A model generated the notes under the pieces. It was not told the DNA's origin. It searched no databases and saw nothing but the letters and a program-made list of their open reading frames with translations. From Rhodococcus sp. WMMA185 (lineage in GTDB: Bacteria > Actinomycetota > Actinomycetes > Mycobacteriales > Mycobacteriaceae), in assembly GCF_001767395.1 (NCBI RefSeq), contig NZ_CP017014.1:1-64000 (forward strand): a DNA stretch of 64,000 nt. Direction: 5' to 3'. Of this stretch, positions 1-64,000 are shown in pieces. How positions within the stretch are numbered: the first letter of the stretch is position 1; every line of letters begins with the position of its first letter. A program made the position numbers and the translations under genes.

Positions 1-642
1 GCAAAGATGCCGCGAGCGAGCGATCTCCTGGCGAATCATGTTCCGCACCAGTAGGTGAACTCGAACTCGAGATCGATCTGTCGGGGCGGACCGGTTCAAC
101 GATGATCGAAACAGTCGCGCGCTGGGGCAGGCGGGCACCCGACTCGAGGACGTCGTGTACAAGTTGATGGGTGCGCATCGCTCATTCGATACCCCCCGTG
201 CAACTGGCCGTACCCGCTTACGCGCCGGACCCGAGTGACGGTTCCGTGCCCGAACTCGATATGACAATCAAGATGCGTGAACTCCACTGCGTGGCAACGC
301 ATTGCCTTGGTCATCGTGCTAGTGCGATGGCAAGCAACCCGCCTGGGTCGCGAGTCGGGTCGACCAGAACCAGTCTCAGCGTTCGGCGACTGAGAACACC
401 GCCCACAACTCGGAGCGCCACGCTAGTACGTTGCGCGGCAACGGAATCTAGTTCTATAGTGCCTCGTCAGTATCGATACCAAGAGCACGATGCCTTGGAA
501 TTTCCCAGAATCATCAAACTGTGGTTGGTGTAGGGAGATCGATGCCCTAACCACTTCCGAAGGTCATCCGTGATCTCTCGCTTGTCGGGAAATCACGGAT
601 GCTGCTGCCCGCACTGGGCCAATCAGAGAGAGCGAAACAACC
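1..642. other. Stretch without a recognisable gene
   Basis: Short open frames occur on both strands, but none has convincing coding character, a good ribosome-binding site or a recognisable domain. The only clear structure is the inverted repeat at 565-601, described separately. The left part may hold decayed coding DNA, in keeping with the frameshifted relic immediately downstream. Confidence 0.4.
565..601. promoter_or_regulatory. 10-bp perfect inverted repeat upstream of the relic gene
   Basis: CATCCGTGAT at 565-574 is the exact reverse complement of ATCACGGATG at 592-601, with 17 bases between them. It lies 42 bases before the ATG of the decayed secreted-protein gene. It could be a terminator stem or an operator. 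There is no T-tract, so the role is undecided. Confidence 0.4.
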
Positions 643-2042
643 ATGAGAACCGATTCACCGTTGGTCCACTATTGCAGCGGCCACTACCCTCGCTGCAGGA
701 ACACTCCTACTTCCTGCTGGTGTCGCATCAGCAGCGGATGTCACCGGCACCGGCGACACCGGTCACGAAGCACATCGACTTCGGGGTCAGCTGTTGGTCG
801 TCGAATGGGCGTTTCGCGCCGTTCCTGAACGGCAATAACGACTCCACAAGCAAATGGGGCGTGGAGATTCAAGCGCCGAAACTGGTTACGGCCGGAAAAG
901 AATTTTGAATACAAGATAACCTTGGATCCAGTTCAGATGAGGCGAAAAGACGCTTGGGGTAACTATAAGGGGAATGACAAACACCCGACCTCGTGGGTGA
1001 CGGCTCCGCACGAATTCCCAGATTGGATTCGCGAGAAGATCGACATTGCAATCCCTTCGGGCGCGGAGTTGCTAAATTATCAAAACTAGTTCGGATGATG
1101 CCGAGATCACTCGTGTGGATTACGCCGGAAACCCGAGCGATAGCGGCCAGTTGCTGCGGGTATGGAAAGGACAAGTCACCGAGGGCACTCTCAAAACTCC
1201 CACTGGAAATGGCCCTAACGCTCTGCCCCTCCCACCTCAAGTCAACTCCAGAGTCCATGACCAAGAGATCGATCCTCGTTCTGGACTCACAAGCCCTGTC
1301 AATATCAAGTCGAAAACTCAATGGCCGGTGATCACAGTTACAATGAGGGCAGGCGACGAGGGATCCGTAATTGAGCCAAGCCTGCGCAGTGCGGATCCTC
1401 ACGCTGACGAATATGGGCGGCCGGAGAATTTTTTCACGTTCCAAACGATTGGGGTACCTCTGACGGCACAGCCGATGTCGATGGCAGAATCCTAAGCCCC
1501 ATGAGTATCCGCTGTGCACCGCGGGACACTCCCAACGCCGGCACGGTGAATGCCGGCGGCATGCCGCTGACAACGATTCCCGTGGTCGGAGAAGCAATTC
1601 CGGGTAGTTATCGGACAGCCGGACCAACCGGTGGCAAGACTTGCGACTGGACACGAACCGACACCGACGCAAACATTGTCGAGCGAGGAACCACCCTCGA
1701 TTCGACTACGGTGACGATCGAACCGACCGACGGCGGATTCACCACAACCAACTGCGCGCCGTGGAATCCCGTCAACTTGGGCACCGCCGATTCCGATGCA
1801 CCGAAAATTCCTGGGTACAACTTCACGGGCGCGGTAGGAGTTGACCTCCAGCCGGGGTCGTATCTCAGCAACGGGTCGAGCGATGGAAAGAAGTCCTGGC
1901 CTCTGGTCCCGTCAGGACGGTTCCGGGGTTACCTTCAACTCGGGAACGACAATCACAGATCCGGTCACGGTCACAAATCGAACCCACCGACGGGAGATTT
2001 CAATCTCTAGGCTGTGGCGATTGGACGCCCCTCAGCCAGTAG
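643..2042 (+). pseudogene. Decayed secreted-protein gene with about seven frameshifts
   Basis: Joining frames rebuilds one protein. It has an N-terminal start at 643 and an Ala-rich signal-peptide core (from about 671) ending near GVASAADV. A beta-rich segment follows with WGVEIQAPK near 860 and EYKITLDPVQ near 910, then a segment with SSDDAEITRVDYAGNPSDSG near 1090. It ends with two related repeats, PGSYRTAGPTGG...CDWTRT at about 1590-1780 and PGSYLSNGSSDGKK...GVTFNSGTTITD at about 1830-2000. Each repeat is followed by an IEPTDG motif. The last frame closes at 2040-2042 with GCGDWTPLSQ. Frame changes fall near 665, 765, 907, 1083, 1453, 1890 and 1975. Both repeats resemble the PGxYR/Cys-Trp repeats of actinobacterial secreted proteins. 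All neighbouring genes are intact, so this is probably real decay and not poor sequence. Its native function is unknown. Confidence 0.65.
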
Positions 2043-2222
2043 ACCAGGGCTGAGACGAAGCCGCTTGCAGCAGTCTGCGCTGTCGGCGCCCGCTCGATCG
2101 TCGAGTGGGCGCCGATACTGCACGAGAACGATTGTGCGAAAGTGGGTTCGGGACGCCGATGCCCCAGCGGGCTCAACGCTGGGGATCCACCGTTCTGATG
2201 AGATTGCTCAATGCAGCGAAAC

Positions 2223-3077
2223 TCAGATTCCCAGCGCGCCGGCCAGCTCCCGCAAATCAGCAACAGGATCGTCGGCTATGGGGAGTACCTGAATGGCTAC
2301 GTGATCGGCTCCAGCATCGAGGTGTTCCCGCAGTCGCCCGGCCACATATTCGGTGTCACCGTGCGCGACGAGGGCGTCGATCAGGTCGTCACTGCCGCCG
2401 CCGGCGATCTGTTCGTCGGTGTAGCCGAGTCGCTTCAGGTTGCTCACGTAGTTGCGTAGGTGCAGGTACGGGTTCTCGACCGCATCGCGGCCGATCGGAC
2501 GCGCGCGGCTGGCATCGGTGTCGAGAACTACCTTGTGCTCGGGCGCGAGAACCGGCCCCGGCCCCAGGAGTTCACGGGCCTCACGGGTGTGCTGCGGGGT
2601 GGTGAGGTAGGGGTGGGCGCCGGCCGAACGCGCCGCCGAGAGGGCGAGAACCTTGGGTCCGAGTGCGGCAAGGACACGTCTACTCTTCGGCACACCTGCG
2701 CCGTCGAGCACGTCAAGGTATTCGACCAGCGCGGAGTACGGTTTGCTGTAGTTCAGGCCGGGTTGTTCCGGGTGGCCGACGCCCACGCCGAGGAGGAATC
2801 TCCCCGGGTGGCGCGACTCGAGCCGATGGAACGAGTCCGCGATCTGCTGGGCGGGGGCGGTCCAGATATTCGTAATACCGGTTGCGACGGTGATGGACGA
2901 GGTCGCGTCCAGAAGTTTCTCGGCGACCTCCAGGTCTGCCGGCGGAGACCCGCCGATCCAGACCGCTCCGTAGCCGGCGTCCTCGATCGCCTTCCCGACA
3001 TCGGGTTGCAGTCCAGCAGCGTGACGCCAGATGCCGAATTGTCCGAGCTGGGGGGTTTCTTCTGTGGTTTGCGTCAT
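2223..3077 (-). CDS. LLM-class F420-dependent oxidoreductase (TIGR03620-like)
   Basis: The 284-residue protein matches the luciferase-like monooxygenase fold as used by F420-dependent enzymes. It opens with GQFGIWRHAAGLQPD and continues with AGYGAVWIGGSPPADL, a TGITNIWTAPA strand, RFLLGVGVGHPEQPG near residue 100, and a C-terminal GDTEYVAGRLREHLDAGADHVAIQVLP segment split over the last 60 residues. Such proteins pass hydride from reduced F420 to an organic substrate; the substrate cannot be read from sequence. The gene lies 51 bp downstream of the GYD-domain gene on the same strand, so the two probably share a transcript. Family assignment is firm, reaction unknown. Confidence 0.85.
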   Translation of the reverse strand: MTQTTEETPQLGQFGIWRHAAGLQPDVGKAIEDAGYGAVWIGGSPPADLEVAEKLLDATSSITVATGITNIWTAPAQQIADSFHRLESRHPGRFLLGVGVGHPEQPGLNYSKPYSALVEYLDVLDGAGVPKSRRVLAALGPKVLALSAARSAGAHPYLTTPQHTREARELLGPGPVLAPEHKVVLDTDASRARPIGRDAVENPYLHLRNYVSNLKRLGYTDEQIAGGGSDDLIDALVAHGDTEYVAGRLREHLDAGADHVAIQVLPIADDPVADLRELAGALGI

Positions 3078-3128
3078 GTGACGTGCACTCTTCCCTTCGT
3101 CCTCATGGATTCCCCCCGAGGGTGTTTG

Positions 3129-3449
3129 TCAGGTGCCGGGTGGCCTGTACTCGGCTTCGCGTCGTACTGCCTCATCGACTTGCTCGGGCGTCAGCAGAAG
3201 CACGGATTCGGATCTCGCCGCACCGGACGCGGCGGTGCGGATTCCGAGTGTTGCGGCGGCGACTTCGTCCGGTACCTGTCCGATCACGAACAAGTCCTTG
3301 CCGCCGAGCGCGAAATAGCAGGATTCGACCGTGCCCCCGACGCTTTCGACCATCCTCGTGATCTCCTGGCGTCTCGCGGTTCCACCTTCGGCCAGCAAAC
3401 CCTGAGCGCCTTCGTGCGAGTACGTGACCTGCCAGAGATATCTCGGCAT
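3129..3449 (-). CDS. GYD domain-containing protein
   Basis: This small protein of 106 residues begins MPRYLWQVTYSHEGAQGLL, typical of the GYD family (small alpha/beta barrel-like proteins, often about 100 residues). VESVGGTVESCYFALGGKD and FVIGQVPDEVAAATLG follow in the usual order. The start at 3449 is fixed by an AGGAGG sequence a few bases upstream; a much longer open frame upstream antisense to the DUF72 gene is ignored. It is the first gene of a likely two-gene unit with the F420-type oxidoreductase and is divergent from the DUF72 gene. The biochemical role of GYD proteins is not established. Confidence 0.8.
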   Translation of the reverse strand: MPRYLWQVTYSHEGAQGLLAEGGTARRQEITRMVESVGGTVESCYFALGGKDLFVIGQVPDEVAAATLGIRTAASGAARSESVLLLTPEQVDEAVRREAEYRPPGT

Positions 3450-3533
3450 CGGTGCCTCCTCGATTGTGGGGACATTCTCATGGTTCTCCGCAGAGCGGTC
3501 ACATGCAATAGCTACCGGCGATAAGGTCATGAG

Positions 3534-4349
3534 ATGGCGAAGGCCAGGGTGGGCATCTCGGGCTGGACGTACCCCGGTTGGCGCGGTGACTTCTACCCGG
3601 AGGGTCTGGCTCACCGCAAGGAGTTGGCCTATGCGGCGGGGCGATTGACCACCATCGAGATCAACGGATCGTTCTACGCGCTGCAGAAGCCGGCGAGCTA
3701 CGCGAAGTGGCATGACGAGACGCCGGACGATTTCGTGTTCGCGGTCAAGGGGAGCCGCTATATCACCCATATGAAACGGCTCGCCGACGTCGAGGCCGCC
3801 TTGCCGAACTTCTTCGCGTCGGGTGTTCTGGCACTCGGACCGAAACTCGGCCCGTTCCTGTGGCAACTGCCGCCGACATTGGAATTCGACGAAGCGAGGG
3901 TGAGTCGGTTTCTCGAACGGTTGCCCCGCACAACCGATGTCCTCGCGCGGTTGGCCCGCGAACACGATGACAAGCTTCGAGACGGCAGTGCGCTCACCGA
4001 GTGCGACGCGAGTCGCCCCGTCCGGCACGCTGTCGAGGTCCGGCATCGCAGCTTCGACTCACCTGAGGCGGTCGAACTTCTGCGCGCCCACGACGTGGCG
4101 TTCGTCGTCGCGGACACCGCCGGCCGATACCCGCTGGTAAAGACGCCGACGAGCGACTTCGTGTACGTACGCCTGCACGGCGACGCGGAGCTGTACGCCA
4201 GCGGCTACAGCGACGATGCACTGGACCGGTGGGCCGACGACATCCGCGCATGGACCGATTCCGGACTCGACGTGTTCGTGTACTTCGACAACGACGTGAA
4301 GGGATACGCTCCATTCGATGCCCAGCGGATGAGCGCCCGGTTGGCATGA
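3534..4349 (+). CDS. DUF72 (YecE-like) protein
   Basis: The 271-residue product has the DUF72 hallmarks. ARVGISGWTYPGWRG lies at the N-terminus, followed by TIEINGSFYALQKPASYAKW, DFVFAVKGSRYITHMKRL, LGPFLWQLPPTL, HAVEVRHRSFDSPE and FVYVRLHGDAELY, with DVFVYFDNDVKGYAPFDA near the end. The family folds as a TIM barrel and its activity is still unclear. The length is normal and no motif is missing. It is divergent from the GYD gene, and a hypothetical gene follows directly on the same strand. Confidence 0.88.
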   Translation: MAKARVGISGWTYPGWRGDFYPEGLAHRKELAYAAGRLTTIEINGSFYALQKPASYAKWHDETPDDFVFAVKGSRYITHMKRLADVEAALPNFFASGVLALGPKLGPFLWQLPPTLEFDEARVSRFLERLPRTTDVLARLAREHDDKLRDGSALTECDASRPVRHAVEVRHRSFDSPEAVELLRAHDVAFVVADTAGRYPLVKTPTSDFVYVRLHGDAELYASGYSDDALDRWADDIRAWTDSGLDVFVYFDNDVKGYAPFDAQRMSARLA

Positions 4350-4398
4350 GTTGTCGCGGGCACATGGCACAGTGGCCGTGCATCATGTGCGCGACGAA

Positions 4399-4899
4399 AT
4401 GAGACGGGACGAGATGAGAAAAGCCAGCGTATGGCCCGCCCAGTGGCCGACGATTCCGCGGGAGATCGCGGAGGCCGTAGACGCTGCTGTCGGGGCAGCG
4501 GTCTCCTCGAATGTCGCCGCGTTCTTCGAGGCAACCGAGGATCTCGCCGCGTTGCCGGCCGAGCGGGTGCGGGTCGTGCTGGCCGCGATCGTTCGCGAGA
4601 TTCTCGAGACGATGCATCCTGACGGGCTCACGGGTGAGGACGTGCAAGAAGTGCTCGCCCACGCGGTGGGGGTGGCGCGCACGTGGATGCCCGATGTCGA
4701 TGTCGCGTCGTTCGTCGCCGTCCTCACCGGCGCACTCGGCGTCGCGGAAGCGGACGAATCCGATCTACCGACATCTGCTGTACCGTCGGCGATCCTGTTG
4801 ATCGCCGACCTTGTGTCGAGCGCGCAGGTGTCCGTACACGACTACGTTCGTCGCGCGCTCGACGAGGTTGCGCGGGCCGAGATCGTTGAAATGCCTTGA
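4399..4899 (+). CDS. Hypothetical alpha-helical protein
   Basis: About 166 residues, rich in Ala, Val and Glu, and predicted to be mainly helical (AEAVDAAVGAAVSSNVAAFF, ALPAERVRVVLAAIVREILE, SAILLIADLVSSAQVSVHDY). No family is recognised. The N-terminus is uncertain. A TTG at 4351 sits just behind the DUF72 stop, and in-frame ATGs lie at 4399 and 4414; none has a strong ribosome-binding site. Its closeness to the DUF72 gene suggests co-transcription. It converges on the SnoaL-like gene with a 34-bp gap and no obvious terminator. Confidence 0.6.
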   Translation: MRRDEMRKASVWPAQWPTIPREIAEAVDAAVGAAVSSNVAAFFEATEDLAALPAERVRVVLAAIVREILETMHPDGLTGEDVQEVLAHAVGVARTWMPDVDVASFVAVLTGALGVAEADESDLPTSAVPSAILLIADLVSSAQVSVHDYVRRALDEVARAEIVEMP

Positions 4900-4933
4900 G
4901 GTGAAGGGATTTGGAGTGTCTCTCCTCTAGGGA

Positions 4934-5362
4934 TCAGCCGCCGTCGGAAGTGAGCCCGAGGCCTTCGAGGAAGCTGTACTTGTCCCAATCGACCCAGGTC
5001 TCGACGAGCTTGCCGTCTTCGTACCGACCCGTGTCGACCCCGGTCCAAGTACTTGTCTTGCCAGTGGCGGGGAGGCCCTCGAATTCGCCGGTCTGCTTGG
5101 CGGTCATTCGGAATCGCGAGCAAACGTAATCCCCATCCTGAACCTGTAGCAGGATCTCGAGTTTCACGTCTGAGAACGCCTCGTGGAATTGCGCTAGCAG
5201 ATCCCTCCATTCGGACAGCGACTTGGTCGACGTGCCACCCGCGGCGTCGGGCATCTGATGGTTGATGTAGTTCTCGGCCAAATAGTCGTCCGGGCCGTGC
5301 GGGGTATTGTCACCCCAGAGTTCGAGGAAGTGCTTCGAAGTCGATTTGTGATCAGTAGCCAT
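4934..5362 (-). CDS. SnoaL-like ester cyclase / NTF2-like protein
   Basis: The 142-residue product fits the SnoaL-like polyketide-cyclase family. HFLELWGDNTPHGPDDYLAE and NYINHQMPDAAGG come first, WRDLLAQFHEAFSDVKLEIL lies in the middle, then RFRMTAKQTGEFEGLPATGK and a C-terminal DGKLVETWVDWDKYSFLEGLG. These are small alpha+beta cone proteins that act as cyclases, hydrolases or binding proteins; the ligand cannot be inferred here. The start at 5362 is chosen because AGGAGG lies about 6 bases upstream; an in-frame ATG 33 bases earlier has no such site. The gene is divergent from the YdcF-like gene across 264 bp. Confidence 0.8.
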   Translation of the reverse strand: MATDHKSTSKHFLELWGDNTPHGPDDYLAENYINHQMPDAAGGTSTKSLSEWRDLLAQFHEAFSDVKLEILLQVQDGDYVCSRFRMTAKQTGEFEGLPATGKTSTWTGVDTGRYEDGKLVETWVDWDKYSFLEGLGLTSDGG

Positions 5363-5626
5363 GCTGACCTCCTGTGTGGCGAGCAGAGTCTCCACATTTC
5401 AGACTGCAATAGTTCACGGCAATTCGCTAGAGGACATCGGGTAACGGAATGACAATTCACCGAATCGCATTGGACAACGGAGACGGACAGCAGCTTCTCT
5501 TGCGGACACCAGCGTCTCGAATAGTTCCTCTGTCGGCTTTCCGAAATTAGTTGCTGCGGAGTTGATTTCTACAATGTTCCGGTCGGGCAACGATTGGGCC
5601 GGATATTGCTGTGGTTGGATGATGGT

Positions 5627-6292
5627 ATGGAACGACGGGTGATCCGCCGGCTGGTCGGTGCTGGAGCGGGATTCGTCGTCCTCGTGGGGTTCGTCGTAGC
5701 GGCCTCGGCGGTGTGGACGTCGCGCCAGGCGTCCGGCCATATCTACGACGTCGGTGCCGCACCCCGCGCACCCGTGGTGATCGTGCTCGGAACGCTGGTG
5801 CGCGACGGCAGACCCGGGGAGTACTTGACCGGTCGTCTGGACGTCGCACTGCAACTTCTCCGTGACGGTCGTGCGGAGGTAGCTCTGGTCTCGGGAGACG
5901 GGGCGGGCAGGTCGGGCGACGAGGTTGCGGCCATGACAAAGTACCTGGTCGAGAAGGGGATAGACCCGAGTCGCATCGTCGGCGATCCCTACGGTCTCGA
6001 CACCTACGACACCTGCGTCCGTGCTACCCGAACGTATGGTGTCGGCAAGGCGCTGATCGTCACACAGTCGTTCCACGTGCCGCGAGCGGTGGCTCTGTGC
6101 CGAGGAGTCGGGATCGACGCCGACGGTGTAGCCGCCGGCTGCGATTGCAGCACCATCACGATGGCCCGGAATACCGTGCGCGAATGGCTAGCCCGCCCCA
6201 AAGCCATTCTCGACCTCCTGACCGGACGAGACCCCGTCGTCGTTTCCGAATCAGATGATGTGCTTGGCAATGCCCTCGACGTAGCGGGCTGA
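5627..6292 (+). CDS. YdcF/SanA-like (DUF218) membrane-anchored protein
   Basis: The product is 221 residues. One N-terminal membrane segment (about residues 8-28) is followed by an extracytoplasmic DUF218 domain. Family motifs seen are APVVIVLGTLVRDGRPGEYL, RLDVALQLLRDGRAEVALVSGDG, KYLVEKGIDPSRIVGD, DTYDTCVRATRTYG and LIVTQSFHVPRAVALCRGVG. Relatives include E. coli SanA and YdcF, linked to envelope integrity; their chemistry is unresolved. An in-frame TTG lies 33 bases upstream, but the ATG at 5627 places the membrane segment correctly. Confidence 0.82.
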   Translation: MERRVIRRLVGAGAGFVVLVGFVVAASAVWTSRQASGHIYDVGAAPRAPVVIVLGTLVRDGRPGEYLTGRLDVALQLLRDGRAEVALVSGDGAGRSGDEVAAMTKYLVEKGIDPSRIVGDPYGLDTYDTCVRATRTYGVGKALIVTQSFHVPRAVALCRGVGIDADGVAAGCDCSTITMARNTVREWLARPKAILDLLTGRDPVVVSESDDVLGNALDVAG

Positions 6293-6361
6293 CGAAGATC
6301 GGCTATTCAGGGACGGTGAAATCGGTAGGCTGCTTTCCGGACGACGAGCGGAGGCGTGATT

Positions 6362-7462
6362 ATGGTTTCCCCGACCGATTCGGGTGCGAGACCCGACCCG
6401 ACTCCCCGAGAAGTCCGGAGGTGGCGTCGCTACCTTGCGGACGAGCGCGCCGAAGCCGCGGTCTACCGGGATCTGGCGAAACGACGGTCAGGTGAGGAAC
6501 GGGAGATCCTGTTAGCGCTCGCCGAAGCGGAGGGCCGGCACGAGGCCCACTGGCGCACCCTGCTTGGCGAACAGGTCGGAAAGCCTGTTCGGGGAAGCCT
6601 CCGGACCAGACTCCTCGGCGTGCTGGCCAGGCGGTTCGGCTCGGTTTTCGTGCTCGCGCTCGCCCAGCGCGCCGAAACCCGCTCGCCGTATCCAACGGAC
6701 TTGGACGCCACCGATGCGATGGGAGCGGACGAACGCATCCATGAGGAAGTGGTGCGGGCGCTCGCGACGCGTGGACGCAACCGCCTCTCCGGCACCTTTC
6801 GGGCAGCCGTGTTCGGCGCCAATGACGGCCTGGTCAGCAACCTCGCCTTGATCCTCGGTATCAGTGGTAGCGGCGCTTCCAACGAGATCGTCTTGCTCAC
6901 TGGACTTGCCGGGCTGCTCTCGGGGGCTCTGTCGATGGGCGCGGGCGAGTACGTATCCGTGCGGTCGCAGCGTGAGCTCCTCGAGGCATCGATGCCAGGG
7001 AAGGGGGCCCGGGAGGCAATCCCATTGCTCGATGTAGACGCCAACGAGCTCGCACTCGTCTACCGGGCGCGTGGCATGTCGGTGGCGGAAGCCGAGAAAC
7101 AGGCAGCCGAAGTCTTGCGGGAAAGCGATCAGCTCGATCTCGTTTCGGAGGACGATACGGACGATGCGGTCGATGCGCATGAGGCCATTGGCACCGGCCT
7201 CGGTGCCGCTGCGGCGAGTTTCTGTTTCTTCGCATCCGGTGCAATCATCCCAGTTCTGCCGTACCTCTTCGGGATAGAAGGCACCACCGCGGTAATCGTC
7301 TCCGCAGCGTTGGTGGGCGTGGCACTGCTCTCGACCGGCGTCGTGGTGGGACTGCTGTCGGGTGCTCCGCCTATCAAGCGAGCGCTGCGCCAGCTGGCAA
7401 TCGGATACGGTGCCGCCGCAGCCACCTATCTTCTGGGCATGTTGTTCGGTGCGAGTATCTGA
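6362..7462 (+). CDS. VIT1/CCC1-family transporter with N-terminal ferritin-like domain (MbfA type)
   Basis: About 366 residues. Residues 15-140 form a rubrerythrin-like domain carrying spaced Glu/His ligands (ERAEAAVYRDLAKR, EAEGRHEAHW, DERIHEEVV). The rest is the membrane domain, with GANDGLVSNLALILGISGSG, LSGALSMGAGEYVSVRSQRE and several C-terminal helices. The same fusion occurs in MbfA of rhizobia, which exports iron and protects against iron and peroxide stress. By analogy this is a membrane iron or manganese efflux protein. GGAGG at 6350-6354 favours the ATG at 6362 over an in-frame GTG at 6356. Confidence 0.86.
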   Translation: MVSPTDSGARPDPTPREVRRWRRYLADERAEAAVYRDLAKRRSGEEREILLALAEAEGRHEAHWRTLLGEQVGKPVRGSLRTRLLGVLARRFGSVFVLALAQRAETRSPYPTDLDATDAMGADERIHEEVVRALATRGRNRLSGTFRAAVFGANDGLVSNLALILGISGSGASNEIVLLTGLAGLLSGALSMGAGEYVSVRSQRELLEASMPGKGAREAIPLLDVDANELALVYRARGMSVAEAEKQAAEVLRESDQLDLVSEDDTDDAVDAHEAIGTGLGAAAASFCFFASGAIIPVLPYLFGIEGTTAVIVSAALVGVALLSTGVVVGLLSGAPPIKRALRQLAIGYGAAAATYLLGMLFGASI

Positions 7463-7641
7463 ACGATCCTCGGTTCGACGGTGTAGCCGGCAACGGGCAC
7501 AGACGACGTCCGCGCCAGGCAGCCGGCAAAATTCTCGCCGAGGTTGCGCGTGGTGACCTGATGAGTGGCGCCGCGCGGTGCTACCTTCCACTCTGCGGTG
7601 GTGCCGCGCCCGAGCGGCAGGTCCAACGTAAAGGGGGCGGA

Positions 7642-9114
7642 ATGTCGAAGCGGGTGATCGCGTCGTTCGCGGCTGTGGCGGTAGGTTCGGGTGCGATCAT
7701 CTACTCGAATCAGAGCGATGCCGTGGCCGAGCCCGAGGGGCTGTGGAACGGGATGCCAGGTAGCGGACCTTGCGCCGCCGAAGTCTCGAACGAGACGGCG
7801 TCTCTCATCCCCGAGAGGCTGGAAATCCCGATTCCGTACCCGAAGATCACGACGATCCCGTATCCCGTGGAGCCCAAGGACCCCGTCCGTGTTTCCCAGG
7901 AATTGCCGGCCGACCCGTGCGCCGACCCGTGCCCTGACTTGACCGACGAGACCGCTCCGGATCCCGGGAATCTGTCTAGTGTGCTCGACATTCCGGATGT
8001 CAGCTTGAAGTTCACGCCGTTCCACCTTGGAATCCCCGTGCCGGGAGCCGATATTCAACTGCCTCCGCCACCACCCGTGGTCCACCCGGCGACTGTGGAG
8101 GCGCCGCGCAGTCCGGCGCCGCAGGCTCCGAAGATCGGCGAGGTGACTCGCGTTGCCAAGGTGACCGGGCCGGGTTCGGTCAGTCGCACAGACAAGCGCT
8201 ACCAGGTGAACGGCACCGATCTCGGAATCATGTGGGAATCTGCACCTGACCAGATCGCCATTGCGTTCGGTGACACCTTCGGTAAGGGTTTCACTCCACC
8301 CGGAGGTCAGGGCGGCGACTGGCGTAGCAACGTTCTGGGGTTCAGCTCCGACCGCAACCTGGCGGATGGGATGAGCTTGGACAGTATGGTGCTGGACAGC
8401 CGCTGCCATGCGGCAGAGGTCCTGGGCAGCCGGAAGCTCGACAACGTCGAGATCACGACCATTCCGACGTCGGGATTCGCCATCGGAGACAGGCAGTACA
8501 TGAGCTATATGTCGATCCGCACGTGGTACAGCATCCCTACCACGTGGTGGACGAACCACGGGGGTATCGCCTACTCGGACGACGGCGGCTCCACCTGGAC
8601 GAAGGACCCGTACGCGAAGTGGGAGAACATCTTCGGCGTGACCAAGTTTCAAGTCGCGTCGATGGTGCCTGTCGGTGATTTCGTCTACATGTTCGGCACC
8701 CCCAACACGAGGCTGGGCTCGGTCGGCCTCGCCCGCGTTCCGGTCGACCAAGTCTTGAACACTTCTGCGTACCAGTACTGGCAGAACGGCAACTGGACAC
8801 CGGTCGGAGGTTTCACGGAAGCGACACCGATTGTCAATGCTCCCGTCGCGGAACTATCTGTCCGCTACGACGAGGCCACGGGGAAGTGGCAGATGGCATA
8901 TCTCGACACGTCGAAGCTGGCCATCGTTCTACGTGAGTCCGACTCGCCGCAGGGCGCCTGGTCCGAGGGCGCCCGGATGGTCAGCGTTACCGAGTACCCG
9001 GAGCTGTATGGCGGCTTCATCCACCCGTGGTCGACCGCCGACGATCTGTACTTCACCATCTCGACTTGGTCCGACTACAACGTCTTCCTGATGAGGGCGA
9101 GAATGGGCGACTAG
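7642..9114 (+). CDS. Secreted DUF4185 domain protein
   Basis: About 490 residues. A Sec-type signal peptide spans roughly residues 1-30 (KRVIASFAAVAVGSGAIIYS then ADAVAE-like cleavage region). A Pro-rich low-complexity linker follows (IQLPPPPPVVHPATVEAPR near 140-165), then a DUF4185 domain to the end. That domain shows repeated beta-propeller-like strands such as IAIAFGDTFGKGF, NHGGIAYSDDGGSTWTKDP, VYMFGTPNTRLGSVGLARVP and the C-terminal YGGFIHPWSTADDLYFTIS. Such proteins are extracellular and often glycan-related, but function is unproven. The start at 7642 has a GGGGGCGGA site upstream; an earlier in-frame ATG at 7561 would bury the signal peptide. Confidence 0.82.
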   Translation: MSKRVIASFAAVAVGSGAIIYSNQSDAVAEPEGLWNGMPGSGPCAAEVSNETASLIPERLEIPIPYPKITTIPYPVEPKDPVRVSQELPADPCADPCPDLTDETAPDPGNLSSVLDIPDVSLKFTPFHLGIPVPGADIQLPPPPPVVHPATVEAPRSPAPQAPKIGEVTRVAKVTGPGSVSRTDKRYQVNGTDLGIMWESAPDQIAIAFGDTFGKGFTPPGGQGGDWRSNVLGFSSDRNLADGMSLDSMVLDSRCHAAEVLGSRKLDNVEITTIPTSGFAIGDRQYMSYMSIRTWYSIPTTWWTNHGGIAYSDDGGSTWTKDPYAKWENIFGVTKFQVASMVPVGDFVYMFGTPNTRLGSVGLARVPVDQVLNTSAYQYWQNGNWTPVGGFTEATPIVNAPVAELSVRYDEATGKWQMAYLDTSKLAIVLRESDSPQGAWSEGARMVSVTEYPELYGGFIHPWSTADDLYFTISTWSDYNVFLMRARMGD

Positions 9115-9150
9115 CGGTCGTGGCAGCGGACTGTGGCCGATTACGGGGTA

Positions 9151-9178
9151 GGCGGGACACGATTGTTCGTGTCCCGCC
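9151..9178. terminator. Bidirectional stem-loop terminator
   Basis: GGCGGGACACGA at 9151-9162 pairs perfectly with TCGTGTCCCGCC at 9167-9178 around a TTGT loop. It lies between the convergent DUF4185 gene and FAD-dehydrogenase gene, so it can end both transcripts. There is no strong T-tract, which is usual for actinobacteria. Confidence 0.8.
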
Positions 9179-9233
9179 CATCATCTCCGCAACCGGAAGC
9201 ACGAGGCTGCCGGGGAGTCGTACCCGGTGCCGC

Positions 9234-10889
9234 CTACAGCTTGCGGGCTAGCGCGCGGCCCGCAGCCCGGCCCGAGAAGATGCAGCCACCGAGGAAGGTG
9301 CCTTCGAGTGCGCTGTATCCGTGGACGCCTCCACCACCGAACCCGGCAACTTCCCCGGCGGCGTACAGACCTTCGAAGGCGGTGCCGTCCGGCCGGATCA
9401 CCTGAGAGTCGAGGTCGGTTTCGAGGCCACCAAGGGTCTTCCGGGTGAGAAGGTGCAGCCGTACCGCGATCAGTGGGCCATTCTTGGGGTCGAGCAAGGG
9501 GTGAGGGCTCACGACTCGGGTGATCTTGTCGGAAAGCAGGTTCCGCGCATTCTGGATCGCCATGATCTGGAAATCCTTGCTGTAGCTGTTGTTCACCTCA
9601 CGGTCTCGGGCGACTATCTCACGCTCGATGTCCTCGTAGGCCACCGGTGCTTCCGGGGTGATTGCGTTCATGCCGTCGACAAGTTCGCGCAGGTTGTCAC
9701 TGACGACGAAGTCGGCGCCGTTCTGTTTGAACGCTTCGACCGGTCCGGGCGCACCCTTCTTGATTCGTTCGGCCAGGAGCTTGAAATCGCGTCCGGTGAT
9801 GTCAGGATTCTGCTCGGATCCCGACAGCGCGAACTCCTTCTCGATGATCTTCTGATCGAGGACGAACCAGGTGTGATGGTGACCGCTGCTCATGATGTGC
9901 TGAAGCGTTCCCATGGTGTCGAACCCAGGGAAGTTGGGGCTCGGCAGTCGTTTGCCGTTGCCGTCGAACCACATCGAAGACGGTCCGGGGATGATCCGGA
10001 TGCCGTGGTTCGGCCAGATCGGATCCCAGTTCTCGATGCCTTCGACGTAGTGCCACATACGGTCGCGGTTCACGATGTTGCCGCCGGCGTTCTCGGTGAT
10101 TTCCAGCATCCGGCCGTCGACGTGTGCCGGGACCCCTGTGAGCATGTGCTCGGGAGCCGTTCCGAGGCGGGCGGGCCAGTTCTTCTTGACCAGTTCGGGA
10201 TTCCCGCCGATGCCACCCGACGTGACGACCACTGCCTGCGCAGAGAATTCGAACTCCCCGATTGGGGTGCGGGAACTCTTCACACCGCGAGCCTCGGTGG
10301 AGGGTTCGAGGACCGTGCCACGTACGCCAGTGGCGGCGCCGTCGGTCACGACGATTTCATCGACCTGATGGCGGTGCTTGAACGTGACCAGTCCCCGCTT
10401 CGATGCCGCGAGGACACGGGTGAGGAAGATGTCTACGACACCCGGACCGGTGCCCCAGGTGATGTGGAAACGGGGAACGGAATTGCCCTGCCCGAGAGCG
10501 CTGCCACGCCCACGTTCCGCCCAACCGACATTCGGCATCAGACGTAGGCCGAGGTCGTGGAGGTATTGCCGCTTCTCGCCTGCGGCGAACTCGACGTACG
10601 CCTGTGCCCACTGTCGTGGCCAGCGGTCCTCACGGTCGCGGTCGAATGCGGCGGTGCCCATCCAGTCCTGAATCGCCAGTTCGTACGAGTCCTTGATGCC
10701 CAGGCGTCGCTGTTCGGGGCTGTCGACGAGGAACAGTCCGCCGAGCGACCAGAAGGCCTGTCCGCCGAGGTTCGCCGAACTTTCCTGGTCGACGACGAGG
10801 ACTTTCCGACCTGCCTGGACCAATTCGTACGTGGCGACGAGTCCTGCCAGCCCGGCTCCGACAACGATCGCATCAGCTTGTTCGGTCAC
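9234..10889 (-). CDS. FAD-binding dehydrogenase (KstD / fumarate reductase flavoprotein-like)
   Basis: About 551 residues. An N-terminal dinucleotide-binding motif, DAIVVGAGLAGLVATYEL, is followed by a Glu/Asp-ended strand (VLVVDQESS) and the motif LGGQAFWSLGGLF. A central segment reads VVVTSGGIGGNPELVKKNWP. The C-terminus carries the second FAD contact, GLYAAGEVAGFGGGGVHGYS with ALEGTFLGGCIFSGRAAG. The family includes 3-ketosteroid dehydrogenases and mycobacterial homologues without known substrate. The GTG start at 10889 has GAGGAG upstream and overlaps the tetR 3' end by 17 bp, so the two are co-translated. A longer upstream open frame is antisense-like Thr/Pro-rich sequence inside tetR and is not used. 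Confidence 0.84.
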   Translation of the reverse strand: MTEQADAIVVGAGLAGLVATYELVQAGRKVLVVDQESSANLGGQAFWSLGGLFLVDSPEQRRLGIKDSYELAIQDWMGTAAFDRDREDRWPRQWAQAYVEFAAGEKRQYLHDLGLRLMPNVGWAERGRGSALGQGNSVPRFHITWGTGPGVVDIFLTRVLAASKRGLVTFKHRHQVDEIVVTDGAATGVRGTVLEPSTEARGVKSSRTPIGEFEFSAQAVVVTSGGIGGNPELVKKNWPARLGTAPEHMLTGVPAHVDGRMLEITENAGGNIVNRDRMWHYVEGIENWDPIWPNHGIRIIPGPSSMWFDGNGKRLPSPNFPGFDTMGTLQHIMSSGHHHTWFVLDQKIIEKEFALSGSEQNPDITGRDFKLLAERIKKGAPGPVEAFKQNGADFVVSDNLRELVDGMNAITPEAPVAYEDIEREIVARDREVNNSYSKDFQIMAIQNARNLLSDKITRVVSPHPLLDPKNGPLIAVRLHLLTRKTLGGLETDLDSQVIRPDGTAFEGLYAAGEVAGFGGGGVHGYSALEGTFLGGCIFSGRAAGRALARKL

Positions 10890-11595
10890 GAAGACTCCTC
10901 TGTCCTGTGGTGTGTTGAGTGTTGGTGGTATCGGGTTCGGTGTATGCGGCCACGACGTGGGTGAAGAGGTCGAGGCGGAGTTCGCGTGCGGACGCGTTGT
11001 CATCCTCGATCAGGCACTGGACCGTGGTGCCGTCGTGCAGGGCCACAAGTGCCCTGCCGAGCACAGGAGGATCGCCGACGATGCGGCGCCCGAGGCGGGT
11101 AAGCGCCTTCTCGAGAATGGGCATGATGGTGTGCAAGATCGTCTCTTCACGGGCGGCGAGTGCCTTCTTGAGCGACGGATTGCGCAGAGCGTGGGCAGTG
11201 AACTCGGCGTTGATCCGGTACCAGTAATCGTCCACCGGGACGGCGTCGAGTACAAGTGCTGTGCCGGTCCGCAGCTTGTCGTCGGGGGTGAGCTGGGCGA
11301 GGGCCACGGTGGAGGAGTCGGCTGCGTCCCGGATTCGGTCGAGCATCGAATTGGAGCGTTGCTCCCACATGGCGAAGAACATCTCGTCCAGCGACGCGAA
11401 GTTGGAGTAGAACGCGCCGCGGGTGTAGCCGGCGCGTTCACAGACCTGCTCGACGGTCGACCGGCCGAATCCGTTCTCCGCGAAAACTTCGACTGCGGCG
11501 TCGAGAAGGCGCTGACGAGTACGTCCGCGTCGTTTCGTCACTCGCCGGGGTGCATCGGCGACAGGTTCGGAGGAGCTCGACGGTGATGTCGGCAT
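10873..11595 (-). CDS. TetR-family transcriptional regulator
   Basis: The 240-residue protein has the N-terminal helix-turn-helix domain: RQRLLDAAVEVFAENGFGRS, then TVEQVCERAGYTRGAFYSNF near residues 25-70. The remainder is a variable ligand-binding, dimerisation domain. It overlaps the FAD dehydrogenase gene and follows the sigma-factor gene by 43 bp on the same strand. It most likely controls the dehydrogenase and itself through the palindrome at 11650-11665. The ATG has a good GAGGAGG site. The inducer is unknown. Confidence 0.88.
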   Translation of the reverse strand: MPTSPSSSSEPVADAPRRVTKRRGRTRQRLLDAAVEVFAENGFGRSTVEQVCERAGYTRGAFYSNFASLDEMFFAMWEQRSNSMLDRIRDAADSSTVALAQLTPDDKLRTGTALVLDAVPVDDYWYRINAEFTAHALRNPSLKKALAAREETILHTIMPILEKALTRLGRRIVGDPPVLGRALVALHDGTTVQCLIEDDNASARELRLDLFTHVVAAYTEPDTTNTQHTTGQRSLRDRTS

Positions 11596-11638
11596 AGCGC
11601 CTCCTCACGATCCGGGTTTGACGGGAACGTTCGATACG

Positions 11639-12325
11639 CTAGTGCATCGGATACATTCTCGTATGCTTTTTTTGATCGCTGTTCCCGGTTCGAGCGGATT
11701 CTGCTCTGACTGTGCAGCGCGGTGCTCGCGGATGATGCTGTGACGCCTCTGAGCTGATCCGGGCCCTCAGGTGGTTCAGTGCCCGGTGCTGTGCGACGCG
11801 GACGGCGCCTGGAGTGGTGCCGAGGACGCGGGCAGTCTGTTGCGCCGACATTTGCAAAACAATGCGCATGAAGAGGATCTGCTGGTGGCGGGTCGAGAGG
11901 GTTTCGACGAGCGAGCTCATGCCGCTGTGCCAATCGCCGCGTAATGCGCGGTGTTCCGGTCCGTCCTCGACACCGATCGAATCGATGGCGTGTGCGGTTG
12001 CTACGCGCGCGGTGGTGGCGGACCATCGCGCGGCGCGGCGCCGAGCGTCGCATACTTTGTGCGCCGCGATGCCGAAGATGAACGACAGCAAAGACTTTCC
12101 CTGATCCTGATATGTGGGAAGTGCGCTCACCAACGCTAGACAGACCTCCTGGGTGACGTCGTCGGCGCCGGTATTCGACCCGTCGCCGGTATCAAGTCGG
12201 GTCCTGCAGTAGCGGTACACGACGGGGTAGGCGACGCGCAGGACCTCTTCCACGGCATCCGTGTCCCCGGCCGCGGCGCGCGGCGCGAGTCGCTCCAACT
12301 CGGCTCTGACGTCCACTTCGATCAT
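11639..12325 (-). CDS. ECF-type sigma-70 factor (SigD-like)
   Basis: The 228-residue product has sigma region 2 at about residues 35-100 (YPVVYRYCRTRLDTG, ADDVTQEVCLALVSALPTYQ, SFIFGIAAHKVCDARRRAAR). Region 4 is at about 135-190 (LSTRHQQILFMRIVLQMSAQ then TARVLGTTPGAVRVAQHRAL). It resembles mycobacterial SigD-type factors, which act on RNA polymerase under starvation. The start at 12325 is set by a GGGGAGGAAG site. An His/Arg-rich tail of about 35 residues follows region 4, which is longer than usual. No anti-sigma gene is adjacent; tetR follows instead. Confidence 0.85.
   Translation of the reverse strand: MIEVDVRAELERLAPRAAAGDTDAVEEVLRVAYPVVYRYCRTRLDTGDGSNTGADDVTQEVCLALVSALPTYQDQGKSLLSFIFGIAAHKVCDARRRAARWSATTARVATAHAIDSIGVEDGPEHRALRGDWHSGMSSLVETLSTRHQQILFMRIVLQMSAQQTARVLGTTPGAVRVAQHRALNHLRARISSEASQHHPRAPRCTVRAESARTGNSDQKKHTRMYPMH
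11650..11665. promoter_or_regulatory. Candidate TetR operator
   Basis: GATAC at 11650-11654 and GTATG at 11661-11665 flank ATTCTC, giving ATAC-n6-GTAT symmetry typical of TetR operators. It lies about 55 bp upstream of the tetR start, inside the 3' end of the sigma-factor gene, where an internal promoter for tetR and the dehydrogenase could sit. A second GATAC occurs at 11634-11638. The assignment is by eye only. Confidence 0.45.
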
Positions 12326-12490
12326 GACTTCCTCCCCGCTGGTGTGTACGTATCCAGCATCGACGGAACGTACGAGCGGTGATAGGCACCGCAGGGTGGG
12401 AATGTGCCCACTCCTTGACGAGAACTCCATAACGAGATCTAGGACACGCGCTAGATCGGCGCAGATTCTGTGACAGAGGTTGTTACCTTC

Positions 12491-13684
12491 ATGGCCATGG
12501 ATCCCGTCCGCAACCCGTATGCGCCAGGTGCCGGGCAGCGGCCGCCGGAACTCGCTGGACGAACGAGGCAACTCGACGCGTTCGACGTCGTGCTCGAGCG
12601 GATCGCGCGTGGCCGTCCTGAACGCAGTGTGATGCTCACCGGCCTACGCGGGGTCGGAAAGACGGTACTGCTCAACCATCTGCGCTCGGCGGCGATTTCG
12701 CGTCGATGGGGAACTGGGAAGATCGAGGCTCGTCCAGACCAGGAGTTGCGCAGGCCGCTGTCGTCTGCGTTGCACATGGCGGTTCGAGAGATCGCCGGTT
12801 CGCATCGCTGCCCCGACCGGGTGGAGGAGTTTCTCGGCACCCTGAAATCGTTCGCGCTGCGCGCGACGGCAGACAAAGGTATGCGGGAACGGTGGCAGCC
12901 GGGTATCGACGTACCGGCCGTGAAGGGACGCGCCGATTCCGGGGACATCGAGATCGACCTGGTGGAGTTGCTTCTCGACGCATCCTCATTGGCCCGAGAC
13001 GTTGGTGTCGGGATCGCATTGTTCATCGACGAGATGCAAGATCTTGGCGCCGCCGACGTCTCGGCTATTTGCGGCGCCTGTCACGAACTCAGTCAGGACG
13101 CGGCACCGCTGATCGTGGTCGGTGCGGGCCTGCCGCATCTTCCCACCGTGCTGTCGGCCTCGAGGAGTTATTCGGAGCGGCTCTTCAGTTACCACCGCAT
13201 CGACCGCCTCGACCGGTCGTCGGCCGATCGGGCTTTGATCGCGCCGGCCGATCGCGAGGACGTGAAGTTCTCCGCCGAGGCGCTCGACGCATTGTATGCG
13301 GCTGCCGACGGCTACCCGTATTTCGTTCAGGCGTATGGCAAGGCGACGTGGGATGTGGCTGCGGCGAGTCCGATCACCGAGGAGGATGTTCGAGTAGCTG
13401 CTCCGAGGGCGGAGGAAGAACTCGCGGTCGGCTTCTTCGGCTCGCGGTACGAGCGCGCCACACCCGCAGAACGCGAGTACATGCGAGCGATGGCCGATCT
13501 CTCCGCGGATGACGGGCCGGTTGCAACGGCGGCAATCGCCTCCGAACTCGATCGCAAGCCCGCCTCGCTGTCACCCGCGCGGGATGGGTTGATCAAGAAG
13601 GGTCTGATCTATTCGGCCGAGCGTGGATCGATCGGATTCACCGTCCCGCACTTCGGTCAGTATTTGCGCGCGCAGAGCGACTAA
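12491..13684 (+). CDS. AAA/ORC-like ATP-binding protein
   Basis: About 397 residues. A Walker A motif, GLRGVGKT, lies at residues 51-58 and a Walker B-like IALFIDEMQD at about 174-183. The order ELAGRTRQLDAFDVVLERIA, Walker A, Walker B, GAGLPHLPTVLSASRSYSER and a C-terminal winged-helix-like segment (ASELDRKPASLSPARDGLIK) is typical of ORC/Cdc6-type STAND ATPases common in actinobacteria. The role is unknown; relatives act as regulators or in stress and mobile-element contexts. Starts at 12470 (GTG) and 12497 (ATG) are alternatives. It is divergent from the sigma-factor gene. Confidence 0.8.
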   Translation: MAMDPVRNPYAPGAGQRPPELAGRTRQLDAFDVVLERIARGRPERSVMLTGLRGVGKTVLLNHLRSAAISRRWGTGKIEARPDQELRRPLSSALHMAVREIAGSHRCPDRVEEFLGTLKSFALRATADKGMRERWQPGIDVPAVKGRADSGDIEIDLVELLLDASSLARDVGVGIALFIDEMQDLGAADVSAICGACHELSQDAAPLIVVGAGLPHLPTVLSASRSYSERLFSYHRIDRLDRSSADRALIAPADREDVKFSAEALDALYAAADGYPYFVQAYGKATWDVAAASPITEEDVRVAAPRAEEELAVGFFGSRYERATPAEREYMRAMADLSADDGPVATAAIASELDRKPASLSPARDGLIKKGLIYSAERGSIGFTVPHFGQYLRAQSD

Positions 13685-13776
13685 CTATGCAAGGCAGCAA
13701 TTTTGGGATTGCTATAGATCATTGCGGATCTCCTCAACAACGCAGCTGAACCGAAATATGCAGTTTTGCAGTGTAT

Positions 13777-14132
13777 TTAGAGGATTTTCCTGACATCAGG
13801 ACCCGAACTCGAGTTCACACGCTTGCTACGGCAGTGGATCTGCACCTGGAGGCCTTCCTCTTTCCAAAGTCGATGGATCTTCTTCTTGTTCACCAACAGT
13901 CCCTCGTTCTGACGCAGATGTGCCCATGCGCGCCGAAATCCATGCAGCGGGTGTTCCGTGGCGTAGCGGCGAAGCCAGGCCCGCAAGTCGGCGTCGGGAT
14001 CTGGTTGATCGTGCGCTGCGGGAATCCGCCGAAACGTTGATCGGGCGAGCCCAACAGCTTTGCATGCCAATCGTTCCGAGATACTCAACGTGGAGGTCAG
14101 CATCTCGACTGCGCGGCGCTTGGCTGCTGGGC
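13777..14132 (-). pseudogene. IS3-family OrfB, N-terminal remnant
   Basis: The frame reads LSPAAKRRAVEMLTSTLSIS, then ERLACKAVGLARSTFRR, an HTH_21-like LRAWLRRYATEHPLHGFRRA and NEGLLVNKKKIHRLWKEEGL, then stops at 13777. An intact OrfB continues for about 180 further residues with the DDE integrase core, all absent. The frame joins OrfA through a likely -1 slip on the A-run (GGGAAAATTC) just before the OrfA stop, as is usual for IS3 elements. Confidence 0.72.
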
Positions 14133-14423
14133 TCAGAATTTTCCCTTGGCCACCTCACGTAGTGCGTCCTTTTCCAACTCGGCTTCGGCGAGTTGGCGTT
14201 TGAGCTTGCTGTTCTGTTTCCGGAGCTGTTCGAGCTCTTTTGCGGCTTCGGTATCTACGCCGCTGTACTGGCGTCGCCAGTTGTACAGCGTCGCTGTCGA
14301 TACCTCGAGGTCGGCGGCGATCTGCTCCTGCGTCTTACCTGTAGCGGTCAGCTCGTCTGCCCGCCGCAGCTTCCGAACGATGTCCTCTGCAGAGCTCCGC
14401 TTCCGTTCAGCCATCATCTCCAT
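14133..14423 (-). CDS. IS3-family transposase OrfA
   Basis: The 96-residue protein has a helix-turn-helix (SAEDIVRKLRRADELTATGK, QEQIAADLEVSTATLYNWRR) and a leucine-zipper-like coiled coil (EAAKELEQLRKQNSKLKRQL, AEAELEKDALREVAKGKF). This is the complete IS3 OrfA layout: DNA binding plus dimerisation. On its own it is not a transposase, and with OrfB truncated it may only bind the remaining IS end. Confidence 0.85.
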   Translation of the reverse strand: MEMMAERKRSSAEDIVRKLRRADELTATGKTQEQIAADLEVSTATLYNWRRQYSGVDTEAAKELEQLRKQNSKLKRQLAEAELEKDALREVAKGKF

Positions 14424-14502
14424 CGTCCTTCCACCCCCAGTCTTGGGGGCGAGAGGACTCTAGACAAAGTGAAACAAGCGCGGAAGTTTGCCCCCTGAGG
14501 CT

Positions 14503-14610
14503 GGGATCAGCGGGACTCCAAGACCGGGTGGACCAGCTGGGGGAGACACACCGCAGGTCGGGGATTAATTGGACTCTAAAACGTTGTGGAACCGTTCATG
14601 GGAGACATGC
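14503..14610 (+). repeat. Two degenerate direct repeats next to the IS end
   Basis: The segment from 14503 (GGGATCAGCGGGACTCCAAG, then TGGACC and GGGGGAGACAC) is repeated in degenerate form from 14561 (GGGATTAATTGGACTCTAAA, then TGGAACC and GGGAGACAT), a 58-bp period. They look like two related insertion-sequence ends. A 51-codon frame starting with ATG at 14608 may be a decayed start of a second transposase. Confidence 0.35.
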
Positions 14611-15736
14611 CAAGATTCGTCAAAAAAATTGTTGACATGATTCTTGGTCGGAGTCACACTCGATGCGGTCCTCAGTCGTCTGTCCGGGTACACAGCAGGA
14701 GAAGGGGACAGGAAGATGCCAAGAAGCAGGTGCCGGTCGGCACGAGTACTTCCTTGGCATGACGAGTATGTCCGCCCCTAGCGCAGGTCTGTAAGGACAG
14801 TTGATGAATCGAGTCCATTCCTCACCAGTCGTGGCAGGAGTAATTCACTCCGCACCGGCACCTTCTCTGCAGGGGTCTTGTGCTTCCTACATGTGGCATG
14901 GGCCGATGTCGACGCTCTCCCCGGGTTGACAGCTTGCGGGTTTTCTTCGACTGAGAGGTCCCGCTAGTCGGTCCAGCCGGCTCTGGAGCGGCCGGCGAAT
15001 GATTCGCGTCGTTTGACAGCGCGGTCGACGGGTGCTGAGCACGGGTGCGTGTGCCCGTCTCGTGGAAGTAGCACACAGTCCAGCGCCTGTGCTGCTAGAC
15101 GCCCTTTGAAGTTGGCAACGGTCGCTCAGGGTCTCGAGAACGAACGCCGAACTCTTGTCGCTTCGCAGGTCCATCGTCGGTGGGCAGCCGGGGAGTGCGC
15201 ATGCCTCGATGGCTCGCGAGAAGCCGAGTTGCGATTTGGTGGGCAATGGTGGGATCAAATCAAAAGCCAATGCCTGCAACGTATTAAATGTATCTACGGC
15301 GATTACGGAACCGAGGCGCATTCGCTCGCGATCTGTTCGCCGGTTCTTCCCAACGCGGTGGTTCGTCGCGTTCGCTGTAGCTGCCCGCACAGTGGCCTAT
15401 GCACGCCTCTTTCATCCCGGCATCTTGTTCATCGAGTTGCCCGACCTCACTCGGCAGGTAGTGAGGCTCTAGTTTCATCCTGACTCGTCAATGGGGACAG
15501 GATAGTTCGGATCAACGACGCCGAACTGATAGTGCGGCCGCCACTCTCACCTCGACTGGTCTCATGTCGCTTGCTCTTCCTCCTCGTCGGCACGAACTGA
15601 TTCTAGAGTTCGAGTTCGAACTCGCGTTCACCTTTGGCGCTGAACATGATTCGCTATGTTCTCGCACGTCATCGGCAGATTTGCGAATAGTGCTTGGCGT
15701 TTCAACTACTGTGAGTTGCGGAATTTATTGCGGCGG
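14611..15736. other. Stretch without a supported gene
   Basis: Open frames occur on both strands, including about 156 codons on the plus strand (15013-15483) overlapped by 167 on the minus strand (14887-15390). Neither has a recognisable domain, a good start site or a hydrophobic pattern of a real protein. The stretch sits between an IS remnant and a secreted-protein gene and is probably decayed mobile or accessory DNA. Confidence 0.4.
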
Positions 15737-15765
15737 TTGACAAGTGGGATACGTCCAAATACTGT
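15737..15765 (+). promoter_or_regulatory. Candidate sigma-A-type promoter for the repeat protein gene
   Basis: A perfect TTGACA at 15737-15742 is followed after 17 bases by TACTGT at 15760-15765. A CATTCC/GGAATG inverted repeat lies just downstream at 15774-15791. The ATG of the next gene is at 15931, so a leader of about 160 bases is implied. Prediction by eye. Confidence 0.4.
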
Positions 15766-15930
15766 CCCGTACACATTCCGGGAGCGGAATGCTCAGTCAC
15801 ATCTCCTACGAACAATCACTGCCTCCGGCCGAGCTGGTCGGCGAACCCTGCGAAGACCATTGGGAGGGATCTCGAGACATGTGTTGCCGCAAGCGAGTTC
15901 AGCCAGCTTTGATTCCAAAGAGAAGGTAAT

Positions 15931-16800
15931 ATGAAGGTATCAGTTTGTTCTCGGCTTGCTGCTGGGATAGCCGGGTTTGCTGTGGTCGGCGGCATCGCCG
16001 GCGCTGGCATCCTCTCGTCCACACAGCCCTCAACCAGCACCACGGCACCGGACATTCAACTTGCGGGGTTCGCGTCGGATCTCGGCGACTACCTGTTCCC
16101 CGGCATTGGTCAGGCCGCTGTCGACGCCGCCACCCGAGCCAGCGAGACCGGGGACCCCAAGGAGGCCTTCGTCCGGCAATTCCCCAACCTGGTCAGTCCG
16201 ACGCTCTCGGTAGTGAGCTACTTCCTGCCGTGGGATCCGATCGCCCTCTATGCATCGTTCTATGCAATGGAGCAAGTGCTGAATACGGGTGAGCTCTTCC
16301 CGAGCGGCCTTACCAATCCGGGCCATGATGTCTCGATCTCGGACCTGAGCGCCAAAGACAGGGAAGATCTCGCCAAGAACCTGGACGTAATCGACAGCAA
16401 CCTCCGCAAGATCGGAATTGACGTCGACAACCTGGACCCCAACAAGGTGCGCTCGATGCAGTCCGTGCTGGACTCTCTCGGCGCGAAGTTCGACCTGCAG
16501 TCTGCTGTCGACGAGCTGAAGTTCGCACGTGGCGTCCTCAACCCAGAAGATGCCGACGGTGGGACCTCGGATGAGGGGACCTCGGACGACGGGACCTCCG
16601 ATGAGGGGACCTCGGACGACGGGACCTCCGATGAGGGGACCTCGGATGAGGGGACCTCCGATGACGGGACCTCGGACGACGGGACCTCCGATGACGGGAC
16701 CTCGGATGAGGGGACCTCGGATGAGGGGACTACTAGTGGCAAGACCACCGGGAGCGTGGACATGATTCGCCACGCGCCTCGGGATACGGCCACCGAATAG
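15931..16800 (+). CDS. Secreted protein with acidic GTSD(E/D) pentapeptide repeats
   Basis: The 289-residue protein has a signal peptide (about residues 1-32, LAAGIAGFAVVGGIAGAGIL). A helical domain of about 170 residues follows (FASDLGDYLFPGIGQAAVDA, LSVVSYFLPWDPIALYASFY, LDVIDSNLRKIGIDVDNLDP). From about residue 211, eleven GTSDE or GTSDD units precede a degenerate GTTSG unit and a 20-residue tail. The repeats are 15 bp each at 16561-16725. There is no LPXTG motif or C-terminal membrane helix. The tail is very acidic and may be a spacer, a calcium-binding stretch or O-glycosylated. AGAAGG precedes the ATG. No family is recognised. Confidence 0.8.
   Translation: MKVSVCSRLAAGIAGFAVVGGIAGAGILSSTQPSTSTTAPDIQLAGFASDLGDYLFPGIGQAAVDAATRASETGDPKEAFVRQFPNLVSPTLSVVSYFLPWDPIALYASFYAMEQVLNTGELFPSGLTNPGHDVSISDLSAKDREDLAKNLDVIDSNLRKIGIDVDNLDPNKVRSMQSVLDSLGAKFDLQSAVDELKFARGVLNPEDADGGTSDEGTSDDGTSDEGTSDDGTSDEGTSDEGTSDDGTSDDGTSDDGTSDEGTSDEGTTSGKTTGSVDMIRHAPRDTATE
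16561..16740 (+). repeat. 15-bp tandem repeat array (11 units plus one degenerate)
   Basis: Units follow GGGACCTCSGATGAS or GGGACCTCSGACGAC, encoding GTSDE or GTSDD. The order by last residue is E,D,E,D,E,E,D,D,D,E,E. All unit lengths are multiples of three bases, so gain or loss of units keeps the frame and would change only the length of the acidic linker. Confidence 0.92.
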
Positions 16801-16817
16801 GGAGGCCGTGGAAAGGG

Positions 16818-16857
16818 CCGCATCCGGCATCGGGACCACCGACGATGCCGGATGCGG
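16818..16857 (+). terminator. Strong stem-loop terminator
   Basis: CCGCATCCGGCATCG at 16818-16832 pairs perfectly over 15 bp with CGATGCCGGATGCGG at 16843-16857, leaving a 10-base loop. It begins 17 bp after the stop of the pentapeptide-repeat gene and separates it from the eleven-gene array. Confidence 0.85.
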
Positions 16858-16995
16858 ACCCAAGTGGTGCTTGTTGTCTCTGTAGCCGTCGCGTGACGGG
16901 TCAGGGGTTGGCGATACCCGGCCGGAAGTCTTGCATGTTTCGCGCTGTTCCCTCTAATCGGTGCCCTGTCTCGAATTGCTATCGATAGGAAACGC

Positions 16996-18192
16996 ATGTC
17001 TGGCACGACTATTCGTCGCGTGGTCAGTGTCGTCAGTGCCATGGCCGTGGTCGCAGGTTTCGCGGTGACGACTGGTGCCGGCGTTGCGGGTGCAGAGTCC
17101 GGATCGGTGTCGTGGACTTCCGGAAAGACCAAGTTCACCCGAACGATCAGCAATGTGAACCCTTCAGTCAACTCCAGGGTCACCGTGCAGACCAAAATCG
17201 AGAAGAAGTTCGGCAGTTCGGCGGAGTACATCTACGAGATCACGGACAGAACCCCTACATGCTGGAGCTTATTGTCGGCGAAGGTGAACGGGTATCCCTA
17301 TCAATCGGTCGGCCGCGGCCCAGGGGGTTATGGCGATACCCCCGGTGCCGCGAAACTCGCGGCTGGCATCTTCGATTGGCCGATCCGCCCCATCATCAGT
17401 CCGAAGTCGATTCTGTTCGAGTTCACGTACAACGTGTGGAGCAACTGTGAGCAAGGTGTTCCATTCGACACGGGGATGAGCTACAAGGGCTCGCACGGCA
17501 CCAGCAACTTCAAAACCAAGGGCCCGAGGGTCACGATCGGTAAAGTCCCCACTACCACCGAGTTCGGCGATGTGCCGGCCGAAGTCCACCTCGGGCAGTC
17601 GGTGCCGCTGACGGCGACCGTCACCGGTGGAGCCAAAGGCGACACCGTCGAGTTCTATGACGGTGCCACCAAGATCGGGACGGCGGCTCTCGACGCCAAG
17701 GGCGTGGCGTCGTTCGAGTGGACTCCGGACACGGATGGTGAGCACAAGCTGTCGGCGAAGTACCTGGGGACCTCGCGGGTGGGGGGCTCTCAGTCAGGTG
17801 TGCAGACCGTGCAGGTCCCGACCCCGGACGCTGAGACCACCACGGTGCTCACTGGCCCGTCGAGCGTGCAGACCGGCGCGGAGGTGAATTTCGAGGTGCA
17901 GATCTCCCCGATCCCAGAGGGTGGCATCGTGCAGTTCAGAGACGGTGACACCGACTTGGGTATCCCGGTACCGGTGGTCGAAGACGGCATGGTCAGCATC
18001 ACCCGCACCTTCGATTCCGCTGGCACCCATGACATCACCGCCGTCTACAGCGGTGCACCGGGCTATGTCGGTTCGACCTCCGAGGCGCTTACCGTCACGG
18101 TCACCCTCGACGACGACGGCGGCGGGAACGACGACGGCGGCACCGACGACCCCGTAGGCACAGGATCGGCGGGCAACACCTTCGGATCCTGA
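16996..18192 (+). CDS. Array copy 1: secreted Ig-like repeat protein, two Ig domains
   Basis: 398 residues. Signal peptide 1-33 (cleavage near GVAGA). The N-terminal beta-rich module spans about 34-183, with Cys89 (RTPTCWSLLSAKVNG) and Cys151 (WSNCEQGVPFDTGMSYKG), which probably form a disulfide outside the cell. Ig1 is about 185-274 (GDTVEFYDGATKIGTA core) and Ig2 about 281-370 (GIVQFRDGDTDLG core). The tail is an Asp/Gly linker and GTGSAGNTFGS. The N-module resembles DUF11-like sandwiches, and the Ig domains are of the bacterial Ig-like (Big_5 or similar) type. The N-module Cys1 context and a 35-bp block at 17854-17888 match copy 3 more closely than copy 2. The ATG is preceded by GATAGGAAA. 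Confidence 0.85.
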   Translation: MSGTTIRRVVSVVSAMAVVAGFAVTTGAGVAGAESGSVSWTSGKTKFTRTISNVNPSVNSRVTVQTKIEKKFGSSAEYIYEITDRTPTCWSLLSAKVNGYPYQSVGRGPGGYGDTPGAAKLAAGIFDWPIRPIISPKSILFEFTYNVWSNCEQGVPFDTGMSYKGSHGTSNFKTKGPRVTIGKVPTTTEFGDVPAEVHLGQSVPLTATVTGGAKGDTVEFYDGATKIGTAALDAKGVASFEWTPDTDGEHKLSAKYLGTSRVGGSQSGVQTVQVPTPDAETTTVLTGPSSVQTGAEVNFEVQISPIPEGGIVQFRDGDTDLGIPVPVVEDGMVSITRTFDSAGTHDITAVYSGAPGYVGSTSEALTVTVTLDDDGGGNDDGGTDDPVGTGSAGNTFGS

Positions 18193-18233
18193 CACCCGAC
18201 TACGAAGCGCGCTGCAACATCGAGAGGAAAGAG

Positions 18234-19397
18234 ATGTCCGGCAGGAACATACGACGTGTGGTCGGCACCGTCGGTGCCATGCTGATGACCGTGGGTTTCG
18301 CTGTCACGGTGGGCGCCGGAGACGCGGGTGCGGCTCCTGTCACGAAGTCGTGGTCCGACGGAAAGAGCAAGTTCACGCGGACGATCAGCAACGGGAATCC
18401 CAGCCCAGGAGACACCATTACCGTGTCGACCAAGTTCGAACGGAAGGTCGGTGGTGCGCTCGAGACTATCCACGAGGTCACCGACGTGCACCCGCAATGT
18501 CTGAACGCCCTGTCAGTGAAGGTGGACGGGAAGAGCCACGATATCGCGAACCGGTACCCCCAGTGGACGCAGGTCAGAGGGTCTTGGACAGTGCACCCGA
18601 TCATTTGGGAGAAGTCGCACACGTTCGAGTTCACGTACCGGGTCGAGTGCGGGGGCGGTCCGCTGACGACGGGAATGAACTACACGAGTTCACGCGGTAT
18701 ACATTCCTACGAGTCCAAGGGGCCAGAAATCACGGTCGGTCAGAGCACAACCAGCACCATCCTCGAAGTGCCGGGCGACCCGCAGGTCGGTAGTCCGGTG
18801 CGATTGAAGGCGACCGTTTCCGGCTCGTTCGTCAACCATGGCATCGGTTCCGTCGTGTTCTACGACGACACCAGGATGATTGGGACAGCACCCTTGACGG
18901 ATCAATTATTTTGGGGTGTGTCAACGTTCGACTGGACACCGGACACAGAGGGTTTGCACAAACTGTCTGCGAAATATGTGGGCAACTCGGAGATCCGAGG
19001 TTCGCAGTCGAACGTGGAGACCGTGCGGGTTTCGCCGGCCCCGGACGCCGAGACCACCACGGTGATCAGGGGACCGGCGACCGCGCAGACCGGCACCGAG
19101 GTGATCTTCGGCTCGCAGGTCTCCCCGGCCCCCGAGGGTGGCATCGTGCAGTTCCGGGACGGCGACACCGACTTGGGTAGTCCCGTGCCGGTGGATACTG
19201 ACGGCAGAGCCAACATCACCCATACCTTCGACTCCGCTGGCACCCATGACATCACCGCGGTCTACCGCGGAGCACCGGGCTATGTCGGTTCGACCTCCGA
19301 GGCTCTCACGGTCACTCTCGACGACGACAACGACGGCGGCGGTGGCACCGACGAGCCCACCGGCACAGGATCGGTGGGCAACACCTTCGGATCCTGA
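18234..19397 (+). CDS. Array copy 2: secreted Ig-like repeat protein, two Ig domains
   Basis: 387 residues: signal peptide (cleavage near GDAGA), N-module with Cys in HPQCLNALSVKVDGKS and VECGGGPLTTGMNY, two Ig-like domains and tail. The N-module is shorter than in copy 1. Ig1 has a small insertion (SFVNHGIGSVVFYDD) before its hairpin. Ig2 begins DAETTTVIRGPATAQTGTEV, and its DNA at 19068-19127 is identical over 60 bp to copy 4. The linker is Asp/Gly-rich (DDDNDGGGGTDEP) and ends GTGSVGNTFGS. It follows copy 1 after 41 bp with GAGAGGAAA before the start. Confidence 0.84.
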   Translation: MSGRNIRRVVGTVGAMLMTVGFAVTVGAGDAGAAPVTKSWSDGKSKFTRTISNGNPSPGDTITVSTKFERKVGGALETIHEVTDVHPQCLNALSVKVDGKSHDIANRYPQWTQVRGSWTVHPIIWEKSHTFEFTYRVECGGGPLTTGMNYTSSRGIHSYESKGPEITVGQSTTSTILEVPGDPQVGSPVRLKATVSGSFVNHGIGSVVFYDDTRMIGTAPLTDQLFWGVSTFDWTPDTEGLHKLSAKYVGNSEIRGSQSNVETVRVSPAPDAETTTVIRGPATAQTGTEVIFGSQVSPAPEGGIVQFRDGDTDLGSPVPVDTDGRANITHTFDSAGTHDITAVYRGAPGYVGSTSEALTVTLDDDNDGGGGTDEPTGTGSVGNTFGS

Positions 19398-19438
19398 CAC
19401 CTGACTGTGAAGCGCGCTTCGTGATCGAGAGGAAAGAG

Positions 19439-20635
19439 ATGTCCGGCAGGAATATTCGCCGCATGATCAGTGCCCTGGGTGTCGTGGCGGTAACCGTAGG
19501 ATTCACCTTGGCCGCCGGCGACGTAGCCAGTGCAGATCAAGGTGAGGTGTCCTGGAAAGAAGGCAACACCAAGCTCACCCGAACGATCAGCAATGTGAAC
19601 CCTCACGTCAACGAGAGGGTTACCACGAAGACGAAGATCGAACGGACTGGTGGGGTGGTGATGTACCTCAGAGAGTTCACGGATATCACCCCTACATGCT
19701 GGGAAGTGTTGTCGGCGAAGGTGAATGGGGAGTCCTATAGTCACGGCACTACCGCGGGTGCGGCACAGGTCCGGGGAGGCGCTATCCAGTGGCCGATTCG
19801 CGGCCTGGTCAGCAAGAATTCGCGAACAATCGAGTTCACGTACAGGGTCACGGACAGCTGCAAGCGCACCGATACCGTGGACACGGGGGTGACCTACGAC
19901 ACATCGCTCGGCAAAGGCGGCAACAAGACCAAGGGCCCGAAGGTCACGGTCGTCAAAGATCCCACGACCACCGAGTTCGGCGATGTGCCTGACGGTGTGC
20001 AGGTCGGGCATTCGGTTCCGCTGACGGCGAACGTGACCAATGGAGCGCAACAGATAGTCAGTGGTGACGTCGTCGAGTTCTACGACGGCACCACCAAGAT
20101 AGGAGAGGCCCCAGTCGGAAGGGGGTCTCACTACTGGACGGGCACGGCGGTTCTCGACTGGACACCCGAGACGGACGGTGCCCACAGCCTGTCCGCGGTA
20201 TACGTGGAGACCTCGAGGGTCGCGCGCTCGGAGTCGAGCAAGCGGACCGTGCAGATTTCGCCGGCCCCGGACGCGGAGACCAGAACAGTGGTCACCGGCC
20301 CGTCGAGCGTGCAGACCGGCGCGGAGGTGAACCTCGAGGCGCAGGTGTCCCCGACCCCTGAGGGTGGCATCGTGCAGTTCAGGGATGGTGACACCGACTT
20401 GGGTATCCCGGTACCGGTGGATGCGGACGGCAAGGCGAACATCACCTACACGTTCGATTCCGCTGGCACCTATGACATCACCGCCGTCTACAGCGGAGCA
20501 CCGGGCTATGTCGGTTCGACCGCTCAGCCCATCAGGGTCACGGTCACCGACAACGACGGGGATGGCGGCACCGACGACGGCGGCAACACCGATGGAGGCG
20601 GCACAGGATCGGCCGGCAACATCTTCGGATCCTGA
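19439..20635 (+). CDS. Array copy 3: secreted Ig-like repeat protein, two Ig domains
   Basis: 398 residues. The signal peptide ends near GDVASA. Cys positions lie in ITPTCWEVLSAKVNGES and VTDSCKRTDTVDTG; lacking the HP before the first Cys, it groups with copy 1. Ig1 has an insertion (NGAQQIVSGDVVEFYDGTTK). Ig2 has GIVQFRDGDTDLGIPVPVDA. The tail, DNDGDGGTDDGGNTDGG and GTGSAGNIFGS, is nearly the same as in copy 4. An in-frame GTG lies 18 bases upstream, but GAGAGGAAAGAG before the ATG at 19439 fits the array consensus. Confidence 0.84.
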   Translation: MSGRNIRRMISALGVVAVTVGFTLAAGDVASADQGEVSWKEGNTKLTRTISNVNPHVNERVTTKTKIERTGGVVMYLREFTDITPTCWEVLSAKVNGESYSHGTTAGAAQVRGGAIQWPIRGLVSKNSRTIEFTYRVTDSCKRTDTVDTGVTYDTSLGKGGNKTKGPKVTVVKDPTTTEFGDVPDGVQVGHSVPLTANVTNGAQQIVSGDVVEFYDGTTKIGEAPVGRGSHYWTGTAVLDWTPETDGAHSLSAVYVETSRVARSESSKRTVQISPAPDAETRTVVTGPSSVQTGAEVNLEAQVSPTPEGGIVQFRDGDTDLGIPVPVDADGKANITYTFDSAGTYDITAVYSGAPGYVGSTAQPIRVTVTDNDGDGGTDDGGNTDGGGTGSAGNIFGS

Positions 20636-20674
20636 TTCGACCACGAAACACGCTTCACCATCGAGAGGTAATAG

Positions 20675-21844
20675 ATGTTCGGCAGCAACATACGTCGTGC
20701 GGTCGGCGCCGTGGTGGCAGCCGCAGCATTGGTTGCCACGGTCGGGGCCGGTCCCGCGGGCGCAAAGGACGAAGACGAATCGGTGTCATGGACGGACGGC
20801 ATGACCAAGATCACCCGAACGGTCAGCAATGCGTACCTTCGAGTCGACGACACCGTCACCGTGACAACCAAGTTGGAGAAGAAGTTCGGCGGTGTGACGG
20901 AGTTCATCTACGAGGTAACGGATGTGCACCCTGCGTGTCTGATGTTTGACTCGGCGAAGCTGGATGGTAAGTCCTTTGGAGTCGGCACGGGTGCCGATTG
21001 GGTGAGGTTCAGTAGCAACAGAATCAAGTGGCCGATACACCCGGTCGTCGGTACGAGGTCGCGCACGTTCGAGGTCACGTACAAGGTCGGATCGAGTTGT
21101 GAACGCAACGTTGAGCTGGACACGGGAATGCGCTACGTGAGCAATCTCGTCACCCGTAAGCACAACACCAAGGGTCCGGCCATCTTGGTCGGGTTGGACA
21201 CCTCCAAAACCGAGTTCCGCTCTGTACCGACCGATGCGCAGGTCGGAGAGTCGGTACCGCTCGACTCGAAGGTGACCGGTGGTAACGCCGGAGAGACCGT
21301 CGAATTGTACGACGGTGCCACGAAGATCGGGACGGCCGTGCTCAACCGCAGTGGTGTGGCTCTATTCGACTGGACACCGGATAGGGAGGGTGCGCACACA
21401 CTGACCTCGAAGTACCCGGGAAACTCGCACACCCGGAGCTCGCAGTCGAGCTTCGAGACCGTGCAGGTCTGGGCTGGGTACGCCGAGACCGCCACGGTAC
21501 TCAGGGGACCGGCGACCGCGCAGACCGGCACCGAGGTGATCTTCGGCTCGCAGGTCTCCCCGACTCCCGAGGGTGGCACCGTGCAGTTCCGGGACGGTTT
21601 CGCCGACCTGGGTACCCCGGTACCGGTGGATGCGGACGGCAGAGCCAGCATCACCCACACGTTCGATTCCGCTGGCACCCATAACGTCACCGCCGTCTAC
21701 GGCGGAGCACCGGGTTATGTCGGTTCGACCTCCGAGGCGCTCACCGTCACGGTCACCGACAACGACGGGGATGGTGGCACCGACGACGGCGGCAATACCG
21801 ATGGAGGCGGGCCAGGATCGCCCGGCAACATCTTCGGATCCTGA
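20675..21844 (+). CDS. Array copy 4: secreted Ig-like repeat protein, two Ig domains
   Basis: 389 residues beginning MFGSNIRRAVGAVVAAAALV. The signal peptide is slightly shorter than in the other copies. Cys lies in HPACLMFDSAKLDGKS and VGSSCERNVELDTGMRY. Ig1 has GETVELYDGATKIGTAVLNR, where Leu replaces the usual Phe before Tyr. Ig2 starts YAETATVLRGPATAQTGTEV and shares a 60-bp identical block (21503-21562) with copy 2. The tail is DNDGDGGTDDGGNTDGG then GPGSPGNIFGS, with Pro replacing Thr. The ribosome-binding segment reads GAGAGGTAATAG, the most diverged of the set. Confidence 0.84.
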   Translation: MFGSNIRRAVGAVVAAAALVATVGAGPAGAKDEDESVSWTDGMTKITRTVSNAYLRVDDTVTVTTKLEKKFGGVTEFIYEVTDVHPACLMFDSAKLDGKSFGVGTGADWVRFSSNRIKWPIHPVVGTRSRTFEVTYKVGSSCERNVELDTGMRYVSNLVTRKHNTKGPAILVGLDTSKTEFRSVPTDAQVGESVPLDSKVTGGNAGETVELYDGATKIGTAVLNRSGVALFDWTPDREGAHTLTSKYPGNSHTRSSQSSFETVQVWAGYAETATVLRGPATAQTGTEVIFGSQVSPTPEGGTVQFRDGFADLGTPVPVDADGRASITHTFDSAGTHNVTAVYGGAPGYVGSTSEALTVTVTDNDGDGGTDDGGNTDGGGPGSPGNIFGS

Positions 21845-21883
21845 CACGAATACCGATCACACCGCATCATCGAAAGGAAAATC

Positions 21884-22744
21884 ATGCCCGGCAGGAACAT
21901 ACGTCGCATAGTCGGTGCCCTCGGTGCCGCCGCGGTGGCCGCAGGACTCGTGGTCGCCGCTGGTGCCGGTGTTGCCGGTGCGGCAGACAGTTCGGTGACG
22001 TGGACCGATGGAAATGCCAGGCTCACCCGCAGTTTCGGCAACATAAAACCTAGCGTGGGCGACGATGTCACTGTGACGACGAAGTTCGAATGGTTCAAGG
22101 GTTCGGTCTTGGATAATGAACAAGTCCATGACATTTGGGACATACACCCGGAATGTCTGACCTTCAGATCGGCCAGGGTGGACGGGAAGCCATATGACCC
22201 CTATACCCAGGGTGCAGATTTCGTGAGGGTCAGCGGCTCGTGGTATGTAAATACGAATCAGTCGCACACGTTCGAGTTCACGTATCTGGTTGGGCCGAAC
22301 TGCGACCGCAACGTCCCGCTGACGACGGGGATGCGCTACCTCAGTAGCCGTTCCGACGGAAACATCAATGCCTACACCGATGTGGGCCCGGGCGTCACGG
22401 TCAGGTTGGACAGCTCCAGCACCGCCCTCGATACTGTGTCGTCCGACGTGCAGGTCGGGCAGTCGGTGCCGCTGACGGCGACGGTTACCGGTGGTGCCGC
22501 CGGAGAAGCAGTCGAATTCTACGACGGTCCTGCCAAACTCGGCACGGCCCTGCTCGACGGCACTGGTGTGGCGTCCTTCGGCTGGATACCGGACGTGGCG
22601 GGCAGACACGGTCTGTCCGCGAAATACCTGGGAAACCCACAGACGGAGAGCTCTCAGTCGAGTTTGCAGACCGTGCAGGTCTCGAGCAACTCCGGCATCG
22701 AGCCCGGCATGACGGGGTCGCTCGGCAACATATTCGGATCCTGA
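21884..22744 (+). CDS. Array copy 5: secreted Ig-like protein, one Ig domain
   Basis: 286 residues. It has the signal peptide (VVAAGAGVAGAADS), an N-module with Cys in HPECLTFRSARVDGKP and VGPNCDRNVPLTTGMRY, and a single Ig domain (GEAVEFYDGPAKLGTALLDG). There is no second Ig domain and no long Asp/Gly linker; the Ig ends QTVQVSSNSGIEPGM and passes directly to TGSLGNIFGS. Compared with the two-domain copies, one whole Ig unit of about 90 residues is cleanly missing, consistent with loss by recombination or an ancestral single-domain form. Confidence 0.84.
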   Translation: MPGRNIRRIVGALGAAAVAAGLVVAAGAGVAGAADSSVTWTDGNARLTRSFGNIKPSVGDDVTVTTKFEWFKGSVLDNEQVHDIWDIHPECLTFRSARVDGKPYDPYTQGADFVRVSGSWYVNTNQSHTFEFTYLVGPNCDRNVPLTTGMRYLSSRSDGNINAYTDVGPGVTVRLDSSSTALDTVSSDVQVGQSVPLTATVTGGAAGEAVEFYDGPAKLGTALLDGTGVASFGWIPDVAGRHGLSAKYLGNPQTESSQSSLQTVQVSSNSGIEPGMTGSLGNIFGS

Positions 22745-22782
22745 CCCAACCACAATCACGCTTTTTCATTGAGAGGAAATTG

Positions 22783-23631
22783 ATGTCTGGCACGAACATT
22801 CGTCGCAGAATCGGTGCCCTGGGCGCCGTGGCGGTGGCCTCAGGATTCGCGGTCACCGCCGGTGCCGGCGTCGCCAGTGCGGCACCCGACACGGTGACCT
22901 GGACCGATGGTGACCACACGTTTACTCGCACGATCAGCGACGCAACCCCCTACCCGGGAGACACCGTCACCGTGTCGACGAAGTTCGAAACCAACGCCTT
23001 TGCCCTTATCGAGTACATCACCCTGGTCAACGACGTACACCCGGAATGCTTCACGTTCGAGTCGGTGGAGGTGGACGGGACGCCCTACGATCTCGACAGC
23101 CAGGATGCCGTTGGGGCGCAAATCACGGGGGCGTGGGAGTGGAGCAAGTCTAGAAACCCCTCGCACACGTTCGAATTCACCTACGAGGTCGGCGAGAACT
23201 GCGATGTCAACGTTCCGCTGACGACGGGAATGCGCTACTACGGTGGGGGTAGCCATGCCTACAACACCATGGGCCCGACTGTCACGGTTACAAAAGACCC
23301 CACGACCACCGCTCTTGCTGACGTGCTGGCCGATGTGCAGGTCGGGCAGTTGGTACCGCTCACGGCGACCGTGACCGGCGGCTCCACCGGTGACGACGTC
23401 GAGTTCTACGACGGCGGCACCAAGATCGGGACAGCTCAGCTGGGCAGCCTTCGCATGGCAACACTCGACTGGACGCCCGCCACAGGTGGTGAGCACAGAC
23501 TTTCCGCGAAATATGTTGGTGCCCAGCGGACACAGAGTTCGGAGTCGAGCGTGCAGACCGTGCAAGTCTCGAGCGCCCCGAACGCCGAGCCTCCAGGTAC
23601 GGGGTCGGCGACCAACATCTTCGGATCCTGA
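22783..23631 (+). CDS. Array copy 6: secreted Ig-like protein, one Ig domain
   Basis: 282 residues, the shortest copy. The signal peptide ends near GVASAAP. Cys lies in HPECFTFESVEVDGTP and VGENCDVNVPLTTGMRY. One Ig domain (GDDVEFYDGGTKIGTAQLGS) leads to SSAPNAEPPG and a C-terminus GTGSATNIFGS, where Thr replaces the usual Gly before Asn. The N-module carries an unusual Trp-rich segment, ITGAWEWSKSRNPSHTFEF. TTG at 22780 directly precedes the ATG; the ATG is preferred. Confidence 0.83.
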   Translation: MSGTNIRRRIGALGAVAVASGFAVTAGAGVASAAPDTVTWTDGDHTFTRTISDATPYPGDTVTVSTKFETNAFALIEYITLVNDVHPECFTFESVEVDGTPYDLDSQDAVGAQITGAWEWSKSRNPSHTFEFTYEVGENCDVNVPLTTGMRYYGGGSHAYNTMGPTVTVTKDPTTTALADVLADVQVGQLVPLTATVTGGSTGDDVEFYDGGTKIGTAQLGSLRMATLDWTPATGGEHRLSAKYVGAQRTQSSESSVQTVQVSSAPNAEPPGTGSATNIFGS

Positions 23632-23671
23632 CCCACCCACTACGCGTGTTTTGATCATCGAGAGGAAATTC

Positions 23672-24886
23672 ATGTCTGGTAGGAACATTCGTCGTGCGGC
23701 CGGCGCGTTCAGTGCCGTGGTGGTGGCTGCGGGGTTCGCGTTCACCGTGGGTGCCGGCGTCGCGGCTGCGGATTCCCAATCGAAGTCGTGGACCGACGGG
23801 AAGAGCAAGTTCACCCGCACGATCAGCAACGTGAACCCCCACGCGGGCGACACCATCACCGTGACGACGAAGTTCGAACGGAAGGTCGGTGGTGTGCTCG
23901 AGTACATCCACGAGGTCAATGACGTGCACCCGGAATGCCTGACGCTCGAGTCGGTCAAGGTGGACGGCAAGTCCCCTAACTCGAATCTCGTGAGCGAGGG
24001 TACCGACTACGTGAAGGTCAGGGGAGGCAACAGTACGTGGGTCGTGCACCCGATCATCAGTCCGAAGTCGCACAAGTTCGAGTTCACGTACAAGGTCGGT
24101 GCGAACTGTGACCGTGGCGCTGCGTTGAAGACGGGAATGCGATACTCGGGCTCGCTCGGCAGCGGTACGTACAACACCAAGGGGCCGGCCATCACGGTTG
24201 GGTTGAGCAATTCCACCACCGCTTTGGACGCCGTGCCGGCCGATGTGCAGATCGGGCAGGCGGTCCCGCTGAACGCGACGGTGAGCGGTGGCGCCACCGG
24301 CGACACCGTCGAGTTCTACGACGGCGCAACCAAGATCGGGACGGCCACGCTCAACGCCAAGGGTGGCGCAGCGTTCGACTGGACGCCGGACACGGAGGGT
24401 ACCCACACATTGTCGGCGAAGTACGTGGCTACCGCACGAGTGGCGGGTTCGCAGTCGAGTGTGCTGACCGTGCAGGTCTCGCCAGTGCCGGATGCGGAGA
24501 CCACCACGGTACTGACCGGCTCGTCGAGCGCGCAGACCGGCGTGGAGGTGAGTTTCGAGGCGCAGGTGTCCCCGGCCCCTGAGGGTGGCACCGTGCAGTT
24601 CAAGGATGGCGACATCGACCTGGGTGGCCCTGTGGCGGTCAGCGAGAACGGTACGGCGAGTATCACTCACACCTTCGATGCTGAGGGTACTTATGACATC
24701 ACCGCCGTCTATAGCGGAGCACCGGGATATTCCGGATCGACCGCCGAGACCGTCACCGTCACGGTCACCGACGTGGTGGACGGCGGCCCCGGGGACGGTG
24801 GACCCGGCGACGGAGGACCCGGCGACGGAGGCGGCAACACCGACGACGGCGGCACAGGATCGTTGGGTAACACCTTCGGATCCTGA
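23672..24886 (+). CDS. Array copy 7: secreted Ig-like repeat protein, two Ig domains
   Basis: 404 residues: signal peptide (GAFSAVVVAAGFAFTVGAGVA), N-module with Cys in HPECLTLESVKVDGKS and VGANCDRGAALKTGMRY, and two Ig domains (GDTVEFYDGATKIGTATLNA; GTVQFKDGDIDLGGPVAVSE). The linker is a run of GDGGP units (PGDGGPGDGGPGDGG) before NTDDGG and GTGSLGNTFGS. The signal peptide and linker style are closest to copy 11 at the far end of the array. A longer open frame upstream runs back through copy 6 and is not used; the conserved GAGAGGAAATTC decides the ATG at 23672. Confidence 0.84.
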   Translation: MSGRNIRRAAGAFSAVVVAAGFAFTVGAGVAAADSQSKSWTDGKSKFTRTISNVNPHAGDTITVTTKFERKVGGVLEYIHEVNDVHPECLTLESVKVDGKSPNSNLVSEGTDYVKVRGGNSTWVVHPIISPKSHKFEFTYKVGANCDRGAALKTGMRYSGSLGSGTYNTKGPAITVGLSNSTTALDAVPADVQIGQAVPLNATVSGGATGDTVEFYDGATKIGTATLNAKGGAAFDWTPDTEGTHTLSAKYVATARVAGSQSSVLTVQVSPVPDAETTTVLTGSSSAQTGVEVSFEAQVSPAPEGGTVQFKDGDIDLGGPVAVSENGTASITHTFDAEGTYDITAVYSGAPGYSGSTAETVTVTVTDVVDGGPGDGGPGDGGPGDGGGNTDDGGTGSLGNTFGS

Positions 24887-24924
24887 TCTGATGCCAAGCG
24901 CGCTGCATCATCGAAAGGAAATTC

Positions 24925-26343
24925 ATGTCTGGCAGTAATATTCGTCGTGCAGTCAGTGCCGTCAGTGCTGTGGTTGTGGCTGCAGGGTTCGCGGTCACCG
25001 TGGGTGCCGGCGCCGCGGGTGCGGCTGAAAAAACAATGAAATGGTCCGATGGGTACAGCAAGTTCACCCGGACGGTCAGCAACGTGAACCCCCACCCGGG
25101 AGACAACGTCAGCGTGTCGATAAAGTTCGAACGGAAGTCTCCTGGCGCCGTTGAGTACATCTACCACGTAAAGGACGTGCATCCGCCGTGTTGGCAGTTC
25201 ACTGGGGCGGATGTGAACAGTATTTACTGGGGAAGAACTTCCACGGGCAGTATTACCAAAGGTACGGCCAAAGGCATGGATTACGCGGAGGCCAACAGAG
25301 GTAGCGTCGGCGACTGGCCGGTGTACCCGAATGTCAATCCGAACAAACGCACATTCACGTTCCACTACAAGGTCGGCGACAACTGTGATTACGACGTTCC
25401 GCTGAAGACGGGGATGAACTACAGCGGTTCACTCGGCAGTGGCAGCTACAACACCAAGGGGCCAGACGTCACGGTCTCACTCAATCCCAGCACCACTGTT
25501 CTCACTGTGCCACCCGATGTGCAGGTCGGGCAGACCGTACCCCTGACGGCTACGCTGAGTAACTCCTACAATTTCCCGAACGACATCGAATTCTATGACG
25601 GTCCCACCAAGATCGGGACGGCTACGTTGAACGGCTTCAGGGGGACGGCGACATTCGACTGGACACCCGACACGGTCGGTGAACACAAGCTGACCGCGAA
25701 ATTCCTGGGGGATACGAGGACCGCGGCTTCGCAGTCGGACGTGACCGCGCAGGTCCTGGACGCCGAGACCAGCACGATGCTCACCGGTCTGCCGACCGCG
25801 CAGACCGGCACGGAGGTGAGTTTCGAGGCGCAGGTCTCACCAACCCCCGGGGGCGGTATCGTCCAATTCAGGGACGGTGACAGCGATATGGGGCTCCCGG
25901 TGCCGGTGGATGCCGACGGCAAAGCGAGCATCACCCACGCGTTCGATTCCGAAGGCACCCATGACATCACGGCTGTCTACAGCGGCACGGCCGCAGTCGC
26001 CGGTTCGACATCCGCCGGCCTCTCGGTGACGGTGTCTTCGATCGAGACGACCACGGTGCTGACCCTACCCGCGTCCGCGGCGAGGGGCGTTGCGGTGGAC
26101 CTCTCAGCGACGGTCTCCCCGAACCAGACGGGTGGTACCGTGCAGTTCTTCGACGGCACCGTCCCGATCGGGGACCCGGTACCGGTGACCGATGGAATAG
26201 CAACGCTGTCACATGCTTTCACCGAGTCGGGTGATCACCAAATCACCGCGATCTTCCATGGAGCACAGGGCCAGCTCGGCTCGACCGCGCAGGCCGGTAC
26301 GGTCACCGTCGCCGACTGGCCTGGAAGCATCTTCGGATCCTGA
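24925..26343 (+). CDS. Array copy 8: secreted Ig-like repeat protein, three Ig domains
   Basis: 472 residues. The N-module is longer than usual, with an insertion around RTSTGSITKGTAKGMDYAEA. Its Cys are in HPPCWQFTGADVNS and VGDNCDYDVPLKTGMNY. Ig1 contains NDIEFYDGPTKIGTATLNGF, Ig2 GIVQFRDGDSDMGLPVPVDA and Ig3 GTVQFFDGTVPIGDPVPVTD. Ig3 begins TTTVLTLPASAARGVAVDLS. The Asp/Gly linker is absent: Ig3 passes straight into VADWPGSIFGS, the only copy without the GN before the final IFGS. It is followed by the only long spacer (114 bp). Confidence 0.84.
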   Translation: MSGSNIRRAVSAVSAVVVAAGFAVTVGAGAAGAAEKTMKWSDGYSKFTRTVSNVNPHPGDNVSVSIKFERKSPGAVEYIYHVKDVHPPCWQFTGADVNSIYWGRTSTGSITKGTAKGMDYAEANRGSVGDWPVYPNVNPNKRTFTFHYKVGDNCDYDVPLKTGMNYSGSLGSGSYNTKGPDVTVSLNPSTTVLTVPPDVQVGQTVPLTATLSNSYNFPNDIEFYDGPTKIGTATLNGFRGTATFDWTPDTVGEHKLTAKFLGDTRTAASQSDVTAQVLDAETSTMLTGLPTAQTGTEVSFEAQVSPTPGGGIVQFRDGDSDMGLPVPVDADGKASITHAFDSEGTHDITAVYSGTAAVAGSTSAGLSVTVSSIETTTVLTLPASAARGVAVDLSATVSPNQTGGTVQFFDGTVPIGDPVPVTDGIATLSHAFTESGDHQITAIFHGAQGQLGSTAQAGTVTVADWPGSIFGS

Positions 26344-26457
26344 CTTGGCTTCACCACCCGTCCATCTGCGTTCGCAGAATCCGGTCCGAAACCAGTTCAC
26401 CTGGTCGAGTAGCAGTTCGTCACCGACGAAGCACGCCTCGTGATCGAGAGGAAATCG
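26344..26457 (+). other. Long spacer between array copies 8 and 9
   Basis: At 114 bp this is the only spacer not 38-41 bp long. The last 40 bases match the array consensus, with GAGAGGAAA before the ATG. The first 70 bases are unique and could hold an internal promoter or be the scar of a lost copy. No clear terminator stem or -10/-35 pair is visible. Confidence 0.5.
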
Positions 26458-27906
26458 ATGTTCGACAGAAATATTCGCCGCCTTGTCGGCGCCGCCGGCG
26501 CCATTGCGGTGGCCGCTGGATTCGCGGTCACCGTCGGTGCAGGCGTCGCTGACGCCGCTTCCAATTCGGTGACGTGGACCGACGGCAACAGCAAGTTCAC
26601 CCGGACGATCAGCAATGTGAACCCCCGCGCGGGAGACACCATCACCTCGACTACGAGGTTCGAGCGGACCTCGAGCGTCATGGAGTTCATCTACTGGGTC
26701 AAGGACTGGCACCCGACGTGCCTAACGCCTCTGTCGGCGAGGGTGGGTAGTAACCCCAACGGGTACGACAGCTTTGAATCCTATGGCATCGACAGCAACG
26801 GCAAAAACGGTGACTGGACGAAGCTTGACGGCAATCTCACAAAATGGTCGGTGAACTCACCAACGCTGAGCGGTAGGCCGACATATCCGTCGCACCGCAC
26901 GTTCGAGATAACGTACAAGGTCGAAGCGAAGTGCGACCGCGATGTTCCACTGGATACGGGGATGAGTTACAAGGGCTCGCTCGGCAGCGGCACGTACAAG
27001 ACCAAGGGCCCAGCCATCACGGTCCAGAAGGACCAGCCCGTGATAAGCCTCTCCGCGGCCGCCGATGTGCCTTTCACGCAGTCGGCAACGCTGACGGCGA
27101 CCGTGACCGACAGCGCCGAGGTCGACAAGATCGATTTCTACGACGGCACCACCAAGATCGGGACAGGTCCGCTGAACAACAAGGGTGTGGCGACATTCGA
27201 CTGGACACCGGATACGCCCGGTCAGCACTCTCTGACTGCGAAATACGTGGGGAACTCGCGGGCCGAGCCCTCGGAGTCGAGCGCGCAGACCGTGCAGGTT
27301 TCGGATGCTGAGATTACGACGGTGCTGACCGGTCCGGAGGCTGCGGATATCGGCTCCGAGTCAACCTTCACGGCGCAGATGTCGCCCGTACCAAGCGGTG
27401 GCACTGTGCAATTCAAAGACGGCGCAGCCAATATGGGCGACCCGGTACCGGTGGATGCGGACGGCAAGGCGAATATCACCCGCACCTTCGATTCCCAAGG
27501 CACCCACACCATCATCGCGGAATACTCGGGCACGGATGGGTTTGCCCGTTCGACCTCCGACGGCCTCCCCGTGCCGGTGTCGGAGGCCGAGACCACAGTG
27601 ATGCTGACTCCACCCGCGTCCGCGGCAAGGGGTGCCGCCGTGGATCTCGTGGCTCAGATCACACCGGCAATCGGTGGCGGTGTCGTGCAATTCAAAGACG
27701 GCGACACCGACCTGGGCAGCCCGGTACTGGTGGGCGCGGACGGCAAGGCGAGTACCACCCACACTTTCCGCTCCGCAGGTGACCACGAAATCACAGCCGT
27801 CTATAGCGGAACGCTGGGCCATCGGGGCTCGACCTCCGGTCCCGTCACGATCACCGTCACCGACGATGGCGGCACAGGATCGCCGGGAAACATCTTCGGC
27901 TCCTGA
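26458..27906 (+). CDS. Array copy 9: secreted Ig-like repeat protein, three Ig domains
   Basis: 482 residues, the longest copy, starting MFDRNIRRLVGAAGAIAVAA. N-module Cys are in HPTCLTPLSARVGSNP and VEAKCDRDVPLDTGMSYKG, with an insertion of about 25 residues between them. Ig1 is divergent at its start (QPVISLSAAADVPFTQSATL) but keeps DKIDFYDGTTKIGTGPLNNK. Ig2 has GTVQFKDGAANMGDPVPVDA. Ig3 (TTVMLTPPASAARGAAVDLV; GVVQFKDGDTDLGSPVLVGA) is related to Ig3 of copy 8. The C-terminus is DDGGTGSPGNIFGS. The final codons read TTCGGCTCC, not the TTCGGATCC seen in the other ten. Confidence 0.84.
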   Translation: MFDRNIRRLVGAAGAIAVAAGFAVTVGAGVADAASNSVTWTDGNSKFTRTISNVNPRAGDTITSTTRFERTSSVMEFIYWVKDWHPTCLTPLSARVGSNPNGYDSFESYGIDSNGKNGDWTKLDGNLTKWSVNSPTLSGRPTYPSHRTFEITYKVEAKCDRDVPLDTGMSYKGSLGSGTYKTKGPAITVQKDQPVISLSAAADVPFTQSATLTATVTDSAEVDKIDFYDGTTKIGTGPLNNKGVATFDWTPDTPGQHSLTAKYVGNSRAEPSESSAQTVQVSDAEITTVLTGPEAADIGSESTFTAQMSPVPSGGTVQFKDGAANMGDPVPVDADGKANITRTFDSQGTHTIIAEYSGTDGFARSTSDGLPVPVSEAETTVMLTPPASAARGAAVDLVAQITPAIGGGVVQFKDGDTDLGSPVLVGADGKASTTHTFRSAGDHEITAVYSGTLGHRGSTSGPVTITVTDDGGTGSPGNIFGS

Positions 27907-27945
27907 CTCTGTTATCACGAATGCTTCATATTTGAAAGGGAATTC

Positions 27946-28806
27946 ATGTCCGAAAGGAACAATCGTCGCGCTCTCGGCACCCTCGGCGCCGTAGCGGCGG
28001 CCGCAGGATTCACGGTCACTGCCGGCGTCGGCGTCGGTGCTGCGGCGCCGGCGCCGGTGGCATTCAACGACGGCACAAGCACCTTCACTCGCACGATCAG
28101 CGACGTGAGCGCGGCCCCGGGAGACACCATCACGTCGACGACGAGGATCGAACCGGTCGGTGATGTGTCGGAGACCATCGATGACTTCACGGATATCTAC
28201 CCGGCATGTATGACGTTTCAATCGGTGAAGCTGGACGGGGAGCCCTTGGATCTCACCAACACTCTCGGTCCCGATTCCGTCACGGTCAGCAGCGGCAATG
28301 GTGCAGGGGATGTGCTGCCCCTGACAATCGGCCCGGAATCGCACACCTTCGAGTTCGCGTACGAGGTCGGCGAGGATTGTGGCCGCAATGTTCCGCTCGC
28401 GACGGGAATGCGATTTACGGTCTTGAACGACAGGGGTACCACCGTCCAAGAAGTCAACCTTGGACCGCGCATCACGGTCTCCGACGCCTCCACTACCGAT
28501 CTCGCTGCCGTACCGTCCGGCGTGCAGATAGGGCAGTCGGTACCGCTGACGGCCACCGTGACCGGCGGCGGCGCCGGTGACACCGTCGAGTTCTACGACG
28601 ACATCACCAAGATCGGGACGGCTGAGCTCGACGACACTGGCGCCGCGACATTGGATTGGACACCGGACACGTCAGGTGCCCATCCCCTGACCGCGAAGTA
28701 CCTGGGAAACCCGCAGACCCAGAGTTCGCAGTCGAGTGTGCAGACCGTGCAGGTTTCGGACGCCGAGACCGGAACAGGATCGATCGGCAACATCTTCGGA
28801 TCCTGA
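27946..28806 (+). CDS. Array copy 10: secreted Ig-like protein, one Ig domain
   Basis: 286 residues, beginning MSERNNRRALGTLGAVAAAA. The N-module is the most diverged of the set: no Trp after the signal peptide (APVAFNDGTSTFTRTISDV), Cys in YPACMTFQSVKLDGEP and VGEDCGRNVPLATGMRF. The single Ig domain carries GDTVEFYDDITKIGTAELDD with Asp in place of the usual Gly. QTVQVSDAE leads directly to TGTGSIGNIFGS with no linker. The ribosome-binding segment is GAAAGGGAATTC. Like copies 5 and 6 it lacks Ig2. Confidence 0.83.
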   Translation: MSERNNRRALGTLGAVAAAAGFTVTAGVGVGAAAPAPVAFNDGTSTFTRTISDVSAAPGDTITSTTRIEPVGDVSETIDDFTDIYPACMTFQSVKLDGEPLDLTNTLGPDSVTVSSGNGAGDVLPLTIGPESHTFEFAYEVGEDCGRNVPLATGMRFTVLNDRGTTVQEVNLGPRITVSDASTTDLAAVPSGVQIGQSVPLTATVTGGGAGDTVEFYDDITKIGTAELDDTGAATLDWTPDTSGAHPLTAKYLGNPQTQSSQSSVQTVQVSDAETGTGSIGNIFGS

Positions 28807-28846
28807 CCCGAACCATCACGCACGCTTCGTCATTGAGAGGAAATTC

Positions 28847-30052
28847 ATGCCTGGCATGAACATTCGTCGTGCGCTCGGTGCCTTCAGTGCCGTGGTGGTG
28901 GCCGCAGGATTCGCGGTCACCGTGGGCGCCGGCGTTGCTGACGCGGCTGACGACTCGAAGAAATGGTCCGACCACTTCAGCCAGTTCACCCGGACGATAA
29001 GCAACGTGAACCCCCATTCGGGAGAGACCATCACCGTGACGACAAAGTTCCAACGCAAAGCCGGTGGCGCCGTCGAGTACATCTACAACGTTCGGGATGT
29101 GCATCCCGCGTGCCTGACGGTCGTGTCGGCGAAGGTGGGTGGGAAGTCTTATGGCATCGACAGCAAGGGCGATGATTGGGCGAAGGTAAAGGGCAACATC
29201 ATCAAGTGGCCGGTGTACCCGATGTTCGGACCGGAGCTTCCCGGGTTCAAGCAGTCGCGCACGTTCGAGTTCACCTACAGGGTCGGTGCGGATTGTGACC
29301 GCAACGTTGCGCTGGATACGGGAATGCGCTACACGGGTTCGCTCGGCAGCGGTAAGTACAGCACCAAAGGTCCGACCATCAAGGTCGCGCTGGACACCTC
29401 CACCACAGATCTCGCTGCCGCACCGTCCGACGTGCAGGTAGACAAGTCGGTATCGCTGACTGCGACCGTGACCGGTGGCGCCAAAGGCGACACCGTCGAG
29501 TTCTACGACGGTGCCACCAAGATCGGGACGGCTGAGCTCGACAAAAAGGGTGTGGCGGCATTCGAGTGGACTCCGGACGCGGCGGGTGAGCACACACTGT
29601 CCGCGAAGTTTCTGGAGACCCCGCATTCGAAGGGCTCGCAGTCGGGTGTGCAGACCGTGCAGGTCCCGGTCCCGGACGCTGAGACCACCACGGTGCTCAC
29701 CGGCCCGTCGAGCGTGCAGGCCGGCGTGGAGGTGAGTTTCGAGGCGCAGGTGTCTCCAGCCCCTGAGGGTGGCATCGTGCAGTTCAGGGACGGCGACACC
29801 GACTTGGGTATCCCGGTGCCGGTGATCGAGGACGGCAAGGCGAGCATCACTCACACCTTCAACTCCGGAGGTACCCACGACATCACCGCCGTCTACAGCG
29901 GAGCCCCGGGCTATTCCGTTTCGACCGCCGGGGCCGTTACGGTCACTGTCACCGACACGGACGGTGTCCCCGGGGACGGTGGCCCCGGCGACGGCGACGG
30001 CAACACCGACGACGGCGGCATGGGATCGCCGGGCAACATCTTCGGATCCTGA
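28847..30052 (+). CDS. Array copy 11: secreted Ig-like repeat protein, two Ig domains
   Basis: 401 residues starting MPGMNIRRALGAFSAVVVAA, with a signal peptide closest to copy 7. N-module Cys are in HPACLTVVSAKVGGKS and VGADCDRNVALDTGMRY. Ig1 has GDTVEFYDGATKIGTAELDK. Ig2, DAETTTVLTGPSSVQAGVEV followed by GIVQFRDGDTDLGIPVPVIE, is close to that of copy 1 at the other end of the array. The linker is GDGGPGDGDGNTDDGG and the C-terminus GMGSPGNIFGS, with Met replacing Thr. It is the last gene; a weak inverted repeat (30064-30086) follows the stop. Confidence 0.84.
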   Translation: MPGMNIRRALGAFSAVVVAAGFAVTVGAGVADAADDSKKWSDHFSQFTRTISNVNPHSGETITVTTKFQRKAGGAVEYIYNVRDVHPACLTVVSAKVGGKSYGIDSKGDDWAKVKGNIIKWPVYPMFGPELPGFKQSRTFEFTYRVGADCDRNVALDTGMRYTGSLGSGKYSTKGPTIKVALDTSTTDLAAAPSDVQVDKSVSLTATVTGGAKGDTVEFYDGATKIGTAELDKKGVAAFEWTPDAAGEHTLSAKFLETPHSKGSQSGVQTVQVPVPDAETTTVLTGPSSVQAGVEVSFEAQVSPAPEGGIVQFRDGDTDLGIPVPVIEDGKASITHTFNSGGTHDITAVYSGAPGYSVSTAGAVTVTVTDTDGVPGDGGPGDGDGNTDDGGMGSPGNIFGS

Positions 30053-30063
30053 CCCAGGTTTAT

Positions 30064-30086
30064 CCGCCAGGTGTTTCAGGTGGCGG
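30064..30086 (+). terminator. Weak stem-loop after the Ig-like array
   Basis: CCGCCA at 30064-30069 pairs with TGGCGG at 30081-30086 around an 11-base loop, 12 bp after the stop of the last array gene. The stem is short and there is no T-tract, so the call is tentative. Confidence 0.3.
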
Positions 30087-30218
30087 CATAACGCTCGCGG
30101 CGTCGGCTGCTGCGTACAACTGGCTCGCATCACATCGAGACAAGCCTGTCGGCTTCGGAAAGTTCTGTTGCACTTCGCGTTCTCGTTGGTCCCCTGTTGC
30201 GGATGGACGGTTGTCCGT

Positions 30219-31097
30219 TTACGCTTTCGCGTCCGTTCCGGCTGCGACGTCTAGATGTGGCGATGCGTTCACTCTTGTGATGGCCTCGATTACCGACTTT
30301 GGATCATCCAGGGGGACAAATGTTCTCGAATTGGGAATCTCGATCAATGTCGAGTTGGGGAAGACGTCTGCAAGGCGCCTGCCGAGCCTCGGTGTAAAAA
30401 GCCGGTCTTGCTGTCCCCAGGCGAGGACGACAGGCTTGTTGAATTGGTGAAGCCTAGTCGATACCCCGACGAGATCGCTGACGCTGATTTGCCGCGCTAG
30501 GATCGCCAGATCCCGGCAGATGCGCTCGTCGTTCCGGCACGGCTCGAACCAGGCTTTGGTGAGATCCGCGTACTCATCCGTGAGCAGGTCGTAGCCAAAC
30601 ATCGAGTGGCGCAATGGACGTAGCAGCCGCATCGCGGTGAACATCGTTCTGATGGACATCGGACCGCGCATCAGTTGCAGTGTCATGGTGAACGGAAACG
30701 GCGGGAACTTTTCGAAGGCGTCGCAGTTGGCCAGAACCATCCGTCCGACGTGGTCTGGGTAATAGTCAACCACCACCTGACACAGCCCACCGCCGGTGTC
30801 GCTACCGACAAGCGTCACATCGGTCAGTTCCAGGGCGTCCATCAGATCGCGGATGAGCGTCGCAAGGCCGGCAAAGGACAACGTGACGGTGTCATCCACT
30901 GGGATGGTATGGGCACCCAACGGCAACGTGGGCATGACGCACCGAAATCCACTGCGGGCTAAGGACTCGGCAACTTCTGACCACAGCCGGTGATCGACAC
31001 AGAGACCATGGATGAAAAGCACTGGCGGATACGCTGAGTCCTCGGGTCCCAGTACCTGATACTTGATTGTTGCCTGCTCCAGCGTGACTTGAGGCAT
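30219..31097 (-). CDS. Alpha/beta hydrolase with Asp nucleophile position
   Basis: 292 residues with the alpha/beta-hydrolase order: VLFIHGLCVDHRLWSEVAES near residue 27 (oxyanion region), a nucleophile elbow GSDTGGG at about 98-104 with Asp100 in place of Ser, and WGQQDRLFTPRLGRRLADVF, which carries the acid. Asp nucleophiles are known in dehalogenases and epoxide hydrolases. Where the catalytic His is expected the sequence reads IPNSRTFVPLDDPKSV, so no His is visible. It may be a subfamily with altered chemistry or a non-hydrolytic relative. It is convergent with the Ig-like array. Confidence 0.78.
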   Translation of the reverse strand: MPQVTLEQATIKYQVLGPEDSAYPPVLFIHGLCVDHRLWSEVAESLARSGFRCVMPTLPLGAHTIPVDDTVTLSFAGLATLIRDLMDALELTDVTLVGSDTGGGLCQVVVDYYPDHVGRMVLANCDAFEKFPPFPFTMTLQLMRGPMSIRTMFTAMRLLRPLRHSMFGYDLLTDEYADLTKAWFEPCRNDERICRDLAILARQISVSDLVGVSTRLHQFNKPVVLAWGQQDRLFTPRLGRRLADVFPNSTLIEIPNSRTFVPLDDPKSVIEAITRVNASPHLDVAAGTDAKA

Positions 31098-31654
31098 GTC
31101 AGCTACTCTCCTTCGACCCCTAACCTGATGCGCTCGTGCGTTCTCGGCAACGTGTAGTTGTCAAAGTGGAACAGATGATCCAGCTGTGAATTAACCGTGT
31201 CTCACTTCGGTTTTCAGCGTGACGTGTCCGCCTTGCGTGACTCAGGCCGATCGGGTCCCATGTTGTAGTGCCCTGACCCTGGCTGGTCCCCGATACCGGG
31301 TCCACCTGGAGCTAGAGTCAAGCCTTGTTGATCTGAATTCAGTTGACTGCACAGGCGGTTGGGTTGCCTGCATTGGGCAGCGTACTCGGCCGGTGTGCCA
31401 TCGTCCAGTGACGAGAATTGCCCCGATTTCGGTTGACTCCGCACGGTTGTGCTGCGAGCCTCACGCCGCCTGGGCCGCTTGTGAGAAGTGCACTGTCACC
31501 AATCGCACTACCCGCGCCGCTAGCAAAATCTAGGGGTATCTAGGGCATGGTGTAGATAGTTGAAGATTGTTCTGTCGAGTCTCGAGTTGCCTGTCGGCTC
31601 TGGCTCTCGCCGGGGGTCGCGGGGCATCCTGAAGATAGGACGAAGGGATCAACG
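31098..31654. other. Intergenic region upstream of the aconitase gene
   Basis: No supported gene. Short open frames on both strands lack coding features. TCTAGGG is repeated at 31529-31535 and 31539-31545 (one helical turn apart), about 110-125 bp before the aconitase ATG, and could be a regulator site. The hydrolase and aconitase promoters must both lie here, pointing outwards. Confidence 0.4.
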
Positions 31655-33610
31655 ATGCCGGACAATCTCGCCCGCAAAGTCATCGGTGCCCACCTCCTCG
31701 GCGGTCGAATGGAACCGGGCGAGGAGATCTCTATTCGGGTCGATCAGACCCTCACCCAGGATGCCACCGGAACACTGGTGATGCAGGAACTCGAGGCACT
31801 CGACCTCGACCGGGTCGACACGGAACTGAGCGTGCAGTACGTCGACCACAATCTATTGCAGGCCGACGAGAAGAACGCCGAGGACCACGAGTTTCTCCGC
31901 ACAGCTGCGCTGCGGTACGGGTTGTGGTTCTCCAAGCCCGGAAACGGGGTCTCCCATCCGACCCACATGCAGCGATTCGGTGTTCCAGGCAAGACGATGG
32001 CCGGCTCCGACTCGCACACTCCGGCGGCAGGTTCTCTAGGCATGCTCGCGATCGGGGTCGGCGGGCTCGAGGTCGCCATGGCGATGGCGGGGAAGCCACT
32101 GCATCTGCGGATGCCGCAGATCTGGGGAGTGGAGTTGACCGGCCGTTTGCCCGAGTGGTGCTCAGCGAAAGATGTCATTCTCGAGATGCTCCGCCGCCAC
32201 GGGGTCAAGGGCGGGCTCGGCAGGATCATCGAGTACCACGGACCGGCGCTTACGACTTTGACCGCGATGGATCGTCATGTCATCGCGAACATGGGCGCCG
32301 AGCTGGGTGCGACGACATCGATATTCCCCGCAGATGACGCGGTTCGGGACTTCCTGCGGTGCGAGGGAAGGGAAGGGGACTTCGTGGAGTTGCTCGCCGA
32401 TGACGGCGCAGGTTACGACGTCCGCGAACACCTTGACCTATCGGCTATCGAGCCCCTGATCGCGAAACCGTCGTCGCCGGGGAACGTGGTACCTGTCCGT
32501 GAGGTTGCCGGTGAAGCCGTCAGTCAGGTTGTGATCGGATCGTCCGCCAATCCTGGGCTGCGCGACTTTGCGATCGCTGCGGCCATGGTGTCGGGGAGGC
32601 AGACCGTTCCTAGCGTGAGCTTCGATGTCAACCCGAGTTCCCGAGAGATTCTTTCCGATCTCACCGGAATGGGTGCCACACTCGAACTCGTCATGGCGGG
32701 CGCACGTATCCACCAGTCCGGGTGCATGGGCTGTATCGGTATGGGTCAGGCACCCGCAACGGGCAAGAATTCACTCAGGACGATGCCCCGCAATTTTCCG
32801 GGCCGCTCGGGAACCAGAGAGGACTCGGTGTGGCTGTGCTCGCCGGAGACGGCGGCGGCGTCGGCGCTCACCGGGGTCATCACCGATCCGCGTCGCTGGG
32901 CGGATGACGTCGGGATGCCGTACCCGACGATCGAGCTTCCGGATCGGGCAGCGATCAACACAGCCATGCTCGTGGCTCCGCTACCGGCAGCCCAGGCCCT
33001 TGAAGTCGAACTGGTCAAAGGGCCCAACATCTCGTCTCTGCCGGAGCTTCCTCCGCTTCGCGATCGGATCGAGGCGCCAGCCCTTCTCGTGGTCGGCGAC
33101 AACGTATCGACCGACGAGATTTCACCCGCAGGGGCACGGGCTCTGCCGTTCCGGTCCAACATCCCCAAGCTGGCCCGGTTCACGTTCACTCAGATCGACG
33201 AGACCTATCCTGGGCGCGCGGAGAAGTCGGCGAAGAGCACCGGGCACTTCGTCGTCGGCGGCGAAAACTACGGTCAGGGTTCTTCACGAGAGCACGCGGC
33301 TATCACTCCCCGCTATCTCGGACTCCATGCGGTGATCGCCAAGTCGTTTGCCCGTATCCACTGGCAGAACCTCGCCAACTTCGGTGTGCTCGCACTCGAG
33401 TTCGAAAACCCGGATGACTACGACACGATTGCGCAGGGCGATGTGTTGATCCTCGACGGCGTGCGTGCGGCCATTCAATCCGGGCAGTCCTTGACCCTCT
33501 TGAATGCGAGGCGCGGGGCCGAGATTCCGGTTCGCCATCGTCTCAGCCGACGTCAGGTGGACGATGTGCTTGCAGGCGGGCTGATCCCACATCTCGCGAG
33601 CCGCGGGTAG
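31655..33610 (+). CDS. Aconitate hydratase, short single-chain type
   Basis: 651 residues, shorter than AcnA (about 900) and like the Aquifex/putative-type aconitases. Substrate and cluster-region motifs are QYVDHNLLQ, HPTHMQRFGVPGKTMAGSDS and HTPAAGSLGMLAIGVGGLEV, SGCMGCIGMGQAPATGKNSL with a C-x-x-C pair, and a swivel domain with VVGDNVSTDEISPAGARALP and NYGQGSSREHAAITPRYLGL. It would convert citrate to isocitrate, or a related dehydration. Where most aconitases have IGSCTN, here the sequence is IGSSANPG, so one of three usual Fe-S cysteine ligands is Ser. A GAAGGGA site precedes the ATG. Confidence 0.83.
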   Translation: MPDNLARKVIGAHLLGGRMEPGEEISIRVDQTLTQDATGTLVMQELEALDLDRVDTELSVQYVDHNLLQADEKNAEDHEFLRTAALRYGLWFSKPGNGVSHPTHMQRFGVPGKTMAGSDSHTPAAGSLGMLAIGVGGLEVAMAMAGKPLHLRMPQIWGVELTGRLPEWCSAKDVILEMLRRHGVKGGLGRIIEYHGPALTTLTAMDRHVIANMGAELGATTSIFPADDAVRDFLRCEGREGDFVELLADDGAGYDVREHLDLSAIEPLIAKPSSPGNVVPVREVAGEAVSQVVIGSSANPGLRDFAIAAAMVSGRQTVPSVSFDVNPSSREILSDLTGMGATLELVMAGARIHQSGCMGCIGMGQAPATGKNSLRTMPRNFPGRSGTREDSVWLCSPETAAASALTGVITDPRRWADDVGMPYPTIELPDRAAINTAMLVAPLPAAQALEVELVKGPNISSLPELPPLRDRIEAPALLVVGDNVSTDEISPAGARALPFRSNIPKLARFTFTQIDETYPGRAEKSAKSTGHFVVGGENYGQGSSREHAAITPRYLGLHAVIAKSFARIHWQNLANFGVLALEFENPDDYDTIAQGDVLILDGVRAAIQSGQSLTLLNARRGAEIPVRHRLSRRQVDDVLAGGLIPHLASRG

Positions 33611-33616
33611 GACCCG

Positions 33617-33642
33617 TCGGCGCCGATACACTCGGCGCCGAT
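33617..33642 (+). repeat. Two direct copies of a palindromic 10-mer across the M50 gene start
   Basis: TCGGCGCCGA is its own reverse complement. It occurs at 33617-33626 and again at 33632-33641, 15 bp apart; both copies are followed by T. The second copy runs into the ATG at 33641. It may form alternative hairpins that sequester the start, or be a protein site. Confidence 0.5.
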
Positions 33643-34357
33643 GAACGAAATTGAATCGTTGTGGGAGCGCATGAGTGCGGTCAGTCCCGCACCCCCCACA
33701 TGGATTGTCCAGGTCGCCGCGGTGGTGGCGGTGGTCTTGGTTCTCGAACCGCACGCCTGGCGACTTACCCGAAATGTAGTGACCATCGTTCACGAGGGCG
33801 CACACTTGTTGGTCGCGCTGCTCTTCGGGAGAAGACTCAAAGGCGTGCGACTGCACTCGGACACGTCAGGTGTGGCTATTTCCTCGGGGAAGCCCACCGG
33901 TCTGGGCGTGGTTCTCATGACCTTCGCAGGCTATGTGGGCCCCGCCTTGCTCGGCTTGGGTGCGGCCTGGGTACTCGGCACCGGGCATGCGGTGGCGGTG
34001 TTGTGGATCGGGGTGGCGGCCCTCGCGGCGATGCTGCTTCTCGTCCGAAATCTCTACGGGCTGTTCTCCCTGAGTCTGGTCGGGGCGCTGCTGTTCGGGC
34101 TCGTCTGGTTCGGGACGCAGGACCAGCAGGTAGCGGCGGCTTACCTGATCACGCTGTTCATGCTTGTGGCCGCGACGAGGCCGGTCATCGAACTGCAGCG
34201 GCATCGCGCCAAGGGTGCGGCCCCGAACTCTGACGCCGATCAACTCGCGCGTCTCACCCACATTCCGGGGCTGGTCTGGGTGGGTCTGTTCCTCGTGGTA
34301 ACGGTCAGTTGTCTCGTGCTGGGCGGCGGCTGGATCCTCCGCCCGGTTCTGAGCTGA
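33641..34357 (+). CDS. M50-family membrane metallopeptidase
   Basis: 238 residues with about six membrane segments. HEGAH (residues 51-55, within VTIVHEGAHLLVALLFGRR) gives the zinc HExxH motif in the first helix region. The following GVRLHSDTSGVAISSGKPTG and VLMTFAGYVGPALLGLGAAW segments match M50B-like proteins of actinobacteria. These are intramembrane or membrane-associated proteases; the substrate is unknown. It starts 30 bp behind the aconitase stop, so the two may be co-transcribed. Confidence 0.8.
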   Translation: MNEIESLWERMSAVSPAPPTWIVQVAAVVAVVLVLEPHAWRLTRNVVTIVHEGAHLLVALLFGRRLKGVRLHSDTSGVAISSGKPTGLGVVLMTFAGYVGPALLGLGAAWVLGTGHAVAVLWIGVAALAAMLLLVRNLYGLFSLSLVGALLFGLVWFGTQDQQVAAAYLITLFMLVAATRPVIELQRHRAKGAAPNSDADQLARLTHIPGLVWVGLFLVVTVSCLVLGGGWILRPVLS

Positions 34358-34415
34358 CGAGCGCGGATGCCAGGTCGGTGATGCGGGGGGTGCAGGGCGT
34401 GGTCCGCACAGCCCC

Positions 34416-34607
34416 ATGACCAGCCGGCCAGGCCCGATCACGTCCACCACGTCGAACCGACTCGCGAGAGAACTCGTGCTCCGTCCGGGGGAAGTAGCCG
34501 AACTCGATACCGAAGAACCGCACTGGTTCGGCCCGAATGGAACCACCGTCGTGGAAATTCTGCACCTCTTCGGCCCTCACGGCGATCAGGCTGTTGCACG
34601 AACCTAG
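34416..34607 (+). pseudogene. Cupin-domain protein fragment
   Basis: The 63-codon frame encodes LVLRPGEVAELDTEEPHWFG, then PNGTTVVEILHLFGPHGDQA. This is the C-terminal half of a cupin barrel of the kind with a conserved HWFG motif. The N-terminal strands with the first metal-binding motif are absent, and the preceding codons look unrelated. It is most likely a remnant left at the junction between the M50 gene and the peptide synthetase gene. Confidence 0.5.
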
Positions 34608-34614
34608 CGGCCGC

Positions 34615-37600
34615 CTATCGGCTGACGAGCGCGGAAGCCAAGACGGGTCCGAGGACCGCGAGGGCCTCCGGGTCCGTCATGTGGCGATGCGGGTACTCGA
34701 GGGTGTGGTTGATCAACTCCCCGCCGATCCACTGCCGCCACGTCTCGCTCGCCGCGACGGGTTGGGATTCGTCCCGGGCCGCGCTGAAGAAAAGCAATCC
34801 GCCATCGAACCGCTCCGGCGCGAAGCCGGCAGCGGCTTCTATGACGTCGACATAGTCTTCGTACAGCCGCGTCAGGTGCTCCGGACCGAGGTGCTGGGCG
34901 AGGTCGCCGTCGAACTCCGCCAGCAACTCCAGCGCCGACGGCAGCGGATCTTCTCGTTGCGCGGTGGCGTAACTGTCGATCATCGAGAGCATGCCCACTT
35001 CTTCACCGAGCGACCGCAACTCGACGGCCATTGCGTGGGCAATTACGCCACCCACCGAGTACCCGAGCAGATGGTAGGGCCCCTGCGGCTGTACTCGTCG
35101 AATCTCCTCGACGTACCGGTGGGCACGGTCGGTGATCGAAGTGAATCGTGCGCCGGGCACGGTCAAGGCCGGCGACTGCACACCGTAGACGGGTCTACCT
35201 GGATCGAGGTGGGTATGGAGTCCCGAATAGCACCAAGACAATCCGATCGCAGGATGTATGCAGAACAGGGGTTCTCGATCGTCGCCTCGGCTCAGAGGCA
35301 ACAGTATGTCGAGCGCGGAAGCGGCTTCGGGAGCCTGCGCGTCACTGGACGACATCCTGGACGCGATTGCTTCTGCCGTCGGATCGTCGAAGAACCATTC
35401 GAGCCGGACCTCGACACTCGTCATGGCGTGCAGTCGTGATGCGGCCCTGACTGCGGACAACGAGTTGCCCCCCAATTCGAAGAAGCTGTCGTCCAACCCG
35501 ACCGGACTCGTACCGAGAATCTCCTCGAACACGGACGTGACCATTTTCTCGATACGCGTGATGGGAGGCCGAAATGGCTGGGTCCGCGCAATACCGGGAT
35601 CGGGCAGTGCTCGCCGATCAAGCTTGCCGTGGGGTGTCGACGGCAGCGCGTCGACCACTGCGATCTGGTTGGGCACCATGTATTGAGGAAGACTCCGAGC
35701 CAGTTCCGCCGACAACAGTCGGGTGTCGATCTCTACGTCTGGGCAGGGGACCACATACCCGACCAGACGGGTTCCGGCAGAAGGGGATTGGTGCACGGCG
35801 GCTGCGGATTGAGCGACATCGCGGTGAGCTCGCATCGCCACTTCGACTTCCTCGAGTTCGACGCGTTGGCCGCGAATTTTCACCTGGAGGTCATTTCGGC
35901 CGAGGTAGACGAGGGTTCCGTCATTTCGCCGACTCACCACATCGCCCGTCCGATACATCCGTTCACCGGACGAACCCCATGGATTGGCAACGAACCGGGC
36001 GGCGGTCGTACTGGGTTGTCCCAGGTAACCGCGTGCGAGCTGCGCCCCCGCGAGATACAGCTCACCAGGAACGCCGACCGGGGAAGAGTGTAGTCGCGTA
36101 TCCAGAACGAGCACACCGACGCCGGGAGCAGGCAAGCCGATCGGGACGGCCCCCTCACTGGTGTCGACGATGCAGCGTGTGACAGCCACAGTTGATTCGG
36201 TCGGACCGTATTCGTTGTACAGCACCGCATCCGGACACCGTGTGTGGAAGGCGTGGGCGGTGTCCCGAGGCAGCGTCTCGCCGCCACACGACAGCTGTCG
36301 CAGCGACCCGAGATCGGCATCGGGAACCGCCAGGATCTCGGCGAGCATGAGTGGGAGGAAGTACCCCACACTCACCCGATGCCGTTCGATCAATTCGGCG
36401 AGGCGCCGCGGATCGCGCCGGCTGCCCGCCGGTGCGATCACCAACCGCGCACCCGCGACGACCGGCCACCAGAGCTCACGCACCGAGGCGTCGAACGTGG
36501 ACTGCAACTTCATCAGCACCGTGTCCTGCGTGCCGATCGGGTCGGCGTGCTGCCGCCAGTCCAGAAAGTTCACGACGGACGCATGAGTCACCACCACGCC
36601 TTTCGGTGTACCCGTCGATCCCGACGTGTGGATTACGTAGACGGGGTTCTGTGCCCGCAGTGGTGCGATCCGGTCGGCATCGGTGACCGGAGACGAATCG
36701 ACAACGGACACATCAGCGCGGTCGAGGACGACGAGACGGACACTCTCGGGCAGGGCATCGAAGACATCGTGGCGGTCGCGCTCTGTGGTGAGGACGATGC
36801 GCGTGCCCGAGGACCGGATCATCTCGGCATTGCGAGACGCCGGATGCTCCGGATCCATCGGCATGTACGCCGCACCGGTTTTCGCCACGGCATACATCCC
36901 GATGAGGAGATCAACGCTGTGGCGGACGGCGAGTCCCACGATGGATTCCGGCCCGATGCCGAGGCCGATGAGATGGCGGGCCAGACGATTGACGGCCACG
37001 TCGAGTTCGCGGTACGTGAGTTCGCGCCCGCCCTGCACGACTGCTGTCGCCTCCGGCGACTCGGCGACCTGCCGGTCGAACAGATCGACGAGCGTCAGGC
37101 CGGTGGGAGCTTCCACCGCAGGTGGAGCGATCCGTTCGAGGACGGCCAGATCTCCAACGGGCAAATCAGGTTGTGCGACAGCCTCGCTCAGGGTCGAAAC
37201 GAAACGGTCGGCGATCGCCGCGACAGTGTCATGGTCGAACAAATCGGTCGCATAGGTGAACACGAGGGACATTCCGGCTCGCTCCGCCGGCGGGTGCGGT
37301 CCGACGATCACGGTGAGTTGGAGGTCGACCCTTGCTGACCTGATGGACGGGGATAGCTCGCGGACCTCGAGAGCGGGCAGAGTGAGCTGGGTGTGGTCGA
37401 GGTTCTGGAAGGCCAGGGCAACCTGGAACAGGGGATTACGTGCGCGGGAGCGCGCAGGGTCGAGTACCTCGACCACGGTTTCGAAGGGGACGGTGGAGTG
37501 CGCGAACGCATCGAGATCGGTTTCGCAGACCCGGGCGAGCAGGCTGCTGAAGCGTTCCGCGGGAGCAACTTCGGTGCGCAGAGCAAGGTTGTTGACGAAC

Positions 37601-40600
37601 ATGCCGACCAGTTCGTCGAGGGCTTGGTCTCCTCGTCCGGCGACAGGTGTACCGATCACGATGTCGCTCGATCCGCTGAGCTTCGCCAGTAGAGCCGCGA
37701 ATGCGGCGTGCACGACCATGAACGCGGTGACCGAGTTCGCCGCTGCCGTGCGTTCGATCGCACGGCAGAGATCGTCGTCGAGAGTTGATTCGACGTTGCC
37801 GCCGCGGTGCGACGCAACGGCGGGGCGCGGTCTGTCGGTCGGAAGCCATAGTTGTTCCGGTGCCCCGTCCAGCATCTTCTTCCAGTACGACAGCTGCTGT
37901 GTAACAACCGAATCGGAATCTTCTCGTTCACCGAGGAAGTCGTGTTGCCACAGCGTGTAGTCCGTGTACTGGACGGGTAGCGGCTGCCAGTGTGGCGCCT
38001 GTCCGGACAGTCGCGCGGAGTATGCCTGCATGAGGTCGCCAGCCAGTATGCCCATCGAATAGCCGTCCGCGCTGATGTGATGGACGGTCACGGCCAACAC
38101 CCACTCGGAACGAGACAGGGCGAAGAGTCGGGCGCGTATCGGAAGCTCGTCGCTGAGCATGAATCCAGTAGTCGCACAAGCCGTCACTCGTGCAGCGAGC
38201 TCATCATGGGATACGGGAATCGGTGTGAGCCGCGGCACCGCCCTCGGTGCCGGGATGATTTGCTGATAGGCGACACCGTCATGCTCGGGGTATCGGGTGC
38301 GCAATGGCTCGTGACGGCGCACCACGTCCCCGAGCGCTGCGCCAAGGGCGGCCACATCCAGTGACCCCGAAAGCCTCAGTGCCAGAGAGATGTTGTAGTC
38401 GGGTGATCGGGGGGCGAGGCGAGCAAGGAACCATAGACGTTGTTGAGCGGGAGAGAGCGGGATACGCGTAGGCCGGGGACGGACGGTCAGGGCTACCGGG
38501 GCCGTGCCCGGAGCTCGATCTGCGACGACCGCAGCGAGCGTGGACACGGTAGGGGCGTCGAACAGGGTGCGCACCGGCACGGTGGTTCCCAGTGCCGCAC
38601 CGATTCGCGAGACGGCACGTGTGGCGGACAAAGAGGTACCGCCGAGAGAGAAGAAATTGTCGTCCCGCCCCACCAGTTCGGCACCGATCACCTGGGCGAA
38701 CACCGTCGCCACTACCTGTTCGGTGGGCGTGCGGGGGGCGTGGAAACGGACCGCGGCGGGCTCAGGGTCGGGAAGGGCCGCGCGATCGAGTTTCCCGTTC
38801 CCGGTCAGCGGCACGGTGTCCACGACGACCACGGTCGTGGGAACGAGTGGCGTCGGCAGATACGCGGCCACGTATCGGATGATCTGCTCTGGATCAATGT
38901 TTGCATCTTGTGCCGGAACGACATAGGACACTAGTGCGTCAGCACCGTTGTGGAGCACGCGCAAATCAGTTGCGGCGAACTTCACGCTCGGATGCTCGAG
39001 GAGGGTCGCGTCGATTTCGCCGAGTTCGATCCGGACTCCGCGCAGTTCGACCTGCGCGTCGTTGCGATACAGGTACTCGATCGAGCCGTCAGGTCGCCGC
39101 CGCCCGACATCGCCGGTCCGGTAGATACGTTCGCCGGCCGCCCCGAATGGGCAAGCCACGAAACGTTCCCCCGTCAGCCCCGACTTGTGGTGGTAGCCTC
39201 GCGCAACACCCGGACCACGAATGTAGAGTTCGCCCGCAACACCCGGCGGAACAGGGTGCAGGCGCGAATCGAGCAACAGGATCGCGGAACCGCGCACCGG
39301 ACGGCCGATCGTGACGACCTCGCCGGGCGCCATCGAATCACTGATGCTCGTAACTATGGTGGTTTCGGTCGGCCCGTAAGCGATGAACAATGAGATATGT
39401 TCCTGCGCGACCCAGTCGGCAACGAGGCGCGGGGGGCAGGGTTCGCCGCCGACGACGACTAGTAGTGCGTGCAGTCCGGCCGGGTCGATCGTGGACAGTA
39501 CCGTCGGGGTGGTGAACATGTGGCTAACCCGTTCGGCTACGAGTACATCTGCGAGTTGATCGTGGCCGTAGACCGTCGGTGGCGTAAGCACCGCGCAGGC
39601 ACCCGCGCCGAGCGCCATGAGCAGTTCGAGCATCGTCCCGTCGAAACTGGGGGACGATGCGAGCAATATGCGTGAGGACGCCGTCACAGAGTATCGCTCA
39701 CGCTGCTCTGTAGTGAGATTGGCGAGACCTGCGTGTGTCGCCACGACACCCTTGGGCCTGCCGGTCGAACCCGACGTGTAGATCACGTACGCCGGATTCT
39801 GGGTGTGCAGTCGTTGCACACGATCGGAATCGGTTATCTCCGCCGACGAGTAGCCGCGGCACTCGGTACGGAAGCCCGGGTCGTCGAGCATGATCCAGTC
39901 GACCGCGTTCGGCATCACCTCGCGATCCGCCTGAGTGGTCAGCCCGAGGACGGCGTCGGAGTCTTCGAGAAGGTACGCGATGCGGGGTACAGGGTAGTGG
40001 GGATCTACGGGCACGAACGCAGCCCCGGTCTTTGTGACGGCCCATATCGAGAGGACCGACAGTATCGAACGAGGTAGGCCCAGGGCCACAACCGATTCCG
40101 GGCCGATTCCACGCTGAATCAGTGCGCGAGCAAGTTGATTTGACTCGAAGTCGAGTTCGCGGTAGGTGACAGACCGGCCCTCCGCTCTCAACGCCAACGC
40201 GTCCGGGTCTCGTCGGACGGCCTCCGACAACAACTCGGGCAGCGTTCGTGGTGGCAGTGACGGTGGACCTGGGTGCCCGACCTCGACCTCTCGCTCTTCA
40301 CGGCCGAGCAGCTCTATGTCACCGATCACTGCGGCGGGATCTTCGAATACGGCCGCGAGGATTCGCTGGAACCGATCCGCGAAGCCAGTCACCGTCACCT
40401 CGTCGAAAAGGTCGGTGGCGTAGGTGAAGACGCAGGACAGTGTGCCTGGGTCACCCGCAGAGTCGAAGGACTCGGTCACCGTCAACTGAAGGTCGAACTT
40501 CGATGTGCGGGTGGCGACCTCGACGATTCTTGCGGACACGTCCGGAAAGTCGATCGCGATCGGGACCGGGTTGTGGAAAGCCAGCGCCAGCTGGAACAGT

Positions 40601-43600
40601 GGGTTGTGGCTGCGGGAACGAGTTGGCGAAAGCGCCTCCACCACATCCTCGAAGGCAACGTCAGCATGGGAGTACGAGGCGAGGTCGACGTTGCGTACGT
40701 GGGCGACGACCTCGGTGAAGGATGTATGCAGAGGGGTGTCGGTTCGCAGCACGAGAGTGTTGACGAACATGCCTACGAGATCGTCGAGCTTTCGCGGTCC
40801 ACGTCCGGAAATCGGAGTGCCGACGGCGATGTCGTGGACACCGCTGAGCCTGGTTGCAAGAACCGCCAGTGCCGCATGCACCACCATGAACGGAGTTGCG
40901 TCGAGTGAAAGTGCGAGTTCACGAATCCGTTGGTGGCTGTACGCGTCTAGCGTGAATATCACGTCGGCGCCGCGGTGGGTCGCAACAGGAGGGCGGGTGC
41001 GGTCGAAGGGAAGCGGCAACACTTCGGGTAGGCCGGACAGAGCCTGCGTCCAATACGAGAGCGCCGCGCCTCCCTGTCGACCGGGTAGTTCTTGCTGCCA
41101 CCGTGCGTAGTCGGCATATCGAACGGGCAGCGGAGCCCAGGCAGGCGTGGTACCGGCTGTCCGAGATTTGTATGCTGCCAGAATATCTCGCACAAGAGGA
41201 CTGAGCGAGAAACCATCGACACAGATGTGATGCATGACCACGACCAGTACCCACTCGCCCTCACCGATTGCGAGGAGCGCCGTGACGATCGGGGGTTCGA
41301 CGGTGAGGTCGAATTCCGTCGAATGCAGTTCGTGTACCAGTCCTGCGGGGTCCACCGTCTTCCTGATCCGGCACGGCGGTACAGCAGACGCGGGAAGAAT
41401 GTGTTGGTACGGAATCCCGTCACACTCGGGATAAACGGTGCGCAGGGGTTCGTGACGCTCGATCACGTCATTCACCGCCGCGCACAGCGCCAATTCGTCG
41501 AGTGCACCCTTCAGGGACAACACGACCGGAATGTTGTCAACGGTCGCGTAGCCGTCGAGGCGGTTCAGGAACCACAGTTGCCGTTGTGCTGACGACAGTG
41601 GAACGTAGGCGGCCGGAGCGCGAGCCACGAGAGGTATCGATTCTGTGCCGCGTCCTCGCACGGCGAGGTACTCGGACAGACCCGCCACGGTGGGATGATC
41701 GAAAAGCTCGCGAATCCCGAGTGAGACCCCCAACGCTGATCCGAGACGGGCGACAGCCTGCGAGGCGGTCAAAGAGTTGCCCCCCGCCGCGAAGAAGTTC
41801 ACGTCTCTACCTACGTGGGGTGTGCCGGTTACCTCGGCGAATACGAATGCGATGACGTCCTCGACTGGGCGAATGACAGAACCGGTTTCACCTCGCAATG
41901 GGGGCGGTTCCGGTAGGGATGCGCGGTCGAGCTTCCCGCTGCTCGTGAGGGGCAGAGCGGCGAGGTGGACGATTACCGAGGGAATCATATAGGCCGGAAG
42001 CACGTCCGCGAGCCGCTCGGTGATCTCCTCGGCATCAACAGTCAGACCATCGGCGGGAACTATGTAGGCGATCAGTCGCTCTCCCGTCCGTAGATCTCGA
42101 TTGACCTTCACCGCAGCCTCTCTCACCGCGGGGTCGGACTTCAGCGCCGTCTCGATTTCGCCGGGTTCGATTCGCTGGCCGCGACTCTTGATCTGAAAGT
42201 CGACCCGTCCGATGTAGTGGAGTCGGCCCTCGTCGTCCCACCGCACCGAGTCGCCGGTGCGATACATTCGCCCGCCCTTTCCGCCGAAGGGATCGGCGAC
42301 GAAACTGACCGCAGTGAGGTCCGATCGCCCGGAGTAGCATCGCGCCACATATGCACTGGCGAGATACAACTCGCCTGTGACCCCAGCGGGCACTGGGCGT
42401 AATCGGGTGTCGAGAACATACGTACGTATGTTGTCGACGGGTCTACCTATGGGGACGGCGTCGCCGAGGTCCGCGGCGCCGAACGTCTCCGCGGTCGATG
42501 CGGCAACCTCGCACGGCCCGTACCAGTTGTGGAGGTCCGCGTGGCTGATGTCGCGGAATCCGGCTGCCGTCGCCGTGGTCAGAAGCTCCCCCGCCGAGAT
42601 CACACGGCGCAGCGTTGCCGGCGTGCCCCGCCCACATTGCTCGATATACGCGTCGAGCAGGGACGGCACGACATGAAGTGTTGTGATCGCCTCTTGCTCG
42701 ACGATGCTTGCGAGACAGCGGGGATCGCGATGATCATCGGGTTCGGCGACCACTACCTTCGACCCGGTCTCCAACGGCCAGAACAGTTCCCATGCAGAGA
42801 TATCGAATGTCAGCGGTGTCTTGTGGAGCACCACGTCGGAGGAGTCGAGCGGGATCTGCTTCTGGGCCCAGCGAAACTGGTTCACCATCATTTCGTGGGT
42901 CACCGTGACGCACTTGGGTCTTCCGGTGGATCCGGACGTGAATAGAACGTACGCGGCATTCGCGGGACGCAACGGCGAGCGTCTGTCGGCATCGGTGATG
43001 GGATCCGATTCGAAGCCGGCCACGTCCAGAGCGTCGAGGTCCACGATGGGCACACCCTCGGGCGTGGTTCGTTGCTCGGCGCCGGACACCAGGAGCAGCG
43101 CAGGATGGACGGTGTCGACCACCTGGGAGGTGCGGCCGAGAGGATGCTCGGCATCGACAGGAAGATAAGCGCCACCCGCCTTCATTACCGCGTACAGCGC
43201 AACGAGAAGGGGCAAGGATCGGGGAATCGACACACCGACAACGGTTTCCGGTCCGACACCTTTCGTTACCAGGTACCGCGCAAGCCGGTTGACCCGCGAA
43301 TCGAACTCGGCATACGTGAGTCGTTCCGTACCCGATACCACTGCGGTGGCCGTGGGCGTGCGGCGCACTTGGGCGGAGTACAGATCGGGCAGGGTATCGT
43401 GGGGAACCGGCGTATCTGTCGCATTCCACGCACGCAGGACTCGTTCCCGTTCCTCGGCGCCGAGCAGGTCGAGAGCACCGATCGGAGTGTGCGGATCCCG
43501 CCCGATGCCTTCGAGTATGCACCCCATGCGCGAGAGCAGTGCGGCCCCGTTGTACTCGCCCGTCCGGTATTTGGCGGTGAGCCGAAGCGTTTCATAGTTT

Positions 43601-46600
43601 TGCGCCGAGAGCGTCACGGAGTAGTGCGAGGCATCATGTGCACGGACTCCTTTCAGTACGAGTCCGTCCGCCGCGACAGTCGACCCGATCCGGCCGACGG
43701 GGTAGGACTCGAACGCGACCAAGGTGTCGAAGAGCGGTGCCACACCGACTGCCTTCTGGATCTCTGTGAGACCCAGATAGTGGTGATCGAGGAGTTCGAC
43801 GTGGTGAGCCTGCAGTCGGGTGAGCAGTGTCGCCGCGTCGACATCGAGGTCGAGCGGAATCCGGACAGGGACGGTATTGACGAACAGCCCGACCGCCGAT
43901 TCGACGCCGGTGAGTTCCGCCGGTCGGCCGGAGACGGTTGCGCCGATGACGACTTCGTCCCTTCCGGTCGCGTGTCCGAGTACGATTCCCCAGGCCAACT
44001 GGACGAGGGTGCTCAGCGTGACTCCGAGATCTGCCGCGTGTGCGGCCAGCGTCCGGGTGGTCTCCGCATTCAGTTCCAATTCGGCCTCGGATATGTGCCC
44101 GGTGTTCTGTGTCGGTGGCACGGGTGCGGTGATACCGTCGAGTGCCTCAGCCCAAACCCTCGCCGACTCGGCCGTGTCCCTTGTCGAGAGCCACACCAGG
44201 AAGTCGCGGTACGGGCTCGACGAGGGCGACTCCCTCGGTGCTCGACCGCCCCGATACACGGTGAACATTTCGCGCACCAGAACCGGAATCGACCAGCCGT
44301 CCAGCGCGAGATGATGGCTCGTGATTGCGAGTTCGACGCGACCTCGATCACACGTGAGCAGTGTGAATCGAAGCAGTGGGGGAGCGGCGAGGTCGAAGGC
44401 GGTGGTGCGGTCCTCGAGCAGAATCTGCTCGGCGGCGGCATCCGCATCGGGGCCAGACAAGTCCTCGTGTCGCCATCGAAGAGGTGGGTCGTCGAGTACG
44501 AGTTGAACCGGGACGCCCCGACGGTCACGTACGAACGCGGTTCGCAGATTCGCGTGCGCTGCAAGGACGGCCGAGCAACTGCGGCGCAGGCGCTCGGGAT
44601 CGACCTTCCCCGACAGGCTCAGGATCACCTGAATCACATACGGATCGGGATCGTTACCGGTGAGCGCTGCGTGGTAGAGGAGACCTGCTTGCAACGGAGT
44701 CAACGGCCACACTTCGAGCAGGTCGGAGTGGCGCCTTTCCCACTTCTCGATGTCGCGCCGGTCGACGGAGACGAGCGGTAGATCCGACGGGCTCAGCCCA
44801 CCCGGGGGTGGACTCAGAGTCCGCTTCGTGAGAGCGGTCAGCGCTTGCACCCACAGATCAGCCAGATCGCGTACGTCCTCGCCGGAGATTGCGTCGGCGG
44901 CGAACGCGAACGTTGTGTCAAGGGCGCCGGCCGACGCGAATGCGGTGACGTCGATCAGCGCGGTCACGGGCATCGACGGGTCGGTCCACGAGAAGACAGC
45001 AAGGTCGTCCAGCACGGGGCGCCAGTCACCGTCCGTAACAGCGGCATCGAGTCGTCCGAGATAGTTGAAGCTGATCTGTCCGTCCGGACGCTCCCGCAAC
45101 TCCTTCGCGGTGTCATCACCGAGATACCGCAACAGCCCGTATCCGATTCCCTTGTCGGGCACGGCGTTCAGTTGCTCCTTGACCGAGCTGATCGCGCTGC
45201 TCGCGGCGGGTCCGCCAGCGAATGCTTCGGCCAGATCGATTCCTGACAGCTCCAGTCGCGCGGGGAACATACTGGTGAACCACCCGAGTGTGCGTGAGAG
45301 ATCTGCGCCGGGCAGAAGCGATTCCTCCCGGCCGTGCCCCTCGATTCGGATCAGGGGCGCGGTCGTGGGCCGACCTCGACGTCGCTGCCACTCCGTCAGC
45401 GCAAGGGCAAGGGCGGTGAGCAGAACGTCGTCGATCTCGCAGTGGAGTGACCTCGGGACATCTATGAGCAATGAGTGTGTGACCGTTGCAGGAAGATTCA
45501 CGGCAACACGGTCGACGGTGGAGTTGGTGTCGCGCTCGGTATGGAGCGGTCGGGTGCCGAGAGGGGGCTCGTCTGCACCGACAACCTCGCGCCAGAATGT
45601 CAACTCGGACCGTCGGTTCGGCCGCTGAGCCTCTTCGATCAGCCCGTATGACCACCGTCGCAGTGAGGTCCCGACTGCGGCAAGCGTGATGGGATACGAC
45701 CGAGCCCCTACCTGAGCCCCGGCTTCCGCGAGATCACCGATCAGGATTCGCCACGAGACGCCGTCGATCACCAGGTGATGCGCGACGAGCAGAAGCCGTC
45801 CGCGCCGGGAGGTATCCGACGCCCCGGCGTCCAGCCAGACGCACTGCAACATCACGCCCGCAACGGGATCCAGCCGTCGTGCAGCTGCTTCGAGTTCATG
45901 TCGAACACGGCCGTCCAATTCCTCATCGCCGATCTGTGCGTTGACGGGAACTCGGAGAATGAGATCGGCGGCCGCCGGGCCGGATGCACTCGCGCTGAGG
46001 AATGCCCTGCCATCCGAGTGTCGAAACAGATGTGTGCGCAGAGCGTCGTGGCGTTCGAGTACCGCTGTGACCACCTCGCACAGTCCGGTCGCATCGATTC
46101 CAGGTGGCAACTCCACCTGTACGGCCTGCGCGTAGCGATCGATGTCGGGGAGATTGTCCAGCAGAAAGGCCGCCGCCGGAGTCAGCGGGATGTCTCCGAT
46201 CCCGCCCCCGGGAAGTTCCTCGAGGAGGGGGGTGTCGATCGCGTCATCGGCGATGCCGGAGAGGCGGGAGACGGTGCGTTGCTCGAACACGTCACGGGGG
46301 GTGAACGAGATCCCCACAGTCCGTGCGCGGGACGCTACCTGAATCGCCATGATGCTGTCGCCGCCGAGTGCGAAGAACGAATCGTCTACCCCGAAGTCAC
46401 CGGATCCGAGAACTTCGGCGTAGATGTCGTGCAGGATGCGTTCGCGTTCGTTACCCGGTGATCTCCGTTTCGACGATCGGAAGTCGTTGTCGAGAAGAGC
46501 ATTACGATCGAGCTTTCCGGACGGTGTCAGGGGGACTTCCGGGAGGGGGGTCACCGAGGCGGGGACCAGATACGAGGGCAGTTCGGCGCCGAGGAATGCA

Positions 46601-49293
46601 AGCAACTCCTCCTCGTCGACGTGATCGGTTCCGACCACGTAAGACGCCAGCTGGGAGTAGGCACCTTGCGACCTGACTACGGTGACCGCGAAGCGGACCG
46701 ACGGATGTCGGCACAGGGTGGCGTCGATCTCGCCGGGTTCGACGCGCACACCGCGAAGGTTCACCTGATCGTCACTGCGCCCGAGGTAGTCGAGTTGATG
46801 GTCGGGCGTCCATCGGACGGTGTCTCCGGTGCGATACATGCGGCTGCCCGAAGGTCCGTACGGATCGGCGATGAACCGAGCCGAGGTGTCCGCTACTCGG
46901 CCGTGATATCCCCGGGCAAGTGAGGCTCCCGCGATGTAGAGTTCACCGACCACACCGACGGGAACGGGGCGCAGCCGGTGGTCGAGTACTACCGCTCGCG
47001 TTCCCCGAATCGGCCGGCCGATGGTGACCGGCTTCGACGCATCCAGGGGATTGCTGAGGGTTGCCATCACGGTGCTTTCGGCAGGACCGTACGCGTCGAT
47101 GACATTGCACTGGGAAGTCCATCGAGACAACAGGTCTCGCGGACAGGATTCACCGCCGACGACCAGTGTGCGCAGGCCCTCGACGTCGCTCGGCTCGATC
47201 GAGGTCAGTACGGACGGGGTGATGAACGCGTGTGTGACGCGCTCGGTGGTCACCAGCTGGGCCAGCGGCGATCCGCCGTAGACCGTGGGCGGGGCGATCA
47301 CGAGGGTGGCACCGGAACCGAAGGCCATCAACATCTCGAAGACGGAAGCGTCGAAACTGGGCGACGCGGCATGCAGAACCCTGGACACTCCATCGATGCC
47401 GAATCGGGCGCGCTGTTCGGCAACGAGGTTGGCAATCCCGCGATGCGTGACCGCGACTCCCTTCGGAACGCCCATCGATCCGGATGTGTAAATCAGATAG
47501 GCGATCTGGTCGAGTCGCGGTGTACAGCGTGAAGGATGGGAAGTAGTCGATCCGCTCGCCGGCAGCCAGTCGACGGTGGCCGGTAGGTTCGGCAAGAACT
47601 CTTCGGTGGTCAACCCGACCGAAGCGCCGGATCCGTCGAGCATGTGCCGCACGCGAGGCCTCGGGTAGCTCGGATCCACGGGCAAGAACGCCGCCCCTGA
47701 TTTCGCCACCGCCCAGACCGAGCAGACGTAGTCGACCGATCGTCCGAATGCCAGCGCCACAATGTCGTCCGTCCCCACCCCGGCGCTGATCAGAGTCGTA
47801 GCCAACAGGTCCGACCGTTCGTCGAGTTCGCGGTACGTAATCTCCTGGCCCGTGCAGACGACCGCGACAGAATCCGGATTCTGCATTGCGGACCGGCGCA
47901 ACAGTTCGGCGAGGGTGACGCCGGTGTGGCCGGGAGGGCCGGTGGAGGGAACCAGCGCCGCCGCTTCTTCGGTCGTGAGGACAGGTAGGTCGCCGATCGG
48001 GTGGGCCGAATCGGCTCGGAGGAACTGACGGAGGTATCGCAGGAATCGAAAGTGATGGTGTTCGAGCTGCTCTTGCGAATAGAGGCGCGGGTTCGCCTTG
48101 AAGTCGAGGTGTATGGGTTCGCTGGGTCCCTGGCGGTAGAGATTGACCAGAAGGTCCTCGATCGGTCCCGAAGAGAGCACGTGTACGTGTGTCGTCAAAG
48201 AGCCGAGCTCGAGATCCTCGGGGGAGAGCATGATGTTGACCACGGGGCCGAACAGCCGGGGTTCGGTGGGCGAATCTCTCCGGTCCGCTCGGATGTCCTC
48301 GTGACGGTAGAGCTGATGTCGCAAGGCCCCGGACATCGCAAGCCGTGTGCGGGACACGAGATCGCCTACGCTCGATGTGCCCGAGGCCGCGATCCGCAAT
48401 GGGACCATGTTGGCGACCATGCCGCTCGACATACGCAGCGCCGCTGTTGTGCGCCCCGAGACGGGGAGGCTCAGCGTGACGTCGTCCTCGCCGGTCATTC
48501 TCGCCAGATACCCGGCCACCGCAGACACCATGACTGTAGCCGCGTTGACGTCATGAGCCGAGGCGCACTTGTCGAACTGGTCGGCGATGTCATCGGGCAA
48601 CAGTCCGCTGACGTCCCGGGAACCGGCCGCGGCGGGGGCACTGCCGCGCGCCAGCGTGCACGAATGACCGACCCCGCGCATAGTTTCGGTCCAGTACTTC
48701 CGGTCGGCTTCCCGGCGCGCCGAGCGGCTGTACCCGATCTCGAGTTCGTGGATGTCTCGAACGCCCAGTGGGCTGTTGACCGGCGGAGACCGTCCGTGCA
48801 TCCCGGCCGTGTAGATCTCGGCGCTCCGGCGAAGCGCGCTGATGGAGCCGAAACCGTCCAGGGCGATGTGGTGGGCCCGCGAATACCAGAAGTAGTGTTC
48901 GCGCCCGACGTGCAACAGGCAGGAGATTGTCAGCCGATCGCGCTGGACGTCGATCGGGGCAGTGGTCTCGGCGAGCATCCAGGCGTGCGCCGATGCCTCG
49001 GGATCGGATTCTGCGCGGAAGTCCAGGTACTCGAGCTTCAGTTCGAGGTTCGGGTCAACCCATTGCAGTGGTTGGGAGTCGACCTCGACTATGCGCAGTG
49101 AGAACGAATCGAATTCCGATGCAGCTCGGGTACACGCCGACGCCAGCAACCGTCGGTCCAGGGCGCCGTGGATCTCGACGTACTGGGCGACCGAGACCGG
49201 CACCGTCGGGTCGACCTGTTGGGCCAGCCACATACCCCGCTGAGCAGGGGAGAGGGGAAATGCGTCGGGATGGTTCGAGGTCACTGAGCTCAT
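34615..49293 (-). CDS. Four-module non-ribosomal peptide synthetase
   Basis: 4892 residues. Module 1: condensation (HHIALDG), adenylation (YTSGSMGVPKG near 600), carrier (FFALGGDSI near 976) and epimerisation (1035-1490, HHLVIDGVSW, EGHGRE). Module 2: C (HHLALDG near 1660), A (near 2118), T (GGNSL near 2500). Module 3: C (HHICVDG near 2690), A (near 3174), T (GGTSL near 3553). Module 4: C (HHISADG near 3740), A (near 4225), T (GGNSL near 4610), then a thioesterase (GYSVGG, Ser4746). The product should be a tetrapeptide with a D-residue first. The N-terminal C domain suggests acylation of the first residue. By-eye pocket residues are DAFFVGAVM, DIWHIAWAS, DGLFVGAIV and DARYSGEVA; I make no substrate call. 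gpsA precedes it on the same strand, 138 bp away. No MbtH, transport or tailoring gene is in the window. Confidence 0.92.
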   Translation of the reverse strand: MSSVTSNHPDAFPLSPAQRGMWLAQQVDPTVPVSVAQYVEIHGALDRRLLASACTRAASEFDSFSLRIVEVDSQPLQWVDPNLELKLEYLDFRAESDPEASAHAWMLAETTAPIDVQRDRLTISCLLHVGREHYFWYSRAHHIALDGFGSISALRRSAEIYTAGMHGRSPPVNSPLGVRDIHELEIGYSRSARREADRKYWTETMRGVGHSCTLARGSAPAAAGSRDVSGLLPDDIADQFDKCASAHDVNAATVMVSAVAGYLARMTGEDDVTLSLPVSGRTTAALRMSSGMVANMVPLRIAASGTSSVGDLVSRTRLAMSGALRHQLYRHEDIRADRRDSPTEPRLFGPVVNIMLSPEDLELGSLTTHVHVLSSGPIEDLLVNLYRQGPSEPIHLDFKANPRLYSQEQLEHHHFRFLRYLRQFLRADSAHPIGDLPVLTTEEAAALVPSTGPPGHTGVTLAELLRRSAMQNPDSVAVVCTGQEITYRELDERSDLLATTLISAGVGTDDIVALAFGRSVDYVCSVWAVAKSGAAFLPVDPSYPRPRVRHMLDGSGASVGLTTEEFLPNLPATVDWLPASGSTTSHPSRCTPRLDQIAYLIYTSGSMGVPKGVAVTHRGIANLVAEQRARFGIDGVSRVLHAASPSFDASVFEMLMAFGSGATLVIAPPTVYGGSPLAQLVTTERVTHAFITPSVLTSIEPSDVEGLRTLVVGGESCPRDLLSRWTSQCNVIDAYGPAESTVMATLSNPLDASKPVTIGRPIRGTRAVVLDHRLRPVPVGVVGELYIAGASLARGYHGRVADTSARFIADPYGPSGSRMYRTGDTVRWTPDHQLDYLGRSDDQVNLRGVRVEPGEIDATLCRHPSVRFAVTVVRSQGAYSQLASYVVGTDHVDEEELLAFLGAELPSYLVPASVTPLPEVPLTPSGKLDRNALLDNDFRSSKRRSPGNERERILHDIYAEVLGSGDFGVDDSFFALGGDSIMAIQVASRARTVGISFTPRDVFEQRTVSRLSGIADDAIDTPLLEELPGGGIGDIPLTPAAAFLLDNLPDIDRYAQAVQVELPPGIDATGLCEVVTAVLERHDALRTHLFRHSDGRAFLSASASGPAAADLILRVPVNAQIGDEELDGRVRHELEAAARRLDPVAGVMLQCVWLDAGASDTSRRGRLLLVAHHLVIDGVSWRILIGDLAEAGAQVGARSYPITLAAVGTSLRRWSYGLIEEAQRPNRRSELTFWREVVGADEPPLGTRPLHTERDTNSTVDRVAVNLPATVTHSLLIDVPRSLHCEIDDVLLTALALALTEWQRRRGRPTTAPLIRIEGHGREESLLPGADLSRTLGWFTSMFPARLELSGIDLAEAFAGGPAASSAISSVKEQLNAVPDKGIGYGLLRYLGDDTAKELRERPDGQISFNYLGRLDAAVTDGDWRPVLDDLAVFSWTDPSMPVTALIDVTAFASAGALDTTFAFAADAISGEDVRDLADLWVQALTALTKRTLSPPPGGLSPSDLPLVSVDRRDIEKWERRHSDLLEVWPLTPLQAGLLYHAALTGNDPDPYVIQVILSLSGKVDPERLRRSCSAVLAAHANLRTAFVRDRRGVPVQLVLDDPPLRWRHEDLSGPDADAAAEQILLEDRTTAFDLAAPPLLRFTLLTCDRGRVELAITSHHLALDGWSIPVLVREMFTVYRGGRAPRESPSSSPYRDFLVWLSTRDTAESARVWAEALDGITAPVPPTQNTGHISEAELELNAETTRTLAAHAADLGVTLSTLVQLAWGIVLGHATGRDEVVIGATVSGRPAELTGVESAVGLFVNTVPVRIPLDLDVDAATLLTRLQAHHVELLDHHYLGLTEIQKAVGVAPLFDTLVAFESYPVGRIGSTVAADGLVLKGVRAHDASHYSVTLSAQNYETLRLTAKYRTGEYNGAALLSRMGCILEGIGRDPHTPIGALDLLGAEERERVLRAWNATDTPVPHDTLPDLYSAQVRRTPTATAVVSGTERLTYAEFDSRVNRLARYLVTKGVGPETVVGVSIPRSLPLLVALYAVMKAGGAYLPVDAEHPLGRTSQVVDTVHPALLLVSGAEQRTTPEGVPIVDLDALDVAGFESDPITDADRRSPLRPANAAYVLFTSGSTGRPKCVTVTHEMMVNQFRWAQKQIPLDSSDVVLHKTPLTFDISAWELFWPLETGSKVVVAEPDDHRDPRCLASIVEQEAITTLHVVPSLLDAYIEQCGRGTPATLRRVISAGELLTTATAAGFRDISHADLHNWYGPCEVAASTAETFGAADLGDAVPIGRPVDNIRTYVLDTRLRPVPAGVTGELYLASAYVARCYSGRSDLTAVSFVADPFGGKGGRMYRTGDSVRWDDEGRLHYIGRVDFQIKSRGQRIEPGEIETALKSDPAVREAAVKVNRDLRTGERLIAYIVPADGLTVDAEEITERLADVLPAYMIPSVIVHLAALPLTSSGKLDRASLPEPPPLRGETGSVIRPVEDVIAFVFAEVTGTPHVGRDVNFFAAGGNSLTASQAVARLGSALGVSLGIRELFDHPTVAGLSEYLAVRGRGTESIPLVARAPAAYVPLSSAQRQLWFLNRLDGYATVDNIPVVLSLKGALDELALCAAVNDVIERHEPLRTVYPECDGIPYQHILPASAVPPCRIRKTVDPAGLVHELHSTEFDLTVEPPIVTALLAIGEGEWVLVVVMHHICVDGFSLSPLVRDILAAYKSRTAGTTPAWAPLPVRYADYARWQQELPGRQGGAALSYWTQALSGLPEVLPLPFDRTRPPVATHRGADVIFTLDAYSHQRIRELALSLDATPFMVVHAALAVLATRLSGVHDIAVGTPISGRGPRKLDDLVGMFVNTLVLRTDTPLHTSFTEVVAHVRNVDLASYSHADVAFEDVVEALSPTRSRSHNPLFQLALAFHNPVPIAIDFPDVSARIVEVATRTSKFDLQLTVTESFDSAGDPGTLSCVFTYATDLFDEVTVTGFADRFQRILAAVFEDPAAVIGDIELLGREEREVEVGHPGPPSLPPRTLPELLSEAVRRDPDALALRAEGRSVTYRELDFESNQLARALIQRGIGPESVVALGLPRSILSVLSIWAVTKTGAAFVPVDPHYPVPRIAYLLEDSDAVLGLTTQADREVMPNAVDWIMLDDPGFRTECRGYSSAEITDSDRVQRLHTQNPAYVIYTSGSTGRPKGVVATHAGLANLTTEQRERYSVTASSRILLASSPSFDGTMLELLMALGAGACAVLTPPTVYGHDQLADVLVAERVSHMFTTPTVLSTIDPAGLHALLVVVGGEPCPPRLVADWVAQEHISLFIAYGPTETTIVTSISDSMAPGEVVTIGRPVRGSAILLLDSRLHPVPPGVAGELYIRGPGVARGYHHKSGLTGERFVACPFGAAGERIYRTGDVGRRRPDGSIEYLYRNDAQVELRGVRIELGEIDATLLEHPSVKFAATDLRVLHNGADALVSYVVPAQDANIDPEQIIRYVAAYLPTPLVPTTVVVVDTVPLTGNGKLDRAALPDPEPAAVRFHAPRTPTEQVVATVFAQVIGAELVGRDDNFFSLGGTSLSATRAVSRIGAALGTTVPVRTLFDAPTVSTLAAVVADRAPGTAPVALTVRPRPTRIPLSPAQQRLWFLARLAPRSPDYNISLALRLSGSLDVAALGAALGDVVRRHEPLRTRYPEHDGVAYQQIIPAPRAVPRLTPIPVSHDELAARVTACATTGFMLSDELPIRARLFALSRSEWVLAVTVHHISADGYSMGILAGDLMQAYSARLSGQAPHWQPLPVQYTDYTLWQHDFLGEREDSDSVVTQQLSYWKKMLDGAPEQLWLPTDRPRPAVASHRGGNVESTLDDDLCRAIERTAAANSVTAFMVVHAAFAALLAKLSGSSDIVIGTPVAGRGDQALDELVGMFVNNLALRTEVAPAERFSSLLARVCETDLDAFAHSTVPFETVVEVLDPARSRARNPLFQVALAFQNLDHTQLTLPALEVRELSPSIRSARVDLQLTVIVGPHPPAERAGMSLVFTYATDLFDHDTVAAIADRFVSTLSEAVAQPDLPVGDLAVLERIAPPAVEAPTGLTLVDLFDRQVAESPEATAVVQGGRELTYRELDVAVNRLARHLIGLGIGPESIVGLAVRHSVDLLIGMYAVAKTGAAYMPMDPEHPASRNAEMIRSSGTRIVLTTERDRHDVFDALPESVRLVVLDRADVSVVDSSPVTDADRIAPLRAQNPVYVIHTSGSTGTPKGVVVTHASVVNFLDWRQHADPIGTQDTVLMKLQSTFDASVRELWWPVVAGARLVIAPAGSRRDPRRLAELIERHRVSVGYFLPLMLAEILAVPDADLGSLRQLSCGGETLPRDTAHAFHTRCPDAVLYNEYGPTESTVAVTRCIVDTSEGAVPIGLPAPGVGVLVLDTRLHSSPVGVPGELYLAGAQLARGYLGQPSTTAARFVANPWGSSGERMYRTGDVVSRRNDGTLVYLGRNDLQVKIRGQRVELEEVEVAMRAHRDVAQSAAAVHQSPSAGTRLVGYVVPCPDVEIDTRLLSAELARSLPQYMVPNQIAVVDALPSTPHGKLDRRALPDPGIARTQPFRPPITRIEKMVTSVFEEILGTSPVGLDDSFFELGGNSLSAVRAASRLHAMTSVEVRLEWFFDDPTAEAIASRMSSSDAQAPEAASALDILLPLSRGDDREPLFCIHPAIGLSWCYSGLHTHLDPGRPVYGVQSPALTVPGARFTSITDRAHRYVEEIRRVQPQGPYHLLGYSVGGVIAHAMAVELRSLGEEVGMLSMIDSYATAQREDPLPSALELLAEFDGDLAQHLGPEHLTRLYEDYVDVIEAAAGFAPERFDGGLLFFSAARDESQPVAASETWRQWIGGELINHTLEYPHRHMTDPEALAVLGPVLASALVSR

Positions 49294-49431
49294 TGGTCGG
49301 CTTCTCTCACGGATTCTCCCCGACGATGTCGCCTGCCGGGGACATGACTCCTGTCCAGAGTCTGCCCGAGGTTTCTAGGAGAAAACTTAGAAGCGTCCAG
49401 AGACTGATACTACCGGGGTTCGGCCCTCGGC

Positions 49432-50439
49432 TCAGGCAACCTCGTCTTCACTTCCCGGGGCCACTCTTCGCAGCCCGCGATAGGCACCCTCGGCCGTCTG
49501 CCGCCCTGCGACCACCGCCTCGACCTCGGCGGCGATGGGCATGTCCACGTTGTAATCGCGGGCCAGTTCCATCACCGTAGGGGCAGTCTTGACACCCTCG
49601 GCGACCTGGCCGAGGGCGTCAAGCGCTTCGTCCACCGTCGAGCCGCGGGCGATGGCCTCACCGACTCGCCGGTTGCGTGAACTCGGGCTCATGCAAGTAG
49701 CGATCAGGTCGCCGACCCCGGTGAGTCCGGCGAACGTCCGTGGATTCGCACCCATCGCTTCGCCCAGTCGGGTCATCTCGGCCAGTCCACGAGCGAGCAC
49801 CATCGCCCGGGTGTTGTCACCGACCCCCAGTCCGTCGGCCATTCCGGATGCGATGGCGACGATATTCTTGAGTACTCCACCGAGTTCGCAACCGAGCACG
49901 TCTGTGTTGCGGTAGACGCGGAACACCACGGATGCGAACAACGGCTGCAGCGCGGTAGCAACCCGGACATCTTGGGTGGCGACGACAGAAGCCGCCGCAT
50001 ACCCATCGACGATCTCCCGCGCGATGTTGGGGCCGGCGAGCAATCCGACCGGATGGCCGGGCAGGCACTCTGCGATCACCTCGGTGGGCCGCAATCGGGT
50101 GCCCGGCTCGAGTCCTTTGGCCAAGGACAGCACCGGCACCCACGCGCGCACTTCGTTGGCGATCTGGCCGAGTGTGCTCCGGATCGAGTGCGAAGGCACG
50201 CCGACCACCAGGACATCGGCTTCCCGCGCCGCCTCGACCAGATCGGACGTCGCGCGAATGGTGGGGGCAAGCGCGCGGTCGCCGAGGTAGCGAGAGTTGC
50301 GGTGCTCGGTGTTGATCTCGTCGGCAATCTCGTGTCGACGTGCCCACAGCAGGGTCGGAGTGTTGTGGGCGGCGAGACTTGCGACCGTCGTGCCCCACGA
50401 ACCGGCCCCGAGAATGACAACGCGTACCGGCCGGGACAT
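49432..50439 (-). CDS. gpsA: NAD(P)H-dependent glycerol-3-phosphate dehydrogenase
   Basis: 335 residues of full GpsA length. It reduces dihydroxyacetone phosphate to sn-glycerol 3-phosphate for lipid synthesis in the cytoplasm. Visible are the N-terminal Rossmann motif [64 protein letters not shown], the catalytic Lys region [20 protein letters not shown] with [15 protein letters not shown], and [20 protein letters not shown]. It starts the transcript that may continue into the peptide synthetase, and is divergent from the dehalogenase gene over 140 bp. It may be a second gpsA copy specialised for this locus. Confidence 0.93.
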
Positions 50440-50579
50440 CAGCGATCACCACCAGATCTGTTGTTGTGCATAACGACAAGCCTTGCATCTGAAGCCGTTC
50501 GACGACGGTGAATCGGCAACTCCCATCTCTCCTGCCGCCTCGCGCGCTACGGCTGTGCGTTTGGCGCTAGGGTCGAGCG

Positions 50580-51470
50580 ATGGAGACGTTGAGAACCCCT
50601 GACCAATGCTTCGCCGACCTTCCCGGTTTCCCATGGAGTCCTCACTATGCGGACACGTCGGACGGCCTGCGGATGGCCTATATCGACGAGGGCCCGAAGG
50701 ACGGTCCGGTTGTGCTCTTGCTGCACGGAGAACCGAGCTGGTCATATCTGTACCGCCACATGATCCCGGTCCTGGTCGATGCCGGCATGCGCGTGATCGC
50801 CCCGGACCTGATCGGGTTCGGTCGCAGCGACAAGCCCACCGAAGTATCCGACTACACCTATGCGCGCCACGTCGAGTGGATGCGGTCGTTCCTGTTCGAT
50901 GCGCTCGATCTGAATGACATCACCCTGTTCTGCCAGGATTGGGGAGGGTTGATCGGTCTGCGACTGGTCGGTGAGCACCCTGAGCGTTTCGCCCGCGTCT
51001 GCGCATCCAATACCGGGCTTCCGGACGGCACCCGGAAGCTCCCTGAGGCATGGCAGATGTTCCGCAACTTCGTCGCGAGCACTCCCGACCTGCCGATCGG
51101 CCGTCTGGTGTCCGGCGGGTGCACGGAGCCGCTGACCGAGGAGGAAATCGCCGCGTACGAGGCCCCGTTCCCCGACTCCTCGTACAAGGCCGGTGCCCGA
51201 GCGTTCCCCGACCTCATTCCGCAGGACGAGGACAATGTTGCCACTCCGGACAACCGGGCGGCATGGGTCGGACTGGCGAAGTTCGACAAGCCGTTCCTGT
51301 GCCTGTTCTCCGACAAGGATCCCATCACCGCCGGGGGCGAACGGGCCCTCATCCACAAGATCGACGGCGCCGCAGGACAACCGCACCAGACCGTCGAGGG
51401 CGGCGGTCATTTCGTGCAGGAGGATCGCGGCGACGTTCTCGCGGAGGCGCTGATCGCCTGGATGCAGTAA
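50580..51470 (+). CDS. Haloalkane dehalogenase
   Basis: 296 residues. Alpha/beta-hydrolase with HGEPSWSYLYRHMIPVL near 49, nucleophile Asp120 followed by halide-binding Trp121 (LFCQDWGGLIGL), acid Asp247 (FSDKDPIT) and His277 (VEGGGHFVQED). The triad and the Trp beside the nucleophile fit haloalkane dehalogenases of subfamily I, which cut carbon-halogen bonds to give an alcohol and halide. The natural substrate is unknown, and an epoxide-hydrolase-type role is less likely given the Trp. ATG at 50580; no operon partner. Confidence 0.85.
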   Translation: METLRTPDQCFADLPGFPWSPHYADTSDGLRMAYIDEGPKDGPVVLLLHGEPSWSYLYRHMIPVLVDAGMRVIAPDLIGFGRSDKPTEVSDYTYARHVEWMRSFLFDALDLNDITLFCQDWGGLIGLRLVGEHPERFARVCASNTGLPDGTRKLPEAWQMFRNFVASTPDLPIGRLVSGGCTEPLTEEEIAAYEAPFPDSSYKAGARAFPDLIPQDEDNVATPDNRAAWVGLAKFDKPFLCLFSDKDPITAGGERALIHKIDGAAGQPHQTVEGGGHFVQEDRGDVLAEALIAWMQ

Positions 51471-51567
51471 GCCGCGATACGCCATGAATCTCCCAAACGC
51501 CGGTATCGTCGGATGAGAGGCAGCTGATCTGCGAAGACGTCGAGTCGAGAGGGATCGAAGTCCACAT

Positions 51568-53496
51568 ATGAACGAGACTGCGGGCCCCACCAAGCTGGAA
51601 CGGGTGGTCATTCGGTTTGCCGGAGATTCGGGCGACGGCATGCAGTTGACCGGCGACCGATTCACATCTGAAGCGGCGGCATTCGGCAACGACCTCGCTA
51701 CCGCGCCCAACTTCCCCGCGGAGATTCGGGCCCCGCGAGGCACGCTCCCCGGTGTCTCGTCGTTCCAGATCCAGATCGCGGACTACGACATCCTGACCGC
51801 CGGCGACCGCCCGGACGTACTGGTTGCCATGAATCCGGCAGCCCTGAAGGCGAACGTCGGTGATCTGCCGCGTGGCGGCACGATCATCGTGAACACGGAC
51901 GAATTCACCAAGAGGAACCTGTCGAAGGTCGGCTATGCTTCGAATCCCCTCGACGACGACTCCCTCGCGGACTTCGTGGTTCATCAGGTGGCGATGGGGA
52001 CGTTGACGGCCGGGGCGGTGGAACCCGTAGGTCTGAGTCGGAAGGACGGCGACCGGGCGAAGAACATGTTTTCGCTGGGCTTGCTGTCATGGATGTACAA
52101 CCGCCCCACCGAAGGCATCGAGCAGTTCCTACGGTCGAAGTTCGCCGCGACACCGCAGATAGCCGAGGGCAATCTTCTTGCGTTCAGGGCGGGGTGGAAC
52201 TACGGGGAGACGACCGAGAGTCTCGCGACCACGTACGAGGTGTCGGCCGCAAAGCTGCCGCCGGGCACCTACCGCCAGGTCACGGGCAATACGGCCCTGG
52301 CATACGGGGTGGTGGCTGCGGGCCAACTGGCCTCGCAGGACGTCTTTCTCGGTACGTATCCGATCACCCCCGCATCGGACATCCTGCACGAACTGAGCAA
52401 GCATCGGAATCTCGGCGTCACCACCTTCCAGGCGGAGGACGAGATCGCAGGAATCGGTGCAGCGTTGGGAGCGTCAATCGGCGGCGCCCTCGGCGTGACA
52501 AGTACGTCCGGTCCGGGGCTGGCCCTCCAGACCGAATCGATCGGACTGGCCGTAATGACGGAGATCCCGTTGCTGGTGATCGACGTCCAGCGCGGAGGGC
52601 CGTCGACCGGGCTCCCGACGAAGACCGAACAGTCAGACCTGCTGCAGGCAATGTACGGACGCAACGGTGAATCGCCGGTCGCGGTGATTGCACCCCGATC
52701 ACCGGCAGACTGTTTCGACGCCGCAGTCGAGGCCGCACGGATTGCCATCACCTACCGCACGCCCGTGCTGTTGCTGTCGGACGGCGCGATCGCGAACGGC
52801 AGTGAACCGTGGGCGATTCCGAAGGTGTCCGAGTTGGATCGGATCGATCCGGGGTTTGAGGTGGAGTCCTCGGCGGGGGAGGGGTTCGCCCCGTATGCCC
52901 GTGACCGGGACACACTCGCGCGTTCGATGGCGATACCGGGAACACCCGGGCTCGAGCACCGGATAGGCGGTCTCGAGAAGTCGGACGGCAGCGGGGACAT
53001 CTCCTACGACCCTGCCAATCATGACCTCATGGTGCGGTTGCGCCAGGCGAAGATCAAGGGAATCACCGTTCCCGATGTGGTTGTCGACGACCCTTCAGGA
53101 GAGGCAGACCTCTTGCTCGTCGGGTGGGGCAGTTCGTACGGGCCGATCGGCGAGGCGTGCCGGCGAGCCCGCCGCGAGGGCAAGAAGGTTGCCCACGTGC
53201 AGGTGCGCAATCTCAACCCTCTCCCCTCGAATCTCGGTGACGTGCTTCGGAATTACGGAACCGTTGTTGCGCCGGAGATGAACTTGGGTCAGCTCGCGAC
53301 CATTCTCCGCTCGAAGTACCTGGTGGATGTGCAATCGGTGACGAAGGTGCAGGGCCTGGCCTTCCTCTCCGACGAACTGCACGAGGTGATCGCCGCAGCT
53401 TTGGCGGGCACCCTGAGCTGCAGCGAGCTCGCGAAGACTTCCGAAGCGCTTGCCTCGGCAACCTACCGAACGACCGCACCAGAGCAGGGGGAATAA
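51568..53496 (+). CDS. korA: 2-oxoacid:ferredoxin oxidoreductase, fused gamma-alpha subunit
   Basis: 642 residues. The gamma domain occupies about 1-190 (VIRFAGDSGDGMQLTGDRFT, DVLVAMNPAALKANVGDLPR). The alpha domain runs from about 230 (GNTALAYGVVAAGQLASQDV, FLGTYPITPASDILHELSKH, QAEDEIAGIGAALGASIGGA, TSTSGPGLALQTESIGLAVM), and a transketolase C-like part lies at about 500-620. With KorB it oxidises 2-oxoglutarate, or a similar 2-oxoacid, to acyl-CoA, reducing ferredoxin. Mycobacteria and Rhodococcus carry the same oxygen-tolerant two-gene arrangement. korB starts 2 bp after the stop. Confidence 0.92.
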   Translation: MNETAGPTKLERVVIRFAGDSGDGMQLTGDRFTSEAAAFGNDLATAPNFPAEIRAPRGTLPGVSSFQIQIADYDILTAGDRPDVLVAMNPAALKANVGDLPRGGTIIVNTDEFTKRNLSKVGYASNPLDDDSLADFVVHQVAMGTLTAGAVEPVGLSRKDGDRAKNMFSLGLLSWMYNRPTEGIEQFLRSKFAATPQIAEGNLLAFRAGWNYGETTESLATTYEVSAAKLPPGTYRQVTGNTALAYGVVAAGQLASQDVFLGTYPITPASDILHELSKHRNLGVTTFQAEDEIAGIGAALGASIGGALGVTSTSGPGLALQTESIGLAVMTEIPLLVIDVQRGGPSTGLPTKTEQSDLLQAMYGRNGESPVAVIAPRSPADCFDAAVEAARIAITYRTPVLLLSDGAIANGSEPWAIPKVSELDRIDPGFEVESSAGEGFAPYARDRDTLARSMAIPGTPGLEHRIGGLEKSDGSGDISYDPANHDLMVRLRQAKIKGITVPDVVVDDPSGEADLLLVGWGSSYGPIGEACRRARREGKKVAHVQVRNLNPLPSNLGDVLRNYGTVVAPEMNLGQLATILRSKYLVDVQSVTKVQGLAFLSDELHEVIAAALAGTLSCSELAKTSEALASATYRTTAPEQGE

Positions 53497-53498
53497 GC

Positions 53499-54575
53499 GT
53501 GACACGCATGATCGGTAGGGTCGGCAAGGATCTGGGGCTGAGTGCCAGTGCGAGGGTGCCCAAGGCCCACGAACCTCAGAAAGCAAAGGATTTCGCCACG
53601 GAGCAGGAAGTCCGCTGGTGTCCGGGGTGTGGCGACTACGTCATCCTCGCAACAATCCGAAGCTTTCTGCCGGAGTTGGGACTTCGCCGCGAAAACATGA
53701 TGTTCGTTTCCGGCATCGGATGTTCGAGCAGATTCCCGTACTACCTCGACACTTACGGTCTGCACTCGATTCACGGTCGCGCACCCGCGATTGCGACGGG
53801 TCTGGCCGTAACTCGACCGGACCTGTCGGTATGGGTGGTCACCGGCGACGGTGATGCGCTGTCGATCGGCGGGAACCACCTCATCCACGCCCTGCGTCGG
53901 AATGTCAATATGACGATCCTGCTGTTCAACAACAGGATCTACGGCCTCACCAAGGGGCAGTATTCGCCGACGTCGGAGGTGGGCACAGTCACGAAGTCGA
54001 CCCCGCTGGGGTCGGTGGATCATCCGTTCAACACCCTGTCACTAGCGCTGGGCGCCGAAGCGACCTTCGCGGCACGTGCGGTGGACACCGATCGCAAAGG
54101 TCTGACCGACGTTCTGCGCCAGGCGGCGGAGCACCGAGGCACCTCGTTCGTGGAGATCTACCAGGATTGCCCCATCTTCAACGACGGTTCCTTCGATGTT
54201 CTGCGCAAGGAGGGTTCGGAGCAACGATTGATTCCGCTGACCCACGGTGAGCCGATCGTGTTCGGGGGCGTCGGCGAATATTGCGTTGTCCGATCCGGAT
54301 TCGGTCTCCGTGTGGTCCCGACGGCCCAGGTAGACAGCGATGAGATCGTCGTTCACGACGCCCACACCGACAATCCCGACTACGCCTACGCGCTGTCGCG
54401 GCTCTCGGATCAGGACCTCACCCATACCGTGACCGGCGTGTTCCGCAGCGTCGTGCGGGACACTTACGACGATATGGTGCGCCTGCAGAACGACCTTGCG
54501 CTCGAGGAAAATCCCGTCGACGACGGCTCGCTTCAACGACTCCTCACCGGTCGTGAGACGTGGACGGTGGAGTGA
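53499..54575 (+). CDS. korB: 2-oxoacid:ferredoxin oxidoreductase, beta subunit
   Basis: 358 residues. The thiamine-diphosphate and iron-sulfur subunit has CPGCGDYVILATIRSFLPEL near 43 and GIGCSSRFPYYLDTYGLHSI near 75 for the 4Fe-4S cluster. VVTGDGDALSIGGNHLIHAL with LLFNNRIYGLTKGQYSPTSE near 115-165 binds the cofactor and Mg. The length is normal. GTG at 53499 is used; an ATG lies three codons later. Translational coupling with korA is clear from the 2-bp gap. Confidence 0.92.
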   Translation: MTRMIGRVGKDLGLSASARVPKAHEPQKAKDFATEQEVRWCPGCGDYVILATIRSFLPELGLRRENMMFVSGIGCSSRFPYYLDTYGLHSIHGRAPAIATGLAVTRPDLSVWVVTGDGDALSIGGNHLIHALRRNVNMTILLFNNRIYGLTKGQYSPTSEVGTVTKSTPLGSVDHPFNTLSLALGAEATFAARAVDTDRKGLTDVLRQAAEHRGTSFVEIYQDCPIFNDGSFDVLRKEGSEQRLIPLTHGEPIVFGGVGEYCVVRSGFGLRVVPTAQVDSDEIVVHDAHTDNPDYAYALSRLSDQDLTHTVTGVFRSVVRDTYDDMVRLQNDLALEENPVDDGSLQRLLTGRETWTVE

Positions 54576-54588
54576 GTGGCGCGCCGAT

Positions 54589-54604
54589 GAGGTTGAAAAA
54601 CCTC
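54589..54604. terminator. Short stem-loop between convergent genes
   Basis: GAGGTT at 54589-54594 pairs with AACCTC at 54599-54604 around a GAAA tetraloop. It lies in the 49-bp gap between the convergent korB and multicopper oxidase genes and could end both transcripts. There is no T-tract. Confidence 0.5.
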
Positions 54605-54624
54605 GCGATTGACATGCCCGGACA

Positions 54625-56109
54625 TCAGCTTACGTAGGAAAAGATGGTCGCCATGCCGGCGGCGAGGTGATAGTCATTGTGGCAGTGAGTGATCCACTGT
54701 CCCGGGTTGTTCGCTTCGATGTCGGTCGCAAGCGTCTGGCCGGGTAGCACGATGACGGTGTCCTTCCTGGGGCCCGATCCGTCTGCCCGGGAAACGGCGA
54801 AGGTGTGGCCATGCAGATGAATGGGGTGATACATCGCCGTCGTGTTGGTATAGACCAGCCGAGCTCGTTGGCCTTCTCGGACGGTCAAAGGGGTGTATTC
54901 GGGGTAGGCCTGATCGTTGATCATCCAGTTGTAGGGGTCCATGCTCCCGCCGAGTGTGGCCAGCAAGGTGGTGTCGGGTTCCCTGGTCGGCAGTCTTGCG
55001 CCTTCGGCGGCGTTGAGATCGGCGATGGTGAGCGGTTGGCCACGCAGTTCGTCGGGCGCCACCGTAGGGTTCGGCGGGCAGCCCGCGCCGGTGCGTACCA
55101 GAGCGAAGGCCTGCGCTCCTTTCCCCTCCGCTTTCGCGACCAGTGGAAAGACGCCGTCCCGCATGACTACGGTGGCGTCGTACCGTTCACCCATACCGAT
55201 CAATACCGAATCGGTGTCAACCGGTTCGACGGGAAAGCCGTCTGTATGAGTGACCGTCATGCGGTGATCGCCGAGCGCGACCCGGAACGCGGTGTCGTCG
55301 CTGGCGTTGATGATACGAACCACTACGTGCTGCCCCGGCCTCGCCATGAAGGTTGTCGGGTCGACGGGTGGTTTGCCGTTCACGAGGTACATGGGGTAGA
55401 CCACGTCCCCGGCGTCGCCACCGAGAGCGGGCGAAGTCATCTCGGGCGTCGCTTCAGTGGTCGAGCTACGAAGATCGTCGAATACCTGTGGCGGCGTGCG
55501 GCCGATCAGCCAGTCGGAGAGCACGACGACGAACTCGGCGTCCCAATCCGCCGGTGCTCCCGGGTCGTCGACGATCAGGGCCCCGTACAGTCCGCGGCCG
55601 CGCTGTAGATCGACGTGTGTGTGGTACCAGTAGGTACCCGGATCAGGCGGGATGAAGTCGTAGGTGAACTCTGAACCAGCCGGTATCGGGGGCTGCGTGA
55701 CATCTGGCACCCCGTCCATGTAGTTGCGGATCGCGATGCCGTGCCAATGCACGGTGCTCTCGGCCGGAAGCCGGTTGCGGAACAGAACCCGAACCCTGTC
55801 TCCGACATTTACCCGCAGAATCGGCCCGGGTAGCTGGCCGTCGTACAGCCATGCGGCGCAGCGTGCCCCTCCGACGTCGACCTCTTCCGGGGCGGCACGG
55901 AGGTCGAATTCGACCCGTTTACCGAGCGGGAACTGTCGGGCCTTGGCCTCGGCGAACGCACGTGCCTGCGGTGAGTCGGGCTCGACGGCGGACGCTGTGC
56001 CGTCAGTGATGGAGCAGGCACCAGCGAAGCCGAGGAGCGCGACTCCGGCGCCGAGGCGCAGTGCCTGCCGTCTCGACAGTTGAACGTCGAGCTCCGGCCT
56101 TCTGGGCAT
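54625..56109 (-). CDS. Multicopper oxidase, Tat-exported
   Basis: 494 residues. The N-terminus has a twin-arginine signal (SRRQALRLGAGVALLGFAG, Arg13-Arg14) with Cys32 at a possible but non-ideal lipobox. Copper ligands appear in order: HWHG near 120, YWYHTHVDLQ near 163, HPIHLHGH near 438, and HCHNDYHLAAGM near 477 with Met as the axial type-1 ligand. All four copper-binding segments are present, so it should be an active three-domain oxidase at the cell surface, oxidising phenols or metal ions with oxygen. Specific substrate not readable. The gene stands alone. Confidence 0.9.
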   Translation of the reverse strand: MPRRPELDVQLSRRQALRLGAGVALLGFAGACSITDGTASAVEPDSPQARAFAEAKARQFPLGKRVEFDLRAAPEEVDVGGARCAAWLYDGQLPGPILRVNVGDRVRVLFRNRLPAESTVHWHGIAIRNYMDGVPDVTQPPIPAGSEFTYDFIPPDPGTYWYHTHVDLQRGRGLYGALIVDDPGAPADWDAEFVVVLSDWLIGRTPPQVFDDLRSSTTEATPEMTSPALGGDAGDVVYPMYLVNGKPPVDPTTFMARPGQHVVVRIINASDDTAFRVALGDHRMTVTHTDGFPVEPVDTDSVLIGMGERYDATVVMRDGVFPLVAKAEGKGAQAFALVRTGAGCPPNPTVAPDELRGQPLTIADLNAAEGARLPTREPDTTLLATLGGSMDPYNWMINDQAYPEYTPLTVREGQRARLVYTNTTAMYHPIHLHGHTFAVSRADGSGPRKDTVIVLPGQTLATDIEANNPGQWITHCHNDYHLAAGMATIFSYVS

Positions 56110-56561
56110 CCTCGCTCCCTCCGCGCGATTGCCTAGGGTGCGAGAGAACCCGTCGGCGTGGCTAGGGCGTCTCTCTTGAGGTTACTCGTTCTTTGCTGGG
56201 TGCTCATGCACTGTTCGCTCAGGAGTTGAGCGACAGCGCTGATGCAGGCGACACCGAACTTCGGACAACGGCTTGTTCGGTGTACTCAGTGGCAAAGGGG
56301 CGAAGCAGCGACTAGGCGTTGAAGTTCCCTGTGCTCCGAAGAAATCGCGCTGCTCTAGTCCCCTGCGGATCGTTCGTATAAAGTGTGCGACATCACACCT
56401 TTCGGTTCGGAGGAACCGGAATGTCGATCAGGTATGGCATCGAAAATTCGCTCGCGCGTTGTGGATTGGTATACGAGTTCGACGTGGATGCTGCCGCTCT
56501 CGTCGGGCCTCCGAACGGTATCGAAGACATCACGGCGCTCTAGGGTGCAGGAGGTCTGAAC
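56110..56561. other. Intergenic region upstream of the SDR pair
   Basis: About 450 bp without a supported gene. It must hold the promoters of the multicopper oxidase (leftwards) and of the first SDR gene (rightwards). No clear -10/-35 pair or strong inverted repeat was found by eye. Confidence 0.4.
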
Positions 56562-57398
56562 ATGTCTGGTCGTGTAGAAAGCAAGGTCGCATTCATCACC
56601 GGTGCCGCGCGGGGGCAGGGGCGTAGTCACGCGGTACGGCTGGCGGAAGAGGGCGCGGACATCATCGCGGTCGACATCTGCGAGAACATCGACACGGTTA
56701 CGTCGTACTCGCTGGGTACCGATGAGGAGCTGCAAGAGACCGTGGCGCAGGTGGAGGCACTCGGCAGGCGAATCGTGGCCGTCAAGGCCGACGTGCGCGA
56801 CCTGGCCGGTCTCCAGAAGGCCTTCGATTCGGGCATCGAGCAGTTCGGCCATGTCGACATCGTCGTCGCCAACGCCGGCATCGCCACCTTCGGGCAGTCG
56901 TGGGAGCTCACCACGGAGCAGTGGCAGGACATGATCGACGTCAATCTGACCGGTGTGTTCAACACGGCCAAGGTCTCGGTCCCGAGCATGATCGCCGCCG
57001 GTCGTGGTGGGTCCATCCTGTTCACCAGTTCGACCGCCGGGTTGAAAGGGCTGGAAGGGATGGGGCACTACGCGGCCGCCAAACACGCAGTAGTCGGTCT
57101 GATGCGGACCATGGCCAAGGAACTGGGGCAGTACAACATTCGGGTGAACACCATCCATCCCGGCAGTGTGGACACGGCGATGTTCCAGAATCTGGGCGTG
57201 TACTCGGCGTTCTTGCCGGACGAACCCGAGCCGTCTCAGGACAAGGCGATACCGGAATTCATGTCGCACAACACGCTGCCCGTGCCGTGGATGGATCCGG
57301 CCGACATCAGCAATGCCGTGCTGTTCCTGTGCAGCGACGAGGCGCGGTACGTCACCGGGGTCACCTTCCCTGTCGATGCTGGTGCGTGCGTGAAATGA
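56562..57398 (+). CDS. Mycofactocin-type SDR oxidoreductase, copy A
   Basis: 278 residues of the mycofactocin-coupled SDR family (TIGR03971-like). The cofactor motif TGAARGQGRSHAVRLAEEGA is the family form of TGxxxGxG; ADIIAVDICEN follows. NAG lies in VVANAGIATFG, the Ser in LFTSSTAGLKG, and the catalytic pair is YAAAKHAVVG (Tyr and Lys). The C-terminus YVTGVTFPVDAGACVK is typical. Members hold NAD tightly and hand electrons to mycofactocin; carveol and other alcohols are known substrates of relatives. The substrate here is unknown. Copy B follows in tandem, and the mycofactocin biosynthesis genes are not in the window. Confidence 0.86.
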   Translation: MSGRVESKVAFITGAARGQGRSHAVRLAEEGADIIAVDICENIDTVTSYSLGTDEELQETVAQVEALGRRIVAVKADVRDLAGLQKAFDSGIEQFGHVDIVVANAGIATFGQSWELTTEQWQDMIDVNLTGVFNTAKVSVPSMIAAGRGGSILFTSSTAGLKGLEGMGHYAAAKHAVVGLMRTMAKELGQYNIRVNTIHPGSVDTAMFQNLGVYSAFLPDEPEPSQDKAIPEFMSHNTLPVPWMDPADISNAVLFLCSDEARYVTGVTFPVDAGACVK

Positions 57399-57443
57399 CT
57401 CGTAAATCCTAATCCACACAACATCTTCAGGAGGTTTGCCGAC

Positions 57444-58283
57444 ATGTCAGGTCGTGTCGAGGGCAAGGTTGCATTCATCACCGGTGCCGCGCGGGGGCAG
57501 GGGCGAAGTCATGCGGTACGGCTGGCGGGGGAGGGTGCGGACATCATCGCGGTCGACATCTGCGGGAACATCGACACGGTTACGCCGCTCTACCCGCTTG
57601 CAACCGATCAGGAGTTCCAGGAGACCGTGGCGCAGGTGGAGGCACTCGGCAGGAAAATCGTGGCCGTCAAGGCCGACGTGCGCGACCTGGCCGGTCTCCA
57701 GAAGGCCTTCGATTCGGGCATCGAGCAGTTCGGCCATGTCGACATCGTCGTCGCCAACGCCGGCATCATCTCCTTCGGGCGATCGTGGGAGCTCACCACC
57801 GAGCAGTGGCAGGACATGATCGACGTGAATCTGACCGGCGTGTTCAACACGGCCAAGGTCGCGGTCCCGAGCATGATCGACGCCGGCCGTGGTGGGTCCA
57901 TCCTGTTCACCAGTTCGACCGCCGGGCTCAAGGGGATGCCAACGGCCGGGCACTACGCGGCCGCCAAACACGCAGTGGTCGGCTTGATGCGGACCATGGC
58001 CAAGGAGTTGGGGCAGTACAACATTCGGGTGAACACCATCAATCCCGGCAGTACCGACACCCTCATGATCCAGAATCCGGGCATGTACGAGATGATGTCG
58101 CCCGACGATCCCGAACCGTCCCAGGACACGGCTGTACCGGGATTCGCGTCGCTCAACATGCTGCCCGTGCCGTGGATCGATCCGGCCGACGTCAGCAATG
58201 CCGTACTGTTTCTCGGCAGCGACGAGGCGCGGTACGTCACCGGGGTCACCTTCACCGTCGATGCCGGGCTGTGCGTGAAGTAG
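57444..58283 (+). CDS. Mycofactocin-type SDR oxidoreductase, copy B
   Basis: 279 residues, a close paralogue of the upstream gene with long identical stretches. Catalytic and cofactor positions are conserved (TGAARGQGRSHAVRLAGEGA, VVANAGIISFG, YAAAKHAVVG). Differences cluster near residues 45-60 (GNIDTVTPLYPLATDQEFQE against CENIDTVTSYSLGTDEELQE), which changes the cofactor-proximal loop, and at 208-240 in the substrate lid (IQNPGMYEMMSPDDPEPSQD). This points to a recent duplication with divergence in substrate range. An AGGAGG site lies before the ATG, and the gap to copy A is 45 bp. Confidence 0.86.
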   Translation: MSGRVEGKVAFITGAARGQGRSHAVRLAGEGADIIAVDICGNIDTVTPLYPLATDQEFQETVAQVEALGRKIVAVKADVRDLAGLQKAFDSGIEQFGHVDIVVANAGIISFGRSWELTTEQWQDMIDVNLTGVFNTAKVAVPSMIDAGRGGSILFTSSTAGLKGMPTAGHYAAAKHAVVGLMRTMAKELGQYNIRVNTINPGSTDTLMIQNPGMYEMMSPDDPEPSQDTAVPGFASLNMLPVPWIDPADVSNAVLFLGSDEARYVTGVTFTVDAGLCVK

Positions 58284-58346
58284 TCGGCAAACTCGTTCTG
58301 GGAGCAAGCTACCGACTTGGTGACCGACACCGCGGCTGGCGGAAAC

Positions 58347-59534
58347 CTATTTCTGCTGCGCGAGTCGCTGATCGACAGCGCGGACGCTGAGGACATTGTC
58401 GAGTGCCATAGTGGCGCTGCCGACTAGTCCGGACAGTTCCCCGTGTGTCCAGGGGAGAATCTGAAGCTGTTGGGTAGCAATGGATATCGCTTTTCCATAG
58501 AGCGTTTCGCGGATTCCGGCTACCAGCGTGTCATAGGCCTGTGCCATATCGCCGCCGACGATAACGACCTCTGGGTTGAGGAGATTGACCGCTGCTGACA
58601 GGACTTCTCCGATGCGACGCCCGCTCTCGCGGATCATCCGCCGGGCCTCCGCGTCGCCCGCGAGAGCAAGCGTGATCAGGTCCCGGATGTGGGTGATCTC
58701 GCGTCCCTGTTCCTGGAGATTTCGTACCAGTGCCCATCCGCCGGCCACTGCTTCCACACATCCGATGTCGCCGCAACGACATGTCATCCCTTGTGCAGCC
58801 GCGATTTTGGTGTGTCCGATCTCCCCGGCGGCGCCGAGGGCGCCGCGTTGGAGAACGCCACCGGATACCAGGCCCGCTCCGAGACCGGTGGACGCCTTGA
58901 TCAGCAGCATGTCGGCGAAGTCGCGGCGGTCTCCTCGCCTCTCGGCCAGGACCATGACGTTTGCGTCGTTGTCGACGAGGATCGGCGCGTCGGTTACCTC
59001 GGCGAGGAACGGATGGAGTGGGACGCCGTCCCAGCCCGACATCATAGGAGAGTTCAGGCTGCACCCGCGCTGCGTGTCGACGGTTCCGGGGAGACTGACC
59101 CCGATCCCGACCGTTCGTTTCGCGTTCTCGCCCAGGTATTCGCGCAACGCGATGAGGCGCTGGGCGATAACTGGCATCAACTCGGCCGGACTGGCGCCGA
59201 TCTCCTGTTCCACATTCTCGGTGACGATCACGTCCCCGGCGAGGTCGCAGATTGCCAGCTGAGTGCGACTCCGGCCGACGGCCGCGGACAGGACAACACC
59301 GGCGCGCACATCGAACGTCAATTTTGCCGGTGGACGTCCGCCGGTCGAGATGCCCTCCTCGCGTTCGACCACGAGGCCCGACGCTTGCAGCGTCGCTACT
59401 CGGGCCGCGACGGCCGTGCGAGAAAGACCGGTGAGGTTCCCGATCTCAGTCCGTGTCGTGGCCTGCCCGGAGCGGATGAGGGCGAAGACCTCGCCACCCG
59501 TCGCCGGAGTGGTTGTCGAGCGAGGCGTCGGCAT
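58347..59534 (-). CDS. ROK-family transcriptional regulator
   Basis: About 395 residues. An N-terminal winged helix (ALIRSGQATTRTEIGNLTGL, SRTAVAARVATLQASGLVVE) is followed by a sugar-kinase-like ROK domain. VGIGVSLPGTVD, ILVDNDANVMVLAERRG, IKASTGLGAGLVSGGVLQRG and GEIGHTKIAAAQGMTCRCGD with CVEAVAGG give the zinc-binding Cys/His signature (GHxxx(9-11)CxCGxxGCxE). It is divergent from edd and probably controls the Entner-Doudoroff genes in response to a sugar or phosphorylated sugar. The start is the ATG at 59534; a TTG lies 12 bases upstream. Confidence 0.88.
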   Translation of the reverse strand: MPTPRSTTTPATGGEVFALIRSGQATTRTEIGNLTGLSRTAVAARVATLQASGLVVEREEGISTGGRPPAKLTFDVRAGVVLSAAVGRSRTQLAICDLAGDVIVTENVEQEIGASPAELMPVIAQRLIALREYLGENAKRTVGIGVSLPGTVDTQRGCSLNSPMMSGWDGVPLHPFLAEVTDAPILVDNDANVMVLAERRGDRRDFADMLLIKASTGLGAGLVSGGVLQRGALGAAGEIGHTKIAAAQGMTCRCGDIGCVEAVAGGWALVRNLQEQGREITHIRDLITLALAGDAEARRMIRESGRRIGEVLSAAVNLLNPEVVIVGGDMAQAYDTLVAGIRETLYGKAISIATQQLQILPWTHGELSGLVGSATMALDNVLSVRAVDQRLAQQK

Positions 59535-59585
59535 GCGGTCATTCAACCAACCAGACGCGAGTCTGACAACGCTAACCCGGGCATC

Positions 59586-59597
59586 TTTGTTCACAAA
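59586..59597. promoter_or_regulatory. Candidate operator between ROK gene and edd
   Basis: TTTGT-TC-ACAAA is a perfect 5-2-5 palindrome in the 220-bp gap between the divergent ROK gene and edd. It lies 52 bp upstream of the ROK start and 158 bp before edd, followed by an A/T-rich run. Known ROK regulators bind similar TTTGTT-type palindromes. Its use here is predicted. Confidence 0.45.
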
Positions 59598-59754
59598 AAA
59601 GCATAAGGCTGTCTTGATCGAAGACGAAAGCTGACCTACCCTCGTCTGCGATGGTCCGCGCCTCGGTCTTCGCCGGTGGTTGGCGCCACTGGGCAACCGA
59701 CGCGGTCACCCTGATCAAGCGCGACGGATGCGCCTGACACGAAGGAACCACCGC

Positions 59755-61605
59755 ATGACCCACACTGACAGTCGTACCGATGTGCACCCAGTGCTCGCCG
59801 CCGTCACCGAACGCATTGTCGAACGCAGCAAGGCCGAGCGCACGGCCTATCTGGCCCGCATACGGGAAGCTGGCGAACGAGGGCCCGCTCGCGGGCGCCT
59901 GGCTTGCGCGAATCTGGCACACGGGTTCGCCGCCTCGGGAAAGGTGGACAAGGCGGCCCTGCGCGAGATGGTCAAGCCCAATATCGCCATCGTCTCGTCG
60001 TACAACGACATGCTGTCGGCCCACCAGCCGTTCGAGGCATTCCCGAAGCGCCTGAAGGCGGCGGTCGTGGAGGCGGGCGGTATCGCCCAGTTCGCCGGCG
60101 GCGTGCCAGCAATGTGTGACGGTGTCACCCAGGGCCGTGACGGTATGCAACTGTCGCTGTTCAGCCGTGATGTGATCGCCATGGCGACTGCTATCGGGTT
60201 GTCTCACGACATGTTCGACGGGGCGCTCATGCTCGGTGTCTGCGACAAGATCGTGCCGGGAATGCTCATCGGCGCATTGGGTTTCGGTCACCTTCCGACG
60301 ATCTTCGTTCCGGCGGGACCGATGACTTCCGGTCTGTCCAACGGCGAGAAGTCCCGGGTGCGGCAGCTTTTCGCCGAGGGCAAGGCTGACCGTGCGGAGT
60401 TGCTGGACGCCGAGGCGTCGTCGTATCACGGGGCCGGGACCTGCACGTTCTTTGGCACCGCCAACTCCAACCAACTTCTGATGGAGGTGATGGGCCTGCA
60501 CCTGCCTGGTTCGAGTTTCGTGAACCCGGGTACACCGCTGCGTGACGCCCTCACTCGGGAGGCGGGCAGGCGGGTCACCGGACTGACCGCACTGGGGGAC
60601 GAGTACACGCCGATCGGTGAGGTCGTGGACGAACGCGCGGTGGTGAACGCTTGCGTCGCGCTACTCGCCACAGGCGGGTCGACCAACCACACCCTCCACC
60701 TCGTGGCGATCGCGCGCGCCGCTGGAATCACTCTGACCTGGGCAGACATGGACGAATTGTCCGCAGTGGTTCCACTGCTCGCCCGCATCTATCCGAACGG
60801 GTCGGCGGACGTGAACCATTTCCACGCTGCCGGTGGTCTCGGGTATGTGGTGTCGTCGATGCTCGACGCGGGACTGTTGCACGAGGACGTCAAGACGGTC
60901 GTCGGGCCTGGACTTCAGCGCTACACCGAAGAGGCCAAGTTATCCGACGAGGGCGTCGAGTGGCAGCCCGGAACGCGAATCAGCCTCGACACCAGTGTGC
61001 TGCGCGGTCCCGAAGATCCCTTCGATGTGAGCGGTGGGCTCAAGATGCTCACCGGAAATCTGGGCACGTGTGTGATGAAGACATCGGCCGTCCATCCGGA
61101 CCATCGCGTCATGAGCGCCCCCGCCAGGGTTTTCGACGACCAGTCCGACTTTCTCGAGGCATTCGAGTCGGGCGCACTGGACTGTGACTTCGTCGCGGTG
61201 CTGCGGTATCAGGGGCCGCGAGCGAACGGAATGCCCGAATTACACAAGCTCACACCGGCACTCGGTGTTCTTCAGGATCAAGGCCGCCGAGTCGCGTTGG
61301 TCACCGACGGCAGGATGTCCGGTGCCTCCGGCAAGGTTCCCGCGGCCATTCACCTCACCCCGGAAGCGGCGGTGGACGGACCGCTTGCTCGGGTACGCGA
61401 TGGTGACCTCATCACCGTCGACGCCGAGTCCGGATCCGTGAACGTCCACATCGACGTGAAAGCACTAGCTGCCCGTGCCGTTACCGGGCGTACGCTGGGC
61501 GCCGACGAATGGGTAGGAACCGGACGTGAGTTGTTCGCCGGTATGCGTGCGGTGGTCGGTCCGGCGACACGGGGCGCAAGCGCCTTCCATCCGCAACTCG
61601 TGTGA
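59755..61605 (+). CDS. edd: Phosphogluconate dehydratase
   Basis: 616 residues, full length for Edd of the IlvD/Edd family. It dehydrates 6-phosphogluconate to KDPG with a 4Fe-4S cluster. Visible are [40 protein letters not shown] (Cys ligand), [20 protein letters not shown] (Cys ligand), [20 protein letters not shown] (Cys ligand) and [26 protein letters not shown] lies before the ATG. eda follows with an 11-bp gap and a sugar porter after it, forming an Entner-Doudoroff operon. Confidence 0.94.
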
Positions 61606-61616
61606 AGGAGCAGTCA

Positions 61617-62243
61617 GTGACGAACACCCGTTCCCTCCTCGACCGTGTCCCGGTCATCCCTGTTGTCGTCGTTGAAGACACAAGCGATGCGGTGCCGATC
61701 GCTCGCGCGCTGGTGGATGGCGGGATACCCATGATCGAACTGACCCTGCGCACATCCTGTGCCCTCGACGCCATCGAGGCGATCGCGAGCGAGGTACCCG
61801 AGATCTACGTGGGTGCGGGCACGATCGTGGAACAGGGGCAGGCTGCCCTCGCAGCGCGGGCCGGGGCGCAGTTCCTGGTGTCGCCGGGCAGCACCGAATC
61901 GCTGCTGAAGGCGATGGGCGATACCGGCCTTCCTCACCTTCCCGGGGCGGCAACGGTCTCCGAGGTTCTGTCTCTTCTCGAGCGCGGCTACACGGAACTG
62001 AAGTTCTTCCCGGCGGAGGCATCGGGCGGTGCCGAATTCCTCCGAGCGATCCACTCGCCGATACCCGCGGCACGATTCTGTCCCACCGGTGGTGTCTCGG
62101 CGTCCAATGTCGGCGACTACTTGGCGCTGCCCAACGTGGGGTGTGTGGGTGGATCCTGGCTCACGCCGCCAGAGTCCGTGAAGTTGAACGACTGGGACCG
62201 GATCACCGGCCTGACCAGGGAAGCAGCAGTACTCACTCGGTAG
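61617..62243 (+). CDS. eda: KDPG aldolase (2-dehydro-3-deoxy-phosphogluconate aldolase)
   Basis: 208 residues of normal Eda length. It cleaves KDPG to pyruvate and glyceraldehyde 3-phosphate. The TIM-barrel motifs are VPVIPVVVVEDTSDAVPIAR, GGIPMIELTLRTSCALDAIE (Glu of the active site), EIYVGAGTIVE, FLVSPGSTE, ELKFFPAEASGG with the Schiff-base Lys and PTGGVSASNVGDYLALPNVG. GTG at 61617 is used because GGAG lies 8 bases upstream; an earlier GTG at 61602 overlaps the edd stop. Confidence 0.93.
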   Translation: MTNTRSLLDRVPVIPVVVVEDTSDAVPIARALVDGGIPMIELTLRTSCALDAIEAIASEVPEIYVGAGTIVEQGQAALAARAGAQFLVSPGSTESLLKAMGDTGLPHLPGAATVSEVLSLLERGYTELKFFPAEASGGAEFLRAIHSPIPAARFCPTGGVSASNVGDYLALPNVGCVGGSWLTPPESVKLNDWDRITGLTREAAVLTR

Positions 62244-62281
62244 TGCGGGCCACCCCACCATCGGATTCCCGAGAGGCTCGA

Positions 62282-63718
62282 ATGACTGCACACATCCCGT
62301 CGCCCGATGCGGAGTTGCCCGGTGATATACGAGAGGAGACTTCGGGTCCGGTCCGGTTTGCGCTGATCGCCTCGCTTGGCGGGTTGCTGTTCGGGTACGG
62401 CACCGCGGTGATCAACGGCGCGGTGTCGGCGATCGAGGACCGGTTTCACGTTGATGCCGGGGTGCTGGGATTCGTGGTGGCGTCGGCGCTGCTCGGCGCT
62501 GCGGTGGGCGCCCTGCTCGCCGGGCGCATCGCCGACCGGTACGGGCGCCTGACCGCTATGCGGTTCGCGGCGGTGATGTTCCTGCTCAGTGGCGTCGGTT
62601 CGGGATTCGCCACGAGCGTGGAGATCCTCGTGGTGTTCCGTATCGTCGGCGGTATCAGTGTGGGTTTGGCCTCGGTGGTAGCACCGGCCTACATCGCCGA
62701 GATCGCGCCCGCCCGGCTGCGGGGCAGGCTCGGATCGCTACAGCAGGTTGCGATCTCCACCGGCATACTGTTGGCATTCTTGGTCGATTACGTCCTCGCG
62801 GCGCTCGCCGACGGGTCCGAACAAGATTTGTGGTTCGGACTCGAAGCGTGGCGGTGGATGTTTCTGGCCATGTGCGTTCCCGCGTTGGTGTACGGGCCGT
62901 TGTCGTTGACTATTCCCGAGTCGCCGCGTTACCTGATCGCGAAGGGTAAGACGGATGAGGCGCGCCGATTTCTCGTGGACCATGTCGGTGAGAAGGGTGT
63001 GGACCAAGAGATCGACCGGATCCGCTCCTCGCTGGCCCAGCAAAAGCGGCAGTCGCTTCGCGACCTGAAAGGTTCGGCCCTCGGGTTCTTGCCGGTCATG
63101 TGGATCGGCATCGGTCTGTCGGTTTTTCAGCAGTTCGTCGGTATCAACGTGATCTTTTACTACTCGAGCACACTGTGGGAGTCCGTCGGTTTCGACGAGA
63201 GCAGTTCATTGCAGATCACGGTCATCACCTCGGCAGTCAGCTTGGGTGCCACTGCGATTGCGATCGCCTTCATCGACAGGGTGGGCCGTCGACCGCTGCT
63301 CATCATCGGTTCGGCGGGCATGGCCGCGTCGCTCACGACGATGGCGGTCATTTTCGGGACGGCCCCCTCCGTGGTGGTGGACGGCGTCACATTGCCACAG
63401 CTGACCGGACTGCAGGGGCCGATCGCGTTGGTCGCATCCAATCTCTTCGTGGCAGCCTTCGGCTTGTCGTGGGGACCGGCAGTGTGGGTGCTGCTCGGCG
63501 AGGTGTTCCCCAACCGCATCCGCGCGGTGGCGCTGTCTCTGGCGGTCGGCGTTCTGTGGGCAGCGAATTGGCTGATCACTGTGACGTTCCCGTCGATGAT
63601 GGACTTCTCGCTCGGACTCTCCTACGGCTTCTACGCCCTGTGTGCGGTGTTGTCGTTGGTGTTCGTGATGCGATGGGTGAGAGAGACCAAGGGTGTGGAG
63701 CTAGAAGCCATGCGCTAG
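62282..63718 (+). CDS. MFS sugar porter
   Basis: 478 residues with 12 membrane segments. Sugar-porter motifs include FGYGTAVINGAVSAIEDRFH, GRIADRYGRLTAMRFAAVMF, RIVGGISVGLASVVAPAYIA with EIAPARLRGRLGSLQQVAIS, PESPRYLIAKGKTDEARRFL, QQFVGINVIFYYSSTLWESV and DRVGRRPLLIIG. It probably brings in glucose or a related sugar with protons to feed edd and eda. GAGAGG lies before the ATG. The stop overlaps the convergent GntR gene by three bases. Confidence 0.91.
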   Translation: MTAHIPSPDAELPGDIREETSGPVRFALIASLGGLLFGYGTAVINGAVSAIEDRFHVDAGVLGFVVASALLGAAVGALLAGRIADRYGRLTAMRFAAVMFLLSGVGSGFATSVEILVVFRIVGGISVGLASVVAPAYIAEIAPARLRGRLGSLQQVAISTGILLAFLVDYVLAALADGSEQDLWFGLEAWRWMFLAMCVPALVYGPLSLTIPESPRYLIAKGKTDEARRFLVDHVGEKGVDQEIDRIRSSLAQQKRQSLRDLKGSALGFLPVMWIGIGLSVFQQFVGINVIFYYSSTLWESVGFDESSSLQITVITSAVSLGATAIAIAFIDRVGRRPLLIIGSAGMAASLTTMAVIFGTAPSVVVDGVTLPQLTGLQGPIALVASNLFVAAFGLSWGPAVWVLLGEVFPNRIRAVALSLAVGVLWAANWLITVTFPSMMDFSLGLSYGFYALCAVLSLVFVMRWVRETKGVELEAMR

Positions 63719-64000
63719 ATCTTGTCCTTCATCTGCGAGACTGCCATAGCCGATTCCGAAACGATTGCTCGCATGGCATTCTCGGCAGCTTCCGCGTCTC
63801 CGGCCTGGACCGACGAGGCCACCACGCCGTGTAGGTGGACGACCTGCTCCTCGGCTACGTACGGCATGAGCGAGTGGCGGGTTCTTCCTTCGAGTACTTC
63901 GACCACGATCTGCGCCATCGCCCCCAACAGCGGGTTTCCGGACGCGGTCAGGAGCGTGCGGTGGAAGTCGGAATCATGGGCGAGGTATGCGGCACTGTCT
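63715..64000 (-). CDS. GntR/FCD-domain transcriptional regulator, partial
   Basis: Only the C-terminal 94 residues lie in the window; the gene runs off the right edge, so the helix-turn-helix is not visible. DFHRTLLTASGNPLLGAMAQ with VVEVLEGRTRHSLMP and EEQVVHLHGVVASSVQAGDA are the helices of an FCD ligand-binding domain, with the metal-binding Asp/His positions (DFHR, HLHG). FadR/GntR regulators of this type often control gluconate and sugar-acid genes. The subgroup cannot be fixed without the N-terminal domain. Confidence 0.82.
   Translation of the reverse strand, partial: DSAAYLAHDSDFHRTLLTASGNPLLGAMAQIVVEVLEGRTRHSLMPYVAEEQVVHLHGVVASSVQAGDAEAAENAMRAIVSESAMAVSQMKDKI

Follow-up and report, generated by a model that had tools for sequence, protein, structure and literature searches.

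Fibrillar adhesins are recognized by a repeated Ig-like stalk, an adhesive domain, and attachment to the cell surface, and repeat-number variation is the idea behind periscope proteins. A tandem array in Rhodococcus sp. WMMA185, located within a 64,000-nucleotide stretch of DNA (the window), encodes proteins that resemble fibrillar adhesins, the class treated in PMC8877628, in their predicted export, repeated Ig-like stalk, and beta-rich terminal domain. However, the array proteins are shorter (one to three stalk domains), carry the head at the N-terminus, occur as eleven tandem paralogs, and end in an F-G-S tail, and neither a sortase anchor nor a C-terminal membrane anchor was found in them. 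Their stalk comprises one to three units (a single unit in three genes), with more in relatives, and the head is predicted to have an adhesin- or pilin-like fold, with no recognized ligand domain among its matches. The predicted head fold is also similar to domains of EbpB, RrgB, and SpaD, which are sortase-dependent pilins carrying Ig-like D2 domains, whereas the array proteins have a conserved cysteine pair and no invariant lysine in the head, no LPXTG-like end, and a genome without a sortase match. Stalk repeat number varies as in periscope proteins (PMC9704523, in the part available), but the variation observed here lies between paralogs. Rhodococcus and Prescottella proteins, many of about 680 aa, have this head together with Big_3_5 repeats, and most of them also end in the FGS tail; most of the listed relatives have a longer stalk than that of the array, and other arrays likewise contain short frames of about 300 aa. 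The O-mycoloylated PorH, ProtX, and PorB of Corynebacterium carry a serine at or near a flexible C-terminus, as the array proteins do, and PorH and PorB end in NFSS; unlike the array proteins, they are porin-type proteins, and mycoloylation of the array is our proposal.

In our judgment, it is somewhat more probable than not that the array of this mycolic-acid bacterium is a gene family evolving by birth and death and encodes short surface proteins similar to fibrillar adhesins, each combining a variable head, an Ig spacer, and a mycomembrane-held tail. Each protein would be exported by Sec, with the N-terminal head (a predicted beta-sandwich with one cysteine pair) serving as the outward variable part, which probably binds a surface, a glycan, or a partner cell. 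The Ig domains, one to three per protein, would act as a spacer of variable length, and a flexible Gly/Asp linker would lead to the fixed F-G-S end. This end may tether the protein to the mycomembrane, with O-mycoloylation of serines in the Gly/Ser tail as the likeliest means. The repertoire would change as copies are duplicated in tandem or lost and as stalk pieces are exchanged. We infer surface location, adhesion, and lipid anchoring; the array would represent a natural repertoire in which the heads vary and the tail is constant.

Layout of the array

Our analysis revealed 11 intact ORFs of 282–482 aa without internal stops, arranged head to tail on the + strand across 16996–30052:

16996..18192, + strand, array gene 1: 398 aa; head, two Ig domains, and tail; ortholog on R. 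marinonascens contig NZ_BCXB01000038.1
18193..18233, + strand, intergenic unit: example of the 38–41 bp type, with an RBS-like stretch
18234..19397, + strand, array gene 2: 387 aa; head, two Ig domains (by alignment), and tail
19439..20635, + strand, array gene 3: 398 aa; head, two Ig domains, and tail
20675..21844, + strand, array gene 4: 389 aa; head, two Ig domains (by alignment), and tail; no partner found in the R. marinonascens array
21884..22744, + strand, array gene 5: 286 aa; head, one Ig domain, and tail
22783..23631, + strand, array gene 6: 282 aa; head, one Ig domain, and tail
23672..24886, + strand, array gene 7: 404 aa; head, two Ig domains, and tail
24925..26343, + strand, array gene 8: 472 aa; head, three Ig domains, and tail
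26458..27906, + strand, array gene 9: 482 aa; head, three Ig domains, and tail
27946..28806, + strand, array gene 10: 286 aa; head, one Ig domain, and tail
28847..30052, + strand, array gene 11: 401 aa; head, two Ig domains, and tail

The starts used for genes 3, 6, 7, 9, and 11 are internal to their longest ORFs, and an AGG-containing, purine-rich, RBS-like stretch precedes every start (11/11). The intergenic gaps measure, in order, 41, 41, 39, 39, 38, 40, 38, 114, 39, and 40 bp; with nine at 38–41 bp and the remaining one at 114 bp, they are so small that there is no space for further genes. All eleven proteins have an N-terminal export signal, predicted by a crude rule devised for this analysis, and exactly two cysteines, both inside the head. 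Each terminates in F-G-S, within N-[IT]-F-G-S in 10 of the 11 and S-I-F-G-S in gene 8. Whole proteins are 46–63% identical to gene 1, and the heads are 34–64% identical to one another (median 47%; 55 pairs). Chance as the origin of this pattern is excluded. The ORF analysis thereby bore out the first-pass annotation, which had described eleven paralogs with a signal, a Cys-paired head, Ig domains, a common ending, and no genes between, and its claim of an exported-protein family supplying many variants was supported.

The array is probably co-transcribed. Scans for promoters and terminators gave matches no more numerous than in shuffled sequence, and a hairpin 3' of gene 11, spotted by eye, had a stability not beyond chance (z 0.49). 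The operon-like packing, with an RBS-like stretch at every gene, would suit a structural coat, in which the copies serve to increase the amount of a protein resembling an S-layer or capsule component and their variety is meaningless. We regard this as improbable, because the heads are diverse yet one-to-one across species and array codon usage shows no stronger bias than that of neighboring genes; the same comparison leaves codon bias unsupported as the reason for the low array dS.

Head, stalk, and linker modules

Gene 11 illustrates the modular anatomy:

28847..28945, + strand: signal-peptide region, residues 1–33, by the crude rule; residues 1–30 are low-confidence in the model
28946..29392, + strand: all-beta head module with two cysteines, residues 34–182
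29393..29953, + strand: Ig stalk with two Big_3_5 domains, about residues 183–369
29954..30022, + strand: Gly/Asp-rich linker; residues 374–394 have pLDDT under 50
30023..30049, + strand: C-terminal tail G-S-P-G-N-I-F-G-S

The head, about 150 residues long, is predicted to adopt an all-beta sandwich of pilin/adhesin type, which is a common fold, and its cysteine pair plausibly forms a disulfide. Variability peaks at residues 38–43, 65–82, and 134–138 (numbering of the head slice). Because the fold matches are generic Ig-like, with integrin and diphtheria-toxin domains giving similar scores, a ligand cannot be deduced for the head. All nine of the 11 array proteins that were scanned matched Pfam PF16640 Big_3_5 (52–169 bits vs a cutoff of 35.5), with one copy in genes 5, 6, and 10, two in genes 1, 3, 7, and 11, and three in genes 8 and 9; the two Ig units each of genes 2 and 4 were read from the alignment. 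The same nine proteins gave no NCBIfam family above cutoff and no match to RrgB_K2N_iso_D2 or DUF11.

Recurrence, turnover, and evolutionary rates

The head was present in 54 of 251 family genomes, frequently in tandem, and Rhodococcus marinonascens harbors a colinear counterpart in which gains and losses, an inversion, and broken copies are evident. Arrays recur in relatives and vary in copy number, the point that the first-pass annotation had proposed to check. The assembly collapse or expansion artifact that it had also considered is ruled out by the single 4,444,448-base contig, by about half of the head residues differing, and by the colinear R. marinonascens array. Its description of a candidate undescribed system held for function as far as our searches reach, including open-access PMC literature in which no description of the array family or the FGS tail was found, but not for the family itself, which is widespread in Rhodococcus and Prescottella and already annotated as "Ig-like domain-containing/repeat protein." The same genome holds two further Ig arrays (arrays 2 and 3); a SipW-type exported protein adjoins array 2, and one array-3 protein has a DUF11 match over the cutoff and an RrgB match below it.

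An R. marinonascens partner was assigned for 10 of the 11 window genes, and 9 of these were joined in the head tree (the head and Ig trees were built without M07, M13, M14, M16, M17, and M18). Heads thus retain one-to-one orthologous identity across species; the first Ig domain shows little mixing, with 7 of 10 pairs joining in its tree, and the second Ig domain mixes. Shorter exact tracts (35–46 bp) were also located in signal peptides and heads.

The pooled omega of the array, computed from 9 pairs with the inverted and diverged W10/M12 excluded, was 0.35–0.60. The controls quoted are the FAD dehydrogenase, TetR, and ATPase genes; for the hydrolase and aconitase rows, the fetched contig lacked the ortholog, and the alignments comprised 27 and 40 chance-aligned codons. 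Two other neighbors evolve rapidly as well, with an omega of 0.38 for the secreted gene 15931 and of 0.46 for the sigma ORF, whose called start extends past the likely gene; with the hydrolase and aconitase they make up the four control rows outside the quoted set. This pooled omega, together with the broken copies in R. marinonascens, could indicate a neutral expansion of weakly constrained, drifting duplicates with little function. Such an expansion appears very unlikely, since all 11 frames are open, the cysteine pair and tail are retained in every copy, partners persist for 10 genes (9 joined in the head tree) across a split with a flank dS of about 0.46, and the confidence interval of head pN/pS lies below 1 (0.63; 95% CI 0.53–0.76, with sites treated as independent). 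Because head pN/pS is below 1 and the same as that of Ig1 within error (p 0.3), positive or diversifying selection on the heads is unsupported.

Rapid protein change and birth-and-death would also fit a phage-facing repertoire, in which variants act as receptors or decoys and turnover evades phages; the first-pass annotation had suggested phage interaction. This is so far unsupported: gene 11 had no match in the phage collection, PADLOC models matched neither genes 1 and 11 nor three neighboring genes, and fast change is possible for any exposed protein, so that we consider this explanation the most remote of those weighed. A mobile-element or phage origin was likewise set aside, as a phage match was absent and plasmid matches to gene 11 were limited to its Ig region (at most 37% of the gene covered).

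The C-terminal FGS tail

The tail follows approximately the pattern [ST]-G-S-x-G-x-x-F-G-S at the very C-terminal end, and is the more novel part compared with the array itself. The same ending terminates a GH64 glucanase, propeller proteins, and other proteins of the same genome, an occurrence that, like the two further Ig arrays, was absent from the first-pass annotation. The glucanase, L066, had been taken by eye for a heme-transport protein, and Pfam gives GH64 beta-1,3-glucanase. A GH64 paralog of the same genome lacks the tail, as do 116 of 120 GH64 homologs among the matches listed. The raw genome-wide count of the pattern (22) showed no excess over a backwards-pattern control (30); the signal resides in the positions of the matches, not in their raw number.

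Sortase PF04203 had no match in the genome (three control genomes were positive), and the last 30 residues of the 11 array proteins contained neither an LPXTG-like end nor a membrane helix. Sortase islands are reported in R. equi and R. erythropolis in the available part of the R. equi genome paper, so the absence is specific to this genome, not the genus. Given this absence and the presence of Cmt1-like mycoloyltransferases, which are candidate enzymes, the tail is proposed to act as a signal for mycomembrane anchoring, perhaps one that is O-mycoloylated. Its sequence context is compatible with attachment of mycolic acid to Ser/Thr within a flexible stretch rich in Gly/Ser. Counting against the proposal, mycoloylation proceeds without a strict consensus according to the part of PMC11066868 available, and on its own the S56A substitution in PorH failed to block surface assembly; the literature searched yielded no mapped mycoloylation site in Rhodococcus.

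Alternatively, the array might encode free extracellular-matrix or biofilm proteins, with the tail as a secretion, maturation, or assembly motif rather than an anchor. The unmatched sortase, the ends lacking an LPXTG-like motif or helix, the same tail on GH64, a secreted-type enzyme, and the SipW-type neighbor of array 2 all suit this reading, to which we assign a minor but appreciable likelihood; however, the FGS end is kept in 112 of 120 homologs among the matches listed, behind a low-confidence linker, a pattern at least equally in keeping with anchoring or sorting. Returning to mycomembrane anchoring, an ending common to unrelated exported proteins of one genome may be an unrecognized mycomembrane-fixing tag. 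We tentatively extend this, at less than even confidence, to a general, undescribed, sortase-free, transferable C-terminal tag of Rhodococcus-type mycolata. This tag, recognized by a Cmt1-like protein mycoloyltransferase, would target adhesins, propeller proteins, and glucanases alike to the mycomembrane, and the array would be its largest client family in the genome. Protein transport to and assembly in the mycomembrane is named a major gap in the available part of PMC12632848; if the proposal is true, a tag with tagged and untagged paralogs in one genome would render mycomembrane sorting directly testable in harmless strains, and the tail could serve biotechnology as a display tag. In a single relative (L044), a membrane tail, judged by eye, apparently takes the place of the FGS tail.

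Anatomy and recurrence of the array

The eleven tandem paralogues claimed by the first-pass annotation were confirmed, all 11 genes being unbroken in the window. Their intergenic gaps span 38-41 bp in nine cases and 114 bp in one, and a ribosome-binding-site-like stretch precedes each gene. Every protein combines a signal-peptide-like N-terminus with a head (an N-terminal module of about 150 residues containing exactly two Cys); between one and three Ig units follow, then a linker and an F-G-S end, hereafter the tail. The host genome is a single contig of 4,444,448 bases, of which the window forms the first 64 kb. No pathway able to include the array was seen among the surrounding window genes:

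About 13800-14450, minus strand: putative IS3-type transposase remnant, by eye, upstream of the array
Upstream of the array: ATPase-like, sigma-factor-like, TetR-like and FAD-dehydrogenase-like genes, named by eye
15931-16800, directly upstream of the array: secreted-type protein carrying an acidic, TSDEGTSDDG-like Ser/Thr repeat tract
16996-30052, plus strand: the array
Downstream of the array: alpha/beta hydrolase and aconitase-like gene, named by eye
34615-49293, minus strand, downstream of the array: NRPS-like single open frame of 4892 aa, multi-module by eye
49.4 kb onward: metabolic or transport genes wherever Pfam gives names
54625-56109, minus strand: multicopper oxidase (Pfam)

Such arrays recur in relatives. 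A full-alignment search matched 17 of 28 genus genomes (Ig-only matches included), and the head alone matched 54 of 251 family genomes in 10 of 31 genera (E 1e-5); at most 15 candidates were scored per genome, so that large counts are lower bounds. Head matches lay in tandem in several surveyed genomes (e.g., G083, G099, G105, G127, G139), and named carriers include Prescottella agglutinans, P. equi, R. triatomae, R. xishaensis, and R. spongiicola. Many listed relatives have a longer stalk than the array proteins of the window and measure about 680 aa; arrays in other genomes (G048, G105) also contain short frames, of about 300 aa. The earlier interpretation of the array as a candidate undescribed surface-protein system was supported in part. 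The surprise for a specialist would lie in the tail.

Divergence from Rhodococcus marinonascens

Among the named relatives searched, R. marinonascens was the closest, the best segment of gene 1 showing 89% protein identity. Its contig NZ_BCXB01000038.1 carries 13 full-length family frames together with fragments, one stop-split copy, and one copy without Cys; all lie on the plus strand except an inverted gene pair (23562-26177, L013/L014) with broken copies nearby. Window genes 1-3, 5-9, and 11 have colinear partners there and gene 10 pairs with an inverted copy; no partner of gene 4 was found in that array. The tree of the heads joined 9 of the 10 pairs assigned as orthologues, 8 of them with strong support; the pair of gene 7 and the R. 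marinonascens copy M06 did not resolve in it. The tree of the first Ig domain (Ig1) joined 7 of 10, and that of the second (Ig2) 3 of 7 possible pairs, with gene 2 clustering with gene 4. Exact tracts of 199 plus 89 bp and of 189 bp join R. marinonascens paralogues inside Ig domains; the longest in the window array (62 bp) is also in Ig2, with shorter tracts elsewhere. Because pairs join in the head tree but mix in the Ig2 tree, and exact tracts fall in Ig domains, these comparisons indicate that the heads are old and individual and that the later stalk is exchanged.

Pooled omega over nine pairs was 0.60 for the head, 0.51 for Ig1, and 0.35 for the rest; flanking genes gave 0.06 (FAD dehydrogenase), 0.15 (TetR), and 0.04 (ATPase), and the secreted neighbour at 15931-16800, whose product is 71% identical in R. 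marinonascens and lacks the FGS tail, gave 0.38. Head pN/pS exceeded that of the rest (ratio 1.62, p 0.0004). Since it stayed below 1 and did not differ from that of Ig1 (p 0.3), head evolution is fast but constrained, and diversifying selection is not proven. Array dS (0.21-0.28) was about half that of the flanks (0.46-0.49), and codon bias in the array was no stronger than in neighbouring genes, which suggests exchange between lineages.

Distribution of the tail

Among 120 listed homologues of 293 passing, 112 end in FGS, 77 of them sharing the identical end GSLENIFGS. Within the host genome, the pattern G-x-x-F-G-S-stop gave 22 matches, a raw count not higher than that of a backwards-pattern control (30); 20 have a true stop. 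Eighteen of these close long ORFs whose N-terminal signals were assessed by eye. They comprise ten genes of the window array, three second-array genes with the window-type head, and five other architectures (the other second-array head, a beta-propeller plus Ig, a GH64 glucanase, an NHL propeller, and a protein with a region that looks Ig/PIG-like by eye). The remaining two terminate ORFs of just 69 and 32 codons; the 32-codon frame (L073, about 3025780, minus strand) ends in ...GGLNFFGGLNFGS and may be what is left of the end of a gene that is broken or misframed. In a hand-picked 400 kb sample outside the arrays (simple script, 309 genes), the single gene ending in F-[GS]-S(S) belongs to the 74 that a crude rule credits with a signal peptide, compared with 0 of 235 others. 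The tail occurs in 4 of the best 120 of 1304 GH64 homologues (the host's own, two other Rhodococcus, and one more), and the host's second GH64 lacks it. It likewise closes 10 of 91 NHL homologues, comprising eight named Rhodococcus or Prescottella, the host's own, and one more; P0243, an NHL member named Rhodococcus, is without it. A short end that passes from one exported protein to another, unrelated one within a single lineage behaves like a sorting signal. A secreted-type, GH25-lysozyme-like protein by eye (L099:3060-3806) also ends in PFGS.

Further Ig proteins are present in the same genome. A second array (G000:C1:2187191-2196500, L042) holds four genes with the window-type head followed by two with a different head, all six ending in FGS or FGSS; next to it, at L042:13372-14139, is a SipW-type exported protein (TIGR04089). 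The third (G000:C1:3919900-3927450, L043, minus strand) comprises four genes of two alternating types with heads unlike those of the window, one type ending in SSGFGS and the other in STGSLGG, the latter with a DUF11-like head (one of two such proteins tested). A single relative (L044) has an apparent C-terminal membrane stretch, and the tail of the array also closes a beta-propeller protein that has one Ig domain (L045/L065).

Candidate anchoring of the tail

In the parts consulted of reports on C. glutamicum, Cmt1 O-mycoloylates proteins, the mycoloylated Ser of PorH is located at its NFSS end, and ProtX is modified at the penultimate Ser; sites prefer Ser amid Gly/Ala/Ser in flexible stretches, with no strict consensus, and surface assembly is lost when mycoloylation is blocked on PorH and PorA together, but not when it is blocked on PorH only (PMC5310785, PMC11066868, PMC12632848). 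The N-x-F-G-S at the flexible end of the array proteins is compatible with such sites. By analogy, we infer that the tail may be O-mycoloylated: a Cmt1-like enzyme would modify this end in place of sortase anchoring. No sortase match (PF04203) was obtained in the host genome, the C. glutamicum control being positive. The family including mycoloyltransferases (PF00756) gave 12 strong hits there, and for the four products tested the nearest solved structure was Cmt1 (L109, L111, L112) or PS1 (L106).
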